Shown piece by piece: positions 1-64,000 of a stretch of 64,000 nucleotides of DNA. The position numbers were made by a program, and so were the translations under genes. Origin of the DNA: Prevotella melaninogenica (GTDB lineage: Bacteria > Bacteroidota > Bacteroidia > Bacteroidales > Bacteroidaceae); NCBI RefSeq assembly GCF_003609775.1, contig NZ_AP018049.1:744001-808000 (forward strand), given 5' to 3'. Below the pieces are notes generated by a model. It worked only from the letters and a program-made list of their open reading frames with translations. It was not told where the DNA came from and made no database searches. Each line of letters begins with the position of its first letter. Positions within the stretch are counted from its first letter, which is position 1.

Positions 1-997
1 TAATCAAGCCCTCCAACTCTTCTGCAAGTTCTGGATTATCCTTGATCATAGTCTTAGTTGCATCACGTCCCTGTGCGAGTTTGGTTCCATTGTAGCTAAA
101 CCAGCTACCACTCTTCTGGATAATACCATACTGAACACCCAAGTCAACAATCTCGCCAATCTTTGAAATACCCTCACCAAAGGTAATCTCAAACTCTGCC
201 TTGCGGAAAGGAGGAGCAACCTTGTTCTTTACAATCTTCACACGAACCTGATTACCGATAACCTGATCGCCATCCTTGATAGATGTAACACGGCGGATGT
301 CAAGGCGTACAGAGCTATAGAACTTCAGCGCGTTACCACCAGTCGTTGTCTCAGGGTTACCAAACATCACACCAATCTTCTCACGTAGCTGGTTGATGAA
401 GATACAGCATGTATTGGTCTTTGAGATGGTTGAGGTGAGTTTACGCAATGCCTGACTCATCAGTCGTGCTTGCAGACCTACGGCAGAGTCGCCCATATCG
501 CCCTCAATCTCTTTCTTTGGAGTCAATGCTGCAACTGAGTCGACAACGAGGATGTCAATAGCAGAAGAGCGAATCAGCTGGTCGGCAATCTCTAAAGCCT
601 GCTCACCATTGTCTGGCTGTGAAACCCAAAGATTATCAACATCCACACCTAATTTCTCTGCATAGAAACGATCGAAGGCGTGCTCAGCATCAATGAAGGC
701 TGCAATACCGCCCTGCTTCTGTGCCTCTGCAATAGCGTGAATGGCCAATGTAGTCTTACCAGAACTTTCTGGACCATAAATCTCAATGATTCTACCACGT
801 GGATAACCACCCACTCCGAGTGCAGTGTCAAGTGCAACACTACCTGTCGGGATAACCTCCACCTGTTCTATTTGTTCGTCGCCCATACGCATGATGGACC
901 CTTTACCAAAGTCTTTTTCTATCTTAGACATTGCTGCCTGCAAGGCTTTCAGTTTTCCTTCAGCTGACGATGTCGTACCTGTATCTTCTTTTGCCAT
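1..997 (-). CDS. recA: Recombinase RecA (3' end outside window)
   Basis: RecA coats single-stranded DNA, drives homologous strand exchange and triggers SOS-type autoproteolysis. About 332 codons are present; the gene starts at the ATG at 995-997 (MAKEDTGTT) and runs off the window edge only a short way from its usual end. The translation shows the Walker A loop GPESSGKTT, the Walker B strand [11 protein letters not shown] and the conserved [20 protein letters not shown] region, so the family assignment is secure. It is the last gene of a minus-strand group behind the TfoX-domain gene (32-base gap) and the carboxynorspermidine dehydrogenase-like gene, and is probably co-transcribed with them. 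I saw no LexA-like operator in the short gap. No truncation or frameshift is visible in the part present. Confidence 0.97.
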
Positions 998-1029
998 ATA
1001 CTATTATCTTGTTTTTGATTGATAAAACA

Positions 1030-1350
1030 TTATTTATTCTTCTTTCTACTCTTTGGATAAGGCAATACCTCTGCCAAGATCTTAACGACCTTGACAGCAA
1101 AATCAGATCTTGAAACATCTAACACATAGTGTTCCTTAGCTCCTTCATAAGGGAATCCACGTTCGGCAGATAACATCATTGATTTAATTGCCTCGTGTTC
1201 TTTGACATAAGGAATATTGTCACAGACTATGATAACAGGCTTTTCGTCAACATAAACCATGTATTCACCAAACATCTTCCTACATCTCACAGTCCCTGCA
1301 GCAGCTATCTGACTACTGACAAATTCAATAAAGTCTAAAGAGCAAGCCAT
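1030..1350 (-). CDS. TfoX/Sxy N-terminal domain protein
   Basis: This 106-residue protein matches the TfoX/Sxy N-terminal domain family: the segment CRKMFGEYMVYVDEKPV is the typical TfoX_N core, followed by a helix-rich region and a lysine-rich end (KSRKKNK). Full-length Sxy proteins activate competence genes with CRP in gamma-proteobacteria, but single-domain TfoX_N proteins in Bacteroidetes have no established job. It begins four bases after the stop of the dehydrogenase gene and 32 bases before recA, so co-transcription is likely. The position next to recA suggests, without proving, a link to DNA uptake or recombination. Confidence 0.8.
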   Translation of the reverse strand: MACSLDFIEFVSSQIAAAGTVRCRKMFGEYMVYVDEKPVIIVCDNIPYVKEHEAIKSMMLSAERGFPYEGAKEHYVLDVSRSDFAVKVVKILAEVLPYPKSRKKNK

Positions 1351-1354
1351 CTTC

Positions 1355-2593
1355 TTATAGTTCTAAATCACCACCAAACTCTTCATGCCAAGGTAAGCCC
1401 TGCTTATTGAGTACCTCCAAGAATGGATCTGGGTCGAAGTCTTCCACATTCCATACACCTGGTTTTCTCCAAAGTCCCTTGAAGAACATCATTGCACCAG
1501 CCATTGCCGGTACGCCAGTAGTATAGCTCACTCCCTGCATACCTGTTTCGTTGTAAGCATCTTGATGCTTGCAGTTATTATAGATGTAATAAGTCTGCTC
1601 CTTACCATCCTTGATACCACGAATACGGCAGCCGATAGAAGTCTCACCATCATAGTTCTCACCGAGGTCCTGTGGGTTAGGCAACACAGCCTTCAAGAAC
1701 TGTAAAGGTACAATATTAACCTTCACTGTCTTACCAGAACCGTCTGCCAATGGTGCTTCATACTCAATCTCGTCGATACGGCTCATACCAAGATTCTGGA
1801 TACAATCGAGGTAAGTGAGGTACTGCTGACCAAAGGTCATCCAGAAACGTGCACGCTTAATCGTAGGATAGTTCTTAACCAATGACTCCAACTCTTCGTG
1901 GTGCATCAAGTATGAGTCACGAGGTCCGATATTTGGATAGGTTATGTCCTGATGTACTACCAATGGGTCAGTCTCAATCCATTTGCCATTCTCGTAATAA
2001 AGACCCTTCTGGGTAATCTCACGGATATTGATTTCTGGGTTGAAGTTAGTTGCAAACGCCTTGTGGTGGTTACCTGCATTACAGTCAACAATATCAAGAT
2101 AATGAATCTCATCAAAGTGATGCTTTGCTGCGTATGCGGTATAAGCCTGTGACACTCCAGGGTCGAAACCACAGCCGAGGATTGCTGTCAAGCCAGCCTG
2201 CTCGAACTTATCTTTATAAGCCCACTGCCAACTGTACTCGAAGTGTGCCTCATCTTTTGGCTCATAGTTTGCGGTGTCAAGATAGTTGCAACCGCAAGCT
2301 AAGCAGGCATCCATGATAGTGAGGTCCTGATAAGGGAGTGCAAGATTGATAACCAGCTCTGGCTTGAATGAGTTGAAGAGTGCCTTCAACTGCTCAACAT
2401 CGTCTGCATCAACTTGTGCAGTCTTGATGTCAGCCTTGTAGCCCTTATCATGAATTGCCTTAACCAGTTCGTCACATTTCTCCTTACGACGGCTGGCAAT
2501 CATGAACTCTGTAAACACGTCCTGATTCTGGACAATCTTAAAAGCGGCTACAGTAGCTACGCCACCTGCGCCAATCATTAAAACTTTTCCCAT
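1355..2593 (-). CDS. Carboxynorspermidine/carboxyspermidine dehydrogenase-like protein
   Basis: This 412-residue protein belongs to the saccharopine dehydrogenase-like (LYS1-type) family. It opens with a Rossmann motif (MIGAGGVATVAAFK) and has the GCGFDPGVSQAY segment seen in carboxynorspermidine dehydrogenases, which reductively condense aspartate semialdehyde with diaminopropane or putrescine in the alternative polyamine route. Length and motif order fit that subgroup better than lysine-pathway saccharopine dehydrogenase. The partner decarboxylase (nspC type) is not in this window. It is first in the group leading to the TfoX-domain gene and recA. No consensus promoter is obvious in the 100 bases upstream. 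The family call is firm; the exact polyamine substrate is inferred. Confidence 0.85.
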   Translation of the reverse strand: MGKVLMIGAGGVATVAAFKIVQNQDVFTEFMIASRRKEKCDELVKAIHDKGYKADIKTAQVDADDVEQLKALFNSFKPELVINLALPYQDLTIMDACLACGCNYLDTANYEPKDEAHFEYSWQWAYKDKFEQAGLTAILGCGFDPGVSQAYTAYAAKHHFDEIHYLDIVDCNAGNHHKAFATNFNPEINIREITQKGLYYENGKWIETDPLVVHQDITYPNIGPRDSYLMHHEELESLVKNYPTIKRARFWMTFGQQYLTYLDCIQNLGMSRIDEIEYEAPLADGSGKTVKVNIVPLQFLKAVLPNPQDLGENYDGETSIGCRIRGIKDGKEQTYYIYNNCKHQDAYNETGMQGVSYTTGVPAMAGAMMFFKGLWRKPGVWNVEDFDPDPFLEVLNKQGLPWHEEFGGDLEL

Positions 2594-2697
2594 AGTTCAA
2601 TTCAATTCCCTATCATTTATTCCTATTTCTCTCTCCGAAGAAGAGAGTAAAAGAATGTTATGTTGGGAATCCTTGTTTATTATTATTATTTTATTTT

Positions 2698-3318
2698 TTA
2701 CTTAATCTTTTGTTCAATCTCTGATGAGGAAATACCCATTGCGTTAAGGAGCGAATAACCTAAAATCTGCTGTTTGAAGTTACCTCCTTCGAGTGGTTGC
2801 ATTGCAAACAATGTAATATGCTTTAATTCATCATCTGCATCGCGAAGGGTAGAACGAAGTGTACTCATTAAATGGCTGTCCTCAGCATTTGGTACAAGCA
2901 TAATACGCTTAATCTCTTCATGACTAAGAACCGTTTTTAGAAGGTCGAGAAGAACGTTGTTTTTTTCAGCTACTTCATCGCTTGTAACAATAGAATTGAT
3001 AATGAATTCGCCAAGCTGTGGGTCCTTGAATGCCTGCCCATTCAGTTCTTTCACATAATCCGCTGGAGCAAAATTCTCAAGTTTTGGATTCTTTTTATCA
3101 TGTAAAAGCACCACTTGTGTCTCGTGATTTCCAGGCTTCAAACGTCCATCAAGGGCAATGTTAACAGCCCACTGACTGAAATCAGCAGCGGGAATACGAC
3201 GGTTCAACATTCGCTCAAAGTTGACAATGAGGTCGAAAGCGACATGGTCTATGTAATCACCATCCACAATGATGATGTTCTCACTCCATTTAATGTTCTG
3301 TGCTTCTTGTGCATTCAT
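2698..3318 (-). CDS. Conserved hypothetical protein, 206 aa
   Basis: I do not recognise a named family. The 206-residue protein has no signal peptide or membrane segment and reads as a mixed alpha/beta cytosolic protein. It opens with a hydrophobic strand (NIIIVDGDYIDHVAFDLIVNF) and has a second one (IKRIMLVPNAEDSH) flanked by charged helices, giving a nucleotide-binding-like feel without a Walker motif. It stands alone: the next minus-strand gene downstream begins over 100 bases away. A textbook promoter (TTTG-N19-TATCTTTG) sits so close that the -7 box ends only five bases before the ATG, so the message is probably leaderless or nearly so. Confidence 0.7.
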   Translation of the reverse strand: MNAQEAQNIKWSENIIIVDGDYIDHVAFDLIVNFERMLNRRIPAADFSQWAVNIALDGRLKPGNHETQVVLLHDKKNPKLENFAPADYVKELNGQAFKDPQLGEFIINSIVTSDEVAEKNNVLLDLLKTVLSHEEIKRIMLVPNAEDSHLMSTLRSTLRDADDELKHITLFAMQPLEGGNFKQQILGYSLLNAMGISSSEIEQKIK

Positions 3319-3323
3319 AGCTA

Positions 3324-3354
3324 CAAAGATACATTAAATCAAGCGAAATGCAAA
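3324..3354 (-). promoter_or_regulatory. Promoter of the 206-aa hypothetical gene
   Basis: On the minus strand this reads TTTG, 19 bases, then TATCTTTG, a perfect match to the Bacteroidetes primary sigma-factor promoter. The -7 box ends five bases before the start codon at 3318, implying a leaderless or very short-leader transcript. Confidence 0.75.
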
Positions 3355-3370
3355 ATAAATAAGGTCGTTT

Positions 3371-3787
3371 TTATTGCTTTATTGACTTGCGTGATTTATA
3401 GATAAATAGAATTATAGCAATAATAATAAGAGAGAATGGTACTATTGATGACATGATAATTAATTTGACAGAACATACTGTAATATACAATATAGCCAAC
3501 AATAGGATTGGCATTATATCACGAAGAGCTTTAGGATTCCTGTTCTTTCGAGATTTTTCGCTCATAAGACTTGTGTCGTATGGATGCTTTTCTTGGTTGA
3601 CAATCAGCAAGAATATGATTAATGAAATAACTGGGAGTGTCAGTATAAGATACTTAGAACCATAGCTTTCTGCTTCTCCACCAATGTTCCAATGTAGGAT
3701 AATAGTCTCAGGTCCACTCAGAACACAATATAATGCAATTATTGTAATTGCAATGATAATGGCTAATGATAGAATTTTACTTTTCAT
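3371..3787 (-). CDS. Small membrane protein with DUF1648-like domain
   Basis: This 138-residue protein has about four hydrophobic segments: residues 5-25, 45-63, 90-108 and 113-130. Between the first two lies IILHWNIGGEAESYGSK, which resembles the DUF1648 motif (proline/histidine-tryptophan-glycine stretch) of small membrane proteins such as the SdpI immunity family. A polar loop rich in Lys, Arg and Ser follows. Function is unknown; a link to peptide immunity is only a family-level possibility. Its own promoter (TTTG-N19-TATTTTTG) lies 42-72 bases upstream, so it is probably monocistronic. AT content is higher than in neighbouring housekeeping genes. Confidence 0.65.
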   Translation of the reverse strand: MKSKILSLAIIIAITIIALYCVLSGPETIILHWNIGGEAESYGSKYLILTLPVISLIIFLLIVNQEKHPYDTSLMSEKSRKNRNPKALRDIMPILLLAILYITVCSVKLIIMSSIVPFSLIIIAIILFIYKSRKSIKQ

Positions 3788-3828
3788 ATTATGATTGTTG
3801 TTGATGTTAGAAGAGTCAGTTCTTATGA

Positions 3829-3859
3829 CAAAAATACAATTTATTTTGTAAAATACAAA
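3829..3859 (-). promoter_or_regulatory. Promoter of the DUF1648-like gene
   Basis: The minus strand reads TTTG, 19 bases, then TATTTTTG, matching the Bacteroidetes consensus, and leaves a leader of roughly 35 bases before the ATG at 3787. Confidence 0.7.
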
Positions 3860-4016
3860 GCAAATACACTTTTTATTATATAAGCCACAATATTGTATTT
3901 GCTTCTGAAAACCAGGGCCCTAAGCACATCGGTTGAGATTGTTTTTAGTAGTATAGCTTGTTCTTAATAATAAGTTGAATTTATTTCGGTAGTATATTCC
4001 AATGTGTTTATTACTC

Positions 4017-4079
4017 CACACCAATGGTGCTCACCATTAACACCATTGGTGCGAAGCCTTAGCACGGCATGTGTTGGAT
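4017..4079 (+). repeat. Family-1 palindromic repeat, copy A (three 22-base units)
   Basis: Three near-palindromes (CACACCAATGGTGCT, AACACCATTGGTGCG, AGCACGGCATGTGTT) start at 4017, 4039 and 4061, an exact 22-base pitch. The copy lies between nifJ and the DUF1648-like gene, beyond the nifJ terminator. Similarity to copy E (36.6 kb) extends upstream to about 3887, where both carry ATTGTATTTGCTT, so the full element may be near 250-300 bases. The remaining 3.8-4.2 kb spacer is AT-rich and shows no gene. Confidence 0.8.
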
Positions 4080-4191
4080 AGTGATACATTGGTTAATGAT
4101 ATTGAAAGAGAGGTATTAAGGTTGTTGTTTTGATGGGAGTATGACGCTAATACATATATAATAAAGTTTAGTAAGTTGCACGAATAGGTAT

Positions 4192-4228
4192 AAAAAAAGA
4201 GGCTCCTCCATAATGAAGAAGCCTCTTT
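4192..4228 (-). terminator. Terminator of nifJ
   Basis: On the minus strand AGAGGCT and AGCCTCT form a hairpin, with further pairing in the loop (CTtCATtATGgAG), followed by seven T residues. It begins about 55 bases after the nifJ stop. Confidence 0.85.
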
Positions 4229-4281
4229 GCGTATGTTATATAGTGTTTTAACTATATCTTTTTAATCTGTACGTTAGGCGA

Positions 4282-7200
4282 TTATGCCTCCTCGCTCCAG
4301 TCTTCCTGAGTCTTGCGAACATAGCTCTTGTAACGGAGCTTAGCCATATCCTCACAAGCCTTGAAGAGCTCCTCACCCTCATTTGGATAAGCCTTGAGGA
4401 CAGAGAGGAAACGAACCTCACTATGAAGGAAGTCTTGGAACTTATCCCATTCTGGTTCCTTAGAATCGAGTGAGAATGGGTTCTTACCCTCTTCAGCCAA
4501 CAGTGGGTTGTAACGCCAGAGCTGCCAGTAACCACAAGCAACAGCATTTGCTTCCTGAGCCTGGCTACGACCCATACCACCCTTCACCTTCAAACCATGG
4601 TTGATACATGGAGAGTAAGCGATGATGAGTGATGGTCCAGGATATGCCTCAGCCTCACGGATAGCCTTCAATGTCTGTGCATTGTCAGCACCCATAGCAA
4701 TCTGAGCTACGTAAACATAACCGTATGTAGTTGCCATCAAACCGAGGTCCTTCTTGCGGATACGCTTACCCTTAGCTGCGAACTGAGCAATAGCACCGAG
4801 TGGAGTAGCCTTAGAACTCTGACCACCAGTGTTAGAGTAAACCTCAGTATCGAGAACCAAGATGTTAACGTCCTCACCAGAAGCGATAACGTGGTCGAGA
4901 CCACCATAACCGATATCGTATGAAGCACCGTCACCACCGATAATCCACTGGCTACGCTTAACGAGATAGTGGTCGAGAGTCTTCAGTTCTGCGCATACAG
5001 GGCAACCCTTCTCTGCACCAGCAGCGATCAATGGCTTCAACTTAGCAGCAGCAACCTTTGATGCATCAGCATCCTCCATGTTGTCGAGCCACTCCTGTGC
5101 AGCCTCCTTGAACTCAGCAGGTGTATGGTCGTTAGCCATAGATTCGTTAAGAAGTACAGCGATACGCTCGCGCATCTTCTTGTTACCCATAGCCATACCC
5201 ATACCAAACTCACAGAAGTCCTCGAACAGTGAGTTATTGAATGCAGGACCATGACCATCCTCGTTAGTTGTGTAAGGAGTTGATGGTACTGAAGCTGAGT
5301 AAATTGAAGAACAACCAGTAGCGTTTGCAATCATCTCACGATCACCGAAGAGCTGTGAAACGAGCTTAACGTATGGAGTCTCACCACAACCAGCACAAGC
5401 ACCAGAGAACTCGAATAATGGCTGAGCAAACTGAGAGTTCTTAGCGTTAGACTTGATATCAACGAGATGCTGCTTAGTCTTAACGTTCTTAACGAGGTAG
5501 TCCCAGTTAGCTGCACGGTGGTTAGCCTCTTCCTCGCCAGCAACGAACTGTGTCATAGAGAGAGCCTTGTTACCCTTCTTACCTGGACAAACATCAGCAC
5601 AGTTGCTACAACCTGTACAGTCGAGAACTGATACCTCAATGCGGAACTGCATTCCCTTGAGCTGCTTTGGAGCGATGATGTCGAGAGTCTCCTCATTGAA
5701 GTTAGCCTTCTCTGCCTCATCCAATACGAATGGACGGATACAAGCGTGAGGACAAACGTATGAACACTTGTTACACTGGATACAGTTCTCTGCATCCCAC
5801 TTTGGAACGAAGGTAGCAACACCGCGCTTGTCGAAAGCTGCTGTACCTACTGACCAAGTACCGTCAACAGTACCATGATTAACGAAGTCAGAAACCTTCA
5901 AGAGGTCACCTGCCTGTGCATTCATTGGGCGAACAAGCTCCTTAACGAATGCTGGTGCATCGTCTGCTTTAGCATCGTCATCAGAGAGGTTAGCCCAAGC
6001 TGGATCAACAGCCAACTGCTTGTACTCGTTACCACGGTCAACAGCAGCAAAGTTCTTGTCTACAACGTCCTGACCCTTCTTACTGTAACTCTTAACGATA
6101 AACTTCTTCATCTGGTCAACTGCAAGGTCGAGAGGAATAACCTCTGTAATACGGAAGAATGCAGACTGGAGGATAGTATTGGTACGGTTACCGAGGCCAA
6201 TCTCTTGTGCAATCTTTGTAGCGTTGATATAGTAAACGCTGATATTGTTCTTAGCGAAGTAGCGCTTTACCTTATTAGGAATGAAGTGTACAAGCTCCTC
6301 ACCATCAAAGATTGTGTTCAACAAGAATGTACCGTTCTTACGCAAACCACGTGTAACGTCGTACATGTTCAAGTAAGCCTGAACGTGACAAGCCACGAAG
6401 TTTGGAGTATTTACCTGATAAGTAGAACGGATTGGATTATCACCGAAACGGAGGTGAGAACATGTGAAACCACCAGACTTCTTAGAGTCGTATGAGAAGT
6501 AAGCCTGACAGTACTTATTGGTGTTGTCACCGATAATCTTTACTGAGTTCTTGTTAGCACCAACGGTACCGTCAGCACCAAGACCGTAGAACTTAGCCTC
6601 GTAAGTACTTTCACCACCCAATGGAATCTCCTCAACCTCTGGGAGAGAAGTGAAGGTAACGTCATCAACGATACCTACTGTGAAGTGGTTCTTTGGCTCT
6701 GGCAACTCGAGGTTGTCATAAACAGCGATAATCTTAGCTGGTGTTGTATCTGAAGAACCGAGACCATAACGACCACCAACGATCAATGGCTTGTTCTCAA
6801 CATCGTAGAATGCGCTCTTAACATCGAGGTACAATGGCTCACCCTCTGCACCTGGCTCCTTAGTACGGTCAAGAACAGCGATGCGCTTAACAGACTTTGG
6901 AACTGCAGCGAGCAAGTGCTTAACAGAGAATGGACGATAAAGGTGTACAGCAACCATACCAACCTTCTTACCCTGAGACATCAAGTAGTCGATAGCTTCA
7001 CGAGCTGCCTCAGTAGCTGAACCCATCAAGATGATGATGTTCTCTGCATCCTTAGCACCATAGTAATCGAAGAGATGATACTCACGACCAGTAATCTTTG
7101 ATACTTCGCCGAGATAGTGCTCAACAACCTCTGCTACATTCTCGTATGCACTATTAGATGCCTCACGATGTGTGAAGAATGTCTCAGGGTTCTCAGCTGT

Positions 7201-7857
7201 ACCACGTACAACTGGACGCTCTGGTGACATAGCACGGTCACGGAAACGCTTGATATCCTCCTCGTCAACTAATGGGCGAATATCCTCTGCATCGATGCAC
7301 TCAATCTTATGATACTCGTGTGATGTACGGAAACCGTCGAAGAAGTTGATGAATGGTACTGATGTCTTCAATGTAGCAAGGTGAGGAACTGCAGAGAGGT
7401 CCATAACCTCCTGAACAGAACCTGAACAGAACATTGCGAAGCCTGTCTGACGGCAAGCCATTACGTCCTGGTGGTCACCGAAGATACAAAGAGCGTGACT
7501 TGCGAGTGTACGTGCTGAAACGTTGAATACACATGGCAAAAGTTCACCAGCGATCTTGTACATGTTAGGAATCATCAAGAGAAGACCCTGTGATGCGGTG
7601 AAGGTTGTTGTGAGAGCACCAGACTGCAGTGAACCGTGTACGGCACCTGCTGCGCCACCCTCTGACTGCATCTCCTGAACGCTTACAGTCTGACCCCAAA
7701 GGTTCTTACGTCCGCGTGCTGACCACTCGTCTACGTGCTCAGCCATTGGAGATGATGGAGTGATAGGATAGATAGCTGCTACCTCAGAGAACATGTAGCT
7801 CACATGAGCAGCGGCCTCGTTACCATCACAAGTGATAAACTTCTTTTCTTTAGCCAT
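4282..7857 (-). CDS. nifJ: Pyruvate:ferredoxin (flavodoxin) oxidoreductase
   Basis: A single-chain, 1191-residue enzyme that converts pyruvate and CoA to acetyl-CoA and CO2 while reducing ferredoxin or flavodoxin; it is the main pyruvate-oxidising step in anaerobic Bacteroidales. The domain order is normal: N-terminal pyrimidine-binding half (YPITPSSPMAEHVDEW), gamma-type domain, an insert with two 4Fe-4S motifs (CIQCNKCSYVCP and CTGCSNCADVCP, around residues 690-760), then the thiamine-diphosphate half with the ACAGCGETPY cluster ligands and GGDGASYDIGYGGLDH. Length is as expected and no break is seen. The reading uses a restricted set of preferred codons, suggesting high expression. The AAA ATPase gene ends only 45 bases upstream and no consensus promoter is visible in the gap, so partial read-through is possible. 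A strong terminator follows. Confidence 0.97.
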   Translation of the reverse strand: MAKEKKFITCDGNEAAAHVSYMFSEVAAIYPITPSSPMAEHVDEWSARGRKNLWGQTVSVQEMQSEGGAAGAVHGSLQSGALTTTFTASQGLLLMIPNMYKIAGELLPCVFNVSARTLASHALCIFGDHQDVMACRQTGFAMFCSGSVQEVMDLSAVPHLATLKTSVPFINFFDGFRTSHEYHKIECIDAEDIRPLVDEEDIKRFRDRAMSPERPVVRGTAENPETFFTHREASNSAYENVAEVVEHYLGEVSKITGREYHLFDYYGAKDAENIIILMGSATEAAREAIDYLMSQGKKVGMVAVHLYRPFSVKHLLAAVPKSVKRIAVLDRTKEPGAEGEPLYLDVKSAFYDVENKPLIVGGRYGLGSSDTTPAKIIAVYDNLELPEPKNHFTVGIVDDVTFTSLPEVEEIPLGGESTYEAKFYGLGADGTVGANKNSVKIIGDNTNKYCQAYFSYDSKKSGGFTCSHLRFGDNPIRSTYQVNTPNFVACHVQAYLNMYDVTRGLRKNGTFLLNTIFDGEELVHFIPNKVKRYFAKNNISVYYINATKIAQEIGLGNRTNTILQSAFFRITEVIPLDLAVDQMKKFIVKSYSKKGQDVVDKNFAAVDRGNEYKQLAVDPAWANLSDDDAKADDAPAFVKELVRPMNAQAGDLLKVSDFVNHGTVDGTWSVGTAAFDKRGVATFVPKWDAENCIQCNKCSYVCPHACIRPFVLDEAEKANFNEETLDIIAPKQLKGMQFRIEVSVLDCTGCSNCADVCPGKKGNKALSMTQFVAGEEEANHRAANWDYLVKNVKTKQHLVDIKSNAKNSQFAQPLFEFSGACAGCGETPYVKLVSQLFGDREMIANATGCSSIYSASVPSTPYTTNEDGHGPAFNNSLFEDFCEFGMGMAMGNKKMRERIAVLLNESMANDHTPAEFKEAAQEWLDNMEDADASKVAAAKLKPLIAAGAEKGCPVCAELKTLDHYLVKRSQWIIGGDGASYDIGYGGLDHVIASGEDVNILVLDTEVYSNTGGQSSKATPLGAIAQFAAKGKRIRKKDLGLMATTYGYVYVAQIAMGADNAQTLKAIREAEAYPGPSLIIAYSPCINHGLKVKGGMGRSQAQEANAVACGYWQLWRYNPLLAEEGKNPFSLDSKEPEWDKFQDFLHSEVRFLSVLKAYPNEGEELFKACEDMAKLRYKSYVRKTQEDWSEEA

Positions 7858-7902
7858 TTTGAAATTTATTAAATGAATATTTTATAATGTTTTTGGTCTT
7901 GC

Positions 7903-9087
7903 CTAATAAAGGAAACCCATTAGCCAAAGTGGTACTTGATTGTCTTTACCCACTTCGGTGTTGTATATAGTATAGGTTGTGTCACTGCTAAAACGTTTTT
8001 TAGCCTTTCCAGTATCACATACCTTAAACTTTTCTTTTTGATTGATAATATATGTACCTTGTTTATTACCTTCATTTACCGAGCATACTTCTTGTAACGC
8101 ATTTACAAAGAATGTCTCCATAAGCTGCTGTTCATCAAGTTGGATAGGATAGATGGCATATATCAAGTTTGAGTTTTGCAACATAACCTTTGCAGGTTTC
8201 TTTGGAAACTCCTGCCCAACAGGATAAACAAGGTTGATAAGCCGTGCGTCAGCAAGATTCTTGATATAATTCATCACCGTAGCACGGCTGGTATTGATAT
8301 CTTTAGCAAGGTTGCTGATGTTTGGAGCCTTAGGACCTTCCAAGGCGAGAAGGTAAAATAACTTTTTAATCTTGGTCAGATATTTCAAGTCAATTTGCTT
8401 GATGAGAAGGATATCTACCTCAGTCATCATGTTCATCGTCTTCAGTAGATTCTCTGAGAAGTTGCGATGCTCTAAGAAGAAAGGGTAAAAGCCGTGATGA
8501 ATATAGTCCGCAAAGAACTTCATCGGACTTACCTTTGAGAGGATCTCTCTTGTAATCTCCTCATGGTTGTTTATGATATCCTTTAGTGTGTAAGGCTCAA
8601 ACTGTTGGTTGGTTTGTAAGTTCAAGTACTCACGGAAAGAGAAGCCTCGAAGGTTATAGCTCTTAACAATGCCATTAAGTTCGGGATTTTCTTCTTTCAG
8701 TCTCATGACGCTTGAACCAGTGAAGACAATCTTCAACTCTGGATAATTGTCATAACATTGACGAAGCTCATGACTCCAGTCTGGCTGTTTAAATACTTGA
8801 TCAATCAACAAGACTTTTCCTCCGTGACGATAAAACTCGCCAGCGAAGTCTGCTATACCTCTGCCTTGGAAGTAAAAGTTATTCATGTTTACATAAAGGC
8901 ATTGGCGATCAGTAGAGCCATAACGCTCTTTGGCATATTGTAGGAGGAAGGTCGTTTTGCCTACGCCTCGCGTACCCTTGATGCCGATGAGCCGGTCGTC
9001 CCAATTAATTTCATCCATGAGACGACGACGCACTGGGGCATTTACATGCTCCACCAAGTAAGTATGCGTGCGAAAGAATGCGTCCAT
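7903..9087 (-). CDS. AAA-family ATPase with C-terminal DUF4143-type domain
   Basis: A 394-residue P-loop ATPase of the large Bacteroidetes AAA_14/DUF4143 group, whose role is unknown. The N-terminal domain has Walker A GTRGVGKTTF (about residue 37) and a sensor strand IVFTGSS. The middle contains a winged-helix-like stretch (ISNLAKDINTSRATVMNYIKNL, about residue 255) and the C-terminal part resembles a nuclease-like fold often found in this group. The Walker B strand reads VLLIDQVFKQ: the usual catalytic acid after Asp is Gln, so hydrolysis may be weak. A promoter lies 32-63 bases upstream. The divergent gene at 9240 has its own promoter. Confidence 0.85.
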   Translation of the reverse strand: MDAFFRTHTYLVEHVNAPVRRRLMDEINWDDRLIGIKGTRGVGKTTFLLQYAKERYGSTDRQCLYVNMNNFYFQGRGIADFAGEFYRHGGKVLLIDQVFKQPDWSHELRQCYDNYPELKIVFTGSSVMRLKEENPELNGIVKSYNLRGFSFREYLNLQTNQQFEPYTLKDIINNHEEITREILSKVSPMKFFADYIHHGFYPFFLEHRNFSENLLKTMNMMTEVDILLIKQIDLKYLTKIKKLFYLLALEGPKAPNISNLAKDINTSRATVMNYIKNLADARLINLVYPVGQEFPKKPAKVMLQNSNLIYAIYPIQLDEQQLMETFFVNALQEVCSVNEGNKQGTYIINQKEKFKVCDTGKAKKRFSSDTTYTIYNTEVGKDNQVPLWLMGFLY

Positions 9088-9118
9088 CTTGTTCTCGTTA
9101 TATAATGTTATGCAAATG

Positions 9119-9150
9119 CAAAGTTACTGTTTTTTTCTCTAATTTGCAAA
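9119..9150 (-). promoter_or_regulatory. Promoter of the AAA ATPase gene
   Basis: The minus strand reads TTTG, 20 bases, TAACTTTG, followed by about 31 bases to the ATG at 9087. It lies back to back with the plus-strand promoter at 9186. Confidence 0.7.
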
Positions 9151-9185
9151 CTATAGATAGCAAAAAATGATTTTTTTGTTTTTAT

Positions 9186-9216
9186 TTTGTGTTACATTTG
9201 CTTTGATGTACCTTTG
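9186..9216 (+). promoter_or_regulatory. Promoter of the 354-aa ATP-grasp-like gene
   Basis: TTTG, exactly 19 bases, then TACCTTTG: a perfect Bacteroidetes promoter, 23 bases before the ATG at 9240. Confidence 0.8.
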
Positions 9217-9239
9217 CACAGCATTAACAAAAGAATTCA

Positions 9240-10304
9240 ATGACATTACACGTATTTAACCCCGAACATGATATAGCATTAGCTTATGATAACAAATACT
9301 TTACAGCTCCACACGCAGGTAGGCAGCTGCGTCATGATTTAGATTATCTGCCAGTCCTCTGGGCAGAGGAAGGCGACTTTGTGCTTGTAGAAAACGTGAA
9401 CTCTGCTCAGCAGCATGCGCTCCGGCTTCAACGTTATGGTAAGCAAGTGCAATTTGTAGATAGAAATGATGTGGAACGTCTGTCAGAACAGATAGATAGA
9501 GTCTTGCCGTGGGGGTGGGACTCTTCTGTTAAGTTTCAGTTGGAACAGATGGGTGTTAGTGGTTCGGTACTACCTGATGATGAGGTGCTTGCTGACATTC
9601 GTAAACTTAGTAATCGTCAGTTTTCTTCTGATGTTTTAAAGGAGTTACAGGGGTGTCTTAATCATCCAATACTGCTGGGTAAGGCTTTCTATGTTGATAG
9701 CCTTTCTGATTTAGAAAATATTCTTAAAGAAAAAGGAAAGATTGTTATTAAGGCTCCTTGGAGTAGTAGTGGGCGAGGAGTGCGCTATATTGATACTGTT
9801 TTGGATGCTGCTTTAGCTAATTGGGCTAAGAATGTAATAAAGACGCAAGGCGGTATTATGATAGAACCTTATTATAATAAGGTGAAGGACTTTGGTGTGG
9901 AATTTTATTCTGATAATGAAGGAGTTCACTATGCAGGCCTATCAGTCTTTCATACTGTTAATGGAGCGTATATCGGTAATAGTCTTGCTGACGAGGAAGA
10001 GAAGCAATCAATTTTGTCAACCTATATATCGAATGAATTATTGATTAAGGTGATATCAACCTTAGAACAGTTGCTTACTGTAAAGTTGAGAGGAGTTTAT
10101 ACTGGTGCGTTAGGTGTTGATATGATGATTGTAGCTGCTGACGAGGACTTTATGCTTCACCCAGTTGTGGAAATCAATCTAAGGCGTACAATGGGGCATG
10201 TTGCCTTGGGTTTGTCTGCTTGGGAAGAACTCCATGACAGAATGATGCGAATAGATTATGATGGATCGCATTATTACCTTCATATAGTCCATAAGGATAG
10301 ATAG
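9240..10304 (+). CDS. ATP-grasp-like conserved protein, 354 aa
   Basis: A conserved Bacteroidales-type protein without an assigned function. The sequence supports an ATP-grasp fold: IVIKAPWSSSGRGV (about residue 170) looks like the ATP-binding lysine strand plus glycine-rich loop, and the C-terminal GVDMMIVAADED followed by VVEINLRRTMGH (about residue 315) places Glu and Asn where ATP-grasp enzymes bind magnesium. The N-terminal FNPEHDIALA is striking and well formed. This suggests a carboxylate-amine or carboxylate-thiol ligase, but the substrates cannot be read from sequence. There is no signal peptide, so it is cytosolic. It has its own promoter and stands alone; a family-1 repeat lies downstream. 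Confidence 0.75.
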   Translation: MTLHVFNPEHDIALAYDNKYFTAPHAGRQLRHDLDYLPVLWAEEGDFVLVENVNSAQQHALRLQRYGKQVQFVDRNDVERLSEQIDRVLPWGWDSSVKFQLEQMGVSGSVLPDDEVLADIRKLSNRQFSSDVLKELQGCLNHPILLGKAFYVDSLSDLENILKEKGKIVIKAPWSSSGRGVRYIDTVLDAALANWAKNVIKTQGGIMIEPYYNKVKDFGVEFYSDNEGVHYAGLSVFHTVNGAYIGNSLADEEEKQSILSTYISNELLIKVISTLEQLLTVKLRGVYTGALGVDMMIVAADEDFMLHPVVEINLRRTMGHVALGLSAWEELHDRMMRIDYDGSHYYLHIVHKDR

Positions 10305-10382
10305 TGTTTGCAATCAAACAATTGTTTACAACAAGGGTATATGAGGTGAAATTAACTCTTGTTTTGCAATGTGTTAATCTAT

Positions 10383-10445
10383 AGCACGAATGGTGTTTGC
10401 CCTTAGCACGAGTGGTGTTAACCCTTAGCACCACATGTGCTGGGC
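10383..10445 (+). repeat. Family-1 palindromic repeat, copy B (three 22-base units)
   Basis: This is the clearest copy. AGCACGAATGGTGTT, AGCACGAGTGGTGTT and AGCACCACATGTGCT start at 10383, 10405 and 10427, separated by seven-base spacers ending CCTT. It sits between two convergent genes. An AT-rich tail to about 10560, ending near TTTACCAA and AGTA, is also recognisable after copy E. The rest of the 10305-10682 spacer shows no gene. Confidence 0.85.
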
Positions 10446-10682
10446 TACAGAATTTTATTAATAAAGGGGATAAAAGGCTTTTGACTGTCATTAATCATAC
10501 TTATAGTAATATACTAATGACAATCTAATGTGAGAAATGTTTACCAAGCGGTAGTATTATACAATAATATTTCCGTAGCGTTGTAAGCTTGTAATTTACT
10601 CGCAAACTCATTCTTATTCAGCTATATGTAGCCGAATAAGATGTGAAATATTGTACTTTAGTTCGTTAAGAGTTTAATAGCC

Positions 10683-10844
10683 TTAGTTGTTATACAACCA
10701 ATAAGCCAATCCTACAACTGCTAAGGCGAAGAATGTCATTACAATCTTCATTACCTTGTTTAATACCTTACGGCGGCGTGCTGCCGATGAAGAAGAAGGT
10801 TTGATACCTCCAGTCTGATAGTCGATGTGCTGATGTCTTGTCAT
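10683..10844 (-). CDS. Small single-pass membrane protein, 53 aa
   Basis: A short reading frame from ATG at 10844 to TAA encodes 53 residues. It has a polar N-terminus (MTRHQHIDYQTGG), a serine run, a strongly basic stretch (AARRRKVLNK) and a C-terminal hydrophobic helix (IVMTFFALAVVGLAYWLY) ending in two Asn. The arrangement fits an inner-membrane protein with a cytosolic basic N-terminus. The frame looks genuine: clean start, good codon use, and a TATCTTTG promoter box just upstream at 10930-10937 on the minus strand, directly after the porin terminator. I do not recognise a family; short basic/TM proteins of this kind are common in Bacteroidales and usually unannotated. Confidence 0.6.
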   Translation of the reverse strand: MTRHQHIDYQTGGIKPSSSSAARRRKVLNKVMKIVMTFFALAVVGLAYWLYNN

Positions 10845-10934
10845 GTTTTAGAGTTTGTACGAGGAGGTCTTTCCGTGAATGGTGTAAAACCTTCGTTTGT
10901 TAATATATATTTACATTAGTTGTGGCAAAGATAC

Positions 10935-10974
10935 AAAAAATCACGGATACAACCTAATGTATCCGTGATTTTTT
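10935..10974 (-). terminator. Bidirectional terminator hairpin after the porin gene
   Basis: An 11-base perfect inverted repeat (TCACGGATACA / TGTATCCGTGA, loop of six) is flanked by A6 on the left and T6 on the right, so it can terminate either strand. It lies 15 bases past the porin stop. Its distal edge runs straight into the TATCTTTG box of the small membrane-protein gene. Confidence 0.9.
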
Positions 10975-10988
10975 AATTTTAATTTATT

Positions 10989-12128
10989 TTAGAATCGGAA
11001 ACTTAATTCTAAGTCAAACATTGAGTAGTTTGGTTTTCCGTTAGGACCATTCATTGAGCGATCGTGAACATGAGAATAAATACCACTTAATGCAAGGGTT
11101 TTGGTGAATTCATAATCAAGGCCTATGTCGTACTGTGTACGCTGTTTTGCTGCACCATCAGATGGCTGATACATATCGTAACGTGCCTTTGCGTGTAGCT
11201 TATTAGGAATAATAGGCGCAATCACGAGTGCATAAACACCTTGAGCCTTGTCGCCATCTGCGCTGAGATTACAGTCAGTTGCAGCAGCTGCGTCTGTATT
11301 GCTAAGTGACTTTGCAAAGGCGTAACCTGTTGAATGAACATACTCAGAACGAATTGTCCAGTCTTTTACTTTGTACTCTGCTGATATGGCATAGCGACGC
11401 TGTTGTAAGCTGCGAACACCATTTATAGTTGCACCTGCGTCATCAAGCCATGAACCCTTACGTGCATAAGAACCAGTCCATCCAAACCAACCTAAGCGCA
11501 TACCTTCTACAGGCATAATCCAAATACCACCAATGATATTCTTCTGTTGGTCAGCATCTCTTACGTTGATACCCTGACCATTAAATACACCTACTTGATA
11601 GTGAACAAGATTTCTACCTGCATTGGTTTTTAGGAAATCACCTTGTATCTGTACACCGATATCACGGCCATTAGAAGGGTGTGCACCTGCTCGATCAGAG
11701 AAGCTTGCCAACTTCAGAACACTTTGAGCTACACTCATAAAGCCTTGGTCGATAGGGTGGATAGGATTGTCAAAGGTAAATGGGTTCTTGAACTGACCTG
11801 CCTTAATACGGAAAAAATCATACTTCTGCCATTCAATGAAGAGGTCAAGTAAACGTGGCGATGCGCCCAGTGTCGATGTGTTACCATTGAATTGTAGCTG
11901 TGCTTTCCAAGCCCAGTCATTAAGAATACGGCCATCAAGTGAAACACGACCTAAGCGGAGGTTGAACGTGTTTGACTTATTGTTGTTCATACCATTGTAT
12001 TGGTACTGAGCAATACCGAAGCCAGACAGTTTTACGTTATTAATCCACTTGGGTACTTCCTGTGCTTCTTGTGCTTTGCCGAGGAGTGAGCATAGCATCA
12101 TTGCTGATAGGATAATTGTTTTTCTCAT
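10989..12128 (-). CDS. Outer-membrane porin, phosphate-selective porin O/P-like
   Basis: A 379-residue outer-membrane beta-barrel protein. The N-terminus is a signal peptide (KTIILSAMMLCSLLGKAQ). The rest is alternating hydrophobic/polar strands with features of the Porin_O_P family, for example LRLGRVSLDGRILNDWAWKAQLQF and FRIKAGQFKNPFTFDNP near residues 55-120, and it ends in aromatic FDLELSFRF, as barrel proteins do. It probably admits anions or small solutes; true phosphate selectivity cannot be told from sequence. It is monocistronic, with a perfect promoter upstream and a strong hairpin terminator downstream. Confidence 0.85.
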   Translation of the reverse strand: MRKTIILSAMMLCSLLGKAQEAQEVPKWINNVKLSGFGIAQYQYNGMNNNKSNTFNLRLGRVSLDGRILNDWAWKAQLQFNGNTSTLGASPRLLDLFIEWQKYDFFRIKAGQFKNPFTFDNPIHPIDQGFMSVAQSVLKLASFSDRAGAHPSNGRDIGVQIQGDFLKTNAGRNLVHYQVGVFNGQGINVRDADQQKNIIGGIWIMPVEGMRLGWFGWTGSYARKGSWLDDAGATINGVRSLQQRRYAISAEYKVKDWTIRSEYVHSTGYAFAKSLSNTDAAAATDCNLSADGDKAQGVYALVIAPIIPNKLHAKARYDMYQPSDGAAKQRTQYDIGLDYEFTKTLALSGIYSHVHDRSMNGPNGKPNYSMFDLELSFRF

Positions 12129-12188
12129 AACTTTATGAATTTAGGTAATGATAATATTTTTAGGTTGATAACTCGGCTGTTAACGATG

Positions 12189-12219
12189 CAAAGATAGTAT
12201 TTTATCAAATACTAACAAA
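12189..12219 (-). promoter_or_regulatory. Promoter of the porin gene
   Basis: The minus strand reads TTTG, exactly 19 bases, TATCTTTG, matching the consensus perfectly; the leader to the ATG at 12128 is about 55 bases. Confidence 0.8.
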
Positions 12220-12294
12220 ATATTATGCTGTTTTTGTCATGCCTTTTTCTTGGTAATAGCTGGTGATATGGACTGTCTATATATATAAGGTGGA

Positions 12295-12353
12295 ATTGCC
12301 TACTATATCAGTCGTAGGGAAGGATAATCCTTTGGGCTGGTATAGCAGGCAAT
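12295..12353 (-). terminator. Long inverted repeat downstream of rlmD
   Basis: Two 17-base arms (12295-12311 and 12337-12353) pair with 15 matches. It lies 25 bases after the rlmD stop and could end that transcript, but no T-run follows on the minus strand, so this is less certain than the other terminators. Confidence 0.4.
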
Positions 12354-12378
12354 CTTAAAAAATATAGTTAATTAGTTT

Positions 12379-13803
12379 TTATCGTTTCTCCAATAAGACA
12401 ACGTTTTCAACGTGCGGAGTATGTGGGAACATGTCTACTGGTTGAACAGCAGAAACCTTATAATCAACGTCAAGTAAAGCAAGGTCGCGTGCCTGTGTTG
12501 CAGGATTACAACTGACATAAACGATTCGCTTTGGACTTGCGCCAAGGATAACGTTTACAACGTCTGGGTGCATACCTGCACGTGGAGGATCGGTGATGAT
12601 AACATCTGGACGGCCATGCTCGCTGATAAAGTCTTCTGTCAGAATGTCTTTCATGTCGCCTGCATAGAAGAGCGTATTATCAATCTTGTTAACCTCAGAG
12701 TTTACTTTTGCATCTTCTATCGCCTCTGGAACGTATTCAATACCAATGACTTTCTGTGCCTTCTTAGCTACGAAGTTAGCAATAGTTCCTGTACCAGTGT
12801 AGAGGTCATATACGAGTTCGTTGCCTGTAAGGTTTGCAAATTCTCGTGCAACAGAATAGAGATGATATGCCTGTTCAGTATTGGTCTGATAAAAACTCTT
12901 TGGACCTACCTTGAACCTCAAGTCTTCCATCGTCTCAAAGATATGATCATTACCTTTGAAAAGTGTAAGCTCAAGGTCGTTAAAAGTATCGTTACCTTTC
13001 TGATTGTCAACGTAGAAGAGCGAAGTGATTTGTGGGAATCGGTCTGCAATATGCTGCATCAAAGCCTTTGCACGCTCGTCGTCTCCCTCCTCGTCATAAT
13101 GGAACTGTACAAGTACCATCCATTCGCCAGTGTTAGAGTTGCGCACCATAATATGACGTAATAAGCCATGCTGTGCACGGATATCGTAGAACTTCATGCC
13201 AGTGCTGAGTGCATAGTCACGAATATCTTTGCGAATCTCGTTGCAAAGGTCATCCATCAACCAGCATTTCTCAATAGGATATACCTTGTCGAAGGCTCCT
13301 GTAATATGGAAGCCAATTGCTCCTTCTGCCAAACCAACACCTTCTGGAAGAGCCTTTAACTCCTCTTCTGTATACCAACGCTTATTAGCACAGCCGAATT
13401 CGAGTTTATTTCGGTATTCTCTGGTGTGTACCGAACCCATAATTGGGCGAAACTCAGGAAGTTCCACCTTTCCAATACGGCTGAGTTGGTCATATACCTG
13501 CTGCTGCTTTGCTTTCAGTTGCTCATCGTAAGGAAGGTTTTGCCACTTACATCCACCGCAGATGCCAAAGTGTTCGCACATAGGCTCCTGGCGTACAGTG
13601 CTTTTGCTGATGAAACGGATAACTGTAGCCTCGCAATAACTACGCTTCTTCTTGCGTACCTGAAGATCAACTACATCCCCTGGTACAACAAAATGAACAA
13701 AGATAACTTTATCGTCAACGTGTGCAACACATTTACCTTCGGCAGCCACAGCTTCTATTGTGACATTCTCCAGAATGGGTAATGGCTTTCTTTTTCTACT
13801 CAT
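12379..13803 (-). CDS. rlmD: 23S rRNA (uracil-5-)-methyltransferase, RlmD/RumA type
   Basis: A 474-residue SAM-dependent enzyme that makes 5-methyluridine in RNA. The N-terminal TRAM-like domain (residues 1-65) is followed by the iron-sulfur ligands CEHFGICGGCKW, and the C-terminal Rossmann domain has YDLYTGTGTIANF, the DPPRAGMHPDVV motif and the catalytic SCNPATQARDL. I chose the ATG at 13803 (MSRKRKPLPI) and not the longer in-frame start at 13920, because the TAACTTTG promoter box at 13825 lies inside that extension and because family members start near here. Whether the target is U1939 or another position (Bacteroidetes often have two paralogues) cannot be decided. It is divergent from ppdK. 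Confidence 0.9.
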   Translation of the reverse strand: MSRKRKPLPILENVTIEAVAAEGKCVAHVDDKVIFVHFVVPGDVVDLQVRKKKRSYCEATVIRFISKSTVRQEPMCEHFGICGGCKWQNLPYDEQLKAKQQQVYDQLSRIGKVELPEFRPIMGSVHTREYRNKLEFGCANKRWYTEEELKALPEGVGLAEGAIGFHITGAFDKVYPIEKCWLMDDLCNEIRKDIRDYALSTGMKFYDIRAQHGLLRHIMVRNSNTGEWMVLVQFHYDEEGDDERAKALMQHIADRFPQITSLFYVDNQKGNDTFNDLELTLFKGNDHIFETMEDLRFKVGPKSFYQTNTEQAYHLYSVAREFANLTGNELVYDLYTGTGTIANFVAKKAQKVIGIEYVPEAIEDAKVNSEVNKIDNTLFYAGDMKDILTEDFISEHGRPDVIITDPPRAGMHPDVVNVILGASPKRIVYVSCNPATQARDLALLDVDYKVSAVQPVDMFPHTPHVENVVLLEKR

Positions 13804-13824
13804 AATCTGTTTTGTATTTCGGTG

Positions 13825-13832
13825 CAAAGTTA
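13825..13832 (-). promoter_or_regulatory. -7 box of rlmD
   Basis: The minus strand reads TAACTTTG 22 bases before the chosen ATG. No TTTG lies at the ideal upstream spacing. The box decides between the two possible rlmD starts. Confidence 0.55.
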
Positions 13833-13934
13833 CTAATTTTTTCCCGTTTGCAGTCTGCTTGATAGTTTTTATCAGGTCTGTGTTCGCCAACAAAGTGAAA
13901 ATGTAAGGTGAGGATAGCAATTTTTATAGAAAAG

Positions 13935-13966
13935 TTTGCTACTTTGCCTATTTATTGGTATATTTG
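13935..13966 (+). promoter_or_regulatory. Promoter of ppdK
   Basis: TTTG, 20 bases, TATATTTG, with about 41 bases to the ATG at 14008. Confidence 0.7.
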
Positions 13967-14007
13967 CACTATAGAAAATAACTAAAATTCATTATCATTT
14001 TTAACTT

Positions 14008-16734
14008 ATGAGCGAAAAGAGAGTTTATACCTTTGGTAATGGTACGGCTGAAGGTAAGGCCGACATGAGAAATCTCCTTGGTGGCAAGGGTGCCAATCTG
14101 GCTGAGATGAATCTTATCGGTGTTCCTGTTCCTCCAGGCTTTACAATTACCACTGATGTATGTACTGAGTATTATGAGAAAGGTAAAGAGACTGTAGTAG
14201 GCTTGCTGAAGGCAGAAGTAGAGAATAGTGTTAAGCACGTAGAAAGCTTGATGAATTCAACCTTTGGTGATCCAGCTAATCCTCTCCTGATGAGTGTACG
14301 TTCTGGTGCACGTGCTTCAATGCCAGGTATGATGGATACAATTCTCAATCTTGGTCTTAATGATGCTGTGGTTGCAGGATTAATTGAAAAGACGGGTAAC
14401 GAGCGTTTTGCTTACGATAGCTACCGTCGTTTTGTACAGATGTACGGTGATGTTGTTTTGGGTATGAAGCCTGTAAACAAGGAAGACATTGATCCATTTG
14501 AGGCAATTATTCAGCAGGTTAAGGCTGAGCGTGGCATTAAGCTCGACAGCGAGATGACTGTTGAAGATTTGAAGCAGCTTGTAGCTCTTTTCAAGAAGGC
14601 TATCAAGGAGCAGACAGGTAAGGACTTCCCAGATGATCCAATGGAACAGTTGTGGGGTGCTATTTGTGCTGTGTTCGATTCATGGATGAACGAGCGTGCT
14701 ATCCTCTATCGTAAGATGGAAGGTATTCCACAGGAGTGGGGTACAGCAGTAACCGTTCAGGCAATGGTATTTGGTAACATGGGTGAGTCATCTGCGACTG
14801 GTGTTTGCTTCTCTCGTGATGCTGGTACTGGTGAGAACCTCTTCAATGGTGAGTACCTTATCAATGCGCAGGGTGAGGACGTTGTTGCAGGTATCCGTAC
14901 ACCACAGCAGATTACAAAGGAGGGTTCACTTCGTTGGGCTGCACAGCAGAATATTGATGAGGAGACTCGTGCTACTAAGTATCCTTCAATGGAAGAGGCT
15001 ATGCCAGAGTTGTACAAGCAGCTTTATGCAGTACAGGATAAGTTAGAGAAGCACTACCATGATATGCAGGATATGGAGTTCACTGTACAGGAAGGTAAGC
15101 TTTGGTTCCTCCAGACTCGTAATGGTAAGCGTACAGGTACTGCAATGGTTAAGATTGCTATGGATCTGCTCCATGAGTGTGAGATTGATGAGAAGACAGC
15201 GCTTATGCGTTGTGAGCCAAACAAGCTCGATGAACTTCTCCACCCAGTATTTGATAAGGAAGCATTGGCACAGGCTCATGTCTTGACACGTGGTTTGCCA
15301 GCTTCTCCTGGTGCTGCAAGCGGTCAGGTAGTATTCTTTGCTGATGACGCTACAAAGTGGCATGAGGATGGCCGTCAGGTTATCATGGTTCGTATCGAAA
15401 CATCTCCAGAGGACCTCGCAGGTATGTCTGCTGCTGAGGGTATCTTGACAGCTCGTGGCGGTATGACTTCACACGCAGCCGTTGTGGCACGTGGTATGGG
15501 TAAGTGTTGTGTCAGTGGTGCTGGTGCTATCATGATCGACTACAAGGCACGTACTTTGGAGATTGACGGAACAATTATCCGTGAGGGTGACTATATCTCA
15601 TTGAACGGTTCTACAGGTGAGGTTTATCTTGGTGAGGTGAAGACTCGCCCTGCTGAGGTGACAGGTGACTTCGCTGAGCTGATGGATCTTTGTAAGAAGT
15701 ATAGTAAGTTGGTTGTTCGTACCAACGCAGATACTCCACACGATGCAGAGGTAGCAAGTAACTTTGGTGCTGTTGGTATTGGTCTTTGTCGTACAGAGCA
15801 CATGTTCTTCGAGAACGAGAAGATTAAGGCTATGCGTGAGATGATTCTCGCAAACAGCACAGAGGAGCGTGAGAAGGCTCTTGATAAGCTCTTGCCTTAT
15901 CAGAAGCAGGATTTCTATGGTATCTTGAAGTGTATGGACGGTATGCCAGTTAACATCCGTCTGCTCGATCCTCCTTTGCATGAGTTTGTTCCACACGATC
16001 TTAAGGGTCAGGAGGTAATGGCTGAGGAAATGGGCGTAAGCGTTCACTTTATCCAGAGCCGTGTAAGCGCACTTTCTGAGAGCAACCCAATGTTGGGTCT
16101 TCGTGGTTGCCGTTTGGGTAACACATTCCCAGAGATTACTGCTATGCAGACTAAGGCTATCCTCGGTGCTGCTGTTCAGTTGAAGAAGGAAGGCTTTAAT
16201 CCTAAGCCAGAGATTATGGTACCATTGGTAGGTATTGTTAATGAGCTTGACATTCAGGAGAGCATCATTCGCAAGACTGCAAATAAACTCTTCAAGAAGG
16301 AAGGTGTCGAGGTTGAGTTCAAGGTGGGTACAATGATTGAGATTCCTCGTGCTGCTTTGACAGCTGATGTTATTGCACAGAAGGCAGAATACTTTAGCTT
16401 CGGTACAAATGACTTGACTCAGATGACCTTCGGTTATAGCCGTGACGATATCGCAAGCTTCTTGCCAAGCTACTTGGAGAAGAAGATTCTCGATGTTGAC
16501 CCATTTCAGGTTCTCGACCAGAAGGGTGTTGGTCAGTTAATTCAAATGGGTGTTGAGAAGGGCCGCAAGACTCGCAAGAACCTAAAGTGTGGTATCTGTG
16601 GTGAGCATGGCGGTGAGCCAAGTTCTGTTAAGTTCTGCCATCGTGTAGGTCTTAACTACGTGAGCTGCTCTCCATTCCGCGTGCCTATCGCAAGACTTGC
16701 GGCGGCACAAGCAGTGGTTGAAGAAATGAAGTAA
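14008..16734 (+). CDS. ppdK: Pyruvate, phosphate dikinase
   Basis: A 908-residue enzyme that interconverts pyruvate, ATP and Pi with phosphoenolpyruvate, AMP and PPi. The N-terminal ATP-grasp domain starts with LLGGKGANLAEM and contains VRSGARASMPGMMDTILNLG. The central phosphohistidine domain has GGMTSHAAVVARGMGK, with the catalytic His near residue 492. The C-terminal TIM-barrel has GLCRTEHMF and FSFGTNDLTQMTFGYSRDD plus CGICGEHGG. Length and order are normal. With nifJ it sets the PEP/pyruvate node of anaerobic metabolism. It has its own promoter, a hairpin terminator and strongly biased codons, suggesting high expression. Confidence 0.97.
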   Translation: MSEKRVYTFGNGTAEGKADMRNLLGGKGANLAEMNLIGVPVPPGFTITTDVCTEYYEKGKETVVGLLKAEVENSVKHVESLMNSTFGDPANPLLMSVRSGARASMPGMMDTILNLGLNDAVVAGLIEKTGNERFAYDSYRRFVQMYGDVVLGMKPVNKEDIDPFEAIIQQVKAERGIKLDSEMTVEDLKQLVALFKKAIKEQTGKDFPDDPMEQLWGAICAVFDSWMNERAILYRKMEGIPQEWGTAVTVQAMVFGNMGESSATGVCFSRDAGTGENLFNGEYLINAQGEDVVAGIRTPQQITKEGSLRWAAQQNIDEETRATKYPSMEEAMPELYKQLYAVQDKLEKHYHDMQDMEFTVQEGKLWFLQTRNGKRTGTAMVKIAMDLLHECEIDEKTALMRCEPNKLDELLHPVFDKEALAQAHVLTRGLPASPGAASGQVVFFADDATKWHEDGRQVIMVRIETSPEDLAGMSAAEGILTARGGMTSHAAVVARGMGKCCVSGAGAIMIDYKARTLEIDGTIIREGDYISLNGSTGEVYLGEVKTRPAEVTGDFAELMDLCKKYSKLVVRTNADTPHDAEVASNFGAVGIGLCRTEHMFFENEKIKAMREMILANSTEEREKALDKLLPYQKQDFYGILKCMDGMPVNIRLLDPPLHEFVPHDLKGQEVMAEEMGVSVHFIQSRVSALSESNPMLGLRGCRLGNTFPEITAMQTKAILGAAVQLKKEGFNPKPEIMVPLVGIVNELDIQESIIRKTANKLFKKEGVEVEFKVGTMIEIPRAALTADVIAQKAEYFSFGTNDLTQMTFGYSRDDIASFLPSYLEKKILDVDPFQVLDQKGVGQLIQMGVEKGRKTRKNLKCGICGEHGGEPSSVKFCHRVGLNYVSCSPFRVPIARLAAAQAVVEEMK

Positions 16735-16755
16735 TTTCTTAGAAATATAGTATAT

Positions 16756-16800
16756 TAGGCGGTGTATCACGTGTTTACGTAGGTATACCGCCTATTTGTT
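16756..16800 (+). terminator. Terminator of ppdK
   Basis: Arms TAGGCGGTGTATC and GGTATACCGCCTA pair with two mismatches, followed by a T-rich stretch, about 20 bases after the ppdK stop. Confidence 0.75.
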
Positions 16801-16920
16801 TACGTAAATCTTTATTAAAAAGTCTTTTGTGTAAGTTGACACAAATAGTTTAAAAAGTGAAATATAAACTTACCAACTATTGATGTCCGGTAAACCTTTT
16901 TCAGATATAAAAGTTAAGGG

Positions 16921-16951
16921 CTGAGATCCTCTCTCGGATTTCAGTTTTTTT
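16921..16951 (+). terminator. Orphan hairpin with seven-T tail
   Basis: CTGAgATCC and GGATttCAG form a stem around TCTCTC and are followed by seven T. It is 120 bases beyond the ppdK terminator with no gene in between, so it may end a small RNA or be a backup terminator. The rest of the 16735-17730 spacer holds a family-2 repeat and no gene I can support. Confidence 0.55.
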
Positions 16952-17233
16952 GTGGTTCTTTCGTTAAATGCGTGGATGCTTTTCGTATAGCTTTAACGGA
17001 AAAACCGAGGTTATTCATTAAACAAAAATATAGTTAAGACTGTCAATTGTCTATTCTATTATCACCTTCCAACACCGCCATCTTTTTTCATTTTAATACT
17101 TCAAAAATGTAGATAAGGCTCTGAAAAATCATTACATAATTCAGAATGAAATATCTATAAATAAAGATAAAAACACGTGTAAAAAGCAAGTTTGCAACTA
17201 GCAGAAAATCAGTTGGTTATATAGATGTGAAAG

Positions 17234-17293
17234 AAAAGGTGCTTAATTGGTCTTCAAAAGGGCGTTAGTAACACTCCAGAAGAGCATCTTTTG
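17234..17293 (-). repeat. Family-2 repeat, copy a (inverted)
   Basis: Read on the minus strand it matches copies b and c: AAAAGATGC, a CTTTTGAAG core and AATTAAGCACCTTTT. On the plus strand AAAAG, AAAAG and AGAAG fall at 17234, 17256 and 17278, an exact 22-base period. Similarity to copy c continues past the core (CAACTGATTTTCTGCTAGTT against CAATTGATTTTATGATAGTT). Confidence 0.75.
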
Positions 17294-17691
17294 CAAGTCA
17301 ATTAGGTGTCTTTTCGCAGGCAAAAGAGCATGTGTTGGTTTTGAGTCGCATGAAAATAGTTTACAGATATTGATTGATAAGAAAATAAACTGTTTGTAGA
17401 AGACAACAAGACGTGCTAATGGATAGACATATTTTAATTTGTCTTTTCTACATTATATCTTGTAGTTTATCCCTTTTATATAAACCTAATGGGATATAAT
17501 CTATCCATTTAGCGGAATAACAAAAAAGTGCTGCGGAATTAAGATGTTAGCTTACCAATGTTTGATTTGATATTAATATTTTTGAGCGATACTACTTTCA
17601 AGCCATAGAAACTTATTCCTTTACGTGTGATATAGAACCAAAATTGCGTTAAATTCCAGCTCTTTATATAGTCTTTTTCCTTTTTTTGAGT

Positions 17692-17699
17692 TATCTTTG
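17692..17699 (+). promoter_or_regulatory. -7 box of the M3 peptidase gene
   Basis: TATCTTTG lies 31 bases before the ATG. No well-placed TTTG is seen upstream, so the assignment rests on the -7 box alone. Confidence 0.5.
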
Positions 17700-17730
17700 T
17701 AAATTAAATTAAGAGAAAGCAAAAAAAGAA

Positions 17731-19818
17731 ATGACAGATAATATTTCAGGGAAGAAAGAGCGTGTAAATCCTTTCTTCCTACCTTACGATACACCGCATA
17801 ACACGGTACCTTTCGACCGTATTACTCTTGCTGATTATGAAGAGGCAATGATGGAAGGTATTCGTCGTGAGGACGAGCAGATTGAGAAGATTATTAATAA
17901 CCCTGATGAACCTACCTTTGAGAATACAATCATACCAGAGGATGAGGTCAAGGGGCGTAAGCACTACTATGATCTTCTGAGTCGTGTGGAGAGTGTGTTC
18001 TTTAATATGCTCAGTGCCGAAACCAATGACGACATGGATGCTTTGGCACAGAAGATGAGTCCTATTCTCACTAAGCATAGTAATGATATTAGCTTAAATC
18101 CAAAGATATTCGAGCGTGTTAAGTATGTTTACGAGCATCATCGTGAGTTAACTCTAGAGGAAAACTGTCTGTTGGAGAAAAGTTATGAGGGCTTTGTACG
18201 TAGTGGTGCGTTATTGGATGAAGCTGGGAAAGACCGTTTGCGTAAGCTTACCGAGGAGGCATCTATGCTTTCACTGCAGTTTTCACAGAATGTATTGAAA
18301 GAAAATAAAGCATATACTCTGCACATTACAGATGAGCAACAACTTGACGGTCTACCTGATACAGCACGTGATGCAGCACAAGAAGCTGCTAAAGAGCATG
18401 AGTTAGAGGGTTGGGTGTTTACTTTGGATGCTCCGAGTTATGGCCCATTTATGATGTATAGTACACAGCGTGAATTGCGTAAAGACCTCTATATGGCACG
18501 CAATACGCTCTGTATAAAAGATAACGATACAAACAACCTTGAACTTTGCAAGCGTCTGATAAATCTTCGTAGAGAGATGGCACAACTTCTTGGTTATGAT
18601 ACCTTTGCTGACTATGTGATGAAACATCGCATGGCTACGAAGGTTGAGAATGTGTATAAACTTCTTAATGACCTTATTGAGGCTTATAAACCAAAGGCTA
18701 TTCAGGAACGTGAAGAAGTTGAAACTTTAGCTAAAGAGGAAGAGGGTGTAGCCTTTAAGATGGAGCCTTGGGACTTAGCTTATTATAGTCAGTTGCTAAA
18801 GAAGAAGAAATACGACCTTGATCCCGAGATGCTTCGTCCTTACTTAGAGTTAGGCAATGTTATTAAGGGTGTCTTTGGTTTGGCTACACGCCTTTATGGT
18901 ATTACATTCAAAGAGAACAAGGATATACCAGTTTATCATTCAGATGTTATGCCGTATGAGGTTTACGACAAGGATGGTAGCTATTTGGCTGTACTCTACG
19001 TTGACTTCCATCCACGTAAAGGAAAGCGTGATGGTGCTTGGATGACAGAGTTCCAAGGTCAGTGGATAGAGCGCGATGGTACGAATGTACGTCCACATGT
19101 TTCCCTTGTAATGAATTTCTCAAAACCTACAGAGGATAAGCCTGCATTGTTAAGATTAGGTGAAGTTGAAACCTTCTTACATGAGTTTGGTCATTCTCTT
19201 CACGGTATATTTGCTAACACTCGTTTTGAGAGTTTGTCAGGTACTAATGTATGGTGGGACTTCGTAGAACTTCCTTCTCAGTTTATGGAGAACTTTGCAG
19301 TTGAGAAAGAGTTTCTCCGTACTTTTGCTTTCCATTATCAAACGGGTGAGCCAATGCCAGATGAGTTAATTGAAAAAGTGATTGCCAGCCGTAATTACGG
19401 AGCTGCAACTGCATGTCTGCGACAGGTGAGCTTCGGTCTCTTGGACATGGCATACTACACTCATAGGGATGAGTTCACAGAGGATATCATTCCATTCGAG
19501 AAGAAAGCATGGGCGCCAGCTATCATTGATGAGCAACGTATGGATACATGTATGACTGTTCAGTTCTCTCATATTATGGCAGGAGGATATGCTGCTGGCT
19601 ATTATAGCTATAAATGGGCTGAGGTGCTTGATGCCGATGCCTTCAGTGTTTTCAAGAAAGAAGGAATCTTTAATCAGACAACTGCACAGCGTTTCCGAGA
19701 TAATATTCTCTCACGTGGTGGTACAGAACACCCTATGACACTCTATAAACGTTTCCGTGGTCAGGAACCAACAATTGATGCGTTGAAAGAGCGAGATGGA
19801 CTATCAAAAGAACAATAA
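17731..19818 (+). CDS. M3-family zinc metallopeptidase (oligopeptidase A / Dcp-like)
   Basis: A 695-residue thimet-type oligopeptidase that cleaves short peptides. The zinc motif HEFGHSLHGIF (about residue 484, preceded by VETFL) gives the two His ligands and catalytic Glu. The long helical N-terminal half and the C-terminal HIMAGGYAAGYYSYKWAEVLDADAF segment are typical of the Dcp/OpdA group. No signal peptide or lipobox is seen, so it is cytosolic and probably degrades peptides taken up by this protein-fermenting organism. It has a -7 box 31 bases upstream and is followed after 92 bases by the dCMP deaminase gene. Confidence 0.92.
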   Translation: MTDNISGKKERVNPFFLPYDTPHNTVPFDRITLADYEEAMMEGIRREDEQIEKIINNPDEPTFENTIIPEDEVKGRKHYYDLLSRVESVFFNMLSAETNDDMDALAQKMSPILTKHSNDISLNPKIFERVKYVYEHHRELTLEENCLLEKSYEGFVRSGALLDEAGKDRLRKLTEEASMLSLQFSQNVLKENKAYTLHITDEQQLDGLPDTARDAAQEAAKEHELEGWVFTLDAPSYGPFMMYSTQRELRKDLYMARNTLCIKDNDTNNLELCKRLINLRREMAQLLGYDTFADYVMKHRMATKVENVYKLLNDLIEAYKPKAIQEREEVETLAKEEEGVAFKMEPWDLAYYSQLLKKKKYDLDPEMLRPYLELGNVIKGVFGLATRLYGITFKENKDIPVYHSDVMPYEVYDKDGSYLAVLYVDFHPRKGKRDGAWMTEFQGQWIERDGTNVRPHVSLVMNFSKPTEDKPALLRLGEVETFLHEFGHSLHGIFANTRFESLSGTNVWWDFVELPSQFMENFAVEKEFLRTFAFHYQTGEPMPDELIEKVIASRNYGAATACLRQVSFGLLDMAYYTHRDEFTEDIIPFEKKAWAPAIIDEQRMDTCMTVQFSHIMAGGYAAGYYSYKWAEVLDADAFSVFKKEGIFNQTTAQRFRDNILSRGGTEHPMTLYKRFRGQEPTIDALKERDGLSKEQ

Positions 19819-19910
19819 TAGTTTTTTAGCTGGACAACACTTAAAGGGTACAGCCATAAACTAATGTTCTCATTGCTTTTCCTGTTTATTTATATAATTC
19901 TATCAAGACA

Positions 19911-20414
19911 ATGAATAACGAACATATAACAGAACAATTATCTGTTTCTTCTTCCTCTGTGGAGGGAAGAGGTAAAGCTGCAGTGGACTATCGTTACCTT
20001 CGTATGGCACGTATTTGGGCTGAGAACTCTTATTGCAAACGACGTCAGGTTGGTGCCTTGGTTGTGAAGGATAAGATGATTATTAGCGATGGATACAATG
20101 GTACACCGAGTGGTTTTGAGAATATATGTGAGGATGAGTCGGGTGTAACAAAGCCATACGTTCTTCATGCTGAAGCAAATGCTATTACGAAACTTGCTCG
20201 AAGTGGTAATAATAGTGAGGGGTCAACGCTTTACGTAACAGCTTCTCCTTGTATTGAATGTGCAAAACTTATTATTCAAGCGGGTATTCGCCGTGTTGTT
20301 TATGCAGAGAAGTATCGTCTTACAGATGGTATAGACCTACTGACGAGAGCAGGAGTAGAAGTGGAGTATAGAAGTCTTGAAGAGGGCTGTAGTTCTTCTT
20401 CAGAGGTTCTATAA
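19911..20414 (+). CDS. Deoxycytidylate (dCMP) deaminase family protein
   Basis: A 167-residue zinc-dependent cytidine/dCMP deaminase (ComEB-like). Seen in the sequence are the zinc-binding and catalytic HAEANAI motif (about residue 84) and the paired cysteines SPCIECAKLI (about residue 105). SWAENSYCKRRQVGA-like N-terminal features (here ARIWAENSYCKRRQVGALVVK) fit dCMP deaminase over cytidine deaminase. It makes dUMP for thymidylate synthesis. A serine-rich tail follows the catalytic domain. The S41 protease gene starts 159 bases downstream; there is no clear terminator between, so shared transcription is possible. Confidence 0.88.
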   Translation: MNNEHITEQLSVSSSSVEGRGKAAVDYRYLRMARIWAENSYCKRRQVGALVVKDKMIISDGYNGTPSGFENICEDESGVTKPYVLHAEANAITKLARSGNNSEGSTLYVTASPCIECAKLIIQAGIRRVVYAEKYRLTDGIDLLTRAGVEVEYRSLEEGCSSSSEVL

Positions 20415-20573
20415 ACGAGAAAAGGAAATTGAGTAAACTGTTGGAGTTTAATTAAATGGATTTTATATCTATTTTTGTTAAGCCCTATTGTTAATAAAAT
20501 AAAGTATAACAAGTAATTATCGTGTCCCTCTTAAAATTCTCTTCTAATTAAGAAAGATGAGGGTTAGGCTTTT

Positions 20574-22253
20574 ATGAATCAGAATAAAAACAACCGTTTC
20601 ATGCCGCTGCTGATGGCACTGTGTGTTGTCATTGGTATTCTTATTGGTACTTTTTATGCCAATCATTTCTCAGGTAATCGACTGAATATCATCAATAGTG
20701 GTAGTAGCCGATTAAGTAATCTGCTGCATATAATTGATGACCAGTATGTTGATTCTGTTAATATTGACGAACTTGTTGATAAGGCTATCCCTGAGATTTT
20801 GTCAGAGCTTGATCCACATTCAGTCTATATCAGTGCAAAGGATGTACAATTAGCAACAGATGATTTGAAGGGTTCTTTCTCAGGGGTAGGTATTGAATTT
20901 AATATTCGTCAAGATACATTGCGTATACAGAATGTTATCAAGGATGGACCCGCAGATAAGGCTGGTTTGTTAGCAGGTGACAAGGTTGTTAGTATCAATG
21001 GTAAATCGTTTGTTGGTAAAGATGTTACAAATGAGGAAGCTATGCACCGCCTTAAGGGTCCGAAGGATTCGAAGGTAAAGATAGGTGTTAAGCGATATGG
21101 TGAAAAAGGCGTAAAGATGTTCACCGTAACACGTGGTGACATTGCAGTGAAGAGTGTTTCAGCTGCGTATATGCTTAACGATACAACAGGCTATATTCGT
21201 ATTAAGAACTTTGGTGAAAGAACTTATGCAGAGATGTTAGCAGCTTTACAAACTCTTAATATTCGAGGTGCTGACCACTTAGTTATTGACCTTCGTGATA
21301 ATGGGGGAGGGATCTTGGAGTCTGCTGTACAGATGTCAAATGAGTTCCTTCCAAAGAATCGTCTGATAGTTTATACACAAGGTAGGAAGAGTCCACGTGT
21401 TAATTATCGTAGTGATGGTAAGGGAAGCTATCAGCATATTCCAATGGTTGTACTTATCAATGAGGGTTCGGCTTCTGCAGCGGAGATTTTTGCTGGTGCT
21501 ATGCAAGATAACGATCGTGCAACAATTGTTGGTCGACGTTCCTTTGGTAAGGGATTGGTACAGCAGCAGATTCAGTTTAATGATGGTAGCTTGATTCGAT
21601 TGACGATAGCACGTTATTATACTCCTTCAGGTCGTTGTATTCAAAAACCATTCAAGCCTGGTGATAATGCTGACTATGAGAATGATATTCTCACACGTTA
21701 TCAGCATGGTGAGTTCTTCTCTCAAGATAGTATTAAACATGAGGGACCAGCTTATCATACAGTAAATGGTCGTACCGTATATGGTGGCGGTGGTATTACG
21801 CCAGACATCTTTGTACCAGAGGATACATCAAAGGTAACTTCTTATTATAAGGAAGCTGTGATGAGTGGACTTATCCTTCAGTATGCTTTCAATTATACTG
21901 ATATCAACAGAAAAAAACTCAGTAGCTTTGGGGAAATGAAACCATTGGCAAACTACTTGGAGCATCAGAACCTTGTAGGTGACTTCGTTAACTTTGCAGA
22001 AAAGAACGGATTGCGTCGACGCAATCTGATGATTATGCGTTCACACTCACTTCTGCAGGATTATCTTAACAGCCGTATCATTTATAATATACTTGATGAA
22101 CAGGCTTGGATAGAGTATGTGAACCGTGACGATGCAACAGTTAAGGAGGCTGTCAAAGTATTCCATACACCTTCACTTCTATTGCTTAAGCCGAAACAGA
22201 AGTCGCAGAAGCAGTCTGATTCTTTACATAAAACAACCTCTCAACGTCGATGA
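20574..22253 (+). CDS. S41-family C-terminal processing protease
   Basis: A 559-residue Ctp-type protease. An N-terminal membrane anchor/signal (LLMALCVVIGILIGTFY) is followed by a helical domain, a PDZ domain (about residues 85-175; GVGIEFNIRQDTLRIQNVI, GPADKAGLLAGDKVVSING) and the S41 core with LRDNGGG. The catalytic Ser lies in NEGSASAAEIFAGAMQD and the Lys in GRRSFGKGLVQQQ, as expected for the Ser-Lys dyad. It acts in the periplasm on C-termini of envelope proteins. Its stop overlaps the start of the next gene by four bases (ATGA), showing translational coupling to the cyclo-ligase. Confidence 0.93.
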   Translation: MNQNKNNRFMPLLMALCVVIGILIGTFYANHFSGNRLNIINSGSSRLSNLLHIIDDQYVDSVNIDELVDKAIPEILSELDPHSVYISAKDVQLATDDLKGSFSGVGIEFNIRQDTLRIQNVIKDGPADKAGLLAGDKVVSINGKSFVGKDVTNEEAMHRLKGPKDSKVKIGVKRYGEKGVKMFTVTRGDIAVKSVSAAYMLNDTTGYIRIKNFGERTYAEMLAALQTLNIRGADHLVIDLRDNGGGILESAVQMSNEFLPKNRLIVYTQGRKSPRVNYRSDGKGSYQHIPMVVLINEGSASAAEIFAGAMQDNDRATIVGRRSFGKGLVQQQIQFNDGSLIRLTIARYYTPSGRCIQKPFKPGDNADYENDILTRYQHGEFFSQDSIKHEGPAYHTVNGRTVYGGGGITPDIFVPEDTSKVTSYYKEAVMSGLILQYAFNYTDINRKKLSSFGEMKPLANYLEHQNLVGDFVNFAEKNGLRRRNLMIMRSHSLLQDYLNSRIIYNILDEQAWIEYVNRDDATVKEAVKVFHTPSLLLLKPKQKSQKQSDSLHKTTSQRR

Positions 22254-22792
22254 TACAGCTTGATAAAAAGTCCTTACGTAAAGAAGTGAGGTCACGTAAA
22301 AGGCAGTTTTCTACGGAAGAACTGATAGAAGAATCACGTCCACTAATCCAGCGTGTATTAAGTCATCCATGCTTACAGTACGCTAAGACAATTCTTCTGT
22401 ATAACTCATTGCCTGATGAGGTCTACACACACGACCTCATCAAGCAGCTTCATGATGCGGGGAAGACAATTCTTCTACCCGTTGTCATCAGTGATACAGA
22501 GATGGAACTTCGACGTTATAGCAGTTCTACCTCCTTTGAAACGAGTAGTTATGGAATACTTGAACCTATAGGCGAGGCTTTTACGGATTTTTCTTCAATA
22601 GAGTTTGCGCTTATTCCTGGTATGGCATTCGATGGAGAACGCAATCGTCTTGGGCGTGGAAAGGGTTATTATGATCGTTTTCTTCCGCTGCTAACAAATG
22701 CCTATAAAGTTGGTATTTGCTTTCCTTTTCAGTTTCTTCCAAACATACCAACTGAAGAAACAGATATAAAGGTAGATGAATGTATCTACTAA
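22250..22792 (+). CDS. 5-formyltetrahydrofolate cyclo-ligase
   Basis: A 180-residue enzyme converting 5-formyl-THF to 5,10-methenyl-THF with ATP hydrolysis. The family signature is clear: N-terminal KSLRKEVRSRKR, then IPGMAFDGERNRLGRGKGYYDRFL (about residues 125-148) binding phosphate and folate. The size is normal. Its ATG overlaps the S41 protease stop (ATGA), an arrangement that couples translation but does not imply a shared pathway. Confidence 0.93.
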   Translation: MIQLDKKSLRKEVRSRKRQFSTEELIEESRPLIQRVLSHPCLQYAKTILLYNSLPDEVYTHDLIKQLHDAGKTILLPVVISDTEMELRRYSSSTSFETSSYGILEPIGEAFTDFSSIEFALIPGMAFDGERNRLGRGKGYYDRFLPLLTNAYKVGICFPFQFLPNIPTEETDIKVDECIY

Positions 22793-22902
22793 AATTATGA
22801 GAATCTGTGAAAAAATTACTCTTCTATAAGACAGAAAGATAGTGTGTTGTATCTTTAGATTTTATAGATAATGTCAAAAAAAATCTTATTATAAAAATAG
22901 TT

Positions 22903-22931
22903 AGTGCTTAATTGGATTTCAATTAAGCACT
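22903..22931. repeat. Perfect 12-base inverted repeat beside a family-2 repeat
   Basis: AGTGCTTAATTG and CAATTAAGCACT flank a five-base loop. The arm AATTAAGCAC also occurs inside family-2 repeats, so this hairpin is probably part of the larger element. The 22793-23219 spacer holds this and the repeat core, and no gene. Confidence 0.7.
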
Positions 22932-22942
22932 AATTGTATTGT

Positions 22943-23002
22943 AAAAGGTGCCCTTTTGAGGTCTAATTAACGCCCTTTTGAAAGCCAACTAAGCATCTTT
23001 TC
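22943..23002 (+). repeat. Family-2 repeat, copy b
   Basis: The core runs AAAAGGTGCCCTTTTGAGG, TCTAATTAACGCCCTTTTG, AAAGCCAACTAAGCATCTTT. CTTTT recurs at 22953, 22975 and 22997, exactly 22 bases apart. It lies between two convergent genes. Confidence 0.8.
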
Positions 23003-23219
23003 TTACGCTATATTGTAAAGCATTGAATTACAATTGATTATATGTGCGTTAAAGAAAGACGTTTTTTATTGTCTCCTAATAGTTTTTGTAGAATGAAATG
23101 TAAAATAAATTCTAACCTTAAAAGCCGTAAAAGCGATGTTGTATAGCTGCTTTATGGTGACGGATAATATGGTGTTTCAGTGCTACCTTTCTAAGGTCTT
23201 TGTTTTGAAAATATTTGTA

Positions 23220-23921
23220 TTAAACCAAGTCTTCGTAGGCTTGGTTCATTTCATTCATCAGATTTTCAAAGTTATCAGAATTTAATGATACCTTTCTAAA
23301 CATCATTTCCAGATTTTCCTCTTCAAATTTTACAGGTGCTTCATGAAGGAGTGTCATCATTCCTGCAATCATCAAGCGGTAGACAGTAGCTTGGTGCAAA
23401 CCGTTAACCTCTGTCTTTGCTTGTGTTACTCCCGCAGCATAAGCTTGCATCTGAACACGGACAATAGAGCGGATAGCCAGTGAAACGGGTACGCTGTTCT
23501 CATGAGATAAGGCTGGACAATCAGCAAAATAGTCTTCAGCAGACTGTAAACGACCATCCAGTAGAGCATACATCTGCTTTTGATATTCAGCTGTTACAAG
23601 GTCATATAGTTCCTTACTTCCACATGCGTAACGCAACAAGATCTTTGTTGAAGTAGTTTCTGAAAAATGATGACGCTTCATATCCTCTGCCACTGTTTCA
23701 AGGTCTGAATAGTTCAGACGGATAAGTACAGGAAAGAGTACTGATACGAAATGACCTGAAAGGTTATCAAAATTGTTAACCAATAATTGCTTGTATTCTT
23801 TTGGCTCTAAGCCTTTCTTCCCCGGATGTAAGGCATCAGCCAGTCCTGAGAAAAAAGCATGAAAGTAGCCCCTGACCATTACAGAGGCTACTCTTGAGCG
23901 GTTTATGTCCGTTATTCTCAT
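23220..23921 (-). CDS. Conserved hypothetical protein, 233 aa
   Basis: I do not recognise this family. The 233-residue protein has no signal peptide and no convincing membrane helix. It is predominantly helical, with His/Lys-rich stretches in the first half and an acidic end (EMNQAYEDLV). A GLHQATVYRLMIAGMMTLLHEAP segment near residue 180 is the most hydrophobic part. It starts 15 bases after the lipoprotein gene, so the two form an operon and may act together at the envelope, but nothing in the sequence shows how. Confidence 0.6.
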   Translation of the reverse strand: MRITDINRSRVASVMVRGYFHAFFSGLADALHPGKKGLEPKEYKQLLVNNFDNLSGHFVSVLFPVLIRLNYSDLETVAEDMKRHHFSETTSTKILLRYACGSKELYDLVTAEYQKQMYALLDGRLQSAEDYFADCPALSHENSVPVSLAIRSIVRVQMQAYAAGVTQAKTEVNGLHQATVYRLMIAGMMTLLHEAPVKFEEENLEMMFRKVSLNSDNFENLMNEMNQAYEDLV

Positions 23922-23936
23922 ATATTAATTTTTCTA

Positions 23937-24989
23937 CTATCTATGTCCGCCGAATCTACTGTTATTCGTTGGTGCATCAGAACGAGTTGAACCAGATGAA
24001 GACTGATTAGAATTCATTGGAGCACTTGGTACTGATGAGCGAGAAGCACCGCCAAATGAAGACTGATTAGAATTCATTGGAGTACTTGGTGCTGATGAGC
24101 GAGAAGCACCGCCAAATGAAGACTGATTAGAGTTCATTGGAGTACTTGGTGCTGATGAGCGAGAAGCACTGCCAAATGAAGACCTGCTGCCTGAAGGCTG
24201 TTGAGGAGTAGAATACTGCTGCTGTTGAGGTTGGTAAGTCTGGCTTTCCGACTGTGGCCTTGCCCCTCCAAATCGCTGATCATAAGACCTACTTGGTGCA
24301 GTGTTCATATTCTCTCTTCTTGCATTGCCAAAGCTGCTTTGTCCATTATTCTGCTGAGGGCTGTTCCATGAGCCACCATTCTGATAAACCTCTTGAGTTG
24401 TTCTTGTACGGTTTGTTACAGTTGGTGGGTTACGGCGAGCACCGAATCGGCCTGCGTAATAACTCTCATTATATCTGTTTCGTCCGCCACGATAAGTGTT
24501 ATATTCTGCTGGAAGTGAACGATAATAATAATTGCGGTCGCGGTAACGATTGTAAACGCGATAAGCATAATCATTATTGTACCAATAAACTGGACGGTAA
24601 AAGTAGTCTTCACCTATGTAATAGTTATATTGGCGAGCATTCAGTACGTAGAACAAATCGCTGTTACGGCGTGCCCAATAATCTCCATAAAGTGAGCGTT
24701 CGCCCTGCATATTAAGGAGGTAATCAAGATTTATCTCGTACACAGCCTGATACTGTGCGTCACTCAATCCAAGTTCATAAGCCATTTTGTCCGACAAGAA
24801 GAGTGCCTGACGGCGTGCCTCTTCATAACCAATTCTGCTGTATGTGCTACTATATCCAACGTTATATCCATCGTCATATACAGAAATAGGACCACCATAT
24901 CCACCACCCGCAGAGAGGTATGTACCACATGAAGTAAGTGAAAGGCTTAAGCAACCTAAAGCGAATGTATATAAAATATTCTTTTTCAT
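23937..24989 (-). CDS. Ser/Gln/Asn-rich lipoprotein with 20-residue tandem repeats
   Basis: A 350-residue envelope lipoprotein. The signal ends in a lipobox (SLSLTSCG), placing the lipidated Cys near residue 21. Residues 25-110 contain a helical part (YEEARRQALFLSDKMAYELGL). A Tyr/Arg-rich stretch follows (YRVYNRYRDRNYYYRS, about residues 145-160), then a low-complexity Gln/Ser/Pro/Asn region. The C-terminal part has three repeats close to SSFGGASRSSAPSTPMNSNQ, encoded by a 60-base tandem repeat. Function is unknown; the composition suggests a flexible surface or periplasmic filament-like tail. A TACTTTTG box lies about 45 bases upstream. The 233-residue gene follows in the same operon. Confidence 0.7.
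   Translation of the reverse strand: MKKNILYTFALGCLSLSLTSCGTYLSAGGGYGGPISVYDDGYNVGYSSTYSRIGYEEARRQALFLSDKMAYELGLSDAQYQAVYEINLDYLLNMQGERSLYGDYWARRNSDLFYVLNARQYNYYIGEDYFYRPVYWYNNDYAYRVYNRYRDRNYYYRSLPAEYNTYRGGRNRYNESYYAGRFGARRNPPTVTNRTRTTQEVYQNGGSWNSPQQNNGQSSFGNARRENMNTAPSRSYDQRFGGARPQSESQTYQPQQQQYSTPQQPSGSRSSFGSASRSSAPSTPMNSNQSSFGGASRSSAPSTPMNSNQSSFGGASRSSVPSAPMNSNQSSSGSTRSDAPTNNSRFGGHR
23998..24177 (-). repeat. 60-base tandem repeat within the lipoprotein gene
   Basis: Three 60-base units begin at 23998, 24058 and 24118 and differ at only a few positions, with a partial fourth after them. They encode the 20-residue protein repeats in frame, so unit gain or loss would keep the gene open. Confidence 0.95.
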
Positions 24990-25034
24990 ATCTGTAACCT
25001 TTTTAAAATGACTACTTATGTTATATCTCTATTG

Positions 25035-25042
25035 CAAAAGTA
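25035..25042 (-). promoter_or_regulatory. -7 box of the lipoprotein operon
   Basis: The minus strand reads TACTTTTG about 45 bases before the ATG at 24989; no TTTG is placed at the ideal upstream distance. Confidence 0.45.
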
Positions 25043-25104
25043 GTCTTTTGGTTTCAAATATCCAATAGGTAAATTCCTATTCCGAAAGGGAAAGTTCCTA
25101 TATC

Positions 25105-26253
25105 TTATTCCACTTCCTCTACTATGGTGTTAGGAACTTCCTTCGACTTCAACATCTCATCTAAGCTCTTGAAAGTATAAGCAGCCTTGTCTTTAACAAA
25201 TGTCTTTGCAAAACGATCACGGAGGCTCATTAGCTTCTGTACTGCCTCCTGATATGTTTCGGCTGTAATGCGATCAGCCATTGCTTGTGCATTTACAGGT
25301 GTAAAATCGAAGTACTGTACAAGATACTGCTGGAACTGTCGACGCTGGTTCTGTGTCATTTCTTGCAACTGTACATTCATCTTATCCTTAGTGCGATGTA
25401 TGATAAAGATAAGCTCATCTGGCTCACCACCACGCTGGCCATGGTCATACTTCTTCTCATACTCAAAGTGACAATCGCAAAACCCTTTTTCTGCAAGTTC
25501 CTTTAATTCCTGCATAGCTGGGTCAAGAACACGACGACAGAAGTCTGAGAACTTCTTGTAGTTGTTTTCCAAACGAAGCATCTTGCGGAACTCCAAAGTC
25601 TTGATAACGGTACGACCTTTGTCCACCCATGACTCTATAAACATATAGATACGCTGAGTATAGCGGTTTTTGCATGCAAAGACAATCTGTTTGCCTAAGC
25701 GGTGATAACCGAAGTCTAATGATACAAGACGCTCTGCAACACTATGATCAAGTTTCAGAATTGCATATTTGTTATAAGAACGGTCCTCAGGTATATATAC
25801 GTCACAAAGGTTAGTAGCCTTTGTGTACTTTCTTCCCTCAGCCGATTTATAGGGAATTTCAACAGGAATTGAAGCAAGCATCTTCAGCGAATTTCTCAAC
25901 TGAGGGTAGTGATTTGGGTCAACGCCTAATTCCTTAAATGGCAATTTAATAGGCATACGTCCATCCTCATCCAACTCGTCAGTGTGGAATAAGTCAAGCT
26001 GAAAACCTCGTTTGTTATTCAAAATTCCATGTAAGATAGATTGCAGACTCTCAACGATAGATACCAGAATTCTCACCTGAATGAGCGAATAGTCATGACG
26101 CATCATGGTCACAGCAATAGGCTGCAGAAGCCAAGTTTCTTCTTCTATTGGGATAAGGTCATTCGAGATAGTACGGCTTTTTAATGGGGCTTTCTGTGCC
26201 TTTGCTCCATGCTTGCGAGTAACCTTTTTAATGGCTGTTTTATCTGTTGTCAT
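25105..26253 (-). CDS. Rep_3-type (plasmid-like) replication initiation protein
   Basis: A 382-residue protein resembling RepB/Rep_3-type initiators: two tandem winged-helix domains. The first, about residues 50-190, includes IQVRILVSIVESLQ and PFKELGVDPNHYPQLRNSLKML. The second, about 195-310, includes QIVFACKNRYTQRIYMFIESW and LEFRKMLRLENNYKKFSDFCRRVL. The basic N-terminal 30 residues look like a DNA-contacting tail. Such proteins start plasmid replication by binding iterons, but related genes are found on Bacteroidetes chromosomes without plasmid context. No iteron array, partition gene or transposase adjoins it. Whether it still initiates replication or serves as a regulator is unknown. 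Its promoter box is TATCTTTG. Confidence 0.75.
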   Translation of the reverse strand: MTTDKTAIKKVTRKHGAKAQKAPLKSRTISNDLIPIEEETWLLQPIAVTMMRHDYSLIQVRILVSIVESLQSILHGILNNKRGFQLDLFHTDELDEDGRMPIKLPFKELGVDPNHYPQLRNSLKMLASIPVEIPYKSAEGRKYTKATNLCDVYIPEDRSYNKYAILKLDHSVAERLVSLDFGYHRLGKQIVFACKNRYTQRIYMFIESWVDKGRTVIKTLEFRKMLRLENNYKKFSDFCRRVLDPAMQELKELAEKGFCDCHFEYEKKYDHGQRGGEPDELIFIIHRTKDKMNVQLQEMTQNQRRQFQQYLVQYFDFTPVNAQAMADRITAETYQEAVQKLMSLRDRFAKTFVKDKAAYTFKSLDEMLKSKEVPNTIVEEVE

Positions 26254-26300
26254 ATCTGTTCTCTTTGCTTATCATGTATTTTATAACACTTTACAAGCTA

Positions 26301-26328
26301 CAAAGATACCGCTTTTATTTGGAACAAA
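26301..26328 (-). promoter_or_regulatory. Promoter of the Rep_3-type gene
   Basis: TATCTTTG on the minus strand with TTTG 16 bases upstream, a little shorter than ideal, and a leader of about 45 bases to the ATG at 26253. Confidence 0.55.
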
Positions 26329-26442
26329 CCACTAAATAAACAAAAATAGTTTCATCATAGTTGCTTGATATCTTTTACCTGAGGCTATTCTAACTATAAG
26401 TTGCTTTGCTCTTAGCTATATATTGCAAGGTGTTTAGTGCTC

Positions 26443-26483
26443 AGCACCATCCGTGCTAACCAACAACACGACATGTGCTGGGC
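26443..26483 (+). repeat. Family-1 palindromic repeat, copy C (two units)
   Basis: AGCACCATCCGTGCT (26443) and AACACGACATGTGCTGGGC (26465) are 22 bases apart, with a degenerate unit AGCACATC at 26487 and a conserved lead-in TTGCAAGGTGTTTA at about 26423. It lies between divergent genes; the rest of the 26254-26705 spacer is AT-rich and shows no gene. Confidence 0.8.
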
Positions 26484-26705
26484 AATAGCACATCTATAAA
26501 AGAGGGTAGATTGCTTTATTAATGTCAGCATAATATATTGCAAGGAAAGGGATGTAAGAAAATAGTTGAATATTAAGTAGCTCTCTTATAGTTGTTTTTC
26601 TTTAGAATAATAATTAATAATAAAAAATAAATACTTAATAACAACTATTGCATTATTGACTTTTTTTTTGTTATTTTGCATACGATATCATTACAAAGTG
26701 ACAAG

Positions 26706-27662
26706 ATGAAGAATCAGAAAATGTATGAGCCCGATGATAAGATGATTTATCTTATCAGAGATAATTATGACCTATTACAGAGCTTGGGTAGCTTTGGTAT
26801 AAATTTGGGCTTTGGCGATAAGAGCGTGAGAGAGGTTTGTGATGATCAGAATGTAGATACATACACCTTCTTAGCTGTTGTCAATTTTACGATAAATGGA
26901 TTTAAAGGATTTGATGATGTTGACAGATTGTCCATCCCAACCCTTATACAATATTTGAGAGCGAGTCATACATATTATCTTGAATATAAGTTACCTTTCA
27001 TACGTAAGGAGTTATGTGCTTCTTTGGATGAAACAGATAATCTGGCTCGTCTTATTATTCGTCTTTATGATGAATATGCTCATTCTATTCACAACCACAT
27101 GCAGTATGAGGAGAAGAACGTGTTCCCATACGTTGACTCATTGTTGAAAGGTGAGGCAAATGATGCATACGATGTAGAGACTTATTCTAAGCATCATAGC
27201 CAGACAGACGTGAAGTTGCGTGAGTTGAAGAGTATTATTATCAAGTATCTTCCTTCTGATGCGCATCATAACAACCGTCTTACAGCTACGTTATATGACA
27301 TATATAATTGCGAAGCATGGCTTGAACAGCATGCTTTGGTTGAAGAAGAAATCTTTATTCCAGTAATCAGGCGCTTAGAGCAGAAGAGTAAGCAGAATGA
27401 TGTTAGTGCGAAGATTTCAAACATGATTACGCAGAACCCTGTTTCAAATGAGGTGCTTAGTGATCGTGAAAAGGATGTGATTGTAGCTGTTGCGCAGGGA
27501 ATGACAAACAAGGAGATAGCTGACCATTTATGTATCTCTACAAATACTGTCATTACGCATCGCCGTAATATCGCCCGTAAGTTGCAGATACATTCACCTG
27601 CAGGATTGACAATCTATGCGATTGTTAATAATCTTGTGGATATCAGTAGTGTAAAACTTTAA
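26706..27662 (+). CDS. LuxR-type regulator with hemerythrin-like N-terminal domain
   Basis: A 318-residue protein joining a hemerythrin/RIC (YtfE-like) helical domain to a LuxR helix-turn-helix. Candidate di-iron ligands are seen in ASHTYYLEYKLPFIRKEL, HNHMQYEEKNVFPYV, YSKHHSQTD and EQHALVEEEIFIPVI (about residues 85-230). The C-terminal LSDREKDVIVAVAQGMTNKEIADHL with NTVITHRRNI is a standard LuxR/NarL DNA-binding unit. I use the ATG at 26706, because the longer frame would begin with TTG inside the probable promoter (TTATTTTG). It likely senses oxygen, nitric oxide or oxidants and acts as a transcription factor. The next gene is a LuxR protein with a closely similar C-terminus. Confidence 0.85.
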   Translation: MKNQKMYEPDDKMIYLIRDNYDLLQSLGSFGINLGFGDKSVREVCDDQNVDTYTFLAVVNFTINGFKGFDDVDRLSIPTLIQYLRASHTYYLEYKLPFIRKELCASLDETDNLARLIIRLYDEYAHSIHNHMQYEEKNVFPYVDSLLKGEANDAYDVETYSKHHSQTDVKLRELKSIIIKYLPSDAHHNNRLTATLYDIYNCEAWLEQHALVEEEIFIPVIRRLEQKSKQNDVSAKISNMITQNPVSNEVLSDREKDVIVAVAQGMTNKEIADHLCISTNTVITHRRNIARKLQIHSPAGLTIYAIVNNLVDISSVKL

Positions 27663-27673
27663 TAGAAATCAGA

Positions 27674-27700
27674 TAATAGGGTGGGTGAGTCACCCTATTA
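27674..27700 (+). promoter_or_regulatory. Perfect 10-base hairpin between the two LuxR genes
   Basis: TAATAGGGTG and CACCCTATTA surround a seven-base loop, 12 bases after one stop and 14 before the next ATG. Only a weak T-run follows, so it may be a partial terminator, an RNA-stability hairpin or an operator for one of these regulators. Confidence 0.6.
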
Positions 27701-27713
27701 CTTTATAAATAAA

Positions 27714-28331
27714 ATGATGGAACATCCAGCTAACATGAGTATGGGGCGTCCCAAGATAGCTATAGTTGATTCTAATACACTTGTGGTTTTAGGACTGAAA
27801 CAGCTGTTACAGAATGTTATGCCAATCATGACTGTTGAGTCTTTCTCAAGTTTTCAAGAGTTTGAGAAAGCACAGGTTGACTCATACTATCATTACTTTG
27901 TGTCACAAGTAATTGTTCTTGAAAATAGACAATTCTTCTCACAATGTATTCACAAAACCATTGTCTTAACACTTACAAAGGACCCAAATGCTCAGCTTTC
28001 AGGTTTCCATAGTTTCTGTATCAATGTGCCTGAAGATGAGCTTGTAAAAGCAATTCTAAAGATTGCACAGTACGGTCATTCTGGTGGTAAGAATCTTCCA
28101 GAACTTCCGCAGGTCTTAAAGAATAAGATTCTAAGCAATCGTGAGATTGAGGTTTTATCTTTGATTGTTCAAGGGTTGATAAACAAAGAGATTGCAGAGA
28201 AACTAAATATCAGTCTGACAACAGTTATTACTCACCGCAAGAATATTATGGACAAGCTTGGAATGAAGAGTGTGTCTGCCTTAACTATCTATGCGGTGAT
28301 GCATGGTTATATTGATATCAATAAGATTTAA
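27714..28331 (+). CDS. LuxR/NarL-type regulator with degenerate receiver domain
   Basis: A 205-residue protein with an N-terminal receiver-like domain (PKIAIVDSNTLVVLGLKQLLQ) and a C-terminal LuxR HTH (LSNREIEVLSLIVQGLINKEIAEKL, TTVITHRKNIMDKLG). The strand that should carry the phosphorylated Asp reads VSQVIVLENRQF, with no Asp at the usual place, so it is probably not a normal phospho-switch. I chose ATG at 27714; an upstream GTG at 27681 lies inside a hairpin. The HTH and tail (ALTIYAVMHGYIDI) are clearly paralogous to those of the preceding hemerythrin regulator (GLTIYAIVNNLVDI). The pair probably regulates the same or overlapping promoters. Confidence 0.8.
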   Translation: MMEHPANMSMGRPKIAIVDSNTLVVLGLKQLLQNVMPIMTVESFSSFQEFEKAQVDSYYHYFVSQVIVLENRQFFSQCIHKTIVLTLTKDPNAQLSGFHSFCINVPEDELVKAILKIAQYGHSGGKNLPELPQVLKNKILSNREIEVLSLIVQGLINKEIAEKLNISLTTVITHRKNIMDKLGMKSVSALTIYAVMHGYIDINKI

Positions 28332-28339
28332 TACGGCTA

Positions 28340-28381
28340 ATTTGCTATTTCCTTTCCGTTATAGGAATGGAGATAGCAAAT
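28340..28381. terminator. Bidirectional hairpin between convergent genes
   Basis: Eighteen-base arms (28340-28357 and 28364-28381) pair with 16 matches and a six-base loop. It sits between the convergent LuxR and phospholipase D genes and includes the last codons of the latter. Confidence 0.75.
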
Positions 28382-29705
28382 GAGCAAACCAGCCACGGAA
28401 ACGCTGCCATGGTGTACGCCATTGTTTCCACTTTTCTTCGGTAAGCTTAAAACTATCTTTCTTTTGCGCCTCAAAGATCTCATCTAATTCATGGGTCGTA
28501 CATGCATCAACTATAACAGCATTTTCTTCACGGTCCCAACGTAGGCTTCTTGCATTAAGATTAGCTGATCCAACTGTGCAGAATTGTCCATCTACAGTGA
28601 TAATCTTGGTATGGTGGAAACCTTTTTCATACATCCATATCGTACACCCTTTTTTCATTAGTTGATGTGCATTATAAAACCCACAGTCAGGAGTAAGAGG
28701 GATGTCACTCTTTACACTCAGTAGAATTTCAACCTTTACCCCTCGTTTTACAGCATTCCTCAAAGCTTTCTTTAAGGCTCTGCTAAGGGTAAAATATGGA
28801 TTAATAAGTTTAATACTATCCTTTGCATCATTGATAGCATTAATATAAAAATAGCGTATAATATCCTTTGAAACGTGCGGTTCACGGTTAATAACCCCCA
28901 CCATCTTACTCCCTGCACTCCCACAAGTATCAGGCTTCAATCCTGTTATATAATCAGCATTGGAGATACCACGATAGTATTTAGCACCATGTACTCTTTG
29001 TCCTGATGCTAAAAACCACATATTAAGAAAGATGTTCTGCAATGTATTAACCTCGTCTCCTTCTATTCTGCAATGCATATCATGCCATGAGCCAACGACT
29101 TCAGTTCCATTAATATAATAGTCTGCTACATTCATTCCACCCGTATAGGCAACCTTGCCATCGATAACAACAATCTTACGATGGTCACGATTGAATATGT
29201 CATGTAGCCATGGGAACTCCATTGGCTTAAACTCATAAATCTCAATGCCTTTTTCACGAATTGCCTTCAGGTGTCGTTTCTTCATAGGACGATTATTACT
29301 TGCATTGCCAAAGCCATCGAAGACAGCCCTAACTTCAACTCCTTCTTTTGCCTTTGCAGCTAAATGCCGTATCAGTTCCTCATTGATAGAATCATTGCGG
29401 AAGTTGAAGTATTCCAAGTGAATGCTTGAACGCGCTTGATCAATTGCTTTAAAAAGGTCATTAAATTTATCTTTACCAGTTGTAAGAAGCGTTACAGAGT
29501 TGTTATGAGAGAAGTGTACATTCTTCTTGCGAAGCTGATTAACAATCATTGAATCTGCTCTGTCCGCAAGTATCTTGTGTCCTTCAGGTACAGCGTTTAG
29601 TGTCTCTGTTTGTGCTGAAAGACATGTTGGAAACAATATGTAAGATAATGCCATCACCCATGTGATGGCTTTTTTTGTATTAAAGTTCACTTTTTTCTCT
29701 CTCAT
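28359..29705 (-). CDS. Phospholipase D-family protein (cardiolipin synthase-like)
   Basis: A 448-residue PLD-superfamily enzyme. Two HKD motifs are visible: HDIFNRDHRKIVVIDGKVAYTGG (about residue 190) and KGFHHTKIITVDGQFCTVGSANLNARS (about residue 375), spaced as in cardiolipin synthases. The N-terminus has a hydrophobic segment (AITWVMALSYILFPTCLSAQ) that ends like a cleavable signal peptide, unlike the two-helix anchor of ClsA, so the protein may be periplasmic. I chose ATG at 29705 (MREKKVNFN); a TTG start 36 bases upstream is possible. It probably makes cardiolipin or exchanges head groups. It lies 87 bases downstream of kdsD on the same strand. Confidence 0.85.
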   Translation of the reverse strand: MREKKVNFNTKKAITWVMALSYILFPTCLSAQTETLNAVPEGHKILADRADSMIVNQLRKKNVHFSHNNSVTLLTTGKDKFNDLFKAIDQARSSIHLEYFNFRNDSINEELIRHLAAKAKEGVEVRAVFDGFGNASNNRPMKKRHLKAIREKGIEIYEFKPMEFPWLHDIFNRDHRKIVVIDGKVAYTGGMNVADYYINGTEVVGSWHDMHCRIEGDEVNTLQNIFLNMWFLASGQRVHGAKYYRGISNADYITGLKPDTCGSAGSKMVGVINREPHVSKDIIRYFYINAINDAKDSIKLINPYFTLSRALKKALRNAVKRGVKVEILLSVKSDIPLTPDCGFYNAHQLMKKGCTIWMYEKGFHHTKIITVDGQFCTVGSANLNARSLRWDREENAVIVDACTTHELDEIFEAQKKDSFKLTEEKWKQWRTPWQRFRGWFAHLLSPFL

Positions 29706-29792
29706 TTTCGTCAATAGCAAGCAATAGCCTATATCAAACAAAGCTTATTATGCTCAATATAAATATCGTAGATAAGATAGTAAAATACTATT

Positions 29793-30764
29793 TTACAGCA
29801 TACAACTATAATGGTCAACAACACCTAATAGGTGTCTTTCCGCATCGCACACTAACACAGTATGCACCTTGTTTTGCTGCATAATCTGTTGAATCTCTGT
29901 AATCTTAGTTGTTGGTAAGACTATCTTAGGTTCCTTTGTCATAATGTCACTGACTGTATGATCAAAGAACTCAGCCTGCCAACGTTCCATAGCTCTACGG
30001 ATATCACCATCCGTTATCAATCCTATCACCTTACCATTGTCAAGCGATACACCTAAACCAAGTTTACCCTTACTAACATGTATGATGGCTTCTCCTAAGT
30101 GCATATCCTTTGGAATAATAGGAAGTTCGTCTGAACGCATTACATCTTGAGCTGTTGTCAACAATCGTTTACCCAATTCTCCACCTGGGTGAAACTGTGC
30201 AAAGTCTTGTGGCTTAAAGTTACGAACACGCATAAGTGCAATCGCTAAAGCATCACCCATAACGAGTGCTGCCGTTGTTGAGCTGGTTGGAGCAAGGTTG
30301 AGAGGGCACGCTTCTTTCTCAACCCAAACCTTTAAGTGGGCTGAAGAATATTTAGCTAATAACGAATTTGGATTGGCACTCATTCCGATAATAGGAATAT
30401 TCATGTGAAGTACCATTGGAATGAAACGTAGCAACTCGTCTGTCTGTCCAGAATTTGACAATGCCAATACCACATCGTCCTTTGTCATTACGCCCAAATC
30501 GCCATGATAGACGTCCAAAGGATTAACAAAGAATGCAGGTGTACCTGTAGAAGAAAGGGTTGCAGCAATCTTAGCACCAATGTTTCCACTTTTGCCAACA
30601 CCCGTAACGATAACCTTACCTGTACAATGGAACATCAAGCTAACAGCCTTATCGAAGTTCTCATCTAACTGGTTAATCAGGTTAAGTGTTGCTTCAGCCT
30701 CTTCTCTGATACACTGTGTAGCATACGCTCTGACTTGTGTCAATCTTTGTTCTGCTTCGTTCAT
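29793..30764 (-). CDS. kdsD: D-arabinose 5-phosphate isomerase (KpsF/GutQ type)
   Basis: A 323-residue enzyme that converts ribulose 5-phosphate to arabinose 5-phosphate, the first step to Kdo. The SIS domain shows VTGVGKSGNIGAKIAATLSSTGTP and LSNSGQTDELLRFIP (about residues 55-120). Two CBS domains follow: one includes DELPIIPKDMHLGEAI, the other VSDIMTKEPKIVLPTTKI (about residues 200-320). Length matches the family. Its start overlaps the kdsA stop by four bases, which strongly supports a Kdo role over other sugar isomerases of this family. Confidence 0.93.
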   Translation of the reverse strand: MNEAEQRLTQVRAYATQCIREEAEATLNLINQLDENFDKAVSLMFHCTGKVIVTGVGKSGNIGAKIAATLSSTGTPAFFVNPLDVYHGDLGVMTKDDVVLALSNSGQTDELLRFIPMVLHMNIPIIGMSANPNSLLAKYSSAHLKVWVEKEACPLNLAPTSSTTAALVMGDALAIALMRVRNFKPQDFAQFHPGGELGKRLLTTAQDVMRSDELPIIPKDMHLGEAIIHVSKGKLGLGVSLDNGKVIGLITDGDIRRAMERWQAEFFDHTVSDIMTKEPKIVLPTTKITEIQQIMQQNKVHTVLVCDAERHLLGVVDHYSCML

Positions 30765-31519
30765 ACCAGTTTCCCAATTAATTCATCTAACTTATCAAGT
30801 TCTAACATATTTGCAGCATCTGATAGTCCTGCGTCTGGAGTAGGGTGTACTTCAAAGAAGTAGCCTGTTGCTCCAAAGGCTTTGGCTGCTAATGCCATTG
30901 AAGGAACAAACTTACGATCGCCAACCGTCTTACCGTCTCCTGCACTTGGACGCTGTACACTGTGTGTACAATCCATAATGACATTAGGAACGATTTCTTT
31001 CATGTCAGGGATATTACGGAAGTCAACAACAAGGTTGTTATATCCAAAGCTATTACCACGTTCAGTCAACCACACATCCTTAGCTCCACTTTCCTGACAC
31101 TTCTGTACAGGATAGCACATATCTCTACCACTAAGGAACTGTGCTTTCTTGATGTTTACAATCTTGCCAGTCTTTGCAGCAGCCACTAATAAGTCGGTCT
31201 GACGACAAAGGAAAGCAGGAATCTGGATGACATCAATAACTTCTCCAACAGCCTCAGCCTGATAACTCTCATGGATATCTGTCAGTAATCGTAATCCATA
31301 CTTATCCTTGATAGCTTGCAACATCGAAAGACCTTTGTTGAGTCCTGGACCACGGAAAGAGTGTATGCTTGTACGATTAGCTTTATCAAAGCTTGCCTTA
31401 AAAATGATATCAATATCGTATTTCTTATTAAGCCTAACCAACTCTTCTGCAACAGTGCTGAGCAGTTCTGGGCTTTCAATAACGCAGGGGCCTGCAATGA
31501 AAGTAGGTTTATTCATCAT
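30761..31519 (-). CDS. kdsA: 3-deoxy-8-phosphooctulonate synthase
   Basis: A 252-residue DAHP/Kdo8P-synthase family enzyme condensing arabinose 5-phosphate with PEP. Seen are FIAGPCVIES at the N-terminus, FKASFDKANRTS, LLTDIH, IQIPAFLCRQTDLL and DCTHSVQRPSAG near the C-terminus; these are typical of KdsA and not of AroF/G. The two cytosolic sugar-acid steps (kdsA, kdsD) are thus in one operon, feeding lipid A-core synthesis. A promoter (TTTG-N20-TAACTTTG) lies about 65-95 bases upstream. A second ATG directly follows the first, so the start may be either. Confidence 0.95.
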   Translation of the reverse strand: MMNKPTFIAGPCVIESPELLSTVAEELVRLNKKYDIDIIFKASFDKANRTSIHSFRGPGLNKGLSMLQAIKDKYGLRLLTDIHESYQAEAVGEVIDVIQIPAFLCRQTDLLVAAAKTGKIVNIKKAQFLSGRDMCYPVQKCQESGAKDVWLTERGNSFGYNNLVVDFRNIPDMKEIVPNVIMDCTHSVQRPSAGDGKTVGDRKFVPSMALAAKAFGATGYFFEVHPTPDAGLSDAANMLELDKLDELIGKLV

Positions 31520-31583
31520 AACTTGATAGTATATAAAGCTCCTGTCACCATGAAATATTGATATGTTCTATCAGAAGCTACTG

Positions 31584-31615
31584 CAAAGTTATATATAATA
31601 AGGTGAACAGACAAA
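31584..31615 (-). promoter_or_regulatory. Promoter of the kdsA-kdsD operon
   Basis: TTTG, 20 bases, TAACTTTG on the minus strand, 65 bases before the kdsA ATG at 31519. Confidence 0.65.
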
Positions 31616-31786
31616 TGATTAACGTTCATTTAGATGTTTAAAGTAAAACTTATGCATAAAATTTGGTTGTTTAATAGAAAACCTTTTACTTTGCACCCAG
31701 AAAACAGAGCTTATTACCCCTTTATGGGTGGTATGTAGCATAAGGTAAATAGATTTAATTCAGTATTAATTTAAAAGTTTTCTATT

Positions 31787-32323
31787 ATGAAAAAGATTTT
31801 ATTGTCATTTGCAGTAGCATGTGTTTCACTTGCAGCAAGCGCACAGGGTTATGTTGGTGGTAGCATTGGTATCGCTTCATCAAAGATTGGCAATTCAGAG
31901 AACGTAACAACTTATCAGGTTCTCCCTGAGATTGGTGTTAATCTCGACGAGAACTGGGCAATCGGTACAGTAGTTGGTTGGGGTAAAGGTAATCCTGTTA
32001 ACATCGAGAGCGAGAATTCAGTTAATAACTACTTCAAGTTGGAGCCATACGTTCGTTACACTTATGCACGTAGCAAGTATGTAAATGGATTCATTGATGG
32101 TGGCTTTGCTTACCAGCATTATAGAGGTGGTACAAACGCATGGTCTGTAGGTTTGAAGCCAGGTGTTGCTGTAAACGTTAGCCCAAAGGTAAGTTTCGTA
32201 GCTCACGTAGGTTTCGCTGGTTGGAAGTCTGTTAAGCAGAAGGGTTCAAGCGTAGATGCTCACACTTGGGGTGCAAGCCTCGATGGCAACAACATTACAT
32301 TCGGTGTTTACTACAACTTCTAA
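31787..32323 (+). CDS. Small outer-membrane beta-barrel protein
   Basis: A 178-residue protein with a signal peptide (KKILLSFAVACVSLAASAQG) and an eight-strand-like barrel pattern rich in Gly, Tyr and Asn, ending in aromatic FGVYYNF. It fits the OmpA-like/OMP_b-brl porin family found abundantly in Prevotella. Codon choice is highly biased, so it is likely an abundant surface protein. A TTACTTTG box near 31690 and a roughly 90-base leader precede it, and a strong hairpin terminator follows, so it is a single-gene transcript. Its ligand or role is unknown. Confidence 0.85.
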   Translation: MKKILLSFAVACVSLAASAQGYVGGSIGIASSKIGNSENVTTYQVLPEIGVNLDENWAIGTVVGWGKGNPVNIESENSVNNYFKLEPYVRYTYARSKYVNGFIDGGFAYQHYRGGTNAWSVGLKPGVAVNVSPKVSFVAHVGFAGWKSVKQKGSSVDAHTWGASLDGNNITFGVYYNF

Positions 32324-32355
32324 TAAATTGATTTGAACAAAGTTTAAGTTATATA

Positions 32356-32385
32356 GAGGGATGCATATTGCATCCCTCTTTTTTT
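32356..32385 (+). terminator. Terminator of the outer-membrane protein gene
   Basis: GAGGGATGCA and TGCATCCCTC pair perfectly around a three-base loop and are followed by seven T. Confidence 0.92.
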
Positions 32386-32489
32386 ATATTATAATACTAA
32401 CCATTGGTCTTATATTTGTCAACATTTCTTCTCTTTATCAAGTCTAATCAATGCTTTACTATATCTCTATTAAGCCTTACTTGGCTTTT

Positions 32490-32549
32490 AAAAGATGCCC
32501 TTTTGATCTCTTATTAACGCCTTTTTAAATGCTAAGCAAGCATCTTTTA
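32490..32549 (+). repeat. Family-2 repeat, copy c
   Basis: It matches copies a and b: AAAAGATGCCCTTTTGATC, TTATTAACGCCTTTTTA, AAGCAAGCATCTTTT. The CTTTT cores fall at 32500, 32522 (one substitution) and 32544, again 22 bases apart. It lies between convergent genes. Confidence 0.75.
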
Positions 32550-32784
32550 CTTCTGTAATGTGTAATCAATTGATTTTATGATAGTTATAAGTATCTTTGA
32601 AAAGCGTATTCTTGAGTTGTTTTAATTAAGTTTATGTTGTTATTCTGTAATAACTTTTTTAGCATAATAGCTGTTGATATATGTAGAAAAACAAGTAATA
32701 AGTTTCTTATTACATACTTGTACTCATCGTTCCAAACGTTGAGTTGCATTCTCTCCAATAATATATAGCTTGGAGTTTGCCCTT

Positions 32785-32826
32785 CGCACCATTGGTGTTA
32801 AGCATTCGCACCACACGTGCTAAGCC
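32785..32826 (+). repeat. Family-1 palindromic repeat, copy D (two units)
   Basis: CGCACCATTGGTGTT (32785) and CGCACCACACGTGCT (32807) are 22 bases apart, with a weaker unit AACACAATTGTAGG at 32829. The rest of the 32324-32964 spacer holds the family-2 copy, a terminator and AT-rich sequence, with no gene. Confidence 0.8.
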
Positions 32827-32964
32827 TCAACACAATTGTAGGAGAGGGTAAAAAGGCTTATAATCGTCATCATATATATGACGAAATAAGCCTATTCTGA
32901 CTAACAAAATGGAGTGTATTTTACCTACCTATAGTCCTTATACCTAAGTAAATAGACTAATGTG

Positions 32965-35328
32965 TTAGATTTCATGTTGATGCTTAATTGTAATCTCACG
33001 CTGTGGGAATGGGATTTCAATGCCGTTATTGTTCAGCGTATCATAGATACATTCCATAACAACTGATATATCATCTCCCTGTGTTAACACGTTCAGCCAA
33101 ACAAGAATCTTCAGTGTAATACAGCTATCGTCGAAACTTTTAAGTCTGACAATAATATCCTTATTTTCATTAGTGATACCAAGTTTCGCTATAGCATCTA
33201 TAAGAAGTTCTCTTACTTCTTTTACATTAGTGCCGTATGCAACGCCTACTTCAATAACTCCCACTTCATAACCATCGTTCTTAGTCATGTTTTTATAGTT
33301 CTTTGTGAAGAGTTGTGAGTTCTGAAAAGCAATTGTTGAACCATCGAGCGCATCAATCACTGTTGAGGTATAGTTGATAGAACTAACCTTACCACGTATG
33401 CCATCACAGATAATGTAATCGCCAATCTTAATACGTCCTGCCATCAAAGAGATACCATAATAGATATTCTCCAGAATATCCTTCATGGCAAAACCGATAC
33501 CTGTTGACAGACCACCTGTTACGACTACCAGCCATGTACTGCTAACTTTGAATAAGCCAAGTGTAATCAATAACCAAGAACCCCATACAATTACCTGCAG
33601 TACATTGATATACATCGTAGCACGTGCTTCAGCCGTAGATGGATCATTTCTTTGGAGATATAACTTAATAGCATCTCTAATTGTCAGATTAAGGTAGTTA
33701 AAGATGAACCATAAGATAATAACGACTGCAATCGAGTAAACGCTAATCTGAATCTTATCTGAATCAATAAAGTTAGTGCGGAACAAGTTCCATGTTAAGC
33801 CACTAAGATTGAATACGTCAGTTGCCCAGTAAATAGCAATGATAAATGATATTACCAAGGTTGTTGGAATGAGGACAATATCAATAAATCGAAGGAACCA
33901 AACCTTATAGGGTGACAGCTTTTTGATAGGATGTTTCTCTCTGTACTGGTTCAGATAATCTTTAAAGAAAGCAATAGTAAGAATACAAGCCAACTGCATT
34001 GACCACCAAATAATTACCTGCACCGCAAACAGAGTGTATCCAATCCATGCACTTACAAGTGAGAAGATGAATACAAATTGAGAGATATATGCAAAATTCA
34101 AGTCGTAACGTGGAACAAGCTTATGGTATTTGTGAATCATTCTTGCCTGCCACAAAGTAGCAATGAGCAACAGAGGGGTGAAGAGGAGGGTTACGACAGA
34201 GCTTGGTAGCATCACAATGCGGAAGGCGATGACAAAGAAACCTATCATAATCAGCGGGTAGTAAATGCGGTAAGCATTATGTGTCTGTGAAGCCTCTACA
34301 CGCAGAAGTAGGGAAGCAAAGATGACTGCTAACATCCATGTATACTCCAAGAGTAGGCTACAAGCCATGTGTACGAAGTTAGAAGGCGAGAATAATCGGA
34401 TGATAATAAGTACGATACTAAATGTGATGACAGATGCAAGCATAATGATACATGTACGCTTGGCAAGGAAGCTTTGATTCTTCTGTTCAAAGCGATTGGT
34501 CTTCATCACTCTCGTTACAAGGAATCGAATACTCAGATAATTGATGATAATGGCTATCAACCCATAAATCAGAATCATACTAAAGAGGGTGATAATCCAT
34601 TTTACATCCCATTGTGATACGATGACAGTATTTGGTGTGTATTTCTCAGAGAGTGTTGTGCTCATCTGGCTGATGCGGAAACTAACCGACTTGAGAAACT
34701 TAAAGTAGTTGTCTCCAGCGTTTGTAAAGATGCCAGACTGAATCTCAGCATATCTTTTTTGGGCATAAGCATCAAGTGCTTGCAACTGCTGCTGGCTGTA
34801 TTTGTAGTATTGGATATACTCTTGATAAGAGTCATTGCGCTCCTTTAGCATCCTCCGAATACTTACTGCAAGCGTAAGACATACGTTACGATCAGTCTTC
34901 ATCTTAGGTGTAAGACCAATGGTGTACATCGTACTAAGAACGTTGACAAGGGAGTCGTAGCGTGCTATCTCCTCGTTACTCTCTGTAATAAGGTCATGGA
35001 AAGGACGTGTCTTTGTTTGAAAGTCTTTCCATAGCTCAGATGCTTGTTGGCATGCATAGGTGAGGTCAAAGATATTGTCTGTTTTCTGCGAATAGAGCAT
35101 CAATGACACCTGTGCAGACTTATCACCGATTTCTTTTAGCTGATTTGTCACCTGTTCAGTTATGAATCTTGAGTTGTTCAGCTGCTTTGTCTGTTCAATA
35201 TGCTGACTGATAAGTTCGTGGCGAAGTACTTGAAGTGAGTTCTTCAGTGAGTCTTCTTGTAGTACAGCACTTGCTGGAAGAGTCAGGATGAACAGCAATA
35301 TAGTGATAAAGAATAGCTTTTTGCGCAT
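32965..35328 (-). CDS. Large MscS-family mechanosensitive channel
   Basis: A 787-residue inner-membrane channel of the MscK/large-MscS type. A signal peptide (FFITILLFILTLPASAV) is followed by a helical periplasmic domain (about residues 25-235), then about ten membrane segments. The pore-lining helix and beta domain are recognisable: VVTGGLSTGIGFAMKDILENI, then IKIGDYIICDGIRGKVSSINYTSTVIDALDG and IAFQNSQLFTKNYKN (about residues 605-690). It opens on hypo-osmotic shock to release solutes. A TACCTTTG box lies 48 bases upstream. It is divergent from the BadF-type kinase gene. Confidence 0.9.
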   Translation of the reverse strand: MRKKLFFITILLFILTLPASAVLQEDSLKNSLQVLRHELISQHIEQTKQLNNSRFITEQVTNQLKEIGDKSAQVSLMLYSQKTDNIFDLTYACQQASELWKDFQTKTRPFHDLITESNEEIARYDSLVNVLSTMYTIGLTPKMKTDRNVCLTLAVSIRRMLKERNDSYQEYIQYYKYSQQQLQALDAYAQKRYAEIQSGIFTNAGDNYFKFLKSVSFRISQMSTTLSEKYTPNTVIVSQWDVKWIITLFSMILIYGLIAIIINYLSIRFLVTRVMKTNRFEQKNQSFLAKRTCIIMLASVITFSIVLIIIRLFSPSNFVHMACSLLLEYTWMLAVIFASLLLRVEASQTHNAYRIYYPLIMIGFFVIAFRIVMLPSSVVTLLFTPLLLIATLWQARMIHKYHKLVPRYDLNFAYISQFVFIFSLVSAWIGYTLFAVQVIIWWSMQLACILTIAFFKDYLNQYREKHPIKKLSPYKVWFLRFIDIVLIPTTLVISFIIAIYWATDVFNLSGLTWNLFRTNFIDSDKIQISVYSIAVVIILWFIFNYLNLTIRDAIKLYLQRNDPSTAEARATMYINVLQVIVWGSWLLITLGLFKVSSTWLVVVTGGLSTGIGFAMKDILENIYYGISLMAGRIKIGDYIICDGIRGKVSSINYTSTVIDALDGSTIAFQNSQLFTKNYKNMTKNDGYEVGVIEVGVAYGTNVKEVRELLIDAIAKLGITNENKDIIVRLKSFDDSCITLKILVWLNVLTQGDDISVVMECIYDTLNNNGIEIPFPQREITIKHQHEI

Positions 35329-35375
35329 ATCTGTTTTATTGTAAAGAATAGTTCTTATGATTGGTTTAATGTCTA

Positions 35376-35383
35376 CAAAGGTA
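35376..35383 (-). promoter_or_regulatory. -7 box of the MscS-type gene
   Basis: The minus strand reads TACCTTTG 48 bases before the ATG; no clear upstream TTTG at the right spacing. Confidence 0.45.
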
Positions 35384-35489
35384 CGGAAAGTTTGTCATTT
35401 AGACTTATATAGAAATGTAAAATGATACAAAAGATGTGTTTGTACATGCTTTTCTTTGGGCATAAGGCATATAAACGGATAAAAAATCG

Positions 35490-35497
35490 TAAGTTTG
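35490..35497 (+). promoter_or_regulatory. -7 box of the BadF-type kinase gene
   Basis: TAAGTTTG lies 18 bases before the ATG at 35515 and argues for that start over the in-frame ATG at 35422, which would be upstream of the promoter. Confidence 0.5.
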
Positions 35498-35514
35498 CAC
35501 GAAAAAAGTATACT

Positions 35515-36405
35515 ATGATATTGATTGCAGATAGTGGAGGTTCTAAGACAGACTGGGCATTGGTTAGTCTGCCAACAGATACCAGTAAGTGCGTTCTTAA
35601 AGTTCGTACACAAGGATTGAACCCTTTTCATCAGTCGAAAGACGTTATCTTGAAGGCGTTAGCAGAAGAGCTAATACCAGCATTATATAAGGCTGCAGAG
35701 CAAAGTGGCACTATCTCTAAGGAGTATGATATTGCTGAAAAGGTTACGCAGATAGCCTTTTATGGAGCAGGTTGTACAAAGGCTCTATCGCCAGTTGTAG
35801 GTGAAGCACTTGCTGCAGCTTTTCCATCTGCTTCGATAAAGGTGGAGAGTGATTTATTGGGTGCTGCTCATGCTGTTTGTGGACATGAGGAAGGTATCGC
35901 TTGTATCTTAGGAACTGGTGCTAATAGTTGTTTGTATGATGGCGAACAAATTGTGGCAAATATTCCTCCATTGGGCTATATCTTAGGAGATGAAGGTAGT
36001 GGGGCTGTGCTTGGTAAGATGCTTCTCAATGGTATTTTTAAGGGTGATTTGTCTGCGGAGATACACGATTTATATTTAGAGTGGAGTGGTTTAACCTATC
36101 CTGAGATTATAGATAAAGTCTATCGTCAACCTCTTGCGAATCGCTTCTTGGCAAGCAGTTCAAAGTTTATTAAAGAAAAATTGCAACACATTGAATTAGA
36201 ATCATTAGTAAGATGTAACTTCGATAACTTCTTTAAAAAGAATATTTTGAAATATTCGGGATCTTTTACTCGTACTATTTCTGCGGTTGGTGGAGTCGCT
36301 GCTGCTTTTGAAGAACAGTTGAGAGAAAGTGCCAATAGTTTCGGTTATCAAGTTGGTAAAGTGATAGCATCTCCAATAGAGGGATTGATAGAATATTATT
36401 CTTAA
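35515..36405 (+). CDS. BadF/BadG/BcrA/BcrD-family sugar kinase-like ATPase
   Basis: A 296-residue ASKHA-fold protein similar to N-acetylglucosamine kinases. The phosphate-1 loop ADSGGSKTDWALV opens the protein, AFYGAGCTKAL and CILGTGANSCLYDG supply the phosphate-2 region, and ILGDEGSGAVLGKMLLNG follows. This suggests ATP-dependent phosphorylation of an amino sugar, for instance in cell-wall recycling; the substrate is inferred. I chose the ATG at 35515, since the first loop normally begins within the first ten residues and a TAAGTTTG box lies just upstream. It stands alone between the MscS gene and the nuo operon. Confidence 0.82.
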   Translation: MILIADSGGSKTDWALVSLPTDTSKCVLKVRTQGLNPFHQSKDVILKALAEELIPALYKAAEQSGTISKEYDIAEKVTQIAFYGAGCTKALSPVVGEALAAAFPSASIKVESDLLGAAHAVCGHEEGIACILGTGANSCLYDGEQIVANIPPLGYILGDEGSGAVLGKMLLNGIFKGDLSAEIHDLYLEWSGLTYPEIIDKVYRQPLANRFLASSSKFIKEKLQHIELESLVRCNFDNFFKKNILKYSGSFTRTISAVGGVAAAFEEQLRESANSFGYQVGKVIASPIEGLIEYYS

Positions 36406-36597
36406 TTATTACTGGCTGATACATCGGCAACAACATTCTATTGTGTGCAAACTTTCTTTTCAATAAACAACATTGTATTTGCTTTTGAAAGATAAGTCAC
36501 CGAAGTGTTCTTGTTTAGTTCGTTTTTGGTAATATAACTTATTTCTAATGACAAGTCAACTCCATGTTAGTGGCATATTGTAAGGCGATTAACCCTC

Positions 36598-36638
36598 CGC
36601 ACCATTCGTGTTTACCATCGACACGATATGTGCTGGGC
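36598..36638 (+). repeat. Family-1 palindromic repeat, copy E (two units)
   Basis: CGCACCATTCGTGTT (36598) and GACACGATATGTGCTGGGC (36620) are 22 bases apart, with a degenerate unit AACACATT at 36642. Similarity to copy A upstream starts near 36468 (ATTGTATTTGCTTTTGAAA), and similarity to copy B continues downstream to about 36765 (ACTAATGGCTACCTAATATG). The 36406-36940 spacer is occupied by this element and shows no gene. Confidence 0.8.
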
Positions 36639-36938
36639 AGCAACACATTGATTGAAGATGAGAAGGGTGGGGCATTATGGTTATTATAAAGAATTATTAT
36701 GATAGACTAATGGCTACCTAATATGGTAAATACTTACCAAATAGTACTAAACCTTAAACCGTTTTGTCTTTTAATAGCTTGTTGTAGAAATTTCACATTG
36801 GTAGCTCTGTCAGACACTTGAATATAATAGAAAATGAACACATCGTATTTGATAGATTGATGATATTAGTCTTGTGAATCTGCCTATACGTCGTTTGTAA
36901 AGTAGAGTTTGCAAAAAGTGGTATGTTTTTCTGTTTAA

Positions 36939-36972
36939 TTTGCAGACTTTCTCAAATATTTTTGTATCTTTG
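36939..36972 (+). promoter_or_regulatory. Promoter of the nuo operon
   Basis: TATCTTTG at 36965-36972 with TTTG 22 bases upstream, leaving a leader of about 60 bases to nuoA. Confidence 0.6.
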
Positions 36973-37038
36973 CACACGTTTTAAAACAAGTTTTCTTAGA
37001 GCAAGATTGAACAATTAAATTATAGCTATATAAAGTTT

Positions 37039-37389
37039 ATGTATTTCACACTTTTTGTTACCGTTTTGATAACGGCCGCATTCTTGGTAGTAGCAGCTTA
37101 TGCTATTGCTAAGTGGATTGGTCCGCGTTCATACAATCCGGCGAAGGGTGAGCCTTACGAGTGTGGTATTCCGACTTACGGAACCTCTTGGTTACCAGTA
37201 CATATCGGTTACTACCTCTTTGCTATCCTCTTCTTGATGTTTGACGTGGAGACTGTATTCCTCTATCCTTGGGCTGTTGTCGTAAAGACAATGGGACCAC
37301 TCGCACTTGCTACGATTGGTTTCTTTATGCTGGTATTAGTATTTGGTCTTGCGTATGCTTGGCGGAAAGGAGCACTTGAATGGAAATAA
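37039..37389 (+). CDS. nuoA: NADH-quinone oxidoreductase subunit A
   Basis: A 116-residue membrane subunit of respiratory complex I with three transmembrane helices. The family stretch YECGIPTYG and [16 protein letters not shown] (about residues 40-85) is clear. It helps hold the quinone-site end of the membrane arm. It is first in the operon; its last ten bases overlap the nuoB start. Confidence 0.95.
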
Positions 37390-38306
37390 GAAAGCCAAAA
37401 ATCAAGTCTCTTCCATACGATGAATGGAAAGACAACGACACGCTTAGCAAAATGGCAAGCGATTTGAACGATGGTGGTACTAACCTCGTTCTCGGTAACT
37501 TAGACCAACTTATCAACTGGGGTCGTAGTAACTCTCTTTGGTCATTGACCTTTGCTACATCATGCTGTGGTATCGAGTTTATGTCTGTAGGTTGTTCACG
37601 TTATGACTTCTCCCGTTTCGGTTTTGAGGTAACACGTAACTCTCCTCGTCAGGCAGACTTGATTATGTGTGCCGGTACAATTACAAACAAGATGGCTCCA
37701 GCTTTGAAGCGTCTCTATGACCAGATGGCTGAACCAAAGTATGTAATTGCGGTTGGTGGTTGCGCTATCTCTGGTGGTCCGTTTAAGGATAGTTATCACG
37801 TTATGCGTGGTATTGATGAGATTATCCCTGTGGATGTTTATATCCCAGGTTGTCCTCCACGTCCAGAGGCTATCATCTATGGTATGATGCAGCTTCAGCG
37901 TAAGGTGAAGGTTGAGAAATTCTTCGGTGGTGTTAACCACAAGCAAACCGCTGAGGAGCGTGAGTTGGGTAAGAGTAATGCCGAACTTATCTTTAATGAG
38001 AAGTTGGGCATCAACCCTGAGGAGATTAAGGAAAAGCGTGAGGCAGCTTGGAATGAAGCTAAAAAGCCAGCTCCAAAGCCTGCTCGTCCTGTTGAGAAAC
38101 CAGCTGCTGCAACTGTAAAGCCAGCTGATGCTCCTGCTAAACCAACAGAGGCTACTACTCCTTCTTCTGAGCCTGTTGCTCCAAAGAAAGATACGATTGT
38201 CGTTAATCAGCCAGTAACAAAAGAAGATGTTGAGACGCTGGGTAAGGAAATCGATCAGATTGATGCTGCAACTAAGGCTGCAGACGAGACTGCTACTAAC
38301 AATTAA
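37380..38306 (+). CDS. nuoB: NADH-quinone oxidoreductase subunit B with long C-terminal tail
   Basis: A 308-residue subunit carrying iron-sulfur cluster N2, next to the quinone site. The four cluster cysteines are visible in [20 protein letters not shown] and PGCPPRPEA. The conserved domain ends near residue 190. The rest (from about 38030) is a charged linker, then a Pro/Ala/Lys-rich repetitive stretch and an acidic end with [21 protein letters not shown]. Typical NuoB proteins are under about 200 residues, so this tail is an addition. It overlaps nuoA by ten bases and precedes nuoCD by 18 bases. Confidence 0.95.
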
Positions 38307-38324
38307 TATATAAGGTACGCGAGA

Positions 38325-39899
38325 ATGAAATTAGAAAATAAAGAATTCGGTTTTGATAGCTTTGCTTCAGAAATGGCAAGGCTGAAGAATGAGAAACATT
38401 TCGATTACCTTGTAACTGTTGTCGGCGAAGACTTTGGTGCAGAGGAAGGTCTTGGATGTATCTATATTCTTGAGAATACAAATACGCACGAGCGTTGTTC
38501 TGTTAAGCAGCTTGCAAAGAAGGTAGGAGAGGAGCATGTTATTCCTTCTGTCTACAATATTTGGGCTGATGCTGACTTGTTAGAGCGCGAGGTCTATGAC
38601 TTCTATGGTGTTAAGTTCCTCGGTCACCCTGATATGCGTCGTCTCTACTTGAGAAATGACTTCCAGGGTTATCCACTCCGTAAGGACTATGACATGGATC
38701 CTGAAAAGAACATGTACACTACGGAGGATGATGTAGAACTCGACACAACTACAGAATGGAATCTTAATAAGAATGGTGAACTCGTTGGTACACAGCGTCC
38801 GCTGTTTACTGATGATAACTTTGTTGTGAATATTGGTCCTCAGCACCCATCTACTCACGGTGTGCTTCGTTTGCAGACGGTGTTGGATGGTGAAACTGTA
38901 ACCAAGATTTATCCACACTTGGGTTATATCCATCGTGGTATTGAGAAACTTTGTGAACAATTCACATACCCTCAGACGTTGGCATTGACTGACCGAATGA
39001 ATTATTTGTCAGCAATGATGCATCGTCATGCGCTTGTTGGTGTTATAGAGGAAGGTATGGGCATTGAGTTGTCTGACCGTATCCTCTACATCCGTACAAT
39101 TATGGATGAGTTGCAGCGTATTGATAACCACCTTCTTTATACATCTTGTTGCGCTCAGGACTTGGGTGCTCTCACTGCTTTCCTTTATGGTATGCGTGAT
39201 CGTGAGCATGTGCTGAATGTAATGGAGGAGACAACCGGTGGTCGTCTGATTCAGAACTATTATAGAATAGGTGGTTTGCAGGCTGATATTGATCCAAACT
39301 TTGTTTCAAATGTCAAAGAACTCTGCAAGTACTTGCGTCCAATGGTTCAGGAGTATCTGGATGTCTTTGGTGATAATGTTATTACCCACCAGCGTTTCCG
39401 TAATGTTGGTTTAATGAATGAGCAGGATTGCATCAGCTATGGTGTTACTGGTCCTGCTGGTCGTGCAAGTGGTTGGAAGAATGATGTTCGTAAGAACCAT
39501 CCATACGCAATGTATGACAAGGTTAACTTTGAGCAGATTACCTTGACCCATGGCGATTCTATGGATCGTTACTATTGTCACATTCAGGAGATTTATCAGA
39601 GTCTTAACATCATTGAGCAGCTGATTGATAACATCCCTGAGGGTGAGTTCTATATTAAGCAGAAGCCAATCATCAAGGTTCCTGAAGGACAGTGGTACTT
39701 CTCTGTTGAGGGTGCAAGTGGTGAGTTTGGTGCTTATCTGGATTCACGTGGTGACAAGACTGCATATCGTTTGAAGTTCCGTCCTATGGGTTTGACACTT
39801 GTTGGTGCTATGGATAAGATGTTGCGTGGTCAGAAGATTGCCGACTTGGTGACTACTGGTGCTGCGCTTGACTTTGTTATTCCTGATATTGACCGCTAA
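38325..39899 (+). CDS. nuoCD: NADH-quinone oxidoreductase fused subunits C and D
   Basis: A 524-residue fusion. The NuoC part (about residues 1-130) has ADLLEREVYDFYGVKFLGHPDMRRLYL. The NuoD part begins near residue 165 with NIGPQHPSTHGVLR and continues through YIHRGIEKL, DRMNYLSAM, GPAGRASG and a C-terminal end in FVIPDIDR. NuoD shapes the quinone pocket with NuoB. Fused C-D subunits also occur in E. coli. There is no break between the domains. nuoH follows after 44 bases. Confidence 0.95.
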   Translation: MKLENKEFGFDSFASEMARLKNEKHFDYLVTVVGEDFGAEEGLGCIYILENTNTHERCSVKQLAKKVGEEHVIPSVYNIWADADLLEREVYDFYGVKFLGHPDMRRLYLRNDFQGYPLRKDYDMDPEKNMYTTEDDVELDTTTEWNLNKNGELVGTQRPLFTDDNFVVNIGPQHPSTHGVLRLQTVLDGETVTKIYPHLGYIHRGIEKLCEQFTYPQTLALTDRMNYLSAMMHRHALVGVIEEGMGIELSDRILYIRTIMDELQRIDNHLLYTSCCAQDLGALTAFLYGMRDREHVLNVMEETTGGRLIQNYYRIGGLQADIDPNFVSNVKELCKYLRPMVQEYLDVFGDNVITHQRFRNVGLMNEQDCISYGVTGPAGRASGWKNDVRKNHPYAMYDKVNFEQITLTHGDSMDRYYCHIQEIYQSLNIIEQLIDNIPEGEFYIKQKPIIKVPEGQWYFSVEGASGEFGAYLDSRGDKTAYRLKFRPMGLTLVGAMDKMLRGQKIADLVTTGAALDFVIPDIDR

Positions 39900-39943
39900 C
39901 AAGGTTATCATTAAAGTAATCAATTAAGAATTAAAATCATACT

Positions 39944-41035
39944 ATGTTCGATTTTAGAATAGTAACAACATGGTTCGATGAGTTACTCCGCGTCACTTGT
40001 GGCTTGAGTAACTTCTGGACCGTTCTGATTGAGTGCGTTGCGGTGGGACTGGCAATACTTCTTGCTTATGCTCTACTTGCAATTGTACTTATCTTTATGG
40101 AGCGTAAGGTCTGCGCCTACTTCCAGTGCCGTATCGGTCCTGTCAGAGTAGGATGGTGGGGTACCTTGCAGGTCATTGCCGACGTATTGAAGATGTTGAT
40201 TAAGGAGATTTTTGCTGTTGATAAGGCAGATAAACTGCTTTATTATCTGGCTCCTTTCTTAGTAATCATTGCATCTGTCGGTACATTCTCTTTCCTTCCT
40301 TGGAATAAGGGTGCTCATATCTTGGATTTCAATGTAGGTATCTTCCTCGTAACAGCAATCAGTTCTATTGGCGTGATTGGTGTGTTTATTGCAGGATGGG
40401 GTAGTAACAACAAGTATTCTGTCCTTTCTGCTATGCGTGGTGCTGTACAGATGATTTCATACGAGTTGTCTTTAGGTATTTGTTTGATTTCAGCAGTTAT
40501 CCTGACAGGTACAATGCAGATTTCAGGTATTGTTGAAGCACAGACTGGTCCTTGGCAGTGGTTGATAGTACAGGGACATGTTCCTGCTACTTTGGCATTC
40601 CTCGTATTCTGTGTTGCTGGTAATGCAGAGGCTAACCGTGGTCCGTTCGACTTGGCAGAAGCTGAGAGTGAGTTGACTGCAGGTTACCACACTGAGTATA
40701 GTGGTATGGGATTCGGTTTCTACTATTTGGCAGAGTATCTTAATCTTTTTGTTGTAGCAGGTATTGCAACTACCGTATTCTTAGGTGGTTGGGCTCCTTT
40801 GAACATTGGATTAGATGGCTTTGATGCTGTTATGAATTATATTCCAGGCCTTGTATGGTTCCTTGGTAAGACATTCGCAGTTGTATTCTTGCTGATGTGG
40901 ATTAGATGGACATTCCCACGTCTCCGTATCGATCAGATTCTGAAATTAGAGTGGAAGTATCTTATGCCACTATCATTGGTTATCCTTGTGTTGATGACTG
41001 TATGTGTTGCATTTGGATGGACAATTCACTATTAA
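39944..41035 (+). CDS. nuoH: NADH-quinone oxidoreductase subunit H
   Basis: A 363-residue membrane subunit at the junction of peripheral and membrane arms. About eight transmembrane helices are seen, with MERKVCAYFQCRIGPVRVGWWG (about residue 50) and the conserved acidic loop PFDLAEAESELTAGYHTEYSG (about residues 230-250), which lines the quinone channel. It ends with a hydrophobic helix. It is placed in the operon between nuoCD and nuoI. Confidence 0.95.
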   Translation: MFDFRIVTTWFDELLRVTCGLSNFWTVLIECVAVGLAILLAYALLAIVLIFMERKVCAYFQCRIGPVRVGWWGTLQVIADVLKMLIKEIFAVDKADKLLYYLAPFLVIIASVGTFSFLPWNKGAHILDFNVGIFLVTAISSIGVIGVFIAGWGSNNKYSVLSAMRGAVQMISYELSLGICLISAVILTGTMQISGIVEAQTGPWQWLIVQGHVPATLAFLVFCVAGNAEANRGPFDLAEAESELTAGYHTEYSGMGFGFYYLAEYLNLFVVAGIATTVFLGGWAPLNIGLDGFDAVMNYIPGLVWFLGKTFAVVFLLMWIRWTFPRLRIDQILKLEWKYLMPLSLVILVLMTVCVAFGWTIHY

Positions 41036-41047
41036 TGGTTAAAGAGA

Positions 41048-41584
41048 ATGGAAGATAAAAAACAATCATATTTTGGTGAGGTCGGGAGTGCGCTCAAGAC
41101 ACTTGCTACGGGTATGAAGGTGACAATGAAGGAGTACTTCACACCAAAATCTACCGAGCAGTATCCTGAGAACCGCAAGACAACCCTTCACGTAGCCAAG
41201 CGTCACCGTGGCCGTTTGGTCTTCAAGCGTGACGAAGAAAAGAATCACAAGTGTACAGCTTGTACAATGTGTGAGAAGGCTTGTCCTAATGGTACTATCA
41301 AAATTCTTTCTGAGATGGTTACCAATGAAGAGACAGGTAAAAAGAAGAAGCAGCTCGTTGATTATGAGTATGACTTAGGTGATTGCATGTTCTGTGAGTT
41401 GTGTGTTAATGCCTGCAACTTTGATGCAATTGAGTTTACGAATGACTTCGAGAATTCTGTCTTCGACCGTTCTAAGTTAATTCTTCACCTTGATAAGGAA
41501 GTTTATGAAGGCGGATCACTGCCTGGTCTTATTGATGGTGGTGCTGACTGGAAGGTTGGAACATTCAATACTAAAAAGAAATAA
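41048..41584 (+). CDS. nuoI: NADH-quinone oxidoreductase subunit I
   Basis: A 178-residue ferredoxin-like subunit that carries two 4Fe-4S clusters (N6a/N6b) leading to N2. Both motifs are intact: CTACTMCEKACP (about residue 75) and CMFCELCVNACNFDAIEF (about residue 118). In this NuoEFG-less complex it is the most likely docking point for the electron donor, presumably ferredoxin or flavodoxin, though the donor is not shown by sequence. The first 50 residues are basic and variable. Confidence 0.95.
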   Translation: MEDKKQSYFGEVGSALKTLATGMKVTMKEYFTPKSTEQYPENRKTTLHVAKRHRGRLVFKRDEEKNHKCTACTMCEKACPNGTIKILSEMVTNEETGKKKKQLVDYEYDLGDCMFCELCVNACNFDAIEFTNDFENSVFDRSKLILHLDKEVYEGGSLPGLIDGGADWKVGTFNTKKK

Positions 41585-41596
41585 AGGTTTAGAGAT

Positions 41597-42136
41597 ATGG
41601 CAAGATTAATTATGTTTGCGGTTCTCGCCGTTATTATACTGGCTTCAGCCGTATTCTGCGTGTCGACGAAGCGTATCATGCGAGCTGCGACAGCATTGCT
41701 GTTTGTGCTCTTTGGCGTTGCAGGTCTCTACTTCCTGCTCGATTACACATTCCTTGGTGCTGCTCAAATCAGTATCTATGCTGGTGGTATCACTATGATG
41801 TATATCTTTGCTATCCAGTTGGTAAGCAAGCGTACATTGCAGGGACTCTCTGAGCGTTGGTTAGGAAAGCGTACTTTCCTTGCAGCCTTCATTGCTTTAG
41901 TTGGATTTGGAACAGTAGTACTCGTTATGTTGAAGAATGAAGTTCTACGTCAAACTGTTGTGAGCGGAGATTCTTTATCAAATGAGGTTACAATGGAAAC
42001 CATTGGTCATAACTTGATGACAGCTGATAAATATGGTTATGTTCTCCCATTCGAGTTCATTTCTGTATTCCTTTTGGCTTGCATCATCGGTGGCTTGGTA
42101 ATTCTGAATAACAAAAATAAGGAGGAAAGCAAATGA
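41597..42136 (+). CDS. nuoJ: NADH-quinone oxidoreductase subunit J
   Basis: A 179-residue membrane subunit with five predicted helices. The stretch ALLFVLFGVAGLYFLLDYTFLGAAQISIYAGGITMMYIFAIQLV is diagnostic in parts (LGAAQISIYAGGI). It lies beside NuoH and NuoK and takes part in coupling. Its stop overlaps the nuoK start by four bases (ATGA). Confidence 0.93.
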   Translation: MARLIMFAVLAVIILASAVFCVSTKRIMRAATALLFVLFGVAGLYFLLDYTFLGAAQISIYAGGITMMYIFAIQLVSKRTLQGLSERWLGKRTFLAAFIALVGFGTVVLVMLKNEVLRQTVVSGDSLSNEVTMETIGHNLMTADKYGYVLPFEFISVFLLACIIGGLVILNNKNKEESK

Positions 42137-42441
42137 TACCAGTAGGATATTTCTTTGTCCTTAGTGGACTATTGTTCTTTATCGGAGTATTTGGTTTCGT
42201 AACCCGTCGCAACCTTGTTGCAATGCTTATTTCCGTAGAGTTAGTTCTCAATAGCGTTGATATCAACTTCGCTGCATTCAACCGTTTGCTTTTCCCTGAT
42301 GGATATGAGGGTATGTTCTTTACGCTCTTCTCTATCGGTGTAAGCGCTGCCGAATCAGCTGTTGCACTCGCTATTATTATTAATGTTTACCGTCATTTCC
42401 ACAGCGATCAGGTGAACAGTATTGAAAATATGAAATTATAA
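42133..42441 (+). CDS. nuoK: NADH-quinone oxidoreductase subunit K
   Basis: A 102-residue three-helix membrane subunit. The glutamates used in proton transfer are present in NLVAMLISVELVLNSVDINF and in SAAESAVALAIIINVYR. Start and stop positions show translational coupling to nuoJ, with nuoL 12 bases downstream. Confidence 0.95.
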   Translation: MIPVGYFFVLSGLLFFIGVFGFVTRRNLVAMLISVELVLNSVDINFAAFNRLLFPDGYEGMFFTLFSIGVSAAESAVALAIIINVYRHFHSDQVNSIENMKL

Positions 42442-42453
42442 AGAGAAACAAAT

Positions 42454-44508
42454 ATGTTCGATTACGCATTTTTGATACTTCTTCTCCCGTTCCTAAGCGC
42501 TGTTGTGCTTGGCTTGTTCGGTATGAAGATGCCTCGCAAGGTCGCTGGTATTATCGGCACCTGTATGTTGGGTACACTATTTGTGCTTAGCCTCTATACA
42601 GCTTACCATTATTTTTTCTATACTGGTGAGTATACAGCTATGGGCGAGACCTTCAATGTAACAGATGGTCGTTTGGCAAATGGTACATACCCAACTGTTA
42701 CAGTCTTCAACATTACATGGTTGAAGTTTACTGAGCTTTTGACATTCAATATTGGTTTCCGTCTTTCTCCAATCAGTGTGATGATGTTAATCGTCATTAC
42801 TACTGTTAGCTTGATGGTTCACATCTATTCATTCGGTTATATGGCTGAACGTGATGAGAACTATAAGTTTGAGGAGTATGAGCATGGCTTCCAACGTTTC
42901 TATGCCTACCTGTCACTCTTTACGATGTCAATGCTTGGCCTCGTAGTAGCAACTAATATCTTTCAGATGTATCTCTTCTGGGAGTTGGTAGGTGTATGTT
43001 CATATCTGTTGATAGGATTCTATTATCCAAAGCACACAGCAGTACACGCCAGCAAGAAGGCATTTATTGTAACACGTTTTGCTGACTTATTCTTCTTGAT
43101 AGGTATCTTGTTCTTTAGTTTCTATGTAGGAACATTCAACTATGACCTTAGTGTCAATCCTGATCTTGCAGAGACATTGAATGGCTTGGCAACTAATCCA
43201 GAGTTAGCTTGGGTACTCCCAACAGCTCTCTTCTTAATGTTCATTGGTGGTGCTGGTAAGTCTGCAATGTTCCCATTGCACATCTGGTTGCCAGACGCTA
43301 TGGAGGGTCCAACACCAGTATCTGCATTGATTCACGCAGCTACAATGGTTGTTGCTGGTGTTTTCCAGGTAGCATCATTGTTGCCTATCTATGTACAGTT
43401 CGGTGCACAGGAGCAGCTCCACTGGATTGCTTGGATTGCAGCATTTACTGCTTTCTATGCCGCAGCAGTAGCTTGTGCTCAGCGTGACATTAAGCGTGGT
43501 TTGGCATTCTCTACTATCTCACAGATTGCTTACATGCTTGTTGCACTTGGTGTTTGTTTCTATGACAGTAAGCATGGTTCATTTAATAGCCCAGAGTATC
43601 TTCATCACGGAGGTCTCGGTTATATGGCAGCAATGTTCCACCTCTTCACTCATGCTATGTTTAAGGCATTGCTCTTCCTTTGCTCTGGTGCTATCATTGT
43701 TATCATTGGCAGCAACTTTAAGGAGTATATGGGAGGTTTGCACAAATACATGCCTATTACAAATATCTGTTTCTTGATTGGTTGTTTAGCAATTGCAGGT
43801 ATTCCTCCATTTGCAGGCTTCTTCTCTAAGGATGAGATTATCTCAGCATGTAATGCACTTCCTGGTGTAGAAGGTCAGGCTTTGAAGTGGATTATGACAC
43901 TCGTAGCTGGTATGACAGCATTCTACATGTTCCGTCTCTACTATGTAATCTTCTGGGGAGAGTCTTACTATGAGCAGGACCCAGAGAATCGTCGTCGTCC
44001 ACAGGAAGTTCCTTTCGTAATGTGGGGTCCATTGGTATTTCTTGCAATTATCTCTATCACTGCAGGTTGGATTCCATTCGGTCACTTTGTTAGTGCTAAT
44101 GGTCTCAGCTATGATATTCATCTTGACTGGAGCATTGCTACAACCAGTATCATAGCAGCAGTTATCGGTATTGCTCTTGCAACTTGGATGTACATGGGCA
44201 AGAAACAGCCTGTTGCTGATGCTTTGCAACGTACATTCCCACGTTTGCACAAGGCTGCCCTCAACAGATTCTATATTGATAATGCATGGCAGTTCTTTAC
44301 ACACAAGATCGTGTTCCGTTGCTTCTCTATTCCAATAGCATGGTTTGATCGTCATGTTATTGATGGTACTTTCAACTTTATGGCTTGGGGTACACAAGAG
44401 GCTGGTGAGTCACTTCGCTCATGGCAGAGTGGCGACGTACGCCAGTATGCTGTATGGTTTATTACCGGTGCAGTAGCATTAACATTAGTATTACTTTGCT
44501 TGATTTAA
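42454..44508 (+). CDS. nuoL: NADH-quinone oxidoreductase subunit L
   Basis: A 684-residue antiporter-like proton-pumping subunit, the most distal in the membrane arm. Typical segments are LFWELVGVCSYLLIGFYY, the lysine-bearing GAGKSAMFPLHIWLPDAMEGPTPVSALIHAATMV (in parts), and FSTISQIAYMLVALG. The C-terminal extension (about residues 560-684) fits the lateral helix HL that runs along NuoM and NuoN. nuoM starts four bases after the stop. Confidence 0.95.
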   Translation: MFDYAFLILLLPFLSAVVLGLFGMKMPRKVAGIIGTCMLGTLFVLSLYTAYHYFFYTGEYTAMGETFNVTDGRLANGTYPTVTVFNITWLKFTELLTFNIGFRLSPISVMMLIVITTVSLMVHIYSFGYMAERDENYKFEEYEHGFQRFYAYLSLFTMSMLGLVVATNIFQMYLFWELVGVCSYLLIGFYYPKHTAVHASKKAFIVTRFADLFFLIGILFFSFYVGTFNYDLSVNPDLAETLNGLATNPELAWVLPTALFLMFIGGAGKSAMFPLHIWLPDAMEGPTPVSALIHAATMVVAGVFQVASLLPIYVQFGAQEQLHWIAWIAAFTAFYAAAVACAQRDIKRGLAFSTISQIAYMLVALGVCFYDSKHGSFNSPEYLHHGGLGYMAAMFHLFTHAMFKALLFLCSGAIIVIIGSNFKEYMGGLHKYMPITNICFLIGCLAIAGIPPFAGFFSKDEIISACNALPGVEGQALKWIMTLVAGMTAFYMFRLYYVIFWGESYYEQDPENRRRPQEVPFVMWGPLVFLAIISITAGWIPFGHFVSANGLSYDIHLDWSIATTSIIAAVIGIALATWMYMGKKQPVADALQRTFPRLHKAALNRFYIDNAWQFFTHKIVFRCFSIPIAWFDRHVIDGTFNFMAWGTQEAGESLRSWQSGDVRQYAVWFITGAVALTLVLLCLI

Positions 44509-44512
44509 AGAA

Positions 44513-46024
44513 ATGAGTTGGATATTAACTGTATTTGTAATTATCCCCGTCCTGATGCTTTTCGCCCTTTGGGTTGCGAAGAACGATAATCAGGTACGCG
44601 GCGTGATGGTAGCCGGCTCTACGGCACTTTTGATAGGTGCAATCTGGCTGACTGTTTATTTCGTTCAGCAGCGCAACGCAGGTAATCATGATGCGATGCT
44701 GTTGACAAACTCCGTAATGTGGTTTAAGCCTCTAAATATCGCCTTCTCTGTAGGTGTAGATGGTATCTCTGTTGTAATGATTTTACTTTCTGCAATCATC
44801 GTCTTCACAGGTACTTTTGCCAGCTGGCAGCTTGAACCAATGAAGAAGGAGTACTTCCTTTGGTTTGTACTCTTGTCTTCAGGTGTATTTGGCTTCTTTA
44901 TCTCTACGGATATGTTCACCATGTTCATGTTCTACGAGGTAGCTCTTATTCCTATGTACCTCCTCATCGGTGTATGGGGTACTGGTCCAAAGGAGTACTC
45001 AGCAATGAAGCTTACCTTGATGTTGATGGGTGGTTCTGCTCTCTTGGTACTCGGTATTCTTGGTATCTACTACTTCAGTGGTGCTACCACAATGGATGTA
45101 ATCGAGTTGGCACGTTTACACGCTATGCCAAAGGATGTACAGAACATTTTCTTCCCATTGGTGTTCATTGGTTTCGGTGTACTTGGTGCATTGTTCCCAT
45201 TCCACACATGGTCTCCTGACGGTCATGCCTCAGCCCCTACAGCCGTATCAATGCTCCACGCTGGTGTATTGATGAAGCTTGGTGGTTATGGTTGCTTGCG
45301 TATCGCAATGTTCCTTATGCCTGACGCATTGGAGATGTGGGCACCAATCTTCCTCGTGTTGACAACTATCTCTGTAGTATATGGTGCACTTTCAGCTTGT
45401 GTACAGACCGACTTGAAGTATATCAATGCATACTCTTCAGTTTCACACTGTGGTATGGTACTCTTCGCTTTGGTTATGACTACACAGACAGCTATCACAG
45501 GTGCAATCCTACAGATGCTTTCACACGGTTTGATGACAGCCTTGTTCTTTGCATGTATCGGTATGATTTATCACCGTGCAGGAACACGTGATGTTCGTTA
45601 CCTTGGAGGTCTTATGAAGGTTATCCCATTCTTGGCTGTATCTTATGTGGTAGCAGGTCTTGCTAACCTTGGTTTGCCAGGTTTCTCAGGTTTCGTTGCT
45701 GAGATGACAATCTTCGTAGGTTCATTCGAGAATGCAGGAACATTCCATCGTGTAGCAACAATCATTGCTTGTACAGCAATTGTAATTACAGCTGTTTACA
45801 TCTTACGAGTGGTAGGAAAGATTCTCTTCCAGAAAATTCCAAATAAGAAGTTCTATGAGTTACATGATGCAACATGGGACGAGCGATTCGCTATTGGCTG
45901 CTTAATCTTCTGTGTTGCAGGTTTAGGTCTCTGCCCACTCTTCTTTGAGAATATGATTATGGATGCGGTTCATCCTATCTTTGATCACATCTTTACATAT
46001 ATACCAAATTTGGGTAATCTTTAA
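44513..46024 (+). CDS. nuoM: NADH-quinone oxidoreductase subunit M
   Basis: A 503-residue antiporter-like subunit with about fourteen membrane helices. Key pieces are FMFYEVALIPMYLLIGVWG (the conserved Glu near residue 141), FPFHTWSPDGHASAPTAVSMLHAGVLMKLGGYG (in parts), and SVSHCGMVLFAL. It forms the second proton channel. It begins four bases after nuoL and ends 12 bases before nuoN. Confidence 0.95.
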   Translation: MSWILTVFVIIPVLMLFALWVAKNDNQVRGVMVAGSTALLIGAIWLTVYFVQQRNAGNHDAMLLTNSVMWFKPLNIAFSVGVDGISVVMILLSAIIVFTGTFASWQLEPMKKEYFLWFVLLSSGVFGFFISTDMFTMFMFYEVALIPMYLLIGVWGTGPKEYSAMKLTLMLMGGSALLVLGILGIYYFSGATTMDVIELARLHAMPKDVQNIFFPLVFIGFGVLGALFPFHTWSPDGHASAPTAVSMLHAGVLMKLGGYGCLRIAMFLMPDALEMWAPIFLVLTTISVVYGALSACVQTDLKYINAYSSVSHCGMVLFALVMTTQTAITGAILQMLSHGLMTALFFACIGMIYHRAGTRDVRYLGGLMKVIPFLAVSYVVAGLANLGLPGFSGFVAEMTIFVGSFENAGTFHRVATIIACTAIVITAVYILRVVGKILFQKIPNKKFYELHDATWDERFAIGCLIFCVAGLGLCPLFFENMIMDAVHPIFDHIFTYIPNLGNL

Positions 46025-46036
46025 TAAACTGGCGAA

Positions 46037-47476
46037 ATGAATTATAGTGATTTCTTTAAGATGATTCCGGAGGCAAGTCTTATTGCCATCCTGATTGTTT
46101 TGTTCGTTGCTGACTTTGTAACGGCAAAGACTGAAGAACGCAAGTGGTTCAACCCGCTGGCTTCTGTACTCTTGCTTCTGAACACATTTGTGTGTCTTTG
46201 TCCTATGGGCCCACAGAGTCTGTTCGGTGGTATGTATGAAACAACACCTGCTGTTGATGTAATGAAGGCAATCCTTTCTATGGGTACCTTTATTGTTGTG
46301 GTTCAGAGTCGTGTTTGGGCTGCAAAGAGTGGTAAAGAAGCTGAGTTTTATATGCTCATCGTTTCAACATTGCTCGGTATGTTCACCATGATGAGTGCAG
46401 GTAACTTCTTGATGTTCTTCCTTGGTCTTGAAATGGCATCTGTGCCTTTGGCATGTACTGTTGCCTTCGATATGTATCGCAAGAACTCTGCAGAGGGTGC
46501 AGCTAAGTTTATCTTGACAGCAACCTTCTCGAGTGGTGTAATGCTCTATGGTATCAGCTTCCTTTATGGACAGTTCGGTACACTTTACTTTGCTGATATT
46601 GCTACAAAGATGGAGGCAACTCCATTGGCAATTATGGGTCTCGTGTTCTTCTTTAGTGGTCTTGGTTTTAAGATTTCTCTTGTTCCATTCCACTTCTGGA
46701 CAGCTGATACCTATCAAGGCGCACCAACAACCGTTACTGGTTATTTGAGTGTAATCTCAAAAGGTGCTGCAGCTTTCACATTGTTGAGTATTCTTTTCCA
46801 TGTCTTCGGTGGTTTGATGGAGTATTGGCATGTGTTGCTGATGATTGTAGTTGTTCTTTCAATTACTATTGCCAACCTCTTTGCCGTACGTCAGAATGAA
46901 TTGAAGCGTTTCATGGCGTTCAGTTCTATCTCACAGGCAGGTTATATTATGTTGGCTGCAGTCGGTAATAATTGGGCAAACTCAGTAGCCGCTCTTAGCT
47001 ACTATGTTTTGATTTATGTTGTTGCTAACATGGCAGTCTTCACAATCATTTCAGTTGTAGAGCAGAACAATGGTGGTAAGACTAATATAGATGATTACAA
47101 TGGTTTCTATCAGACCAACCCACGTCTGAGCTTCTTGATGACCTTAGCAATGTTCTCACTCGGTGGTATTCCTCCGTTTGCAGGTATGTTCTCTAAGTTC
47201 TTCATCTTCATGTCAGGTGTTAATGGTGCTGACATCAACACCACAATGGGAGCATGGGCTTACGGAGTTGTATTCATCGCATTGCTCAACACTGTTATCT
47301 CACTCTACTACTATCTTAAGATTGTAAAGGCAATGTATATTGTTCGTACAGACAACCCATTGCCAACCTTCAAGAGTGATTGTAACACTAAGTTTGCGTT
47401 GGCTGTTTGCATGGCAGGAATTCTCCTCTTTGGTGTTTGCAGCTTTGTATATGAGTGGATTGCAGCAGCAGTTTAA
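46037..47476 (+). CDS. nuoN: NADH-quinone oxidoreductase subunit N
   Basis: A 479-residue antiporter-like subunit, the third proton channel. FFLGLEMASVPLACTVAFD carries the conserved Glu, and FKISLVPFHFWTADTYQGAPTTVTGYL (in parts), FSSISQAGYIMLAA and GGIPPFAGMFSKFFIF are all typical. It is the last gene of the operon; a strong terminator lies 35 bases after the stop. Confidence 0.95.
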   Translation: MNYSDFFKMIPEASLIAILIVLFVADFVTAKTEERKWFNPLASVLLLLNTFVCLCPMGPQSLFGGMYETTPAVDVMKAILSMGTFIVVVQSRVWAAKSGKEAEFYMLIVSTLLGMFTMMSAGNFLMFFLGLEMASVPLACTVAFDMYRKNSAEGAAKFILTATFSSGVMLYGISFLYGQFGTLYFADIATKMEATPLAIMGLVFFFSGLGFKISLVPFHFWTADTYQGAPTTVTGYLSVISKGAAAFTLLSILFHVFGGLMEYWHVLLMIVVVLSITIANLFAVRQNELKRFMAFSSISQAGYIMLAAVGNNWANSVAALSYYVLIYVVANMAVFTIISVVEQNNGGKTNIDDYNGFYQTNPRLSFLMTLAMFSLGGIPPFAGMFSKFFIFMSGVNGADINTTMGAWAYGVVFIALLNTVISLYYYLKIVKAMYIVRTDNPLPTFKSDCNTKFALAVCMAGILLFGVCSFVYEWIAAAV

Positions 47477-47510
47477 TAGGCAACAGACTTATTAAATAAG
47501 TATATAAATT

Positions 47511-47546
47511 GCCCAAGGGTTTCGGTAAATCCTTGGGCGATTTTTT
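47511..47546 (+). terminator. Terminator of the nuo operon
   Basis: GCCCAAGGGTTT and AAATCCTTGGGC pair with one G-T wobble around a four-base loop, followed by GA and six T. Confidence 0.92.
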
Positions 47547-47671
47547 GTTGATTATGTCTTTTGATGGGTAAGAGATGATACCGCTTTCTGTATCAGTAAG
47601 TCATTAATCTCTTATTATATGATTATTATAATGCTCTCTCCCTCTCATCTTTTTCTGATGTATTATTATTT

Positions 47672-47733
47672 AGCACATATCGTGTTTGTGCCCAGCACGT
47701 GTTGTGCTGATGGTAAACACCAATGGTGCTAAG
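47672..47733 (-). repeat. Family-1 palindromic repeat, copy F (inverted)
   Basis: Read on the minus strand, AGCACCATTGGTGTT and AGCACAACACGTGCTGGGC match the two-unit copies C-E, with a third unit AACACGATATGTGCT. On the plus strand the units start at 47672, 47694 and 47716, exactly 22 bases apart. It lies between nuoN and the IS4-type transposase; the rest of the 47547-47910 spacer shows no gene. Confidence 0.8.
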
Positions 47734-47819
47734 TACAGAATAGCTTGTAATAGGTTATCAATTACTCGCAAAAACATTTACATAAATATAGTCATATAAG
47801 CTTCAAGAAAGTAATATTG

Positions 47820-49110
47820 CTGTCCGATAAAACCTCTACATGCTGCAATACTCTCTCTCAATCCAGCTGAAATGCACATGATTAGTTCTAATTTCAAATT
47901 CCAAGCCCCCCTAGAATAATGACAACTCTTCTGGTGGGGCTTTTACCTGGGTAATCAATCTATCCCAGTCTCTATGTGGCTGCTCAAAGAATCTTTGTAT
48001 TGAGACATAACTCATAAGTAGAATTCTTATCATTGTTGCCAAGCCTGAGAAACTCCAAGGTCTCTTTATTTTGTCCTTCATTAGTGTTATAAGCAGGTTG
48101 GCTATAAGCGTAATCCATATTTGTATTTTTATAGCATTCGCACTCTCTCCATAGAAGTATCTTAGAGGGAAATTCTGTTTTATTTGCTTAAATAAGGTTT
48201 CTATTTGCCATCGTTTCTTATAGATAGCAATAATATCTTCTGTCGACATCTGAGAATCATTGGTCAGCAGAGATATTAATCTGATTTTCCCTTTCTTAGT
48301 CTTATCCTGATATGTAATTTTTCTTGCTTTATGGTAGATATCTTTTTCCTTTGTATGCTTATGAAAGATAATGGTTTCTACATGTACAGCTCCATAATCT
48401 GTTGTCATCTCATAATCTGTATCAGCAATTCTTTCAAAGCTAAGATTACTTTTCATCTTAGTTACATATATAACGCCTCTTTGCGTGAGTTCTGAGAACT
48501 TTTCATAGTTGATATAGGCCCTGTCAAAAGCAATCAGTTCCTCATTGGCGTATCGTTTTGGAATAAGTGCAAATTGGTCATGACTGGCTGCGGATGTGAA
48601 CTTGATATCGCTTGGAACATTCTCATTGGCGAATATCTCTGTATGTACTTTTATTCCACCCTTTTTCTTACCAGTTTTGGGGTTACGTCCTACACCTTTA
48701 AAGACCAAGTTAGAAAACAGACTTATTGTCGTAGAATCTATTATCTTTAGATTCTTCAGCCATTTAGGCTGTCCACAATTTCGGCTGTCCGAGTAAAGCT
48801 CATGGCGGTATTTCTCATATAAGTTCATATAGATTGAACCGAATATCTCGGAATCTCGACGTTTGTTTGCATCTGACAAGGTACTTCGATAAGGAAAATG
48901 CTTTAAACTAAGATGATTAAAGCGATTAACATTAGCAAAGAGAGAGGCCTTTATCTCACGCAGAGAGTCTAAACGCATCATTACTGCATAAAGCATGACG
49001 ACAAGATGATGCCATGCGTCAAACTTCTTTATATAGTGTTCACCTCCCTGAGCTTGGCTCAGAGATGCAAGTTCCAAAACGAAGTGCAATAAAAGAGTGT
49101 CCCTCTCCGA
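47820..49110 (-). mobile_element. IS4-family element remnant at the left edge of the island
   Basis: The span covers the transposase plus about 90 bases on its 3' side, where TGTCCGATAAAACC may be the terminal sequence. The 5' end is fused directly to the winged-helix pseudogene, and no matching inverted terminus or target duplication can be identified, so the limits are approximate. Confidence 0.55.
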
Positions 49111-49125
49111 GCAGATGTACAACAC
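47911..49125 (-). CDS. IS4-family transposase (N-terminus probably truncated)
   Basis: A 404-residue DDE transposase of the IS4 family found in Bacteroidetes. The catalytic residues are visible: Asp in KIIDSTTISLFSN, Asp in LIAFDRAYINY, and Glu in the Y-(2)-R-(3)-E-(6)-K signature YKKRWQIETLFKQIKQNF. The frame opens with a GTG codon inside what appears to be the flanking winged-helix pseudogene (MLYICSERD does not look like a transposase start). Real transposase similarity begins at about LLHFVLELASLSQ, so the natural first residues are missing. The element is therefore probably a remnant that can no longer move by itself. Neighbours on the right are a broken winged-helix gene and the lipid operon. 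Confidence 0.85.
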   Translation of the reverse strand: MLYICSERDTLLLHFVLELASLSQAQGGEHYIKKFDAWHHLVVMLYAVMMRLDSLREIKASLFANVNRFNHLSLKHFPYRSTLSDANKRRDSEIFGSIYMNLYEKYRHELYSDSRNCGQPKWLKNLKIIDSTTISLFSNLVFKGVGRNPKTGKKKGGIKVHTEIFANENVPSDIKFTSAASHDQFALIPKRYANEELIAFDRAYINYEKFSELTQRGVIYVTKMKSNLSFERIADTDYEMTTDYGAVHVETIIFHKHTKEKDIYHKARKITYQDKTKKGKIRLISLLTNDSQMSTEDIIAIYKKRWQIETLFKQIKQNFPLRYFYGESANAIKIQIWITLIANLLITLMKDKIKRPWSFSGLATMIRILLMSYVSIQRFFEQPHRDWDRLITQVKAPPEELSLF

Positions 49126-49834
49126 CGCGAACCAGCATATCTATGACATGTTGAGCGGCGGAAAGAGCCTTGCCAAACAGCAAATTACAGAACGAATGGC
49201 TGAAAAAGGCTTACCTTCGGACACTGTTTTTATGAACCTTTTTTGGAGAATACCGAATGCGAGGCACTCATTTGCAGCGGCCCTGAAGTGGGAAACGCAC
49301 ATACCTACATGCTCTTAGACGAGCGAGTAGCCCCTATACCCTTACCCACAAAAGACGAGGCGTTGAGCATATTGGCACGCAATTACTTTAGAAGTCATGC
49401 CCCAGCAACGTTAGACGACTTCTGTTGGTGATCGGGATTGTCAGTGAAAGAGGCGCGATTGGGCGTTGAAATTATTGAAAAAGAGTTTCAAAAGGTCGTT
49501 TTCAACGATAAAACTTATCTGCTGCACGAATCTTCTTCAATCGGCATCAAAGAGAAAGAAAGATTTATCTTTCTGTCTGCTTACGACGAATACATCATTG
49601 CCTACAAGTATCGCGGCGATGTTTTGCAAGCTTCTCACAACAGCAAAGCATTTACTAACGGTGTTTTCTTTCCCCTTATCCTACAAAATGGTAGGGCGAC
49701 GGATAATTGGAAAATGACTTTGACACGCCGAAACATCGCCATCAACACATCTTACTTTGATAACAACGCCCCCAACAAATTTGTCTGCGGCTGAAGAAAA
49801 AGCCCGTTTGCAACTTATTTCGTTCCATAACTAA
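49112..49834 (+). pseudogene. Winged-helix DNA-binding domain protein, 5'-truncated and frameshifted
   Basis: Pieces of one protein lie in different frames. MYNTANQHIYDMLSGGKSLAK and ITERMAEKGLPSD come first (from 49112); LENTECEALICSGPEVG and LARNYFRSHAPATLDDFCW follow after a shift in a run of T near 49240. A TGA replaces an expected Trp codon (CW-stop-SGLSVKEARLG) at 49429-49431. A further shift in a C-run near 49765 would let the frame end at 49832-49834 with SAAEEKARLQLISFHN. The fragments resemble the HTH_42/AlkZ-like winged-helix family, several members of which are DNA glycosylases. The N-terminal half is missing, replaced by the IS4 remnant. Its 3' end overlaps the hydrolase-methyltransferase gene tail to tail. 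Confidence 0.8.
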
Positions 49835-51512
49835 CGGTAAAGATACCGAAGTTATCGAGTTTCATGCCATATTTGGTTAAGCCATAAAAGGCGAAAAGAC
49901 TGTCTAGTTCGCGTTGCGAACGCCGCCGCATAATCCAATCACGCTCTTGATGGTTGTTTAATACGAAAGCAATCATTTTTAACTGAGGGTGCCAAGGCTG
50001 ACCAGTATAGACCAAAAAGCCGCCCGGTTGCAGTGCGGATAAAGCACCAGAGATGGCCTTACAAACAAGCTCGTTATCACCAAACAGCTCAAATATACCA
50101 GAAATAATAACAATATTAGGTTCAAAATTCAGCTGTCGATATGAGTCTTTATTAAAACAATCAAGACGAGTAAACCGTATATTTTGAAGTCCTTGCTGTT
50201 GTATCTGTGCCTCGCCGAAAGCAATATTTGCTTCCGAAAAGTCGTTTATAACCACTTCTATTTCCGGAAACTTGCGTTTGATGTCGAACAAATAATTACC
50301 CGTCCCACCGGCAATATCGAGTATTTTCACGGGTTCATTGCGCTGTTTAAGCGTTTCAATACGCTCTTCTACGGTTGCGATGAGATGCTCTCGTCGTATT
50401 CTTACTCCTCGCCAACCAATGGCGTTAAGATAGCCTTTGTCTATCCATCGCCCAATTGGTCCGCATCCCTGTGCTTGGTTGCGATAAACATAATCCAGAG
50501 ACATACCCGAATCAAAACCATATTTTAGTCCCACACGCATTCCTTTACTAAGAAATCCCAAGTGATGGAGCATCCATTTCTGCATCCGAAAGCCCCAACG
50601 TTCAATTCGGGGAAGCATATTCAAAGTCATTTTGTTATACTCGTCAACTGTAAATTTATCAGGCATACAGGTCGCCGGCGGTTGTTCGAGTGAGAAACAG
50701 CGGTTAATAAACTCAGCAATAGGATTGTAAACCTGCTCACGTTGCGTTTCAAACAATAGCCCGTGATAAAACCCTTTAAGCTTGACAAACCGCTTTTGGG
50801 TGGAGCTGATGTCAACAAAAAACCGCTTTTGCATATCGTCTTTCACCACGTAATCTTTACCGGCAGAGAGCAATAGCGTCGGTATGGTTATGGCAGCAGC
50901 ATCTTCTACTATACGCTTTCCTGCTTTCAGCAAATCCAAGAGATAGTGCGCATCAATTTCTCTAGTAATTAGCGGGTCGGTGTCGTACGCCTTTTGCTGT
51001 TCCACATCATGTGTCAACACCTTCGATTTTACATAACTGGGCACTGTTAGGTGTTTGAAGAGCCGCGCTGCCAACGCAATTCCCGTCTTTGCAAAAGGCA
51101 CATATAACTTAATGGTAAACGCAGGAGCAAGAAGTGCCATACCAGCAATACGGGGCGCAAAGTCGTGACACCACGCCGAAACAATTACACCTGCAATGCT
51201 GTTAGCCACCACAAAGATGTCTCTCTCAACAATTCCATACTGCTCATAGAGGTATTTTACGAAAGCATCCAAGTCGCGTACATAGTCCATAAAATGGGGC
51301 GAAACGGATTGCGAAGTATGCCCCAGTCCACGCATATCAAAGCCAAAGATGTTGAAATGCACAAATTGCTCGTTCTCGGCAAAGGCTTGCAAACGTCCCG
51401 AATGTTCGTGCCCGCGATGCAATATCACAATGGTTTTCTGCGAAGGGTTGTAATTCCACACCCTATAAAAAATATCTGCGTTGTCAAAACTCTTAAATGT
51501 TCCTGTTTCCAT
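49815..51512 (-). CDS. Bifunctional alpha/beta hydrolase and SAM methyltransferase (YnbC-like)
   Basis: A 565-residue two-domain protein. Residues 1-270 form an alpha/beta hydrolase like lysophospholipases: HRGHEHSGRLQAFAE, FDMRGLGHT, a nucleophile segment VVANSIAGVIVSAW (Ser in an A-x-S-x-A variant of GxSxG), and a late Asp/His pair (AGKDYVV, KGFYHGLLFE). Residues 290-565 contain a class I methyltransferase with ILDIAGGTGNYLFD and a GFLVYTGQPWHPQ motif. The layout and size match E. coli YnbC, whose function is unknown. It is the last gene of the five-gene operon, with a 20-base overlap with the phosphatase gene. It probably acts on a lipid: the hydrolase may trim an acyl chain and the methyltransferase modify the head group; this is inference. 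Confidence 0.85.
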   Translation of the reverse strand: METGTFKSFDNADIFYRVWNYNPSQKTIVILHRGHEHSGRLQAFAENEQFVHFNIFGFDMRGLGHTSQSVSPHFMDYVRDLDAFVKYLYEQYGIVERDIFVVANSIAGVIVSAWCHDFAPRIAGMALLAPAFTIKLYVPFAKTGIALAARLFKHLTVPSYVKSKVLTHDVEQQKAYDTDPLITREIDAHYLLDLLKAGKRIVEDAAAITIPTLLLSAGKDYVVKDDMQKRFFVDISSTQKRFVKLKGFYHGLLFETQREQVYNPIAEFINRCFSLEQPPATCMPDKFTVDEYNKMTLNMLPRIERWGFRMQKWMLHHLGFLSKGMRVGLKYGFDSGMSLDYVYRNQAQGCGPIGRWIDKGYLNAIGWRGVRIRREHLIATVEERIETLKQRNEPVKILDIAGGTGNYLFDIKRKFPEIEVVINDFSEANIAFGEAQIQQQGLQNIRFTRLDCFNKDSYRQLNFEPNIVIISGIFELFGDNELVCKAISGALSALQPGGFLVYTGQPWHPQLKMIAFVLNNHQERDWIMRRRSQRELDSLFAFYGLTKYGMKLDNFGIFTVSYGTK

Positions 51513-52785
51513 TTTTATCTTTGGTTAAATTTTTACTTATCATTAACTGCACCGTTTCACCTATTCGGCGACTCCGAAAACGGCCCATTGCACAATGAAT
51601 ATATAGCTTTCGAGGCACATCTTCGGCTTTCATCTTCTCTAAAACCGTATTTACAATACGCTCCTCACAGGCTTTGGGGATAGTGGCAATATCCAAAAGC
51701 GGAAAGCAATGGTAATTTGCCGATGTGCGAAAGTAGGCGTTTTCGGGTAATTCGGCTGAAAGGTCGAACACCGAAACCTCTCCCAACATGGCGAATTTCC
51801 GAGCAGAACGGCATGAAAGCAAGCCTCCAACGAAGATGTTGGGTGCAATTTCTACAGGTGCCTGACGAGAAAACAACCACAATATGCGATACACTGCGAT
51901 ATAGGGAAAATAGAAAATATAACGCAAAAAACCGATGCAACCGTGGTCGTCTTTAAGAAAATGTCGATTAGAGCGATAATAAGCACGGCCCAATAAAAGC
52001 AAGACGAGTATGCCCCACAATAAAAAAATACTTCCTAAAACAGAATGTTCGATGGCAAACAATAACGCCGTCAACCCCACAGCGGCAACAAAAAAGTAAA
52101 CCGTTGCTATTTGTTGGTTGCGCTTTTTACGGTAAGGAAACATCCATAACGTCAGAAAACCTGCCATCAAACCAGTAGTAATATCGATGAAATGGTGCTG
52201 ATACACCAAAAGGGTAGACAGCATTAACAACACCAACCACATTCTCAGTAAGTTTCTGAACCTGCTATTTCGCACCCCACTCCAAAAGATGCAGGCATAA
52301 CCTATATGTAAAGACGGGACCTGATTAAAAGGTGTATCGTACGTATTGATGAAAGAAAACAAGATATGGGCTGTTTCCGGACGTACAAAACTTTGTTTTA
52401 ACGGAAAAATAATAAAACAAATTCCCGATAAAACGGTTATAAAAACGATGCGTTTACTTAATGTCGACAGCTGCCGAAAAGTATTGCAGAGGAAGAAAAC
52501 CCATATAAAAAACACCACACTACTGCTATAAAAATAGATGGCAAAAGGTACAAACGGTATGGCTTTTTCAAACGAAAAGCAAAGCGAAGACACCTCTTTA
52601 AGCGATGCCGCATAGCTTGCAGCAAAAGTATAAACAGCATAGAATACACCCCAACAAATAACAAGGGCGATGTATTTGCTTACTTGCAAGCATTTGTTAT
52701 CTATACCGCAACGCTGCATCAAACCGTTTGGCAAGGGCCGCTTACACGTCCATACAGTTTTGTTGTTTATTTGGGAATGCTCCAT
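51493..52785 (-). CDS. PAP2 / dual-specificity phosphatase fusion (YnbD-like)
   Basis: A 430-residue membrane protein, the same length as E. coli YnbD. The N-terminal part has six or more membrane helices and PAP2 motifs: LKQSFVRPE, PSLHIGYACIFW and STLLVYQHHFIDITTGLMAGF (about residues 150-220). The C-terminal cytosolic part is a dual-specificity protein/lipid phosphatase with the P-loop HCAMGRFRS (C-x5-R). Together this suggests dephosphorylation of a lipid phosphate on both sides of the membrane or in two steps, as PGP phosphatases do. I chose ATG at 52785 (MEHSQINNK), not the TTG at 52821. It overlaps the SDR gene by 19 bases and the downstream gene by 20. Confidence 0.87.
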   Translation of the reverse strand: MEHSQINNKTVWTCKRPLPNGLMQRCGIDNKCLQVSKYIALVICWGVFYAVYTFAASYAASLKEVSSLCFSFEKAIPFVPFAIYFYSSSVVFFIWVFFLCNTFRQLSTLSKRIVFITVLSGICFIIFPLKQSFVRPETAHILFSFINTYDTPFNQVPSLHIGYACIFWSGVRNSRFRNLLRMWLVLLMLSTLLVYQHHFIDITTGLMAGFLTLWMFPYRKKRNQQIATVYFFVAAVGLTALLFAIEHSVLGSIFLLWGILVLLLLGRAYYRSNRHFLKDDHGCIGFLRYIFYFPYIAVYRILWLFSRQAPVEIAPNIFVGGLLSCRSARKFAMLGEVSVFDLSAELPENAYFRTSANYHCFPLLDIATIPKACEERIVNTVLEKMKAEDVPRKLYIHCAMGRFRSRRIGETVQLMISKNLTKDKNGNRNI

Positions 52786-53522
52786 AATGTCTTTCGGTGC
52801 ATAAAAGCCGATAACAAACAAGTGGGTAAAAGCGAAAGAAAAGCGATGGAAAGGCGCATTTTTGGCGGAAACACCACCTGTTCTTTGCGCTGCGCTATGG
52901 CCTTTGTCATTGTTTCAACAGCCCGATTTAAGGGCATGCAGAACGGACATTTGGAAAGGTCATTACGGTATATCTCTCTCAATCGTGGCGTGTCTATGTA
53001 GCCCGGAACAAGTGTTGTAACCGTTATTTGATAGTCGGCAAAACTTCGGCGATAAGCATCGGCTATCTGTATCAATGCTCTTTTGCACTTGGCATATACG
53101 CTTGCGCACGGATAATGCAACAATCCTGCCACCGAAGCAATCACTACCAAATGTCCGCCGGATGCATTCATTGCTTCTCGTGCCACTTCCATCGCATTCA
53201 ATGCACCCGCGATATTAACCTTCAACATTTGTGAAGTCTGCTCAAAATCCACTTCTTCAGTAACGCCGTTACGGTAATATCCAGCAGCAACAATCATCAT
53301 GTCCAACCCCTTATCGGCACAAAACACTTCTACGGCAACGGTTAATGCGTCCTTATCACACACATCCAGCTGGTATGCAAGCAACAGTTTGTTAACCTCA
53401 TCACTCCTGTCTATTCGTGCCGTATTTCGTCCGCACACCCCCACCCGATGGCCTTTGGCAGCATAAAACCGCGCCAAGGCCAAGCCGATACCCGATGTTC
53501 CGCCCGTAATAAAGATGTTCAT
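52767..53522 (-). CDS. Short-chain dehydrogenase/reductase with C-terminal hydrophobic tail
   Basis: A 251-residue NAD(P)-dependent SDR. The cofactor loop TGGTSGIGLALARFY, the ASVAGLL strand and catalytic YAKCK are all present; a PGYIDTPRL segment follows. The last 40 residues (LSIAFLSLLPTCLLSAFMHRK) are hydrophobic, as in SDRs that act on membrane lipids such as 3-ketosphinganine or long-chain ketones; the substrate is inferred from this and the context. Its ATG overlaps the patatin stop (ATGA), and its end overlaps the phosphatase gene. Confidence 0.87.
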   Translation of the reverse strand: MNIFITGGTSGIGLALARFYAAKGHRVGVCGRNTARIDRSDEVNKLLLAYQLDVCDKDALTVAVEVFCADKGLDMMIVAAGYYRNGVTEEVDFEQTSQMLKVNIAGALNAMEVAREAMNASGGHLVVIASVAGLLHYPCASVYAKCKRALIQIADAYRRSFADYQITVTTLVPGYIDTPRLREIYRNDLSKCPFCMPLNRAVETMTKAIAQRKEQVVFPPKMRLSIAFLSLLPTCLLSAFMHRKTLWSIPK

Positions 53523-54559
53523 ACCTGTTTGTTTTTAAAATGTTGGGCAACCCTATCGTATCCGTATTGCCATTGAAAGTTCATATCTTTTACAAACTGG
53601 GCATAGGTTTTGGGCAGTTTCAGTTCTACCTGGAGCTTCAGAAGATTGATGTTTTTTTCGATGTAATGGCCCGAAAGTGCCTGGTTCATGTCGGCCGTGT
53701 CTACCCAATAGTTCACCGAATGCGTCATCACTTCTTGTAATCGGCGGTTTCCACTATATCCAAATACGGCTCTAATAAGTGCCTCGTCGATGGTGCCAAA
53801 CCCTTTTTTCTTCTCAAAGATAATTGTTTCGCCAAGTTGTTCGGCCAGTTCTATGGGCATCAAATCAATAATTCCGCCCGCAAAATAGGCACCTTTGTAA
53901 TGCACGGGCTGAACGTAGAACATATCCGAAACAGATATTCGGGTGGCAATGGGTAAGGGAACATCTTGAAACAGCTCAACTTGCGAGTCGATGGCACTAC
54001 CCTCATAGCTTTTAAAATTGCAGTTAACAGCCGGCAAATCGATGTTTCTAGCTGTCTCGGCATCGGTAAAAAGCACCTTCCGATAAAGTTTTCTTCCGTT
54101 TCTTTCTTTACCGATGTCAGCCCTGTCAAACAACAATCGGGCACCTACTACGATGGTGGGAAGGGTTGGTCGAACAGCCAACGAGGGCAAAAGCGGGCGT
54201 ATGTCGGTGGGCATGTCTACGATAAATTTATCGAAAATATTTTCTATATAAGGAGCATAGAATGTGTTTCGCACCTTGCGCTGGCAATAGACACCTATCT
54301 TATACAGCATTTTGAAACGTGTCATTCGGGTGTTTTGCACAAAGCGATACAGCTCTTCCGACTGTATAAAGGCCTTTCGCTGCTCGTCGGTAGCAAACGA
54401 GTTGATGATGTTGGCAGCGATACTGCCACCGCAAGCGGCAATCAGCAGGTCGGGCTTTACACCATAATGTTGCATCGCCGCATACATGCCGAGATACAAA
54501 GCATAACGTGTACCACCGCCAGAAAAAACCGCAACCGTTGGATAAGGTTTCTTTTTCAT
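53519..54559 (-). CDS. Patatin-like phospholipase
   Basis: A 346-residue patatin-family acyl hydrolase. The oxyanion loop SGGGTRYALYLGMYAAM and the nucleophile region ACGGSIAANIINSFAT (Ser in G-x-S-x-A) lie in the first 60 residues. The region expected to bear the catalytic Asp (DGG/DGA) reads KGAYFAGGIIDLMPIELAE, with Ala where Asp is usual; the following Asp in GGIID might substitute, or activity may be altered. There is no signal peptide, so it acts in the cytosol or on the inner membrane face. It lies 27 bases after the phosphatidyltransferase gene and overlaps the SDR gene by four bases. Confidence 0.85.
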   Translation of the reverse strand: MKKKPYPTVAVFSGGGTRYALYLGMYAAMQHYGVKPDLLIAACGGSIAANIINSFATDEQRKAFIQSEELYRFVQNTRMTRFKMLYKIGVYCQRKVRNTFYAPYIENIFDKFIVDMPTDIRPLLPSLAVRPTLPTIVVGARLLFDRADIGKERNGRKLYRKVLFTDAETARNIDLPAVNCNFKSYEGSAIDSQVELFQDVPLPIATRISVSDMFYVQPVHYKGAYFAGGIIDLMPIELAEQLGETIIFEKKKGFGTIDEALIRAVFGYSGNRRLQEVMTHSVNYWVDTADMNQALSGHYIEKNINLLKLQVELKLPKTYAQFVKDMNFQWQYGYDRVAQHFKNKQV

Positions 54560-54586
54560 ACTCCACTGCTTATCAATACCATCGGT

Positions 54587-55213
54587 TTACTCAGGCATTT
54601 GCGAATTCCTGGTTACTTTTAACGTCTTCTTTATCCTAATCCACGTGCTGAGTACAAGCAACAAATCGATAACCCCAAAGATGTAAACGGAATATCCTGA
54701 AAGGTTTATACCAAACAAACAGACCACCCCGTAGAGGCCGAGAACGAAAGCACGGTCGCTCTTGCCCATCGGACCATCATACCGTCGTTCTGCCGACAGC
54801 ACCTTTCCCATCACTCCTGCGTATTCATTAATAATGCTGAGGGCAATGAAAGCCACAATAAAATAAAGACTTTCGGGATGATACTTCAACAGCGGAAAAT
54901 AAATAATGGTGTCCGAAACGACATCACCCACTTCGTTTAACAGCTCTCCCTTTCGGGTTATTTGATTGTAACGACGAGCCATCATGCCGTCTAAGGCATT
55001 CAGGGCCATACGTATCAGCAGTCCCACAGGCAGGCAAAGGTAGAGCCATGTACCCACATCGCCCGCAAACCAAAACAAAATGCCGATGACAAGTGAGAGG
55101 ACACAAGCCCACAAGGTGATTTGGTTGGCAGTAACTTTTGCACGATGCAACAACTCTAAAATAGGCGTTAACACCCGTTGAAACTGCGGTTTGATGGAAT
55201 AGACAGATATCAT
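54587..55213 (-). CDS. CDP-alcohol phosphatidyltransferase (YnbA-like)
   Basis: A 208-residue inner-membrane protein with about six helices. The CDP-alcohol phosphotransferase signature is recognisable but altered: N-x2-DG-x2-AR-x8-G-x3-N-x3-D (NALDGMMARRYNQITRKG, then ELLNEVGDVVSD), with Asn at the first and third of the four usual Asp positions. Family members transfer a phosphatidyl group from CDP-diacylglycerol to an alcohol such as glycerol 3-phosphate or inositol phosphate. E. coli YnbA is of similar size and context. It is first in the operon. No clean promoter is seen upstream; the IS1380 remnant begins within about 60-160 bases and may have supplied one. Confidence 0.87.
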   Translation of the reverse strand: MISVYSIKPQFQRVLTPILELLHRAKVTANQITLWACVLSLVIGILFWFAGDVGTWLYLCLPVGLLIRMALNALDGMMARRYNQITRKGELLNEVGDVVSDTIIYFPLLKYHPESLYFIVAFIALSIINEYAGVMGKVLSAERRYDGPMGKSDRAFVLGLYGVVCLFGINLSGYSVYIFGVIDLLLVLSTWIRIKKTLKVTRNSQMPE

Positions 55214-55269
55214 AAGTACTTTGTTTTACATGAATATTCTTAATTCCGCAACACTATTATAAATTAAAC

Positions 55270-56290
55270 TTTTTAAGTACCAGAGCAACAAAAAGTTGCT
55301 CAGGATTTTGCCATGTCAGAGTTTTCACTTATCTTAGTGTTGCAAAAAAAAAACAAGAGAATCCGACGATGGACATGGCAAAGATACAAATTAAATCTGA
55401 GAGACTCACTCCTTTTGGGGTGTTATTTTCAATCATGGAGCAATTTGACTCCACACATTATCATCTGTAATCGACTCAACCCTCGGTCTAAGGTGTAAAT
55501 CGTTCGGTTATCAGTACAGCGAAATCATTCGTTCTCTCATGAGTATCTACTTCTGTGGCGGATCATGTACCCCAGGATGTCACTACTCATTTGATGAACC
55601 ACCTCTCGCTTCATCTGACACTTCGCACTTGTAGCTCTGATACTATCCTCAGAGCGATAAAGGAGTTGACGCAAGAAAACATTTCATAGACATCAGATAT
55701 GGGCAAGACCTACGATTTCAATACGGCTGACACTCTCAATACTTTATTGCTCAATTGTATATTTGCATCTGGCTAACTGAAAGGGAGTGAGATGTATGAT
55801 GTTGATTTCGACCATCAGATCATAGAGATAGAGAAGTATGATGCAAAGCCTACATACAAGAAGTTCTTTGGTTATCGCCCTGGCGTGTCGGTTATTGGCG
55901 ATTTGATAGTCGGTATAGAGAATAGCAATGGTAACACAAATGTTCGTTTCCATCAGAAGAACACGCAGAAGAGGTTCTTTGAGAGATTTGAACAAAATGG
56001 GCTCATTATCAATCGCTTCAGAACTGATTGTGGAGCATGCTCCAAGGAAATCGTGGAGGAAATAGAAAAACACAGCAAGTCCTTCTATATCCGTGCTAAC
56101 CGCTGCAGTTCGATCTACAATGACACCTTTGCTCTCAAAGGCTGGAAAACAGAGGAAATCAATGGCATTGAGTTTGAATTGAACTCTATCCTTGTTGAGA
56201 AGTGGAAGGGTAAAGCATACCGACTTGTGATTCAAAGACAGAAACGGATGGATGGTATGCAGGATTTTTGGGAATAATACTGCGTATTGC
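55270..56290 (+). mobile_element. IS1380-family element remnant at the right edge of the island
   Basis: It includes the decayed transposase and a leader with GAGCAACaaaaaGTTGCTC (about 55283-55301), which looks like element sequence upstream of the gene. The 3' third of the element is lost. Limits are approximate. Confidence 0.6.
55375..56277 (+). pseudogene. IS1380-family transposase, frameshifted and C-terminally truncated
   Basis: From ATG at 55375 the frames read in order KIQIKSERLTPFG, SSVIDSTLGLRCKSFGYQYSE, DVTTHLMNHLSLHLTLRTCS and GKTYDFNTADTLNTLLLNC, then an open stretch with YDVDFDHQIIEIEKYDAKPTYKKF (in parts), NGNTNVRFHQKNT and FELNSILVEKWKGKAYRLVIQRQ. This is clearly the IS1380 (IS612-615-like) transposase of Bacteroides and Prevotella. 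At least two frameshifts (near 55450 and 55570) and two in-frame stops (TAG near 55690, TAA at 55774) break it, and only about 300 of roughly 430 residues remain. It cannot make a functional transposase. Confidence 0.88.
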
Positions 56291-56540
56291 CTCAAGTCAC
56301 ATTGTGGGGTAAGGGGATATTGTAGGCAGAAGTGGGTGTTTCAAATTCAAATTATCTGCAAATTCAGTAATGAGAGGATGTGTAAATGCAATAAGGATGT
56401 TGAAAGGCTTAGTTGCGGATTTGAGGTACTATAAATTTGATAATAGGTTTTGCTTTTATAGACATTGTGTTTACAACTCATAGTATCACCATATAATAAG
56501 GTATAAAGCTAAGATTTTTAGTAATAAGAATATCTGTTAA

Positions 56541-56576
56541 AACAAAAAACAGACTCTACTAAATCAGAGAGTCTGT
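56541..56576 (-). terminator. Terminator of the DUF3127 gene
   Basis: ACAGACTCT and AGAGTCTGT pair perfectly around a ten-base loop, followed on the minus strand by a T-rich run. The 56278-56540 spacer to its left shows no gene and no clear element sequence. Confidence 0.85.
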
Positions 56577-56608
56577 CTTTATTTATATCGGAAAATCGTG
56601 TAATTCTA

Positions 56609-57010
56609 TTAGAATGGTAAGTCATCTGTAGAATTCTCCTCTGGTTGTGCAGGAGGGAATGGAGTAGCCTGTGGCACAGCAGGAGCTGGCTGAGGAGTAA
56701 CAGGAGCTGCAGCAACAGGTGCACCAGCCATAGCAGCTGTAGCGTCTACACGCTGAATGTTCCATGCACGAATATTGTTAAACCAACGGCCGTTGTACTC
56801 GTGTGCATCAATGTCAAAACTTACATTGATTTCTTCACCAGCCTTGATAGCGAACTGCTCAATTCTATCAGCACCAAAAACATTGAAAACCATCTTCTTT
56901 GGGTACTGGTCGTGTGTCTCAATCACATACTCTTGTGACTTCCATGGTCCTCGAGCTGAAGTTCCTTCACGTGCAGGAAGGACAGCAATTACTTTTCCTT
57001 GTAAATCCAT
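56609..57010 (-). CDS. DUF3127 protein, SSB-like OB-fold
   Basis: A 133-residue protein matching DUF3127, a Bacteroidetes family related in shape to single-stranded DNA-binding proteins. The core MDLQGKVIAVLPAREGTSARGPWKSQEYVIE, KKMVFNVFGADRIEQF and FDIDAHEYNGRWFNNIRAWNI (each in part) spans residues 1-83. A Pro/Ala-rich linker of about 40 residues follows, and the protein ends in DDLPF, the acidic-aromatic tip used by SSB to recruit repair and replication proteins. This suggests a single-strand DNA-binding role beside dnaN, though the DNA binding itself is inferred. It is divergent from dnaN. Confidence 0.85.
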   Translation of the reverse strand: MDLQGKVIAVLPAREGTSARGPWKSQEYVIETHDQYPKKMVFNVFGADRIEQFAIKAGEEINVSFDIDAHEYNGRWFNNIRAWNIQRVDATAAMAGAPVAAAPVTPQPAPAVPQATPFPPAQPEENSTDDLPF

Positions 57011-57100
57011 TTATCTTACTTGTTTTGGTTATTTTAATACTTTATTCTGTTTGCGAAATTACTAAAATAGTTCTAAAAACCGAAACTTTTATACTTAATT

Positions 57101-57132
57101 TTTGTTTTTCACGTCCCTTTTTTGTATTTTTG
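57101..57132 (+). promoter_or_regulatory. Promoter of dnaN
   Basis: TTTG, 20 bases, TATTTTTG, leaving a leader of about 85 bases to the dnaN ATG. Confidence 0.65.
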
Positions 57133-57136
57133 TACG

Positions 57137-57232
57137 ATGAAGTTGAAAGATGGTAGTGGACGCGTTTCAGCCATCTGGATATCTAATAAGTGTAACAGAA
57201 TATTAACTAAAATACATACTAATGAGATTTAA
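57137..57232 (+). CDS. Possible 31-codon leader ORF overlapping dnaN start
   Basis: An ATG five bases after the promoter -7 box opens a 31-codon frame (MKLKDGSGRVSAIWIS...) whose TAA at 57230-57232 overlaps the first codons of dnaN in another frame. An AGATGG/CCATCT inverted repeat lies inside it. It could be a leader peptide that couples translation, or chance; there is no family support. Confidence 0.3.
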   Translation: MKLKDGSGRVSAIWISNKCNRILTKIHTNEI

Positions 57233-58346
57233 CCTTTCAAGCACTGCATTGAGCAGCCGGTTGTTGACTCTCTCTCGAGTAATTAATAGTAAGAACTCTC
57301 TGCCTATCTTGGATTGCTTCTTGTTTGAAGTTCATGATGGTCAGCTTACTATTACTGCGTCAGATAGTGAGAATGTCATGCGCGGAACATTGAATCTTGA
57401 GAGTTGTGAAGGCGAGGGCAATTTTGCAGTGAACAATCATACGATTCTTGATGCTGTGAAAGAACTCCTAGAGCAGCCATTGACACTGGATGTAAATCTG
57501 GATGAGATGAAGATTTATGTTACCTATCAGAATGGTTCTTATAACTTCCCAATTCTTAATGCTGATGAGTATCCAAAGGCTCAGTCAGTATCAGACAATG
57601 CTACAACGATTACACTTCAGGCAGAGAAGTTATCAGATAGTCTGACGCGCTCACTTTTTGCAACAGCACAGGACGAGCTTCGCCCAGTGATGAATGGTGT
57701 TTATTTCGATTTGAAAGAAGATGGCTTAGCTGTTGTTGCCAGCGATGGTCATAAGCTCGTAAGAAATAAGAACTTCTCTATTAAGAGTGATTCTCCAGCA
57801 TCATTTGTTCTTCCTAAGAAGCCTGCTTCGTTGTTGAAGAATGTTCTCTCAAAGGATGGCGGTGATGTCGTTATTCGTTTTGATGAGCGTTCTGCTGAGA
57901 TTTCTTTTGCAGAAGGAAATCTTGCGTGTCGTTTGATTGAGGGTAAATATCCTAATTATAATAGCGTAATTCCACAGGACAATCCTAATCAGGTTACGAT
58001 TGATCGTAAGTCATTGATTGGTGCTTTGCGTCGTGTATTACCTTTTGCAAGTGACTCTTCGCAGTTGATTCGTTTCCATGTATCAGCTGGTTTGTTGGAG
58101 TTGAATGCTGAAGATATTGATTTTGCAACAAGTGCTAAAGAGAGTGTTACTTGTGAGTATGGTGGCAATCCTATGAGCATTGGCTTCAAAGGTTCAAGTA
58201 TGCTTGATATCTTAAATAACCTTGAGAGTGATGATGTTGTCATTCAGTTGGCTGATCCATCACGTGCAGGTGTAATTGTGCCAGGTACTCAGCCTGAAAA
58301 TGAGGATATTCTCATGCTGATTATGCCGATGCTGTTGAACGATTAA
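57222..58346 (+). CDS. dnaN: DNA polymerase III sliding clamp, beta subunit
   Basis: A 374-residue sliding clamp that tethers DNA polymerase III. Three similar domains are seen; typical segments are SRVINSKNSLPILDCFLFEV at the start, VMNGVYFDLKEDGLAVVASDGHKL in the middle (in parts), and VIVPGTQPENEDILMLIMPMLL at the end. No change in length. It has a promoter of its own and a hairpin about 25 bases after the stop. Clustering with an exonuclease, coaBC and recN is common in Bacteroidetes; dnaA is not nearby in this window. Confidence 0.96.
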   Translation: MRFNLSSTALSSRLLTLSRVINSKNSLPILDCFLFEVHDGQLTITASDSENVMRGTLNLESCEGEGNFAVNNHTILDAVKELLEQPLTLDVNLDEMKIYVTYQNGSYNFPILNADEYPKAQSVSDNATTITLQAEKLSDSLTRSLFATAQDELRPVMNGVYFDLKEDGLAVVASDGHKLVRNKNFSIKSDSPASFVLPKKPASLLKNVLSKDGGDVVIRFDERSAEISFAEGNLACRLIEGKYPNYNSVIPQDNPNQVTIDRKSLIGALRRVLPFASDSSQLIRFHVSAGLLELNAEDIDFATSAKESVTCEYGGNPMSIGFKGSSMLDILNNLESDDVVIQLADPSRAGVIVPGTQPENEDILMLIMPMLLND

Positions 58347-58371
58347 GGAACAAGTGAAATAGATTTTATCG

Positions 58372-58410
58372 GGAGGATGGCTGTGTATCTTCTATATAGC
58401 CATTCTCCTT
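58372..58410 (+). terminator. Hairpin between dnaN and the exonuclease gene
   Basis: GGAGGATGGCT and AGCCATTCTCC pair with one wobble, followed by a short T-rich stretch. It may end the dnaN message or trim it before the exonuclease gene. Confidence 0.65.
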
Positions 58411-58441
58411 TATGATTATATATAGGGTTATACACATAAGT

Positions 58442-59296
58442 ATGAAACTGAATTTGACAAAGCCTTTGATAGTTTTCGATTTGGAAACAACGGGACTTGA
58501 CCTCGTAAACGATCGTATTATCCAGATTTCTTTCATTAAGGTTTATCCTGACGGAAAGGAAGAAAGAGAAAATATCTTTATTAATCCTGAGAAGCCCATA
58601 CCTGCTGAGGTAACGATGTTGACGGGTATTTCAGATGCAGATGTGGCTGATGCACCAACCTTCAAGCAGAAGGCTAAAGAGTTGTCAGACAAGTTTGCTG
58701 GCTGTGATTTTGCTGGATATAATTCTAATCGTTTCGATGTTCCAATGTTGGCAGAGGAGTTTTTGCGTGCCGGTGTTGACTTTGATTTTTCAAAATGTCG
58801 TCTGATAGATGTGCAGAACATCTATCATAAGATGGAGCGTCGTAATCTTGCTGCTGCTTATAAATTCTACTGTGGCAGGAAGATGGAGGATGACTTTGAA
58901 GCGCATAGGGCTGATCAGGATACTGAGGCTACATGGCGTGTACTGCAGGGCGAGCTTGAAATGTATGCCCCTGGCAAGCAAGAAGAAGAGGACCGTGTGT
59001 TGAATAACGATATGGACGAGCTTGCTGAGTTTTCACGCATGAATGACTTTGTAGACTTTGCGGGTCGTATGATATGGTGTGACATGACTGATAAAGATGG
59101 TAATCAGCTTTTAGATGCTGCAGGAAAGCCACGTCGTCATGAAGTATTCAACTTTGGTAAGTATAAAGGCTGGGATGTAGCTGAAGTCTTACGTAAAGAT
59201 CCTGGCTATTACAGTTGGATGCTTGCAAGTGATTTTACTTATAACACAAAGCAGGTATTGACACGTATTCGCCTGAGGGAGTTTAATAATAAGTAA
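58442..59296 (+). CDS. DEDDh 3'-5' exonuclease, DNA polymerase III epsilon-like
   Basis: A 284-residue protein with an RNase T/DnaQ-type exonuclease domain (residues 1-170): VFDLETTGL gives the first Asp-Glu, YNSNRFDVPML the second motif, and HRADQDTEAT the His-Asp of DEDDh. The C-terminal region carries FNFGKYKGWDVAEVLRKDPGYYSWML (in parts), a small domain seen in ExoX-like proteins. I chose the ATG at 58442 (MKLNLTKPLIVF), placing the first motif near residue 12. The active site is intact. It may proofread or act in repair; the context beside dnaN fits either. coaBC starts four bases after the stop. Confidence 0.88.
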   Translation: MKLNLTKPLIVFDLETTGLDLVNDRIIQISFIKVYPDGKEERENIFINPEKPIPAEVTMLTGISDADVADAPTFKQKAKELSDKFAGCDFAGYNSNRFDVPMLAEEFLRAGVDFDFSKCRLIDVQNIYHKMERRNLAAAYKFYCGRKMEDDFEAHRADQDTEATWRVLQGELEMYAPGKQEEEDRVLNNDMDELAEFSRMNDFVDFAGRMIWCDMTDKDGNQLLDAAGKPRRHEVFNFGKYKGWDVAEVLRKDPGYYSWMLASDFTYNTKQVLTRIRLREFNNK

Positions 59297-59300
59297 GGTG

Positions 59301-60512
59301 ATGCTGAAAGGAAAGAAAATAGTATTAGGTATAACAGGCTCTATTGCTGCATATAAGAGTTGTCTTATTATCCGTGAGCTAATAAAGAGTGGGGCAGAGG
59401 TACAGGTGGTTATAACGCCTGCAGGTAAGGAGTTTATTACTCCTATCACGCTGTCTGCATTAACACAAAAACCCGTTGTAAGTGAGTTCTTCTCACAGAA
59501 GGATGGTACGTGGAACTCTCATGTAGACCTTGGACTATGGGCTGATGCAATGGTTATTGCTCCTTGTACAGCTGCAACATTGGGCAAAATGGCAAATGGA
59601 GTAGCTGACAATATGCTTATTACTACTTATCTTTCAATGAAAGCCCCTGTCTTCATTGCGCCTGCAATGGACTTAGATATGTATAAGCACCCGTCAACGC
59701 TGAAGAATATAGAGACGTTACGTAGCTTCGGGAATCATATTATTGAACCTGGTAGCGGTTTTCTTGCCAGTGGTTTGGAGGGAAAAGGAAGAATGGAAGA
59801 GCCTGAGAATATTGTCAAGACTTTGGCAGACTTCTTCTCTACTTTATCGGAGTCGCAATCTTATACAGAAGATTTAAAAGATAAAAAGATTCTTATAACA
59901 GCTGGTCCTACATACGAAAAGATAGACCCAGTACGTTTTATTGGTAATTATTCATCTGGCAAAATGGGCTTTGCTTTGGCAGAAGAATGTAGCCGACGTG
60001 GAGCAAAGGTTGTACTCGTTGCAGGGCCTGTAAGTCTTACTTGTTCTGATCGTATTCAGCGAGTTAATGTTGAAAGTTGTAAGGAGATGTATGAAGCTGC
60101 AGTAGGGGAGTTCCCTAATTGTGATGTAGCAATCCTTTGTGCAGCAGTCGCAGACTTCCGACCAGACGAGGTTGCGGAGCAAAAGATTAAGCGTGAGGGT
60201 GACGATTTGCTGTTAAAGCTGAAGCCTACGCAGGATATTGCTGCAGCGATAGGCAATATGAAGGGAAAAGAACAACGCATAGTTGCTTTCGCCTTGGAAA
60301 CGAATGAAGAAGAAAGCAATGCCCAAAGAAAGCTGGAAAAGAAGAATGCTGATTTCATTGTTTTGAATTCAACGAGAATTCCGGGAACGACTTTCCAGGC
60401 AGATGATAACCAAATAATGATTATCAACAAAGAAGGTAAGAAGAGTTATGCAAAGAAACCAAAGGCAGAAGTGGCTCGTGATATTGTTGACGAGCTTGTT
60501 TCTATTCTCTAA
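59301..60512 (+). CDS. coaBC: Phosphopantothenoylcysteine decarboxylase / phosphopantothenate-cysteine ligase
   Basis: A 403-residue bifunctional enzyme of coenzyme A synthesis. The N-terminal flavoprotein domain shows GITGSIAAYKS, the PAMDLDMY variant of the substrate motif, and SHVDLGLWADAMVIAPCTAAT (in parts). The C-terminal ligase has LITAGPTYEKIDPVRFIGNYSSGKMG (in parts), AAVADFRP and the EQKIKR lysine motif. I use the ATG at 59301, one codon after a GTG. Its last 65 bases overlap the start of the PorD-like gene in a different frame. Confidence 0.95.
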   Translation: MLKGKKIVLGITGSIAAYKSCLIIRELIKSGAEVQVVITPAGKEFITPITLSALTQKPVVSEFFSQKDGTWNSHVDLGLWADAMVIAPCTAATLGKMANGVADNMLITTYLSMKAPVFIAPAMDLDMYKHPSTLKNIETLRSFGNHIIEPGSGFLASGLEGKGRMEEPENIVKTLADFFSTLSESQSYTEDLKDKKILITAGPTYEKIDPVRFIGNYSSGKMGFALAEECSRRGAKVVLVAGPVSLTCSDRIQRVNVESCKEMYEAAVGEFPNCDVAILCAAVADFRPDEVAEQKIKREGDDLLLKLKPTQDIAAAIGNMKGKEQRIVAFALETNEEESNAQRKLEKKNADFIVLNSTRIPGTTFQADDNQIMIINKEGKKSYAKKPKAEVARDIVDELVSIL

Positions 60513-61374
60513 AGGAGAGTTAGCTGCACAAGAGTTAAATGCAAAGGTAACCGTGAATCATAATCAGATTCAAGGTACGGATGCTTCTGTCTTTGAGAAT
60601 TTGCAGCAGACTTTGGAGCAGTTTATTAATACACGCCAATGGACTCATTATCAGTTTCAAAGGAATGAACGTATAAACTGCAACTTTAATATAACTGTAA
60701 GCAAGTATGACCCAGGTAGCAACCTCTTTACTTGTTCTGCTTTAATACAAGCAAACCGACCTATTTATAATGCTGCTTATAGTTCTACACTCTATAATAA
60801 TCAAGATGGTGACTTTAACTTTACCTTTGCTCAATTCGATCAAATTGAGTTTAATGAGGAGAATATAGATAATCAACTGACGGCACTGATAGCCTATTAT
60901 GCTTATCTTATCATAGGATTAGATTTGGATTCTTTCTCTCCTATGGGAGGTGAGGACGTCTTACAGCGTTGTATGGTTTTGACGAATAATGCACAGAATC
61001 TTAACTTTACGGGATGGAAAGCTTTTGACAATTCTCGCAATCGCTTTGCTATTATCAACGATTATCTTGATGGTGCTATGAAGCCTTTCCGCCAATTGCA
61101 GTATGATTATTACCGTACAGGTTTGGATGAAATGGCTAACAATGCAGAACGTGGTCGTACAAACATTACAGCAGCCTTGGAAAATGGATTAAAGAAAGCA
61201 CATGAGAACCGTCCAATAAGTATGCTACCACAAATATGGACAGACTATAAGAAAGACGAGTTGGCTAATATATATAAAGGCAAAGGAACACAAAAAGAAA
61301 AAGAGTTGGTCTACGATATTCTATTTGGTATTAATGCCAGTCAGAATATTACATGGGATAAAATAAAGCAGTAG
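60448..61374 (+). CDS. DUF4835 protein, type IX secretion PorD-like
   Basis: A 308-residue secreted protein of the DUF4835 family, whose members are annotated as PorD, a component linked to type IX secretion in Bacteroidetes. The signal peptide (WLVILLTSLFLFSKGELAAQ) has a clear cleavage site. The mature part begins ELNAKVTVNHNQIQGTDASVFENL (in parts) and holds GLDLDSFSPMGGEDVLQRC, all typical. The ATG at 60448 lies inside coaBC, giving a 65-base overlap, and no better start is seen because the signal peptide is encoded from here. Gene order coaBC-DUF4835-recN is recurrent in Bacteroidetes. Direct evidence for type IX function is from other species. Confidence 0.85.
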   Translation: MQRNQRQKWLVILLTSLFLFSKGELAAQELNAKVTVNHNQIQGTDASVFENLQQTLEQFINTRQWTHYQFQRNERINCNFNITVSKYDPGSNLFTCSALIQANRPIYNAAYSSTLYNNQDGDFNFTFAQFDQIEFNEENIDNQLTALIAYYAYLIIGLDLDSFSPMGGEDVLQRCMVLTNNAQNLNFTGWKAFDNSRNRFAIINDYLDGAMKPFRQLQYDYYRTGLDEMANNAERGRTNITAALENGLKKAHENRPISMLPQIWTDYKKDELANIYKGKGTQKEKELVYDILFGINASQNITWDKIKQ

Positions 61375-61437
61375 TAATCTCATAGTAACGCAAAGTAGTC
61401 ATATACCTTTATTTCAATTATTCAAATTGGCAAATAT

Positions 61438-63108
61438 ATGCTGAAACATCTATATATAAAGAACTACACATTGATTGACCAATTGGATATAGCTTTCCAC
61501 TCGGGTTTCTCGGTTATTACTGGAGAGACAGGTGCGGGAAAGAGTATTATCTTGGGTGCAATTGGTTTGCTATTAGGCAATAGGGCTGACAGCAAACAGA
61601 TAAAGCAAGGAGAGAAGAAATGTACGATTGAGGCACATTTCGACCTCTCTAACTATGGCTTTGAATCCTTCTTTGAAGAGCAGGATATAGATTTTGAACC
61701 TGAAGATACAATCGTTCGTCGTGAACTAACGGCTACAGGAAAGTCACGTGCTTTTATCAATGATACTCCAGTATCACTGCAAATGATGCGTGCATTGGGT
61801 GAGCAGCTTATTGACATTCATTCGCAGCATCAGAATCTGTTGTTACAGAAGGATGACTTCCAGTTGAATGTTGTGGATATTATTGCTCAAGACAATAAGG
61901 AATTGGCTGCTTATCGTTTGGCTTATCATGACTATAAAGAAACTGAAAGGCGTCTTTCTGATTTGAAAGAGCAGATTTCCAAAGCACAGGAAAATGAAGA
62001 ATTTATGCGTTTCCAGTTCAGTGAATTGGAGAATGCAGGCTTAATTGAAGGCAGACAAGAAGAATTGGAGCAGGAGAGTGAAACTCTCTCTCATTCAGAA
62101 GATATCAAAACTGCTTTCTACGAGACTGATAATCTGTTGAATGATGACGACAATGGAGTTATCCGAAAGCTGGGACAGAGTCTGGATAGCCTTGGAAATA
62201 TTGAGAAGGTATATCCTAAAGCGCAAGAACTTGTACAACGTTTATCATCTGTACATATAGAACTGAAAGATATTGCAGGTGAGATTGGTAGTGAAGTTGA
62301 GAATATAGACTTTGACCCTTCTTGCTTAGATAGTATAAATCAACAACTTGATTTGCTGAATACACTTGAGCAGAAGTATCACGTTTCTACAGAGAAAGAA
62401 CTCATTGAGATACGTGATAACATTGCTAATCAGCTAAAGAATATTGATAACAGTGATGAAGAACTGGATTTACTTGAGCAAGAAGTGAAGACAAAACTTA
62501 CTGCTTGTGAAAAGCAAGCAGAGAAGTTGACTGCACTCAGACGTAAGGCTACCAAGACTGTTGAAGAACAGATGAGTAGTCGACTTATACCATTGGGTAT
62601 TCCGAATGTTAGATTTAAGGTTGATTTGTCATCTAAACCATTGTCGTTGGATGGTGCAGATAAGGTTCAATTCCTTTTCTCTGCCAATACAAGTACGGCT
62701 ATGGAACCAGTTGCACAGGTGGCATCTGGTGGTGAGATTGCCCGTGTAATGTTATCGTTAAAGGCAATGGTAAGTGGGGCAGTGAAGCTGCCAACGATTA
62801 TCTTTGACGAGATTGACACGGGTGTGAGTGGTAAAATTGCTCAGAAGATGGCATTTATCATGCAGGAAATGGGTGATAACAATCGTCAAGTTATTTCCAT
62901 TACTCATCTTCCACAGATTGCAGCTTTGGGTAGCTCACACTATAAGGTTGAGAAGGAGGAAACGACAGAAGGAACGCGTAGTCACATGCGTGAGCTGACT
63001 CAAGAGCAACGTGTGAATGAAATTGCGCAGATGCTTTCGGGTGCTGATGTCTCTGATGCTGCTTTACAGAATGCTCGTGAACTATTAGATTTAAGTAAGA
63101 AGAAATAA
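61438..63108 (+). CDS. recN: DNA repair protein RecN
   Basis: A 556-residue SMC-like ATPase acting in double-strand break repair. The Walker A loop GETGAGKSIILGAIGLLLG lies near residue 29, followed by DIHSQHQNLLL. A long coiled coil (about residues 155-370) separates the halves, and the C-terminal part has ASGGEIARVMLSLKAM and Walker B IIFDEIDTGVSG, then THLPQIAALG. Length is normal. It follows the PorD-like gene by 63 bases and precedes the trypsin-fold gene by 23. Confidence 0.95.
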   Translation: MLKHLYIKNYTLIDQLDIAFHSGFSVITGETGAGKSIILGAIGLLLGNRADSKQIKQGEKKCTIEAHFDLSNYGFESFFEEQDIDFEPEDTIVRRELTATGKSRAFINDTPVSLQMMRALGEQLIDIHSQHQNLLLQKDDFQLNVVDIIAQDNKELAAYRLAYHDYKETERRLSDLKEQISKAQENEEFMRFQFSELENAGLIEGRQEELEQESETLSHSEDIKTAFYETDNLLNDDDNGVIRKLGQSLDSLGNIEKVYPKAQELVQRLSSVHIELKDIAGEIGSEVENIDFDPSCLDSINQQLDLLNTLEQKYHVSTEKELIEIRDNIANQLKNIDNSDEELDLLEQEVKTKLTACEKQAEKLTALRRKATKTVEEQMSSRLIPLGIPNVRFKVDLSSKPLSLDGADKVQFLFSANTSTAMEPVAQVASGGEIARVMLSLKAMVSGAVKLPTIIFDEIDTGVSGKIAQKMAFIMQEMGDNNRQVISITHLPQIAALGSSHYKVEKEETTEGTRSHMRELTQEQRVNEIAQMLSGADVSDAALQNARELLDLSKKK

Positions 63109-63131
63109 TAACACCTTACTAAAAATATACA

Positions 63132-64000
63132 ATGAAAGAAATAATGAACATGAAACTGAAAACTTTAATTTTGACCATTGCCCTCATATTGGGTGCCTCT
63201 ACTAACATTTTTGCTCAGCCTGGTGCAGTTAAGAAGGCTGCAGATGCTGCTTTTACATTGACAACCTTTAAAGCAGACGGTAGTATTTTAGCAACATCTA
63301 ACGGCGTATGTATTAGTACGGAAGGTATTGCTGTGAGTCCTTGGAAGCCTTTTATAGGAGCAGATAAGGCTGTTATTATTGATGCTAAAGGACAGAAACA
63401 CGAGGTGGAATGCCTGCTTGGTGCCAATGAGATTTATGACATTGTTAAGTTTCAAGTGAGCGGTAAGACTGTTGCTGCCCCTTTGGCAACAACTGTTTCT
63501 GCAGGGGATGAAGCATGGGTTACACCTATGTCAAAGGGTGGTAATGCAGAGAAAGCAGATGTGTCAAGTGTTGAAAAGTTCATGGATAAGTATAATTATA
63601 CGATTCTGAAATCTTCAGCTACCGATAAGTTGAATGGTGCTCCTGTCTTTAATACTAAAGGACAGGTTATCGGTTTGTTTAATTCTGCTGGCGAATCTCA
63701 GAGTTCTACAGATGCAAACTATGCAAAGGACTTTATTGTTAAGGGACTATCACAGAATGATATTACTCTTCGTCAGAGTGATATTCGTATTGGTTTGCCA
63801 AATACGATAGAAGAGGCTGTTGTTGCTCTGATGCTCTCTTCTGAGAAACCAGCCAATATTCATGAAGCTGTTGTCAACGAATTTATTACAAAGTTCCCAC
63901 AGGCAAATGATGGTTATTATGCTTTAGCGAATTTACAGATAGCAAAAGGTGAGGTCGCTAATGCTGATAAAACTATGCAAACTGCTATTAGTAAGGTCGC
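63132..64000 (+). CDS. Secreted trypsin-fold/TPR-like protein, catalytically degenerate (3' end outside window)
   Basis: About 289 codons are present. A signal peptide (KTLILTIALILGASTNIFAQ) is followed by a domain with the outline of a chymotrypsin-like protease: SNGVCISTEGIAVSPWKPF where the catalytic His should be, EIYDIVKFQV where the Asp lies, and KLNGAPVFNTKGQVIGLFN in place of the usual GNSGGPL loop. His and Ser are thus replaced, so it is probably a binding domain without protease activity. A helical region resembling tetratricopeptide repeats (FITKFPQANDGYYALANLQIAKGE) starts near residue 255 and runs off the window. Any of three ATG codons (63132, 63144, 63150) could be the start. 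Confidence 0.7.
   Translation, partial: MKEIMNMKLKTLILTIALILGASTNIFAQPGAVKKAADAAFTLTTFKADGSILATSNGVCISTEGIAVSPWKPFIGADKAVIIDAKGQKHEVECLLGANEIYDIVKFQVSGKTVAAPLATTVSAGDEAWVTPMSKGGNAEKADVSSVEKFMDKYNYTILKSSATDKLNGAPVFNTKGQVIGLFNSAGESQSSTDANYAKDFIVKGLSQNDITLRQSDIRIGLPNTIEEAVVALMLSSEKPANIHEAVVNEFITKFPQANDGYYALANLQIAKGEVANADKTMQTAISKV

Follow-up and report, generated by a model that had tools for sequence, protein, structure and literature searches.

Five genes of Prevotella melaninogenica probably constitute an operon dedicated to the synthesis of a minor, methylated phospholipid of the membrane, and represent the ynb locus, itself uncharacterised, in its Bacteroidota form; we place the probability of this reading at about 0.6. 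The evidence was drawn from homology, conserved gene order, transfer, selection, and active-site residues.

Operon layout and relation to other ynb loci

The DNA analyzed (the window) was a 64-kb stretch in which an earlier annotation made from the letters alone, here called the sequence-only reading, had proposed five lipid genes. All five ORFs were located on the minus strand at the coordinates proposed:

54587..55213, minus strand: YnbA-like CDP-alcohol phosphatidyltransferase (208 aa)
53519..54559, minus strand: patatin-fold protein (346 aa)
52767..53522, minus strand: short-chain dehydrogenase/reductase, or SDR (251 aa)
51493..52785, minus strand: YnbD-like PAP2 plus dual-specificity phosphatase (430 aa counted from the ATG)
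49815..51512, minus strand: YnbC-like monoglyceride-lipase-type hydrolase fused to Methyltransf_20 (565 aa)

Pfam gave domain matches for all five proteins, the one to PAP2 lying below its cut-off. A gap of 27 bp separates the ynbA stop from the patatin start. The patatin and SDR genes overlap by 4 bp, the SDR and PAP2 genes by 19 bp when the ATG at 52785 is taken as the start (the listed ORF begins with a TTG at 52821), and the PAP2 and ynbC genes by 20 bp. This spacing is compatible with a single transcript without requiring one. The proposed operon is probable, but the claim that the overlaps require one transcript was too strong. No known RNA elements were found at Rfam thresholds in window positions 46000–58000, and no tRNA was found in the entire window.

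Three of the proteins are homologues of E. coli K-12 proteins, as had been proposed: YnbA (44% identity over 162 aa, E 8e-40; 208 vs. 201 aa), YnbC (40% identity over residues 6–565, E 1e-148; 565 vs. 585 aa), and YnbD (31% identity over 352 aa, E 9e-48; 430 vs. 430 aa). The homology covers most of their length and includes identical domain fusions. The claimed match to the E. coli set thus held for the fusions and the near-equal lengths; the gene order, however, is A-B-C-D in E. coli and A-patatin-SDR-D-C here. The literature searches made yielded no function for any of YnbA, YnbC, and YnbD, in agreement with the earlier statement that none is known, and those aimed at the gene set were equally unproductive. 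E. coli K-12 contains YnbB (CDP-diglyceride synthase), whereas the Prevotella operon has no ynbB; its reported absence was borne out, with no copy in the operon and a single CTP_transf_1 (cytidylyltransferase family) gene in the genome. No patatin or SDR of the operon's kind was present in the 18 kb of K-12 sequence read.

Flavobacteriaceae-type loci gave a closer comparison. Five of the seven contained YnbA-YnbB-patatin-SDR-YnbC in one order, and one of these five also had YnbD; within the stretch read, the YnbD/PAP2-phosphatase was missing from four loci. The six-gene locus (L042) and the Capnocytophaga-like loci without ynbD (L048–L051) have the Prevotella genes in matching order, but with ynbB between ynbA and the patatin gene, where Prevotella has none. 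By this comparison the Flavobacteriaceae-type locus appears to be the true counterpart, and Prevotella holds that operon minus ynbB. The patatin and SDR are indeed present, but they are the usual content of related loci and not the local novelty they had seemed; the peculiarity of Prevotella is the absent ynbB.

Rare joint occurrence of the genes, named beforehand as a result that would refute the sequence-only reading, was thus not observed, and the set recurs on Moraxella osloensis plasmid pNP7-2 as YnbA-YnbC-patatin-SDR, with a cytidylyltransferase and PAP2 nearby. For 27 of 120 patatin matches, the contig was equal in size to one with a listed YnbA or YnbC match (shifted control: mean 0.74, maximum 3). 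Family-wide searches gave 0/146 and 0/199, but lacked a positive control and were uninformative. YnbC was also found without the other operon genes in two of the seven Flavobacteriaceae-type loci (one with masked bases), and Fusobacterium vincentii has YnbC-YnbA-YnbB alone; therefore some of the genes seem to be dispensable.

In alphaproteobacterial, Burkholderia, enteric-plasmid, and cyanobacterial ynb loci, YnbA is accompanied by YnbC or its methyltransferase part, and by full-length YnbD in three of five. The neighbours in these five plasmid loci are a cytidylyltransferase and a lysophospholipid acyltransferase of the PlsC type; a patatin or SDR like those of Prevotella is absent. In Pseudanabaena a stand-alone methyltransferase without the hydrolase adjoins YnbA-YnbB-PlsC.

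Active-site residues of the operon proteins

The patatin-fold protein belongs to the patatin fold (Pfam Patatin, 2.1e-10), but its catalytic residues differ from those of PlpD and plant patatin, which have a Ser nucleophile and a catalytic Asp. At the nucleophile elbow, Cys43 aligns to the catalytic Ser of GxSxG, and Cys replaced this Ser in all 118 homologues spanning the site (120 examined). The catalytic Asp of the DGG motif was found in none of 120 homologues (A in 103, M in 9, T in 4, L in 2, and S in 2), and the PlpD alignment has a gap at this position. The GGGxR loop is retained, and an Asp located elsewhere, Asp212, is invariant. Ser46, directly after CGG, might be taken for the nucleophile, but this position is Ala in 81 of 118 homologues and Ser in 34. 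Because the Ser and the Asp of the dyad are both substituted across the examined homologues, an ordinary phospholipase A was rejected, and the "acyl trimming" formerly assigned to the patatin is not supported. Simple phospholipase activity is doubtful, and an acyltransferase role appears more likely, because the patatin plus SDR and the PlsC-type (lysophospholipid) acyltransferase were mutually exclusive in the 17 loci tested plus the window. A literature search found no description of a Cys-nucleophile patatin. The SDR (Pfam adh_short, 6.7e-35) keeps Ser/Tyr/Lys and GGTSGIG.

The YnbA-like protein (Pfam CDP-OH_P_transf, 1.6e-08) has the motif NxxDGxxAR...GxxxNExxD, in which Asn72 and Asn93 take the places of the first and third Asp of the canonical motif. 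Asn occupied both positions in 120/120 close homologues and 13/13 more diverse ones, and E. coli K-12 YnbA carries the same Asn-Asn motif. Among solved structures, a phosphatidylinositol-phosphate synthase was closest both in sequence and in fold, PgsA1 being the closest in sequence (the second-look VIA-align list covers Foldseek's matches only). The protein shares its fold with M. tuberculosis PgsA1, R. salmoninarum PIPS, and B. thetaiotaomicron BT_1523; these synthases retain four Asp, whereas it departs from their motif, DxxDGxxAR...GxxxDxxxD. The motif of BT_1523 is given as DX2DGX2AR...GX3DX3D in PMC9246714. The best NCBIfam match was archaetidylinositol phosphate synthase, which scored 71.9 bits where the cut-off is 180. 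A candidate role as the genome's phosphatidylinositol enzyme was rejected, since a different CDP-alcohol enzyme sits near the inositol-phosphate synthase; one alone of the two other CDP-alcohol enzymes in the genome keeps the four Asp in exact spacing. Together, the Asn at two metal-binding positions of YnbA and the loss of the patatin dyad could mean that the chemistry has been lost or altered.

The YnbC-like protein matched Pfam Hydrolase_4 (1.9e-53) and Methyltransf_20 (7.6e-96). Its hydrolase half is nearest to monoglyceride lipases, and Ser105-Asp220-His250 was conserved in 120/120 homologues. Literature searched by title and abstract gave nothing on the substrate of the methyltransferase domain. 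One paper tabulates E. coli ynbC among genes that were mutated or differentially expressed. A known anti-phage defence system was considered and rejected: in PADLOC the protein set matched no single known system, four of five proteins being unmatched and YnbC giving a partial match of its methyltransferase region to mad2 (36.3 bits, E 7.1e-10).

The YnbD-like protein retains the PAP2 motifs, its Pfam PAP2 match (8.2e-05, 22.8 bits) lying below the Pfam cut-off. Its phosphatase half matched NCBIfam PRK12361 (3.8e-12), far below that model's cut-off; this match, the YnbD alignment, and a complete HCx5R motif (HCAMGRFRS) are the grounds for the phosphatase assignment. The tail past the motif is 34 residues, compared with 54–63 in five relatives and 56 in K-12, and the C-terminus of the Prevotella phosphatase is, by this comparison, shortened.

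Transfer and selection

The operon lies in a block that was also found in other genomes:

49095..55237, no strand assigned: shared block (the operon and a convergent AlkZ-like gene, complete or only in its C-terminal part), ~95–97% DNA identity
49438..49794, plus strand: C-terminal piece of an AlkZ-like DNA glycosylase gene, broken here and intact (354 aa) in L016
47911..49125, minus strand: IS4-family transposase adjoining the block
55792..56274, plus strand: IS1380-family transposase remnant, upstream of the operon

This level of identity was found in five other, mostly distant species (Prevotella/Hoylesella genomes), whereas the RecN-like protein was 57% identical in the single species compared. 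The block was thus transferred recently between Prevotella-type bacteria. The term "mobile island" is apt for a transferred block, but not for an element with its own transposase or integrase; none is encoded, and the IS4 element and IS1380 remnant only flank it. A phage- or plasmid-borne cassette was rejected on database searches: no YnbC relatives were found in phage records, none of the nine stretches picked out of viral contigs by a pattern scan was a relative, and no DNA nearly identical to the block was found in plasmids. The edge of the block lies ~24–32 bp upstream of ynbA, and therefore it would carry little promoter of its own. For all five genes dN/dS was 0.06–0.25 (against L015, L016, L017, L019, and L020), and the block is under purifying selection. 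In P. aurantiaca, the single-piece match to YnbC ends at about residue 354.

Proposed pathway and alternatives

From these results we infer all of the substrates, the step order, and the product. The Cys-patatin and SDR would make or remodel the lipid backbone, at the place taken in other ynb loci by the PlsC-type acyltransferase. For CDP-diacylglycerol, most loci would rely on a dedicated YnbB, and Prevotella on its housekeeping CdsA. YnbA would transfer the phosphatidyl group of CDP-diacylglycerol to an alcohol acceptor, which is probably a phosphorylated polyol; a phosphate would then be taken off by the PAP2/dual-specificity phosphatase; and YnbC would methylate the lipid, its lipase half editing or freeing an acyl chain. 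Weighing against this pathway are the loci in which YnbC occurs without the others or the PAP2/phosphatase is missing, the substituted residues of YnbA and the patatin, the shortened phosphatase, and the published link of E. coli YnbB to MPIase. We suggest only tentatively a more specific version: the patatin-fold protein may be a lipid acyltransferase that depends on a cysteine (Cys43, acting with Asp212) and which, with the SDR (perhaps in acyl-dihydroxyacetone-phosphate chemistry), stands in for the PlsC-type enzyme and feeds the Asn-site YnbA, leading to a methylated phospholipid not seen before, in a cassette traded among Prevotella-type bacteria.

Hydrolase-type folds predominate in the operon, and it might instead edit or recycle existing lipids, with the lipase, patatin, and phosphatases stripping chains and phosphates and YnbA reusing CDP-diacylglycerol. 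The intact YnbC triad, its likeness to monoglyceride lipases, and the PAP2 motifs fit such a role. It is unlikely, however, given that the patatin has neither Ser nor Asp in any of the homologues examined, and the CDP-alcohol phosphatidyltransferase, with a cytidylyltransferase and acyltransferase in loci elsewhere, points to synthesis. E. coli YnbB has been tied to the glycolipid MPIase (PMC6362211); its overproduction raises MPIase while its deletion alone causes no significant change (PMC6362211, PMC7018664). YnbB and YnbA could accordingly act in forming GlcNAc-pyrophosphate-diacylglycerol, a part proposed for YnbB in E. coli, in a second route into an MPIase-like glycolipid. This is quite improbable for a genome with one cytidylyltransferase of the family and an operon without YnbB; in addition, six annotated plasmid loci have no glycosyltransferase directly beside the ynb genes, although the Kosakonia locus is near wecA and wecB.

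The fusion of lipase and methyltransferase in one protein, and the loci in which YnbC stands alone, would suit a small methylated fatty-acid product, the lipase freeing an acyl chain and the methyltransferase esterifying it while the other genes supply lipid. We consider this very improbable; the Pseudanabaena methyltransferase adjoins YnbA-YnbB-PlsC without a hydrolase, and the literature, searched by title and abstract, offered nothing on the domain's substrate. The least probable explanation is that the block is transferred DNA without function in Prevotella, its patatin and phosphatase degenerate. The absent YnbB, the shortened phosphatase, the broken AlkZ-like neighbour, the scant upstream sequence, and the truncated P. 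aurantiaca match are compatible with a relic. In opposition are the low dN/dS of each gene and the presence of the unusual residues across the whole homologue set, which therefore would not reflect Prevotella decay.

The patatin clade with Cys for Ser and without the catalytic Asp, and the Asn-Asn clade of YnbA-type CDP-alcohol phosphatidyltransferases, are new here. Automatic annotations now call the Cys-patatin clade phospholipases and would need correction. The ynb genes span E. coli K-12 and several phyla, and the Prevotella-type species with or without the near-identical cassette would provide a natural presence/absence comparison for the lipid.

The operon and its counterparts elsewhere

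The sequence-only reading had placed five lipid genes at this locus, and this was borne out by the ORF list, by Pfam and NCBIfam searches, and by BLASTP against the E. coli K-12 proteins from NC_000913.3.

Genes of the operon (ORF list with Pfam and NCBIfam assignments)
55213 to 49815, minus strand: five-gene operon, head to tail
CDP-alcohol phosphatidyltransferase (YnbA-like), 208 aa
Patatin-fold protein, 346 aa
Short-chain dehydrogenase (SDR), 251 aa
PAP2/dual-specificity phosphatase fusion (YnbD-like), 430 aa from ATG
Alpha/beta hydrolase-methyltransferase fusion (YnbC-like), 565 aa

Identity to the K-12 namesakes was 44% over 162 aa for YnbA (8e-40), 31% over 352 aa for YnbD (9e-48), and 40% across residues 6-565 for YnbC (1e-148). 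The genes overlap by 4, 19, and 20 bp and leave one 27-bp gap; this is compatible with the single transcript claimed earlier, but the overlaps alone do not force it. The observation behind the sequence-only reading held; its interpretation was partly supported.

Related loci were compared by tblastn with the window and K-12 proteins against individual loci and by ORF lists; the plasmid loci read were 8 of the 30 matched plasmid records. The gene set recurs elsewhere, and its order was the same in five of the seven YnbC-bearing loci read from one family, here termed Flavobacteriaceae-type. Six of the seven fall within one genus, whose YnbC shares 83-100% identity with a Capnocytophaga-labelled protein. 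One locus (L042) has the order YnbA-YnbB-patatin-SDR-PAP2/phosphatase-YnbC, and four (L048-L051) have YnbA-YnbB-patatin-SDR-YnbC. In L041 and L047, the latter with 952 masked bases, YnbC stands alone, the other members being absent from the 20 kb read. The Prevotella operon is the same set minus ynbB. We conclude that it is a variant, recently transferred and without ynbB in Prevotella, of an uncharacterised locus also found in Flavobacteriaceae-type genomes, and that two of its enzyme clades have active sites unlike those of their namesakes.

Elsewhere the composition varied. Moraxella osloensis plasmid pNP7-2 has the order YnbA-YnbC-patatin-SDR, and genes for a cytidylyltransferase and a PAP2 protein lie close by; Fusobacterium vincentii carries only YnbC-YnbA-YnbB. 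In Burkholderia, Shinella, Rhizobium, an E. coli plasmid, and Pseudanabaena, YnbA and either YnbC or just its methyltransferase part have a cytidylyltransferase and a lysophospholipid acyltransferase as neighbours; Kosakonia has a distant YnbC relative in a different gene context. In 9 of the 13 loci having both genes (L001, L026, L030, L032, L042, and L048-L051), YnbB follows YnbA immediately and on the same strand, which suggests that YnbB supplies YnbA; the two are on opposite strands in L027, L028, L029, and L033. YnbD is followed in L028, L027, and L033 by a small protein (about 146-150 aa); that of L028 (11076-11513) has no Pfam match.

When 17 of these loci and the window were searched by tblastn, the five acyltransferases (PlsC-type) detected one another at E <= 1e-3 and no further locus. 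The window patatin and SDR were detected in six loci besides Prevotella/Hoylesella (L029, L042, and L048-L051) and in none of the five acyltransferase loci; K-12, F. vincentii, L041, and L047 had neither type by tblastn. Within this small sample, the mutual exclusion suggests that patatin plus SDR stand in for the acyltransferase.

Distribution and recent transfer

Among the 120 best patatin matches (of 150 significant), at least 27 had the same contig size as a listed YnbA or YnbC match, a lower bound because only 120, 120, and 118 listed matches were compared. The comparison used the longest-contig size that the protein search gives for each match; when the sizes were shifted by 1-200 bases either way, coincidences averaged 0.74 and never exceeded 3. 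At E <= 1e-30, YnbC was found within the window's family in 4 of the 398 other genomes, all from its own genus and three of them probably the P. jejuni, H. nanceiensis, and H. loescheii carriers named below, and in none of 294 other genomes of the order. PF12147, the YnbC methyltransferase domain, was found at E <= 1e-20 in none of 394 others in the phylum sample; weak matches in 59 other relatives were short methyltransferase-fold stretches (best 2.4e-6). A Capnocytophaga YnbC as query had matches in 2 of the 149 genomes searched from the Flavobacteriaceae-type family and in 6 of 20 from one genus of it; a Chryseobacterium YnbC, run without a positive control, detected 0 of 146 and 0 of 199 in two further family searches. 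The gene set is rare and patchy in distribution.

A genome scan with exact peptide patterns, a method limited to close relatives, gave six carriers of the locus: Hoylesella nanceiensis, H. saccharolytica, H. loescheii, Prevotella conceptionensis, P. jejuni, and P. aurantiaca. The window and the five carriers other than P. jejuni have about 49.1-55.24 kb in common at 94.7-96.9% DNA identity, starting only at 49.6 kb in two of them; P. aurantiaca also shares the IS1380 remnant. Beyond this block, H. saccharolytica, P. conceptionensis, and H. loescheii are syntenic with one another, and H. nanceiensis has a 67% match to the window in a RecN-like gene. For H. nanceiensis, the only species to which this yardstick applies, the operon proteins are 96-98% identical to those of the window and the RecN-like ORF at 61399-63105 is 57% identical over 536 aa. 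In P. jejuni a sharp-edged 8-kb stretch (48.5 to 56.5 kb) is 98.6-100% identical in 500-base steps, whereas the flanks are at 90.0-97.2% (left) and 84.0-88.4% (right). This contrast indicates an even more recent move of the block with adjoining IS4 and IS1380 DNA, a very recent replacement.

The mobile island proposed earlier was upheld as to transfer of the block, but the block has no mobility gene of its own: the ORF list and Pfam gave no transposase or integrase ORF inside it. In H. nanceiensis, direct repeats (L015 4856-5267 and 10882-11411; 96% over 184 bases, weaker beyond) lie either side of the block, with additional copies nearby; entry could have been as a circle via recombination. 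A convergent AlkZ-like DNA glycosylase gene, whole or partial, travels with the operon; it is intact in L016 (10679-11743) and broken beside an IS4 transposase in the window (49095-49794).

Possible promoter source, constraint, and a proposed pathway

With a mere 24-32 bp or so of the block lying upstream of ynbA, the operon's promoter DNA may be supplied by the surroundings. IS1380-type DNA (window 55240-56430) lies directly upstream in the window, P. jejuni, and P. aurantiaca. Against the five carriers other than P. jejuni (L015, L016, L017, L019, and L020), dN/dS was 0.06-0.25 for every operon gene (P. aurantiaca YnbC over 354 codons only), which speaks for function. Values against P. jejuni were 0 to 0.31, from sequences too close to inform, and dS against L042 was saturated for four of the five genes. 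The P. aurantiaca YnbC (L020 9001-10693) matches in one piece only at residues 1-354; the copy or the draft sequence looks interrupted.

The genome holds one CTP_transf_1-family cytidylyltransferase and three CDP-alcohol enzymes, YnbA included. One adjoins a putative phosphatidylserine decarboxylase; another has an inositol-phosphate synthase no more than about 3 kb away. PMC9246714 states that nearly all inositol synthase-bearing Bacteroides/Prevotella species have one of two inositol-lipid clusters alongside. YnbA is therefore a third, acquired CDP-alcohol enzyme, and presumably uses CDP-diacylglycerol from the housekeeping CdsA.

Title and abstract searches of a paper library found no literature on ynbA, ynbC, or ynbD function. 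YnbB has been described as a paralogue of CdsA that serves MPIase. In E. coli, according to PMC6362211 and PMC7018664, YnbB overproduction gave more MPIase and YnbB deletion alone had no significant effect. PMC13313352 mentions ynbC a single time, in a table listing the mutated and differentially expressed genes of a persistence strain; PMC12419801 had no bearing on the gene set.

Most likely the operon works in five steps, with all substrates predicted. The Cys-patatin (Cys43 at the nucleophile elbow) and SDR would make the backbone, and CdsA here, or YnbB in other loci, would activate it. YnbA would then add a head-group alcohol, perhaps phosphorylated, since inositol phosphate is the substrate of its nearest solved relatives and the operon also encodes a phosphatase. 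The PAP2/dual-specificity protein would dephosphorylate the product, and YnbC would carry out methylation and acyl editing.
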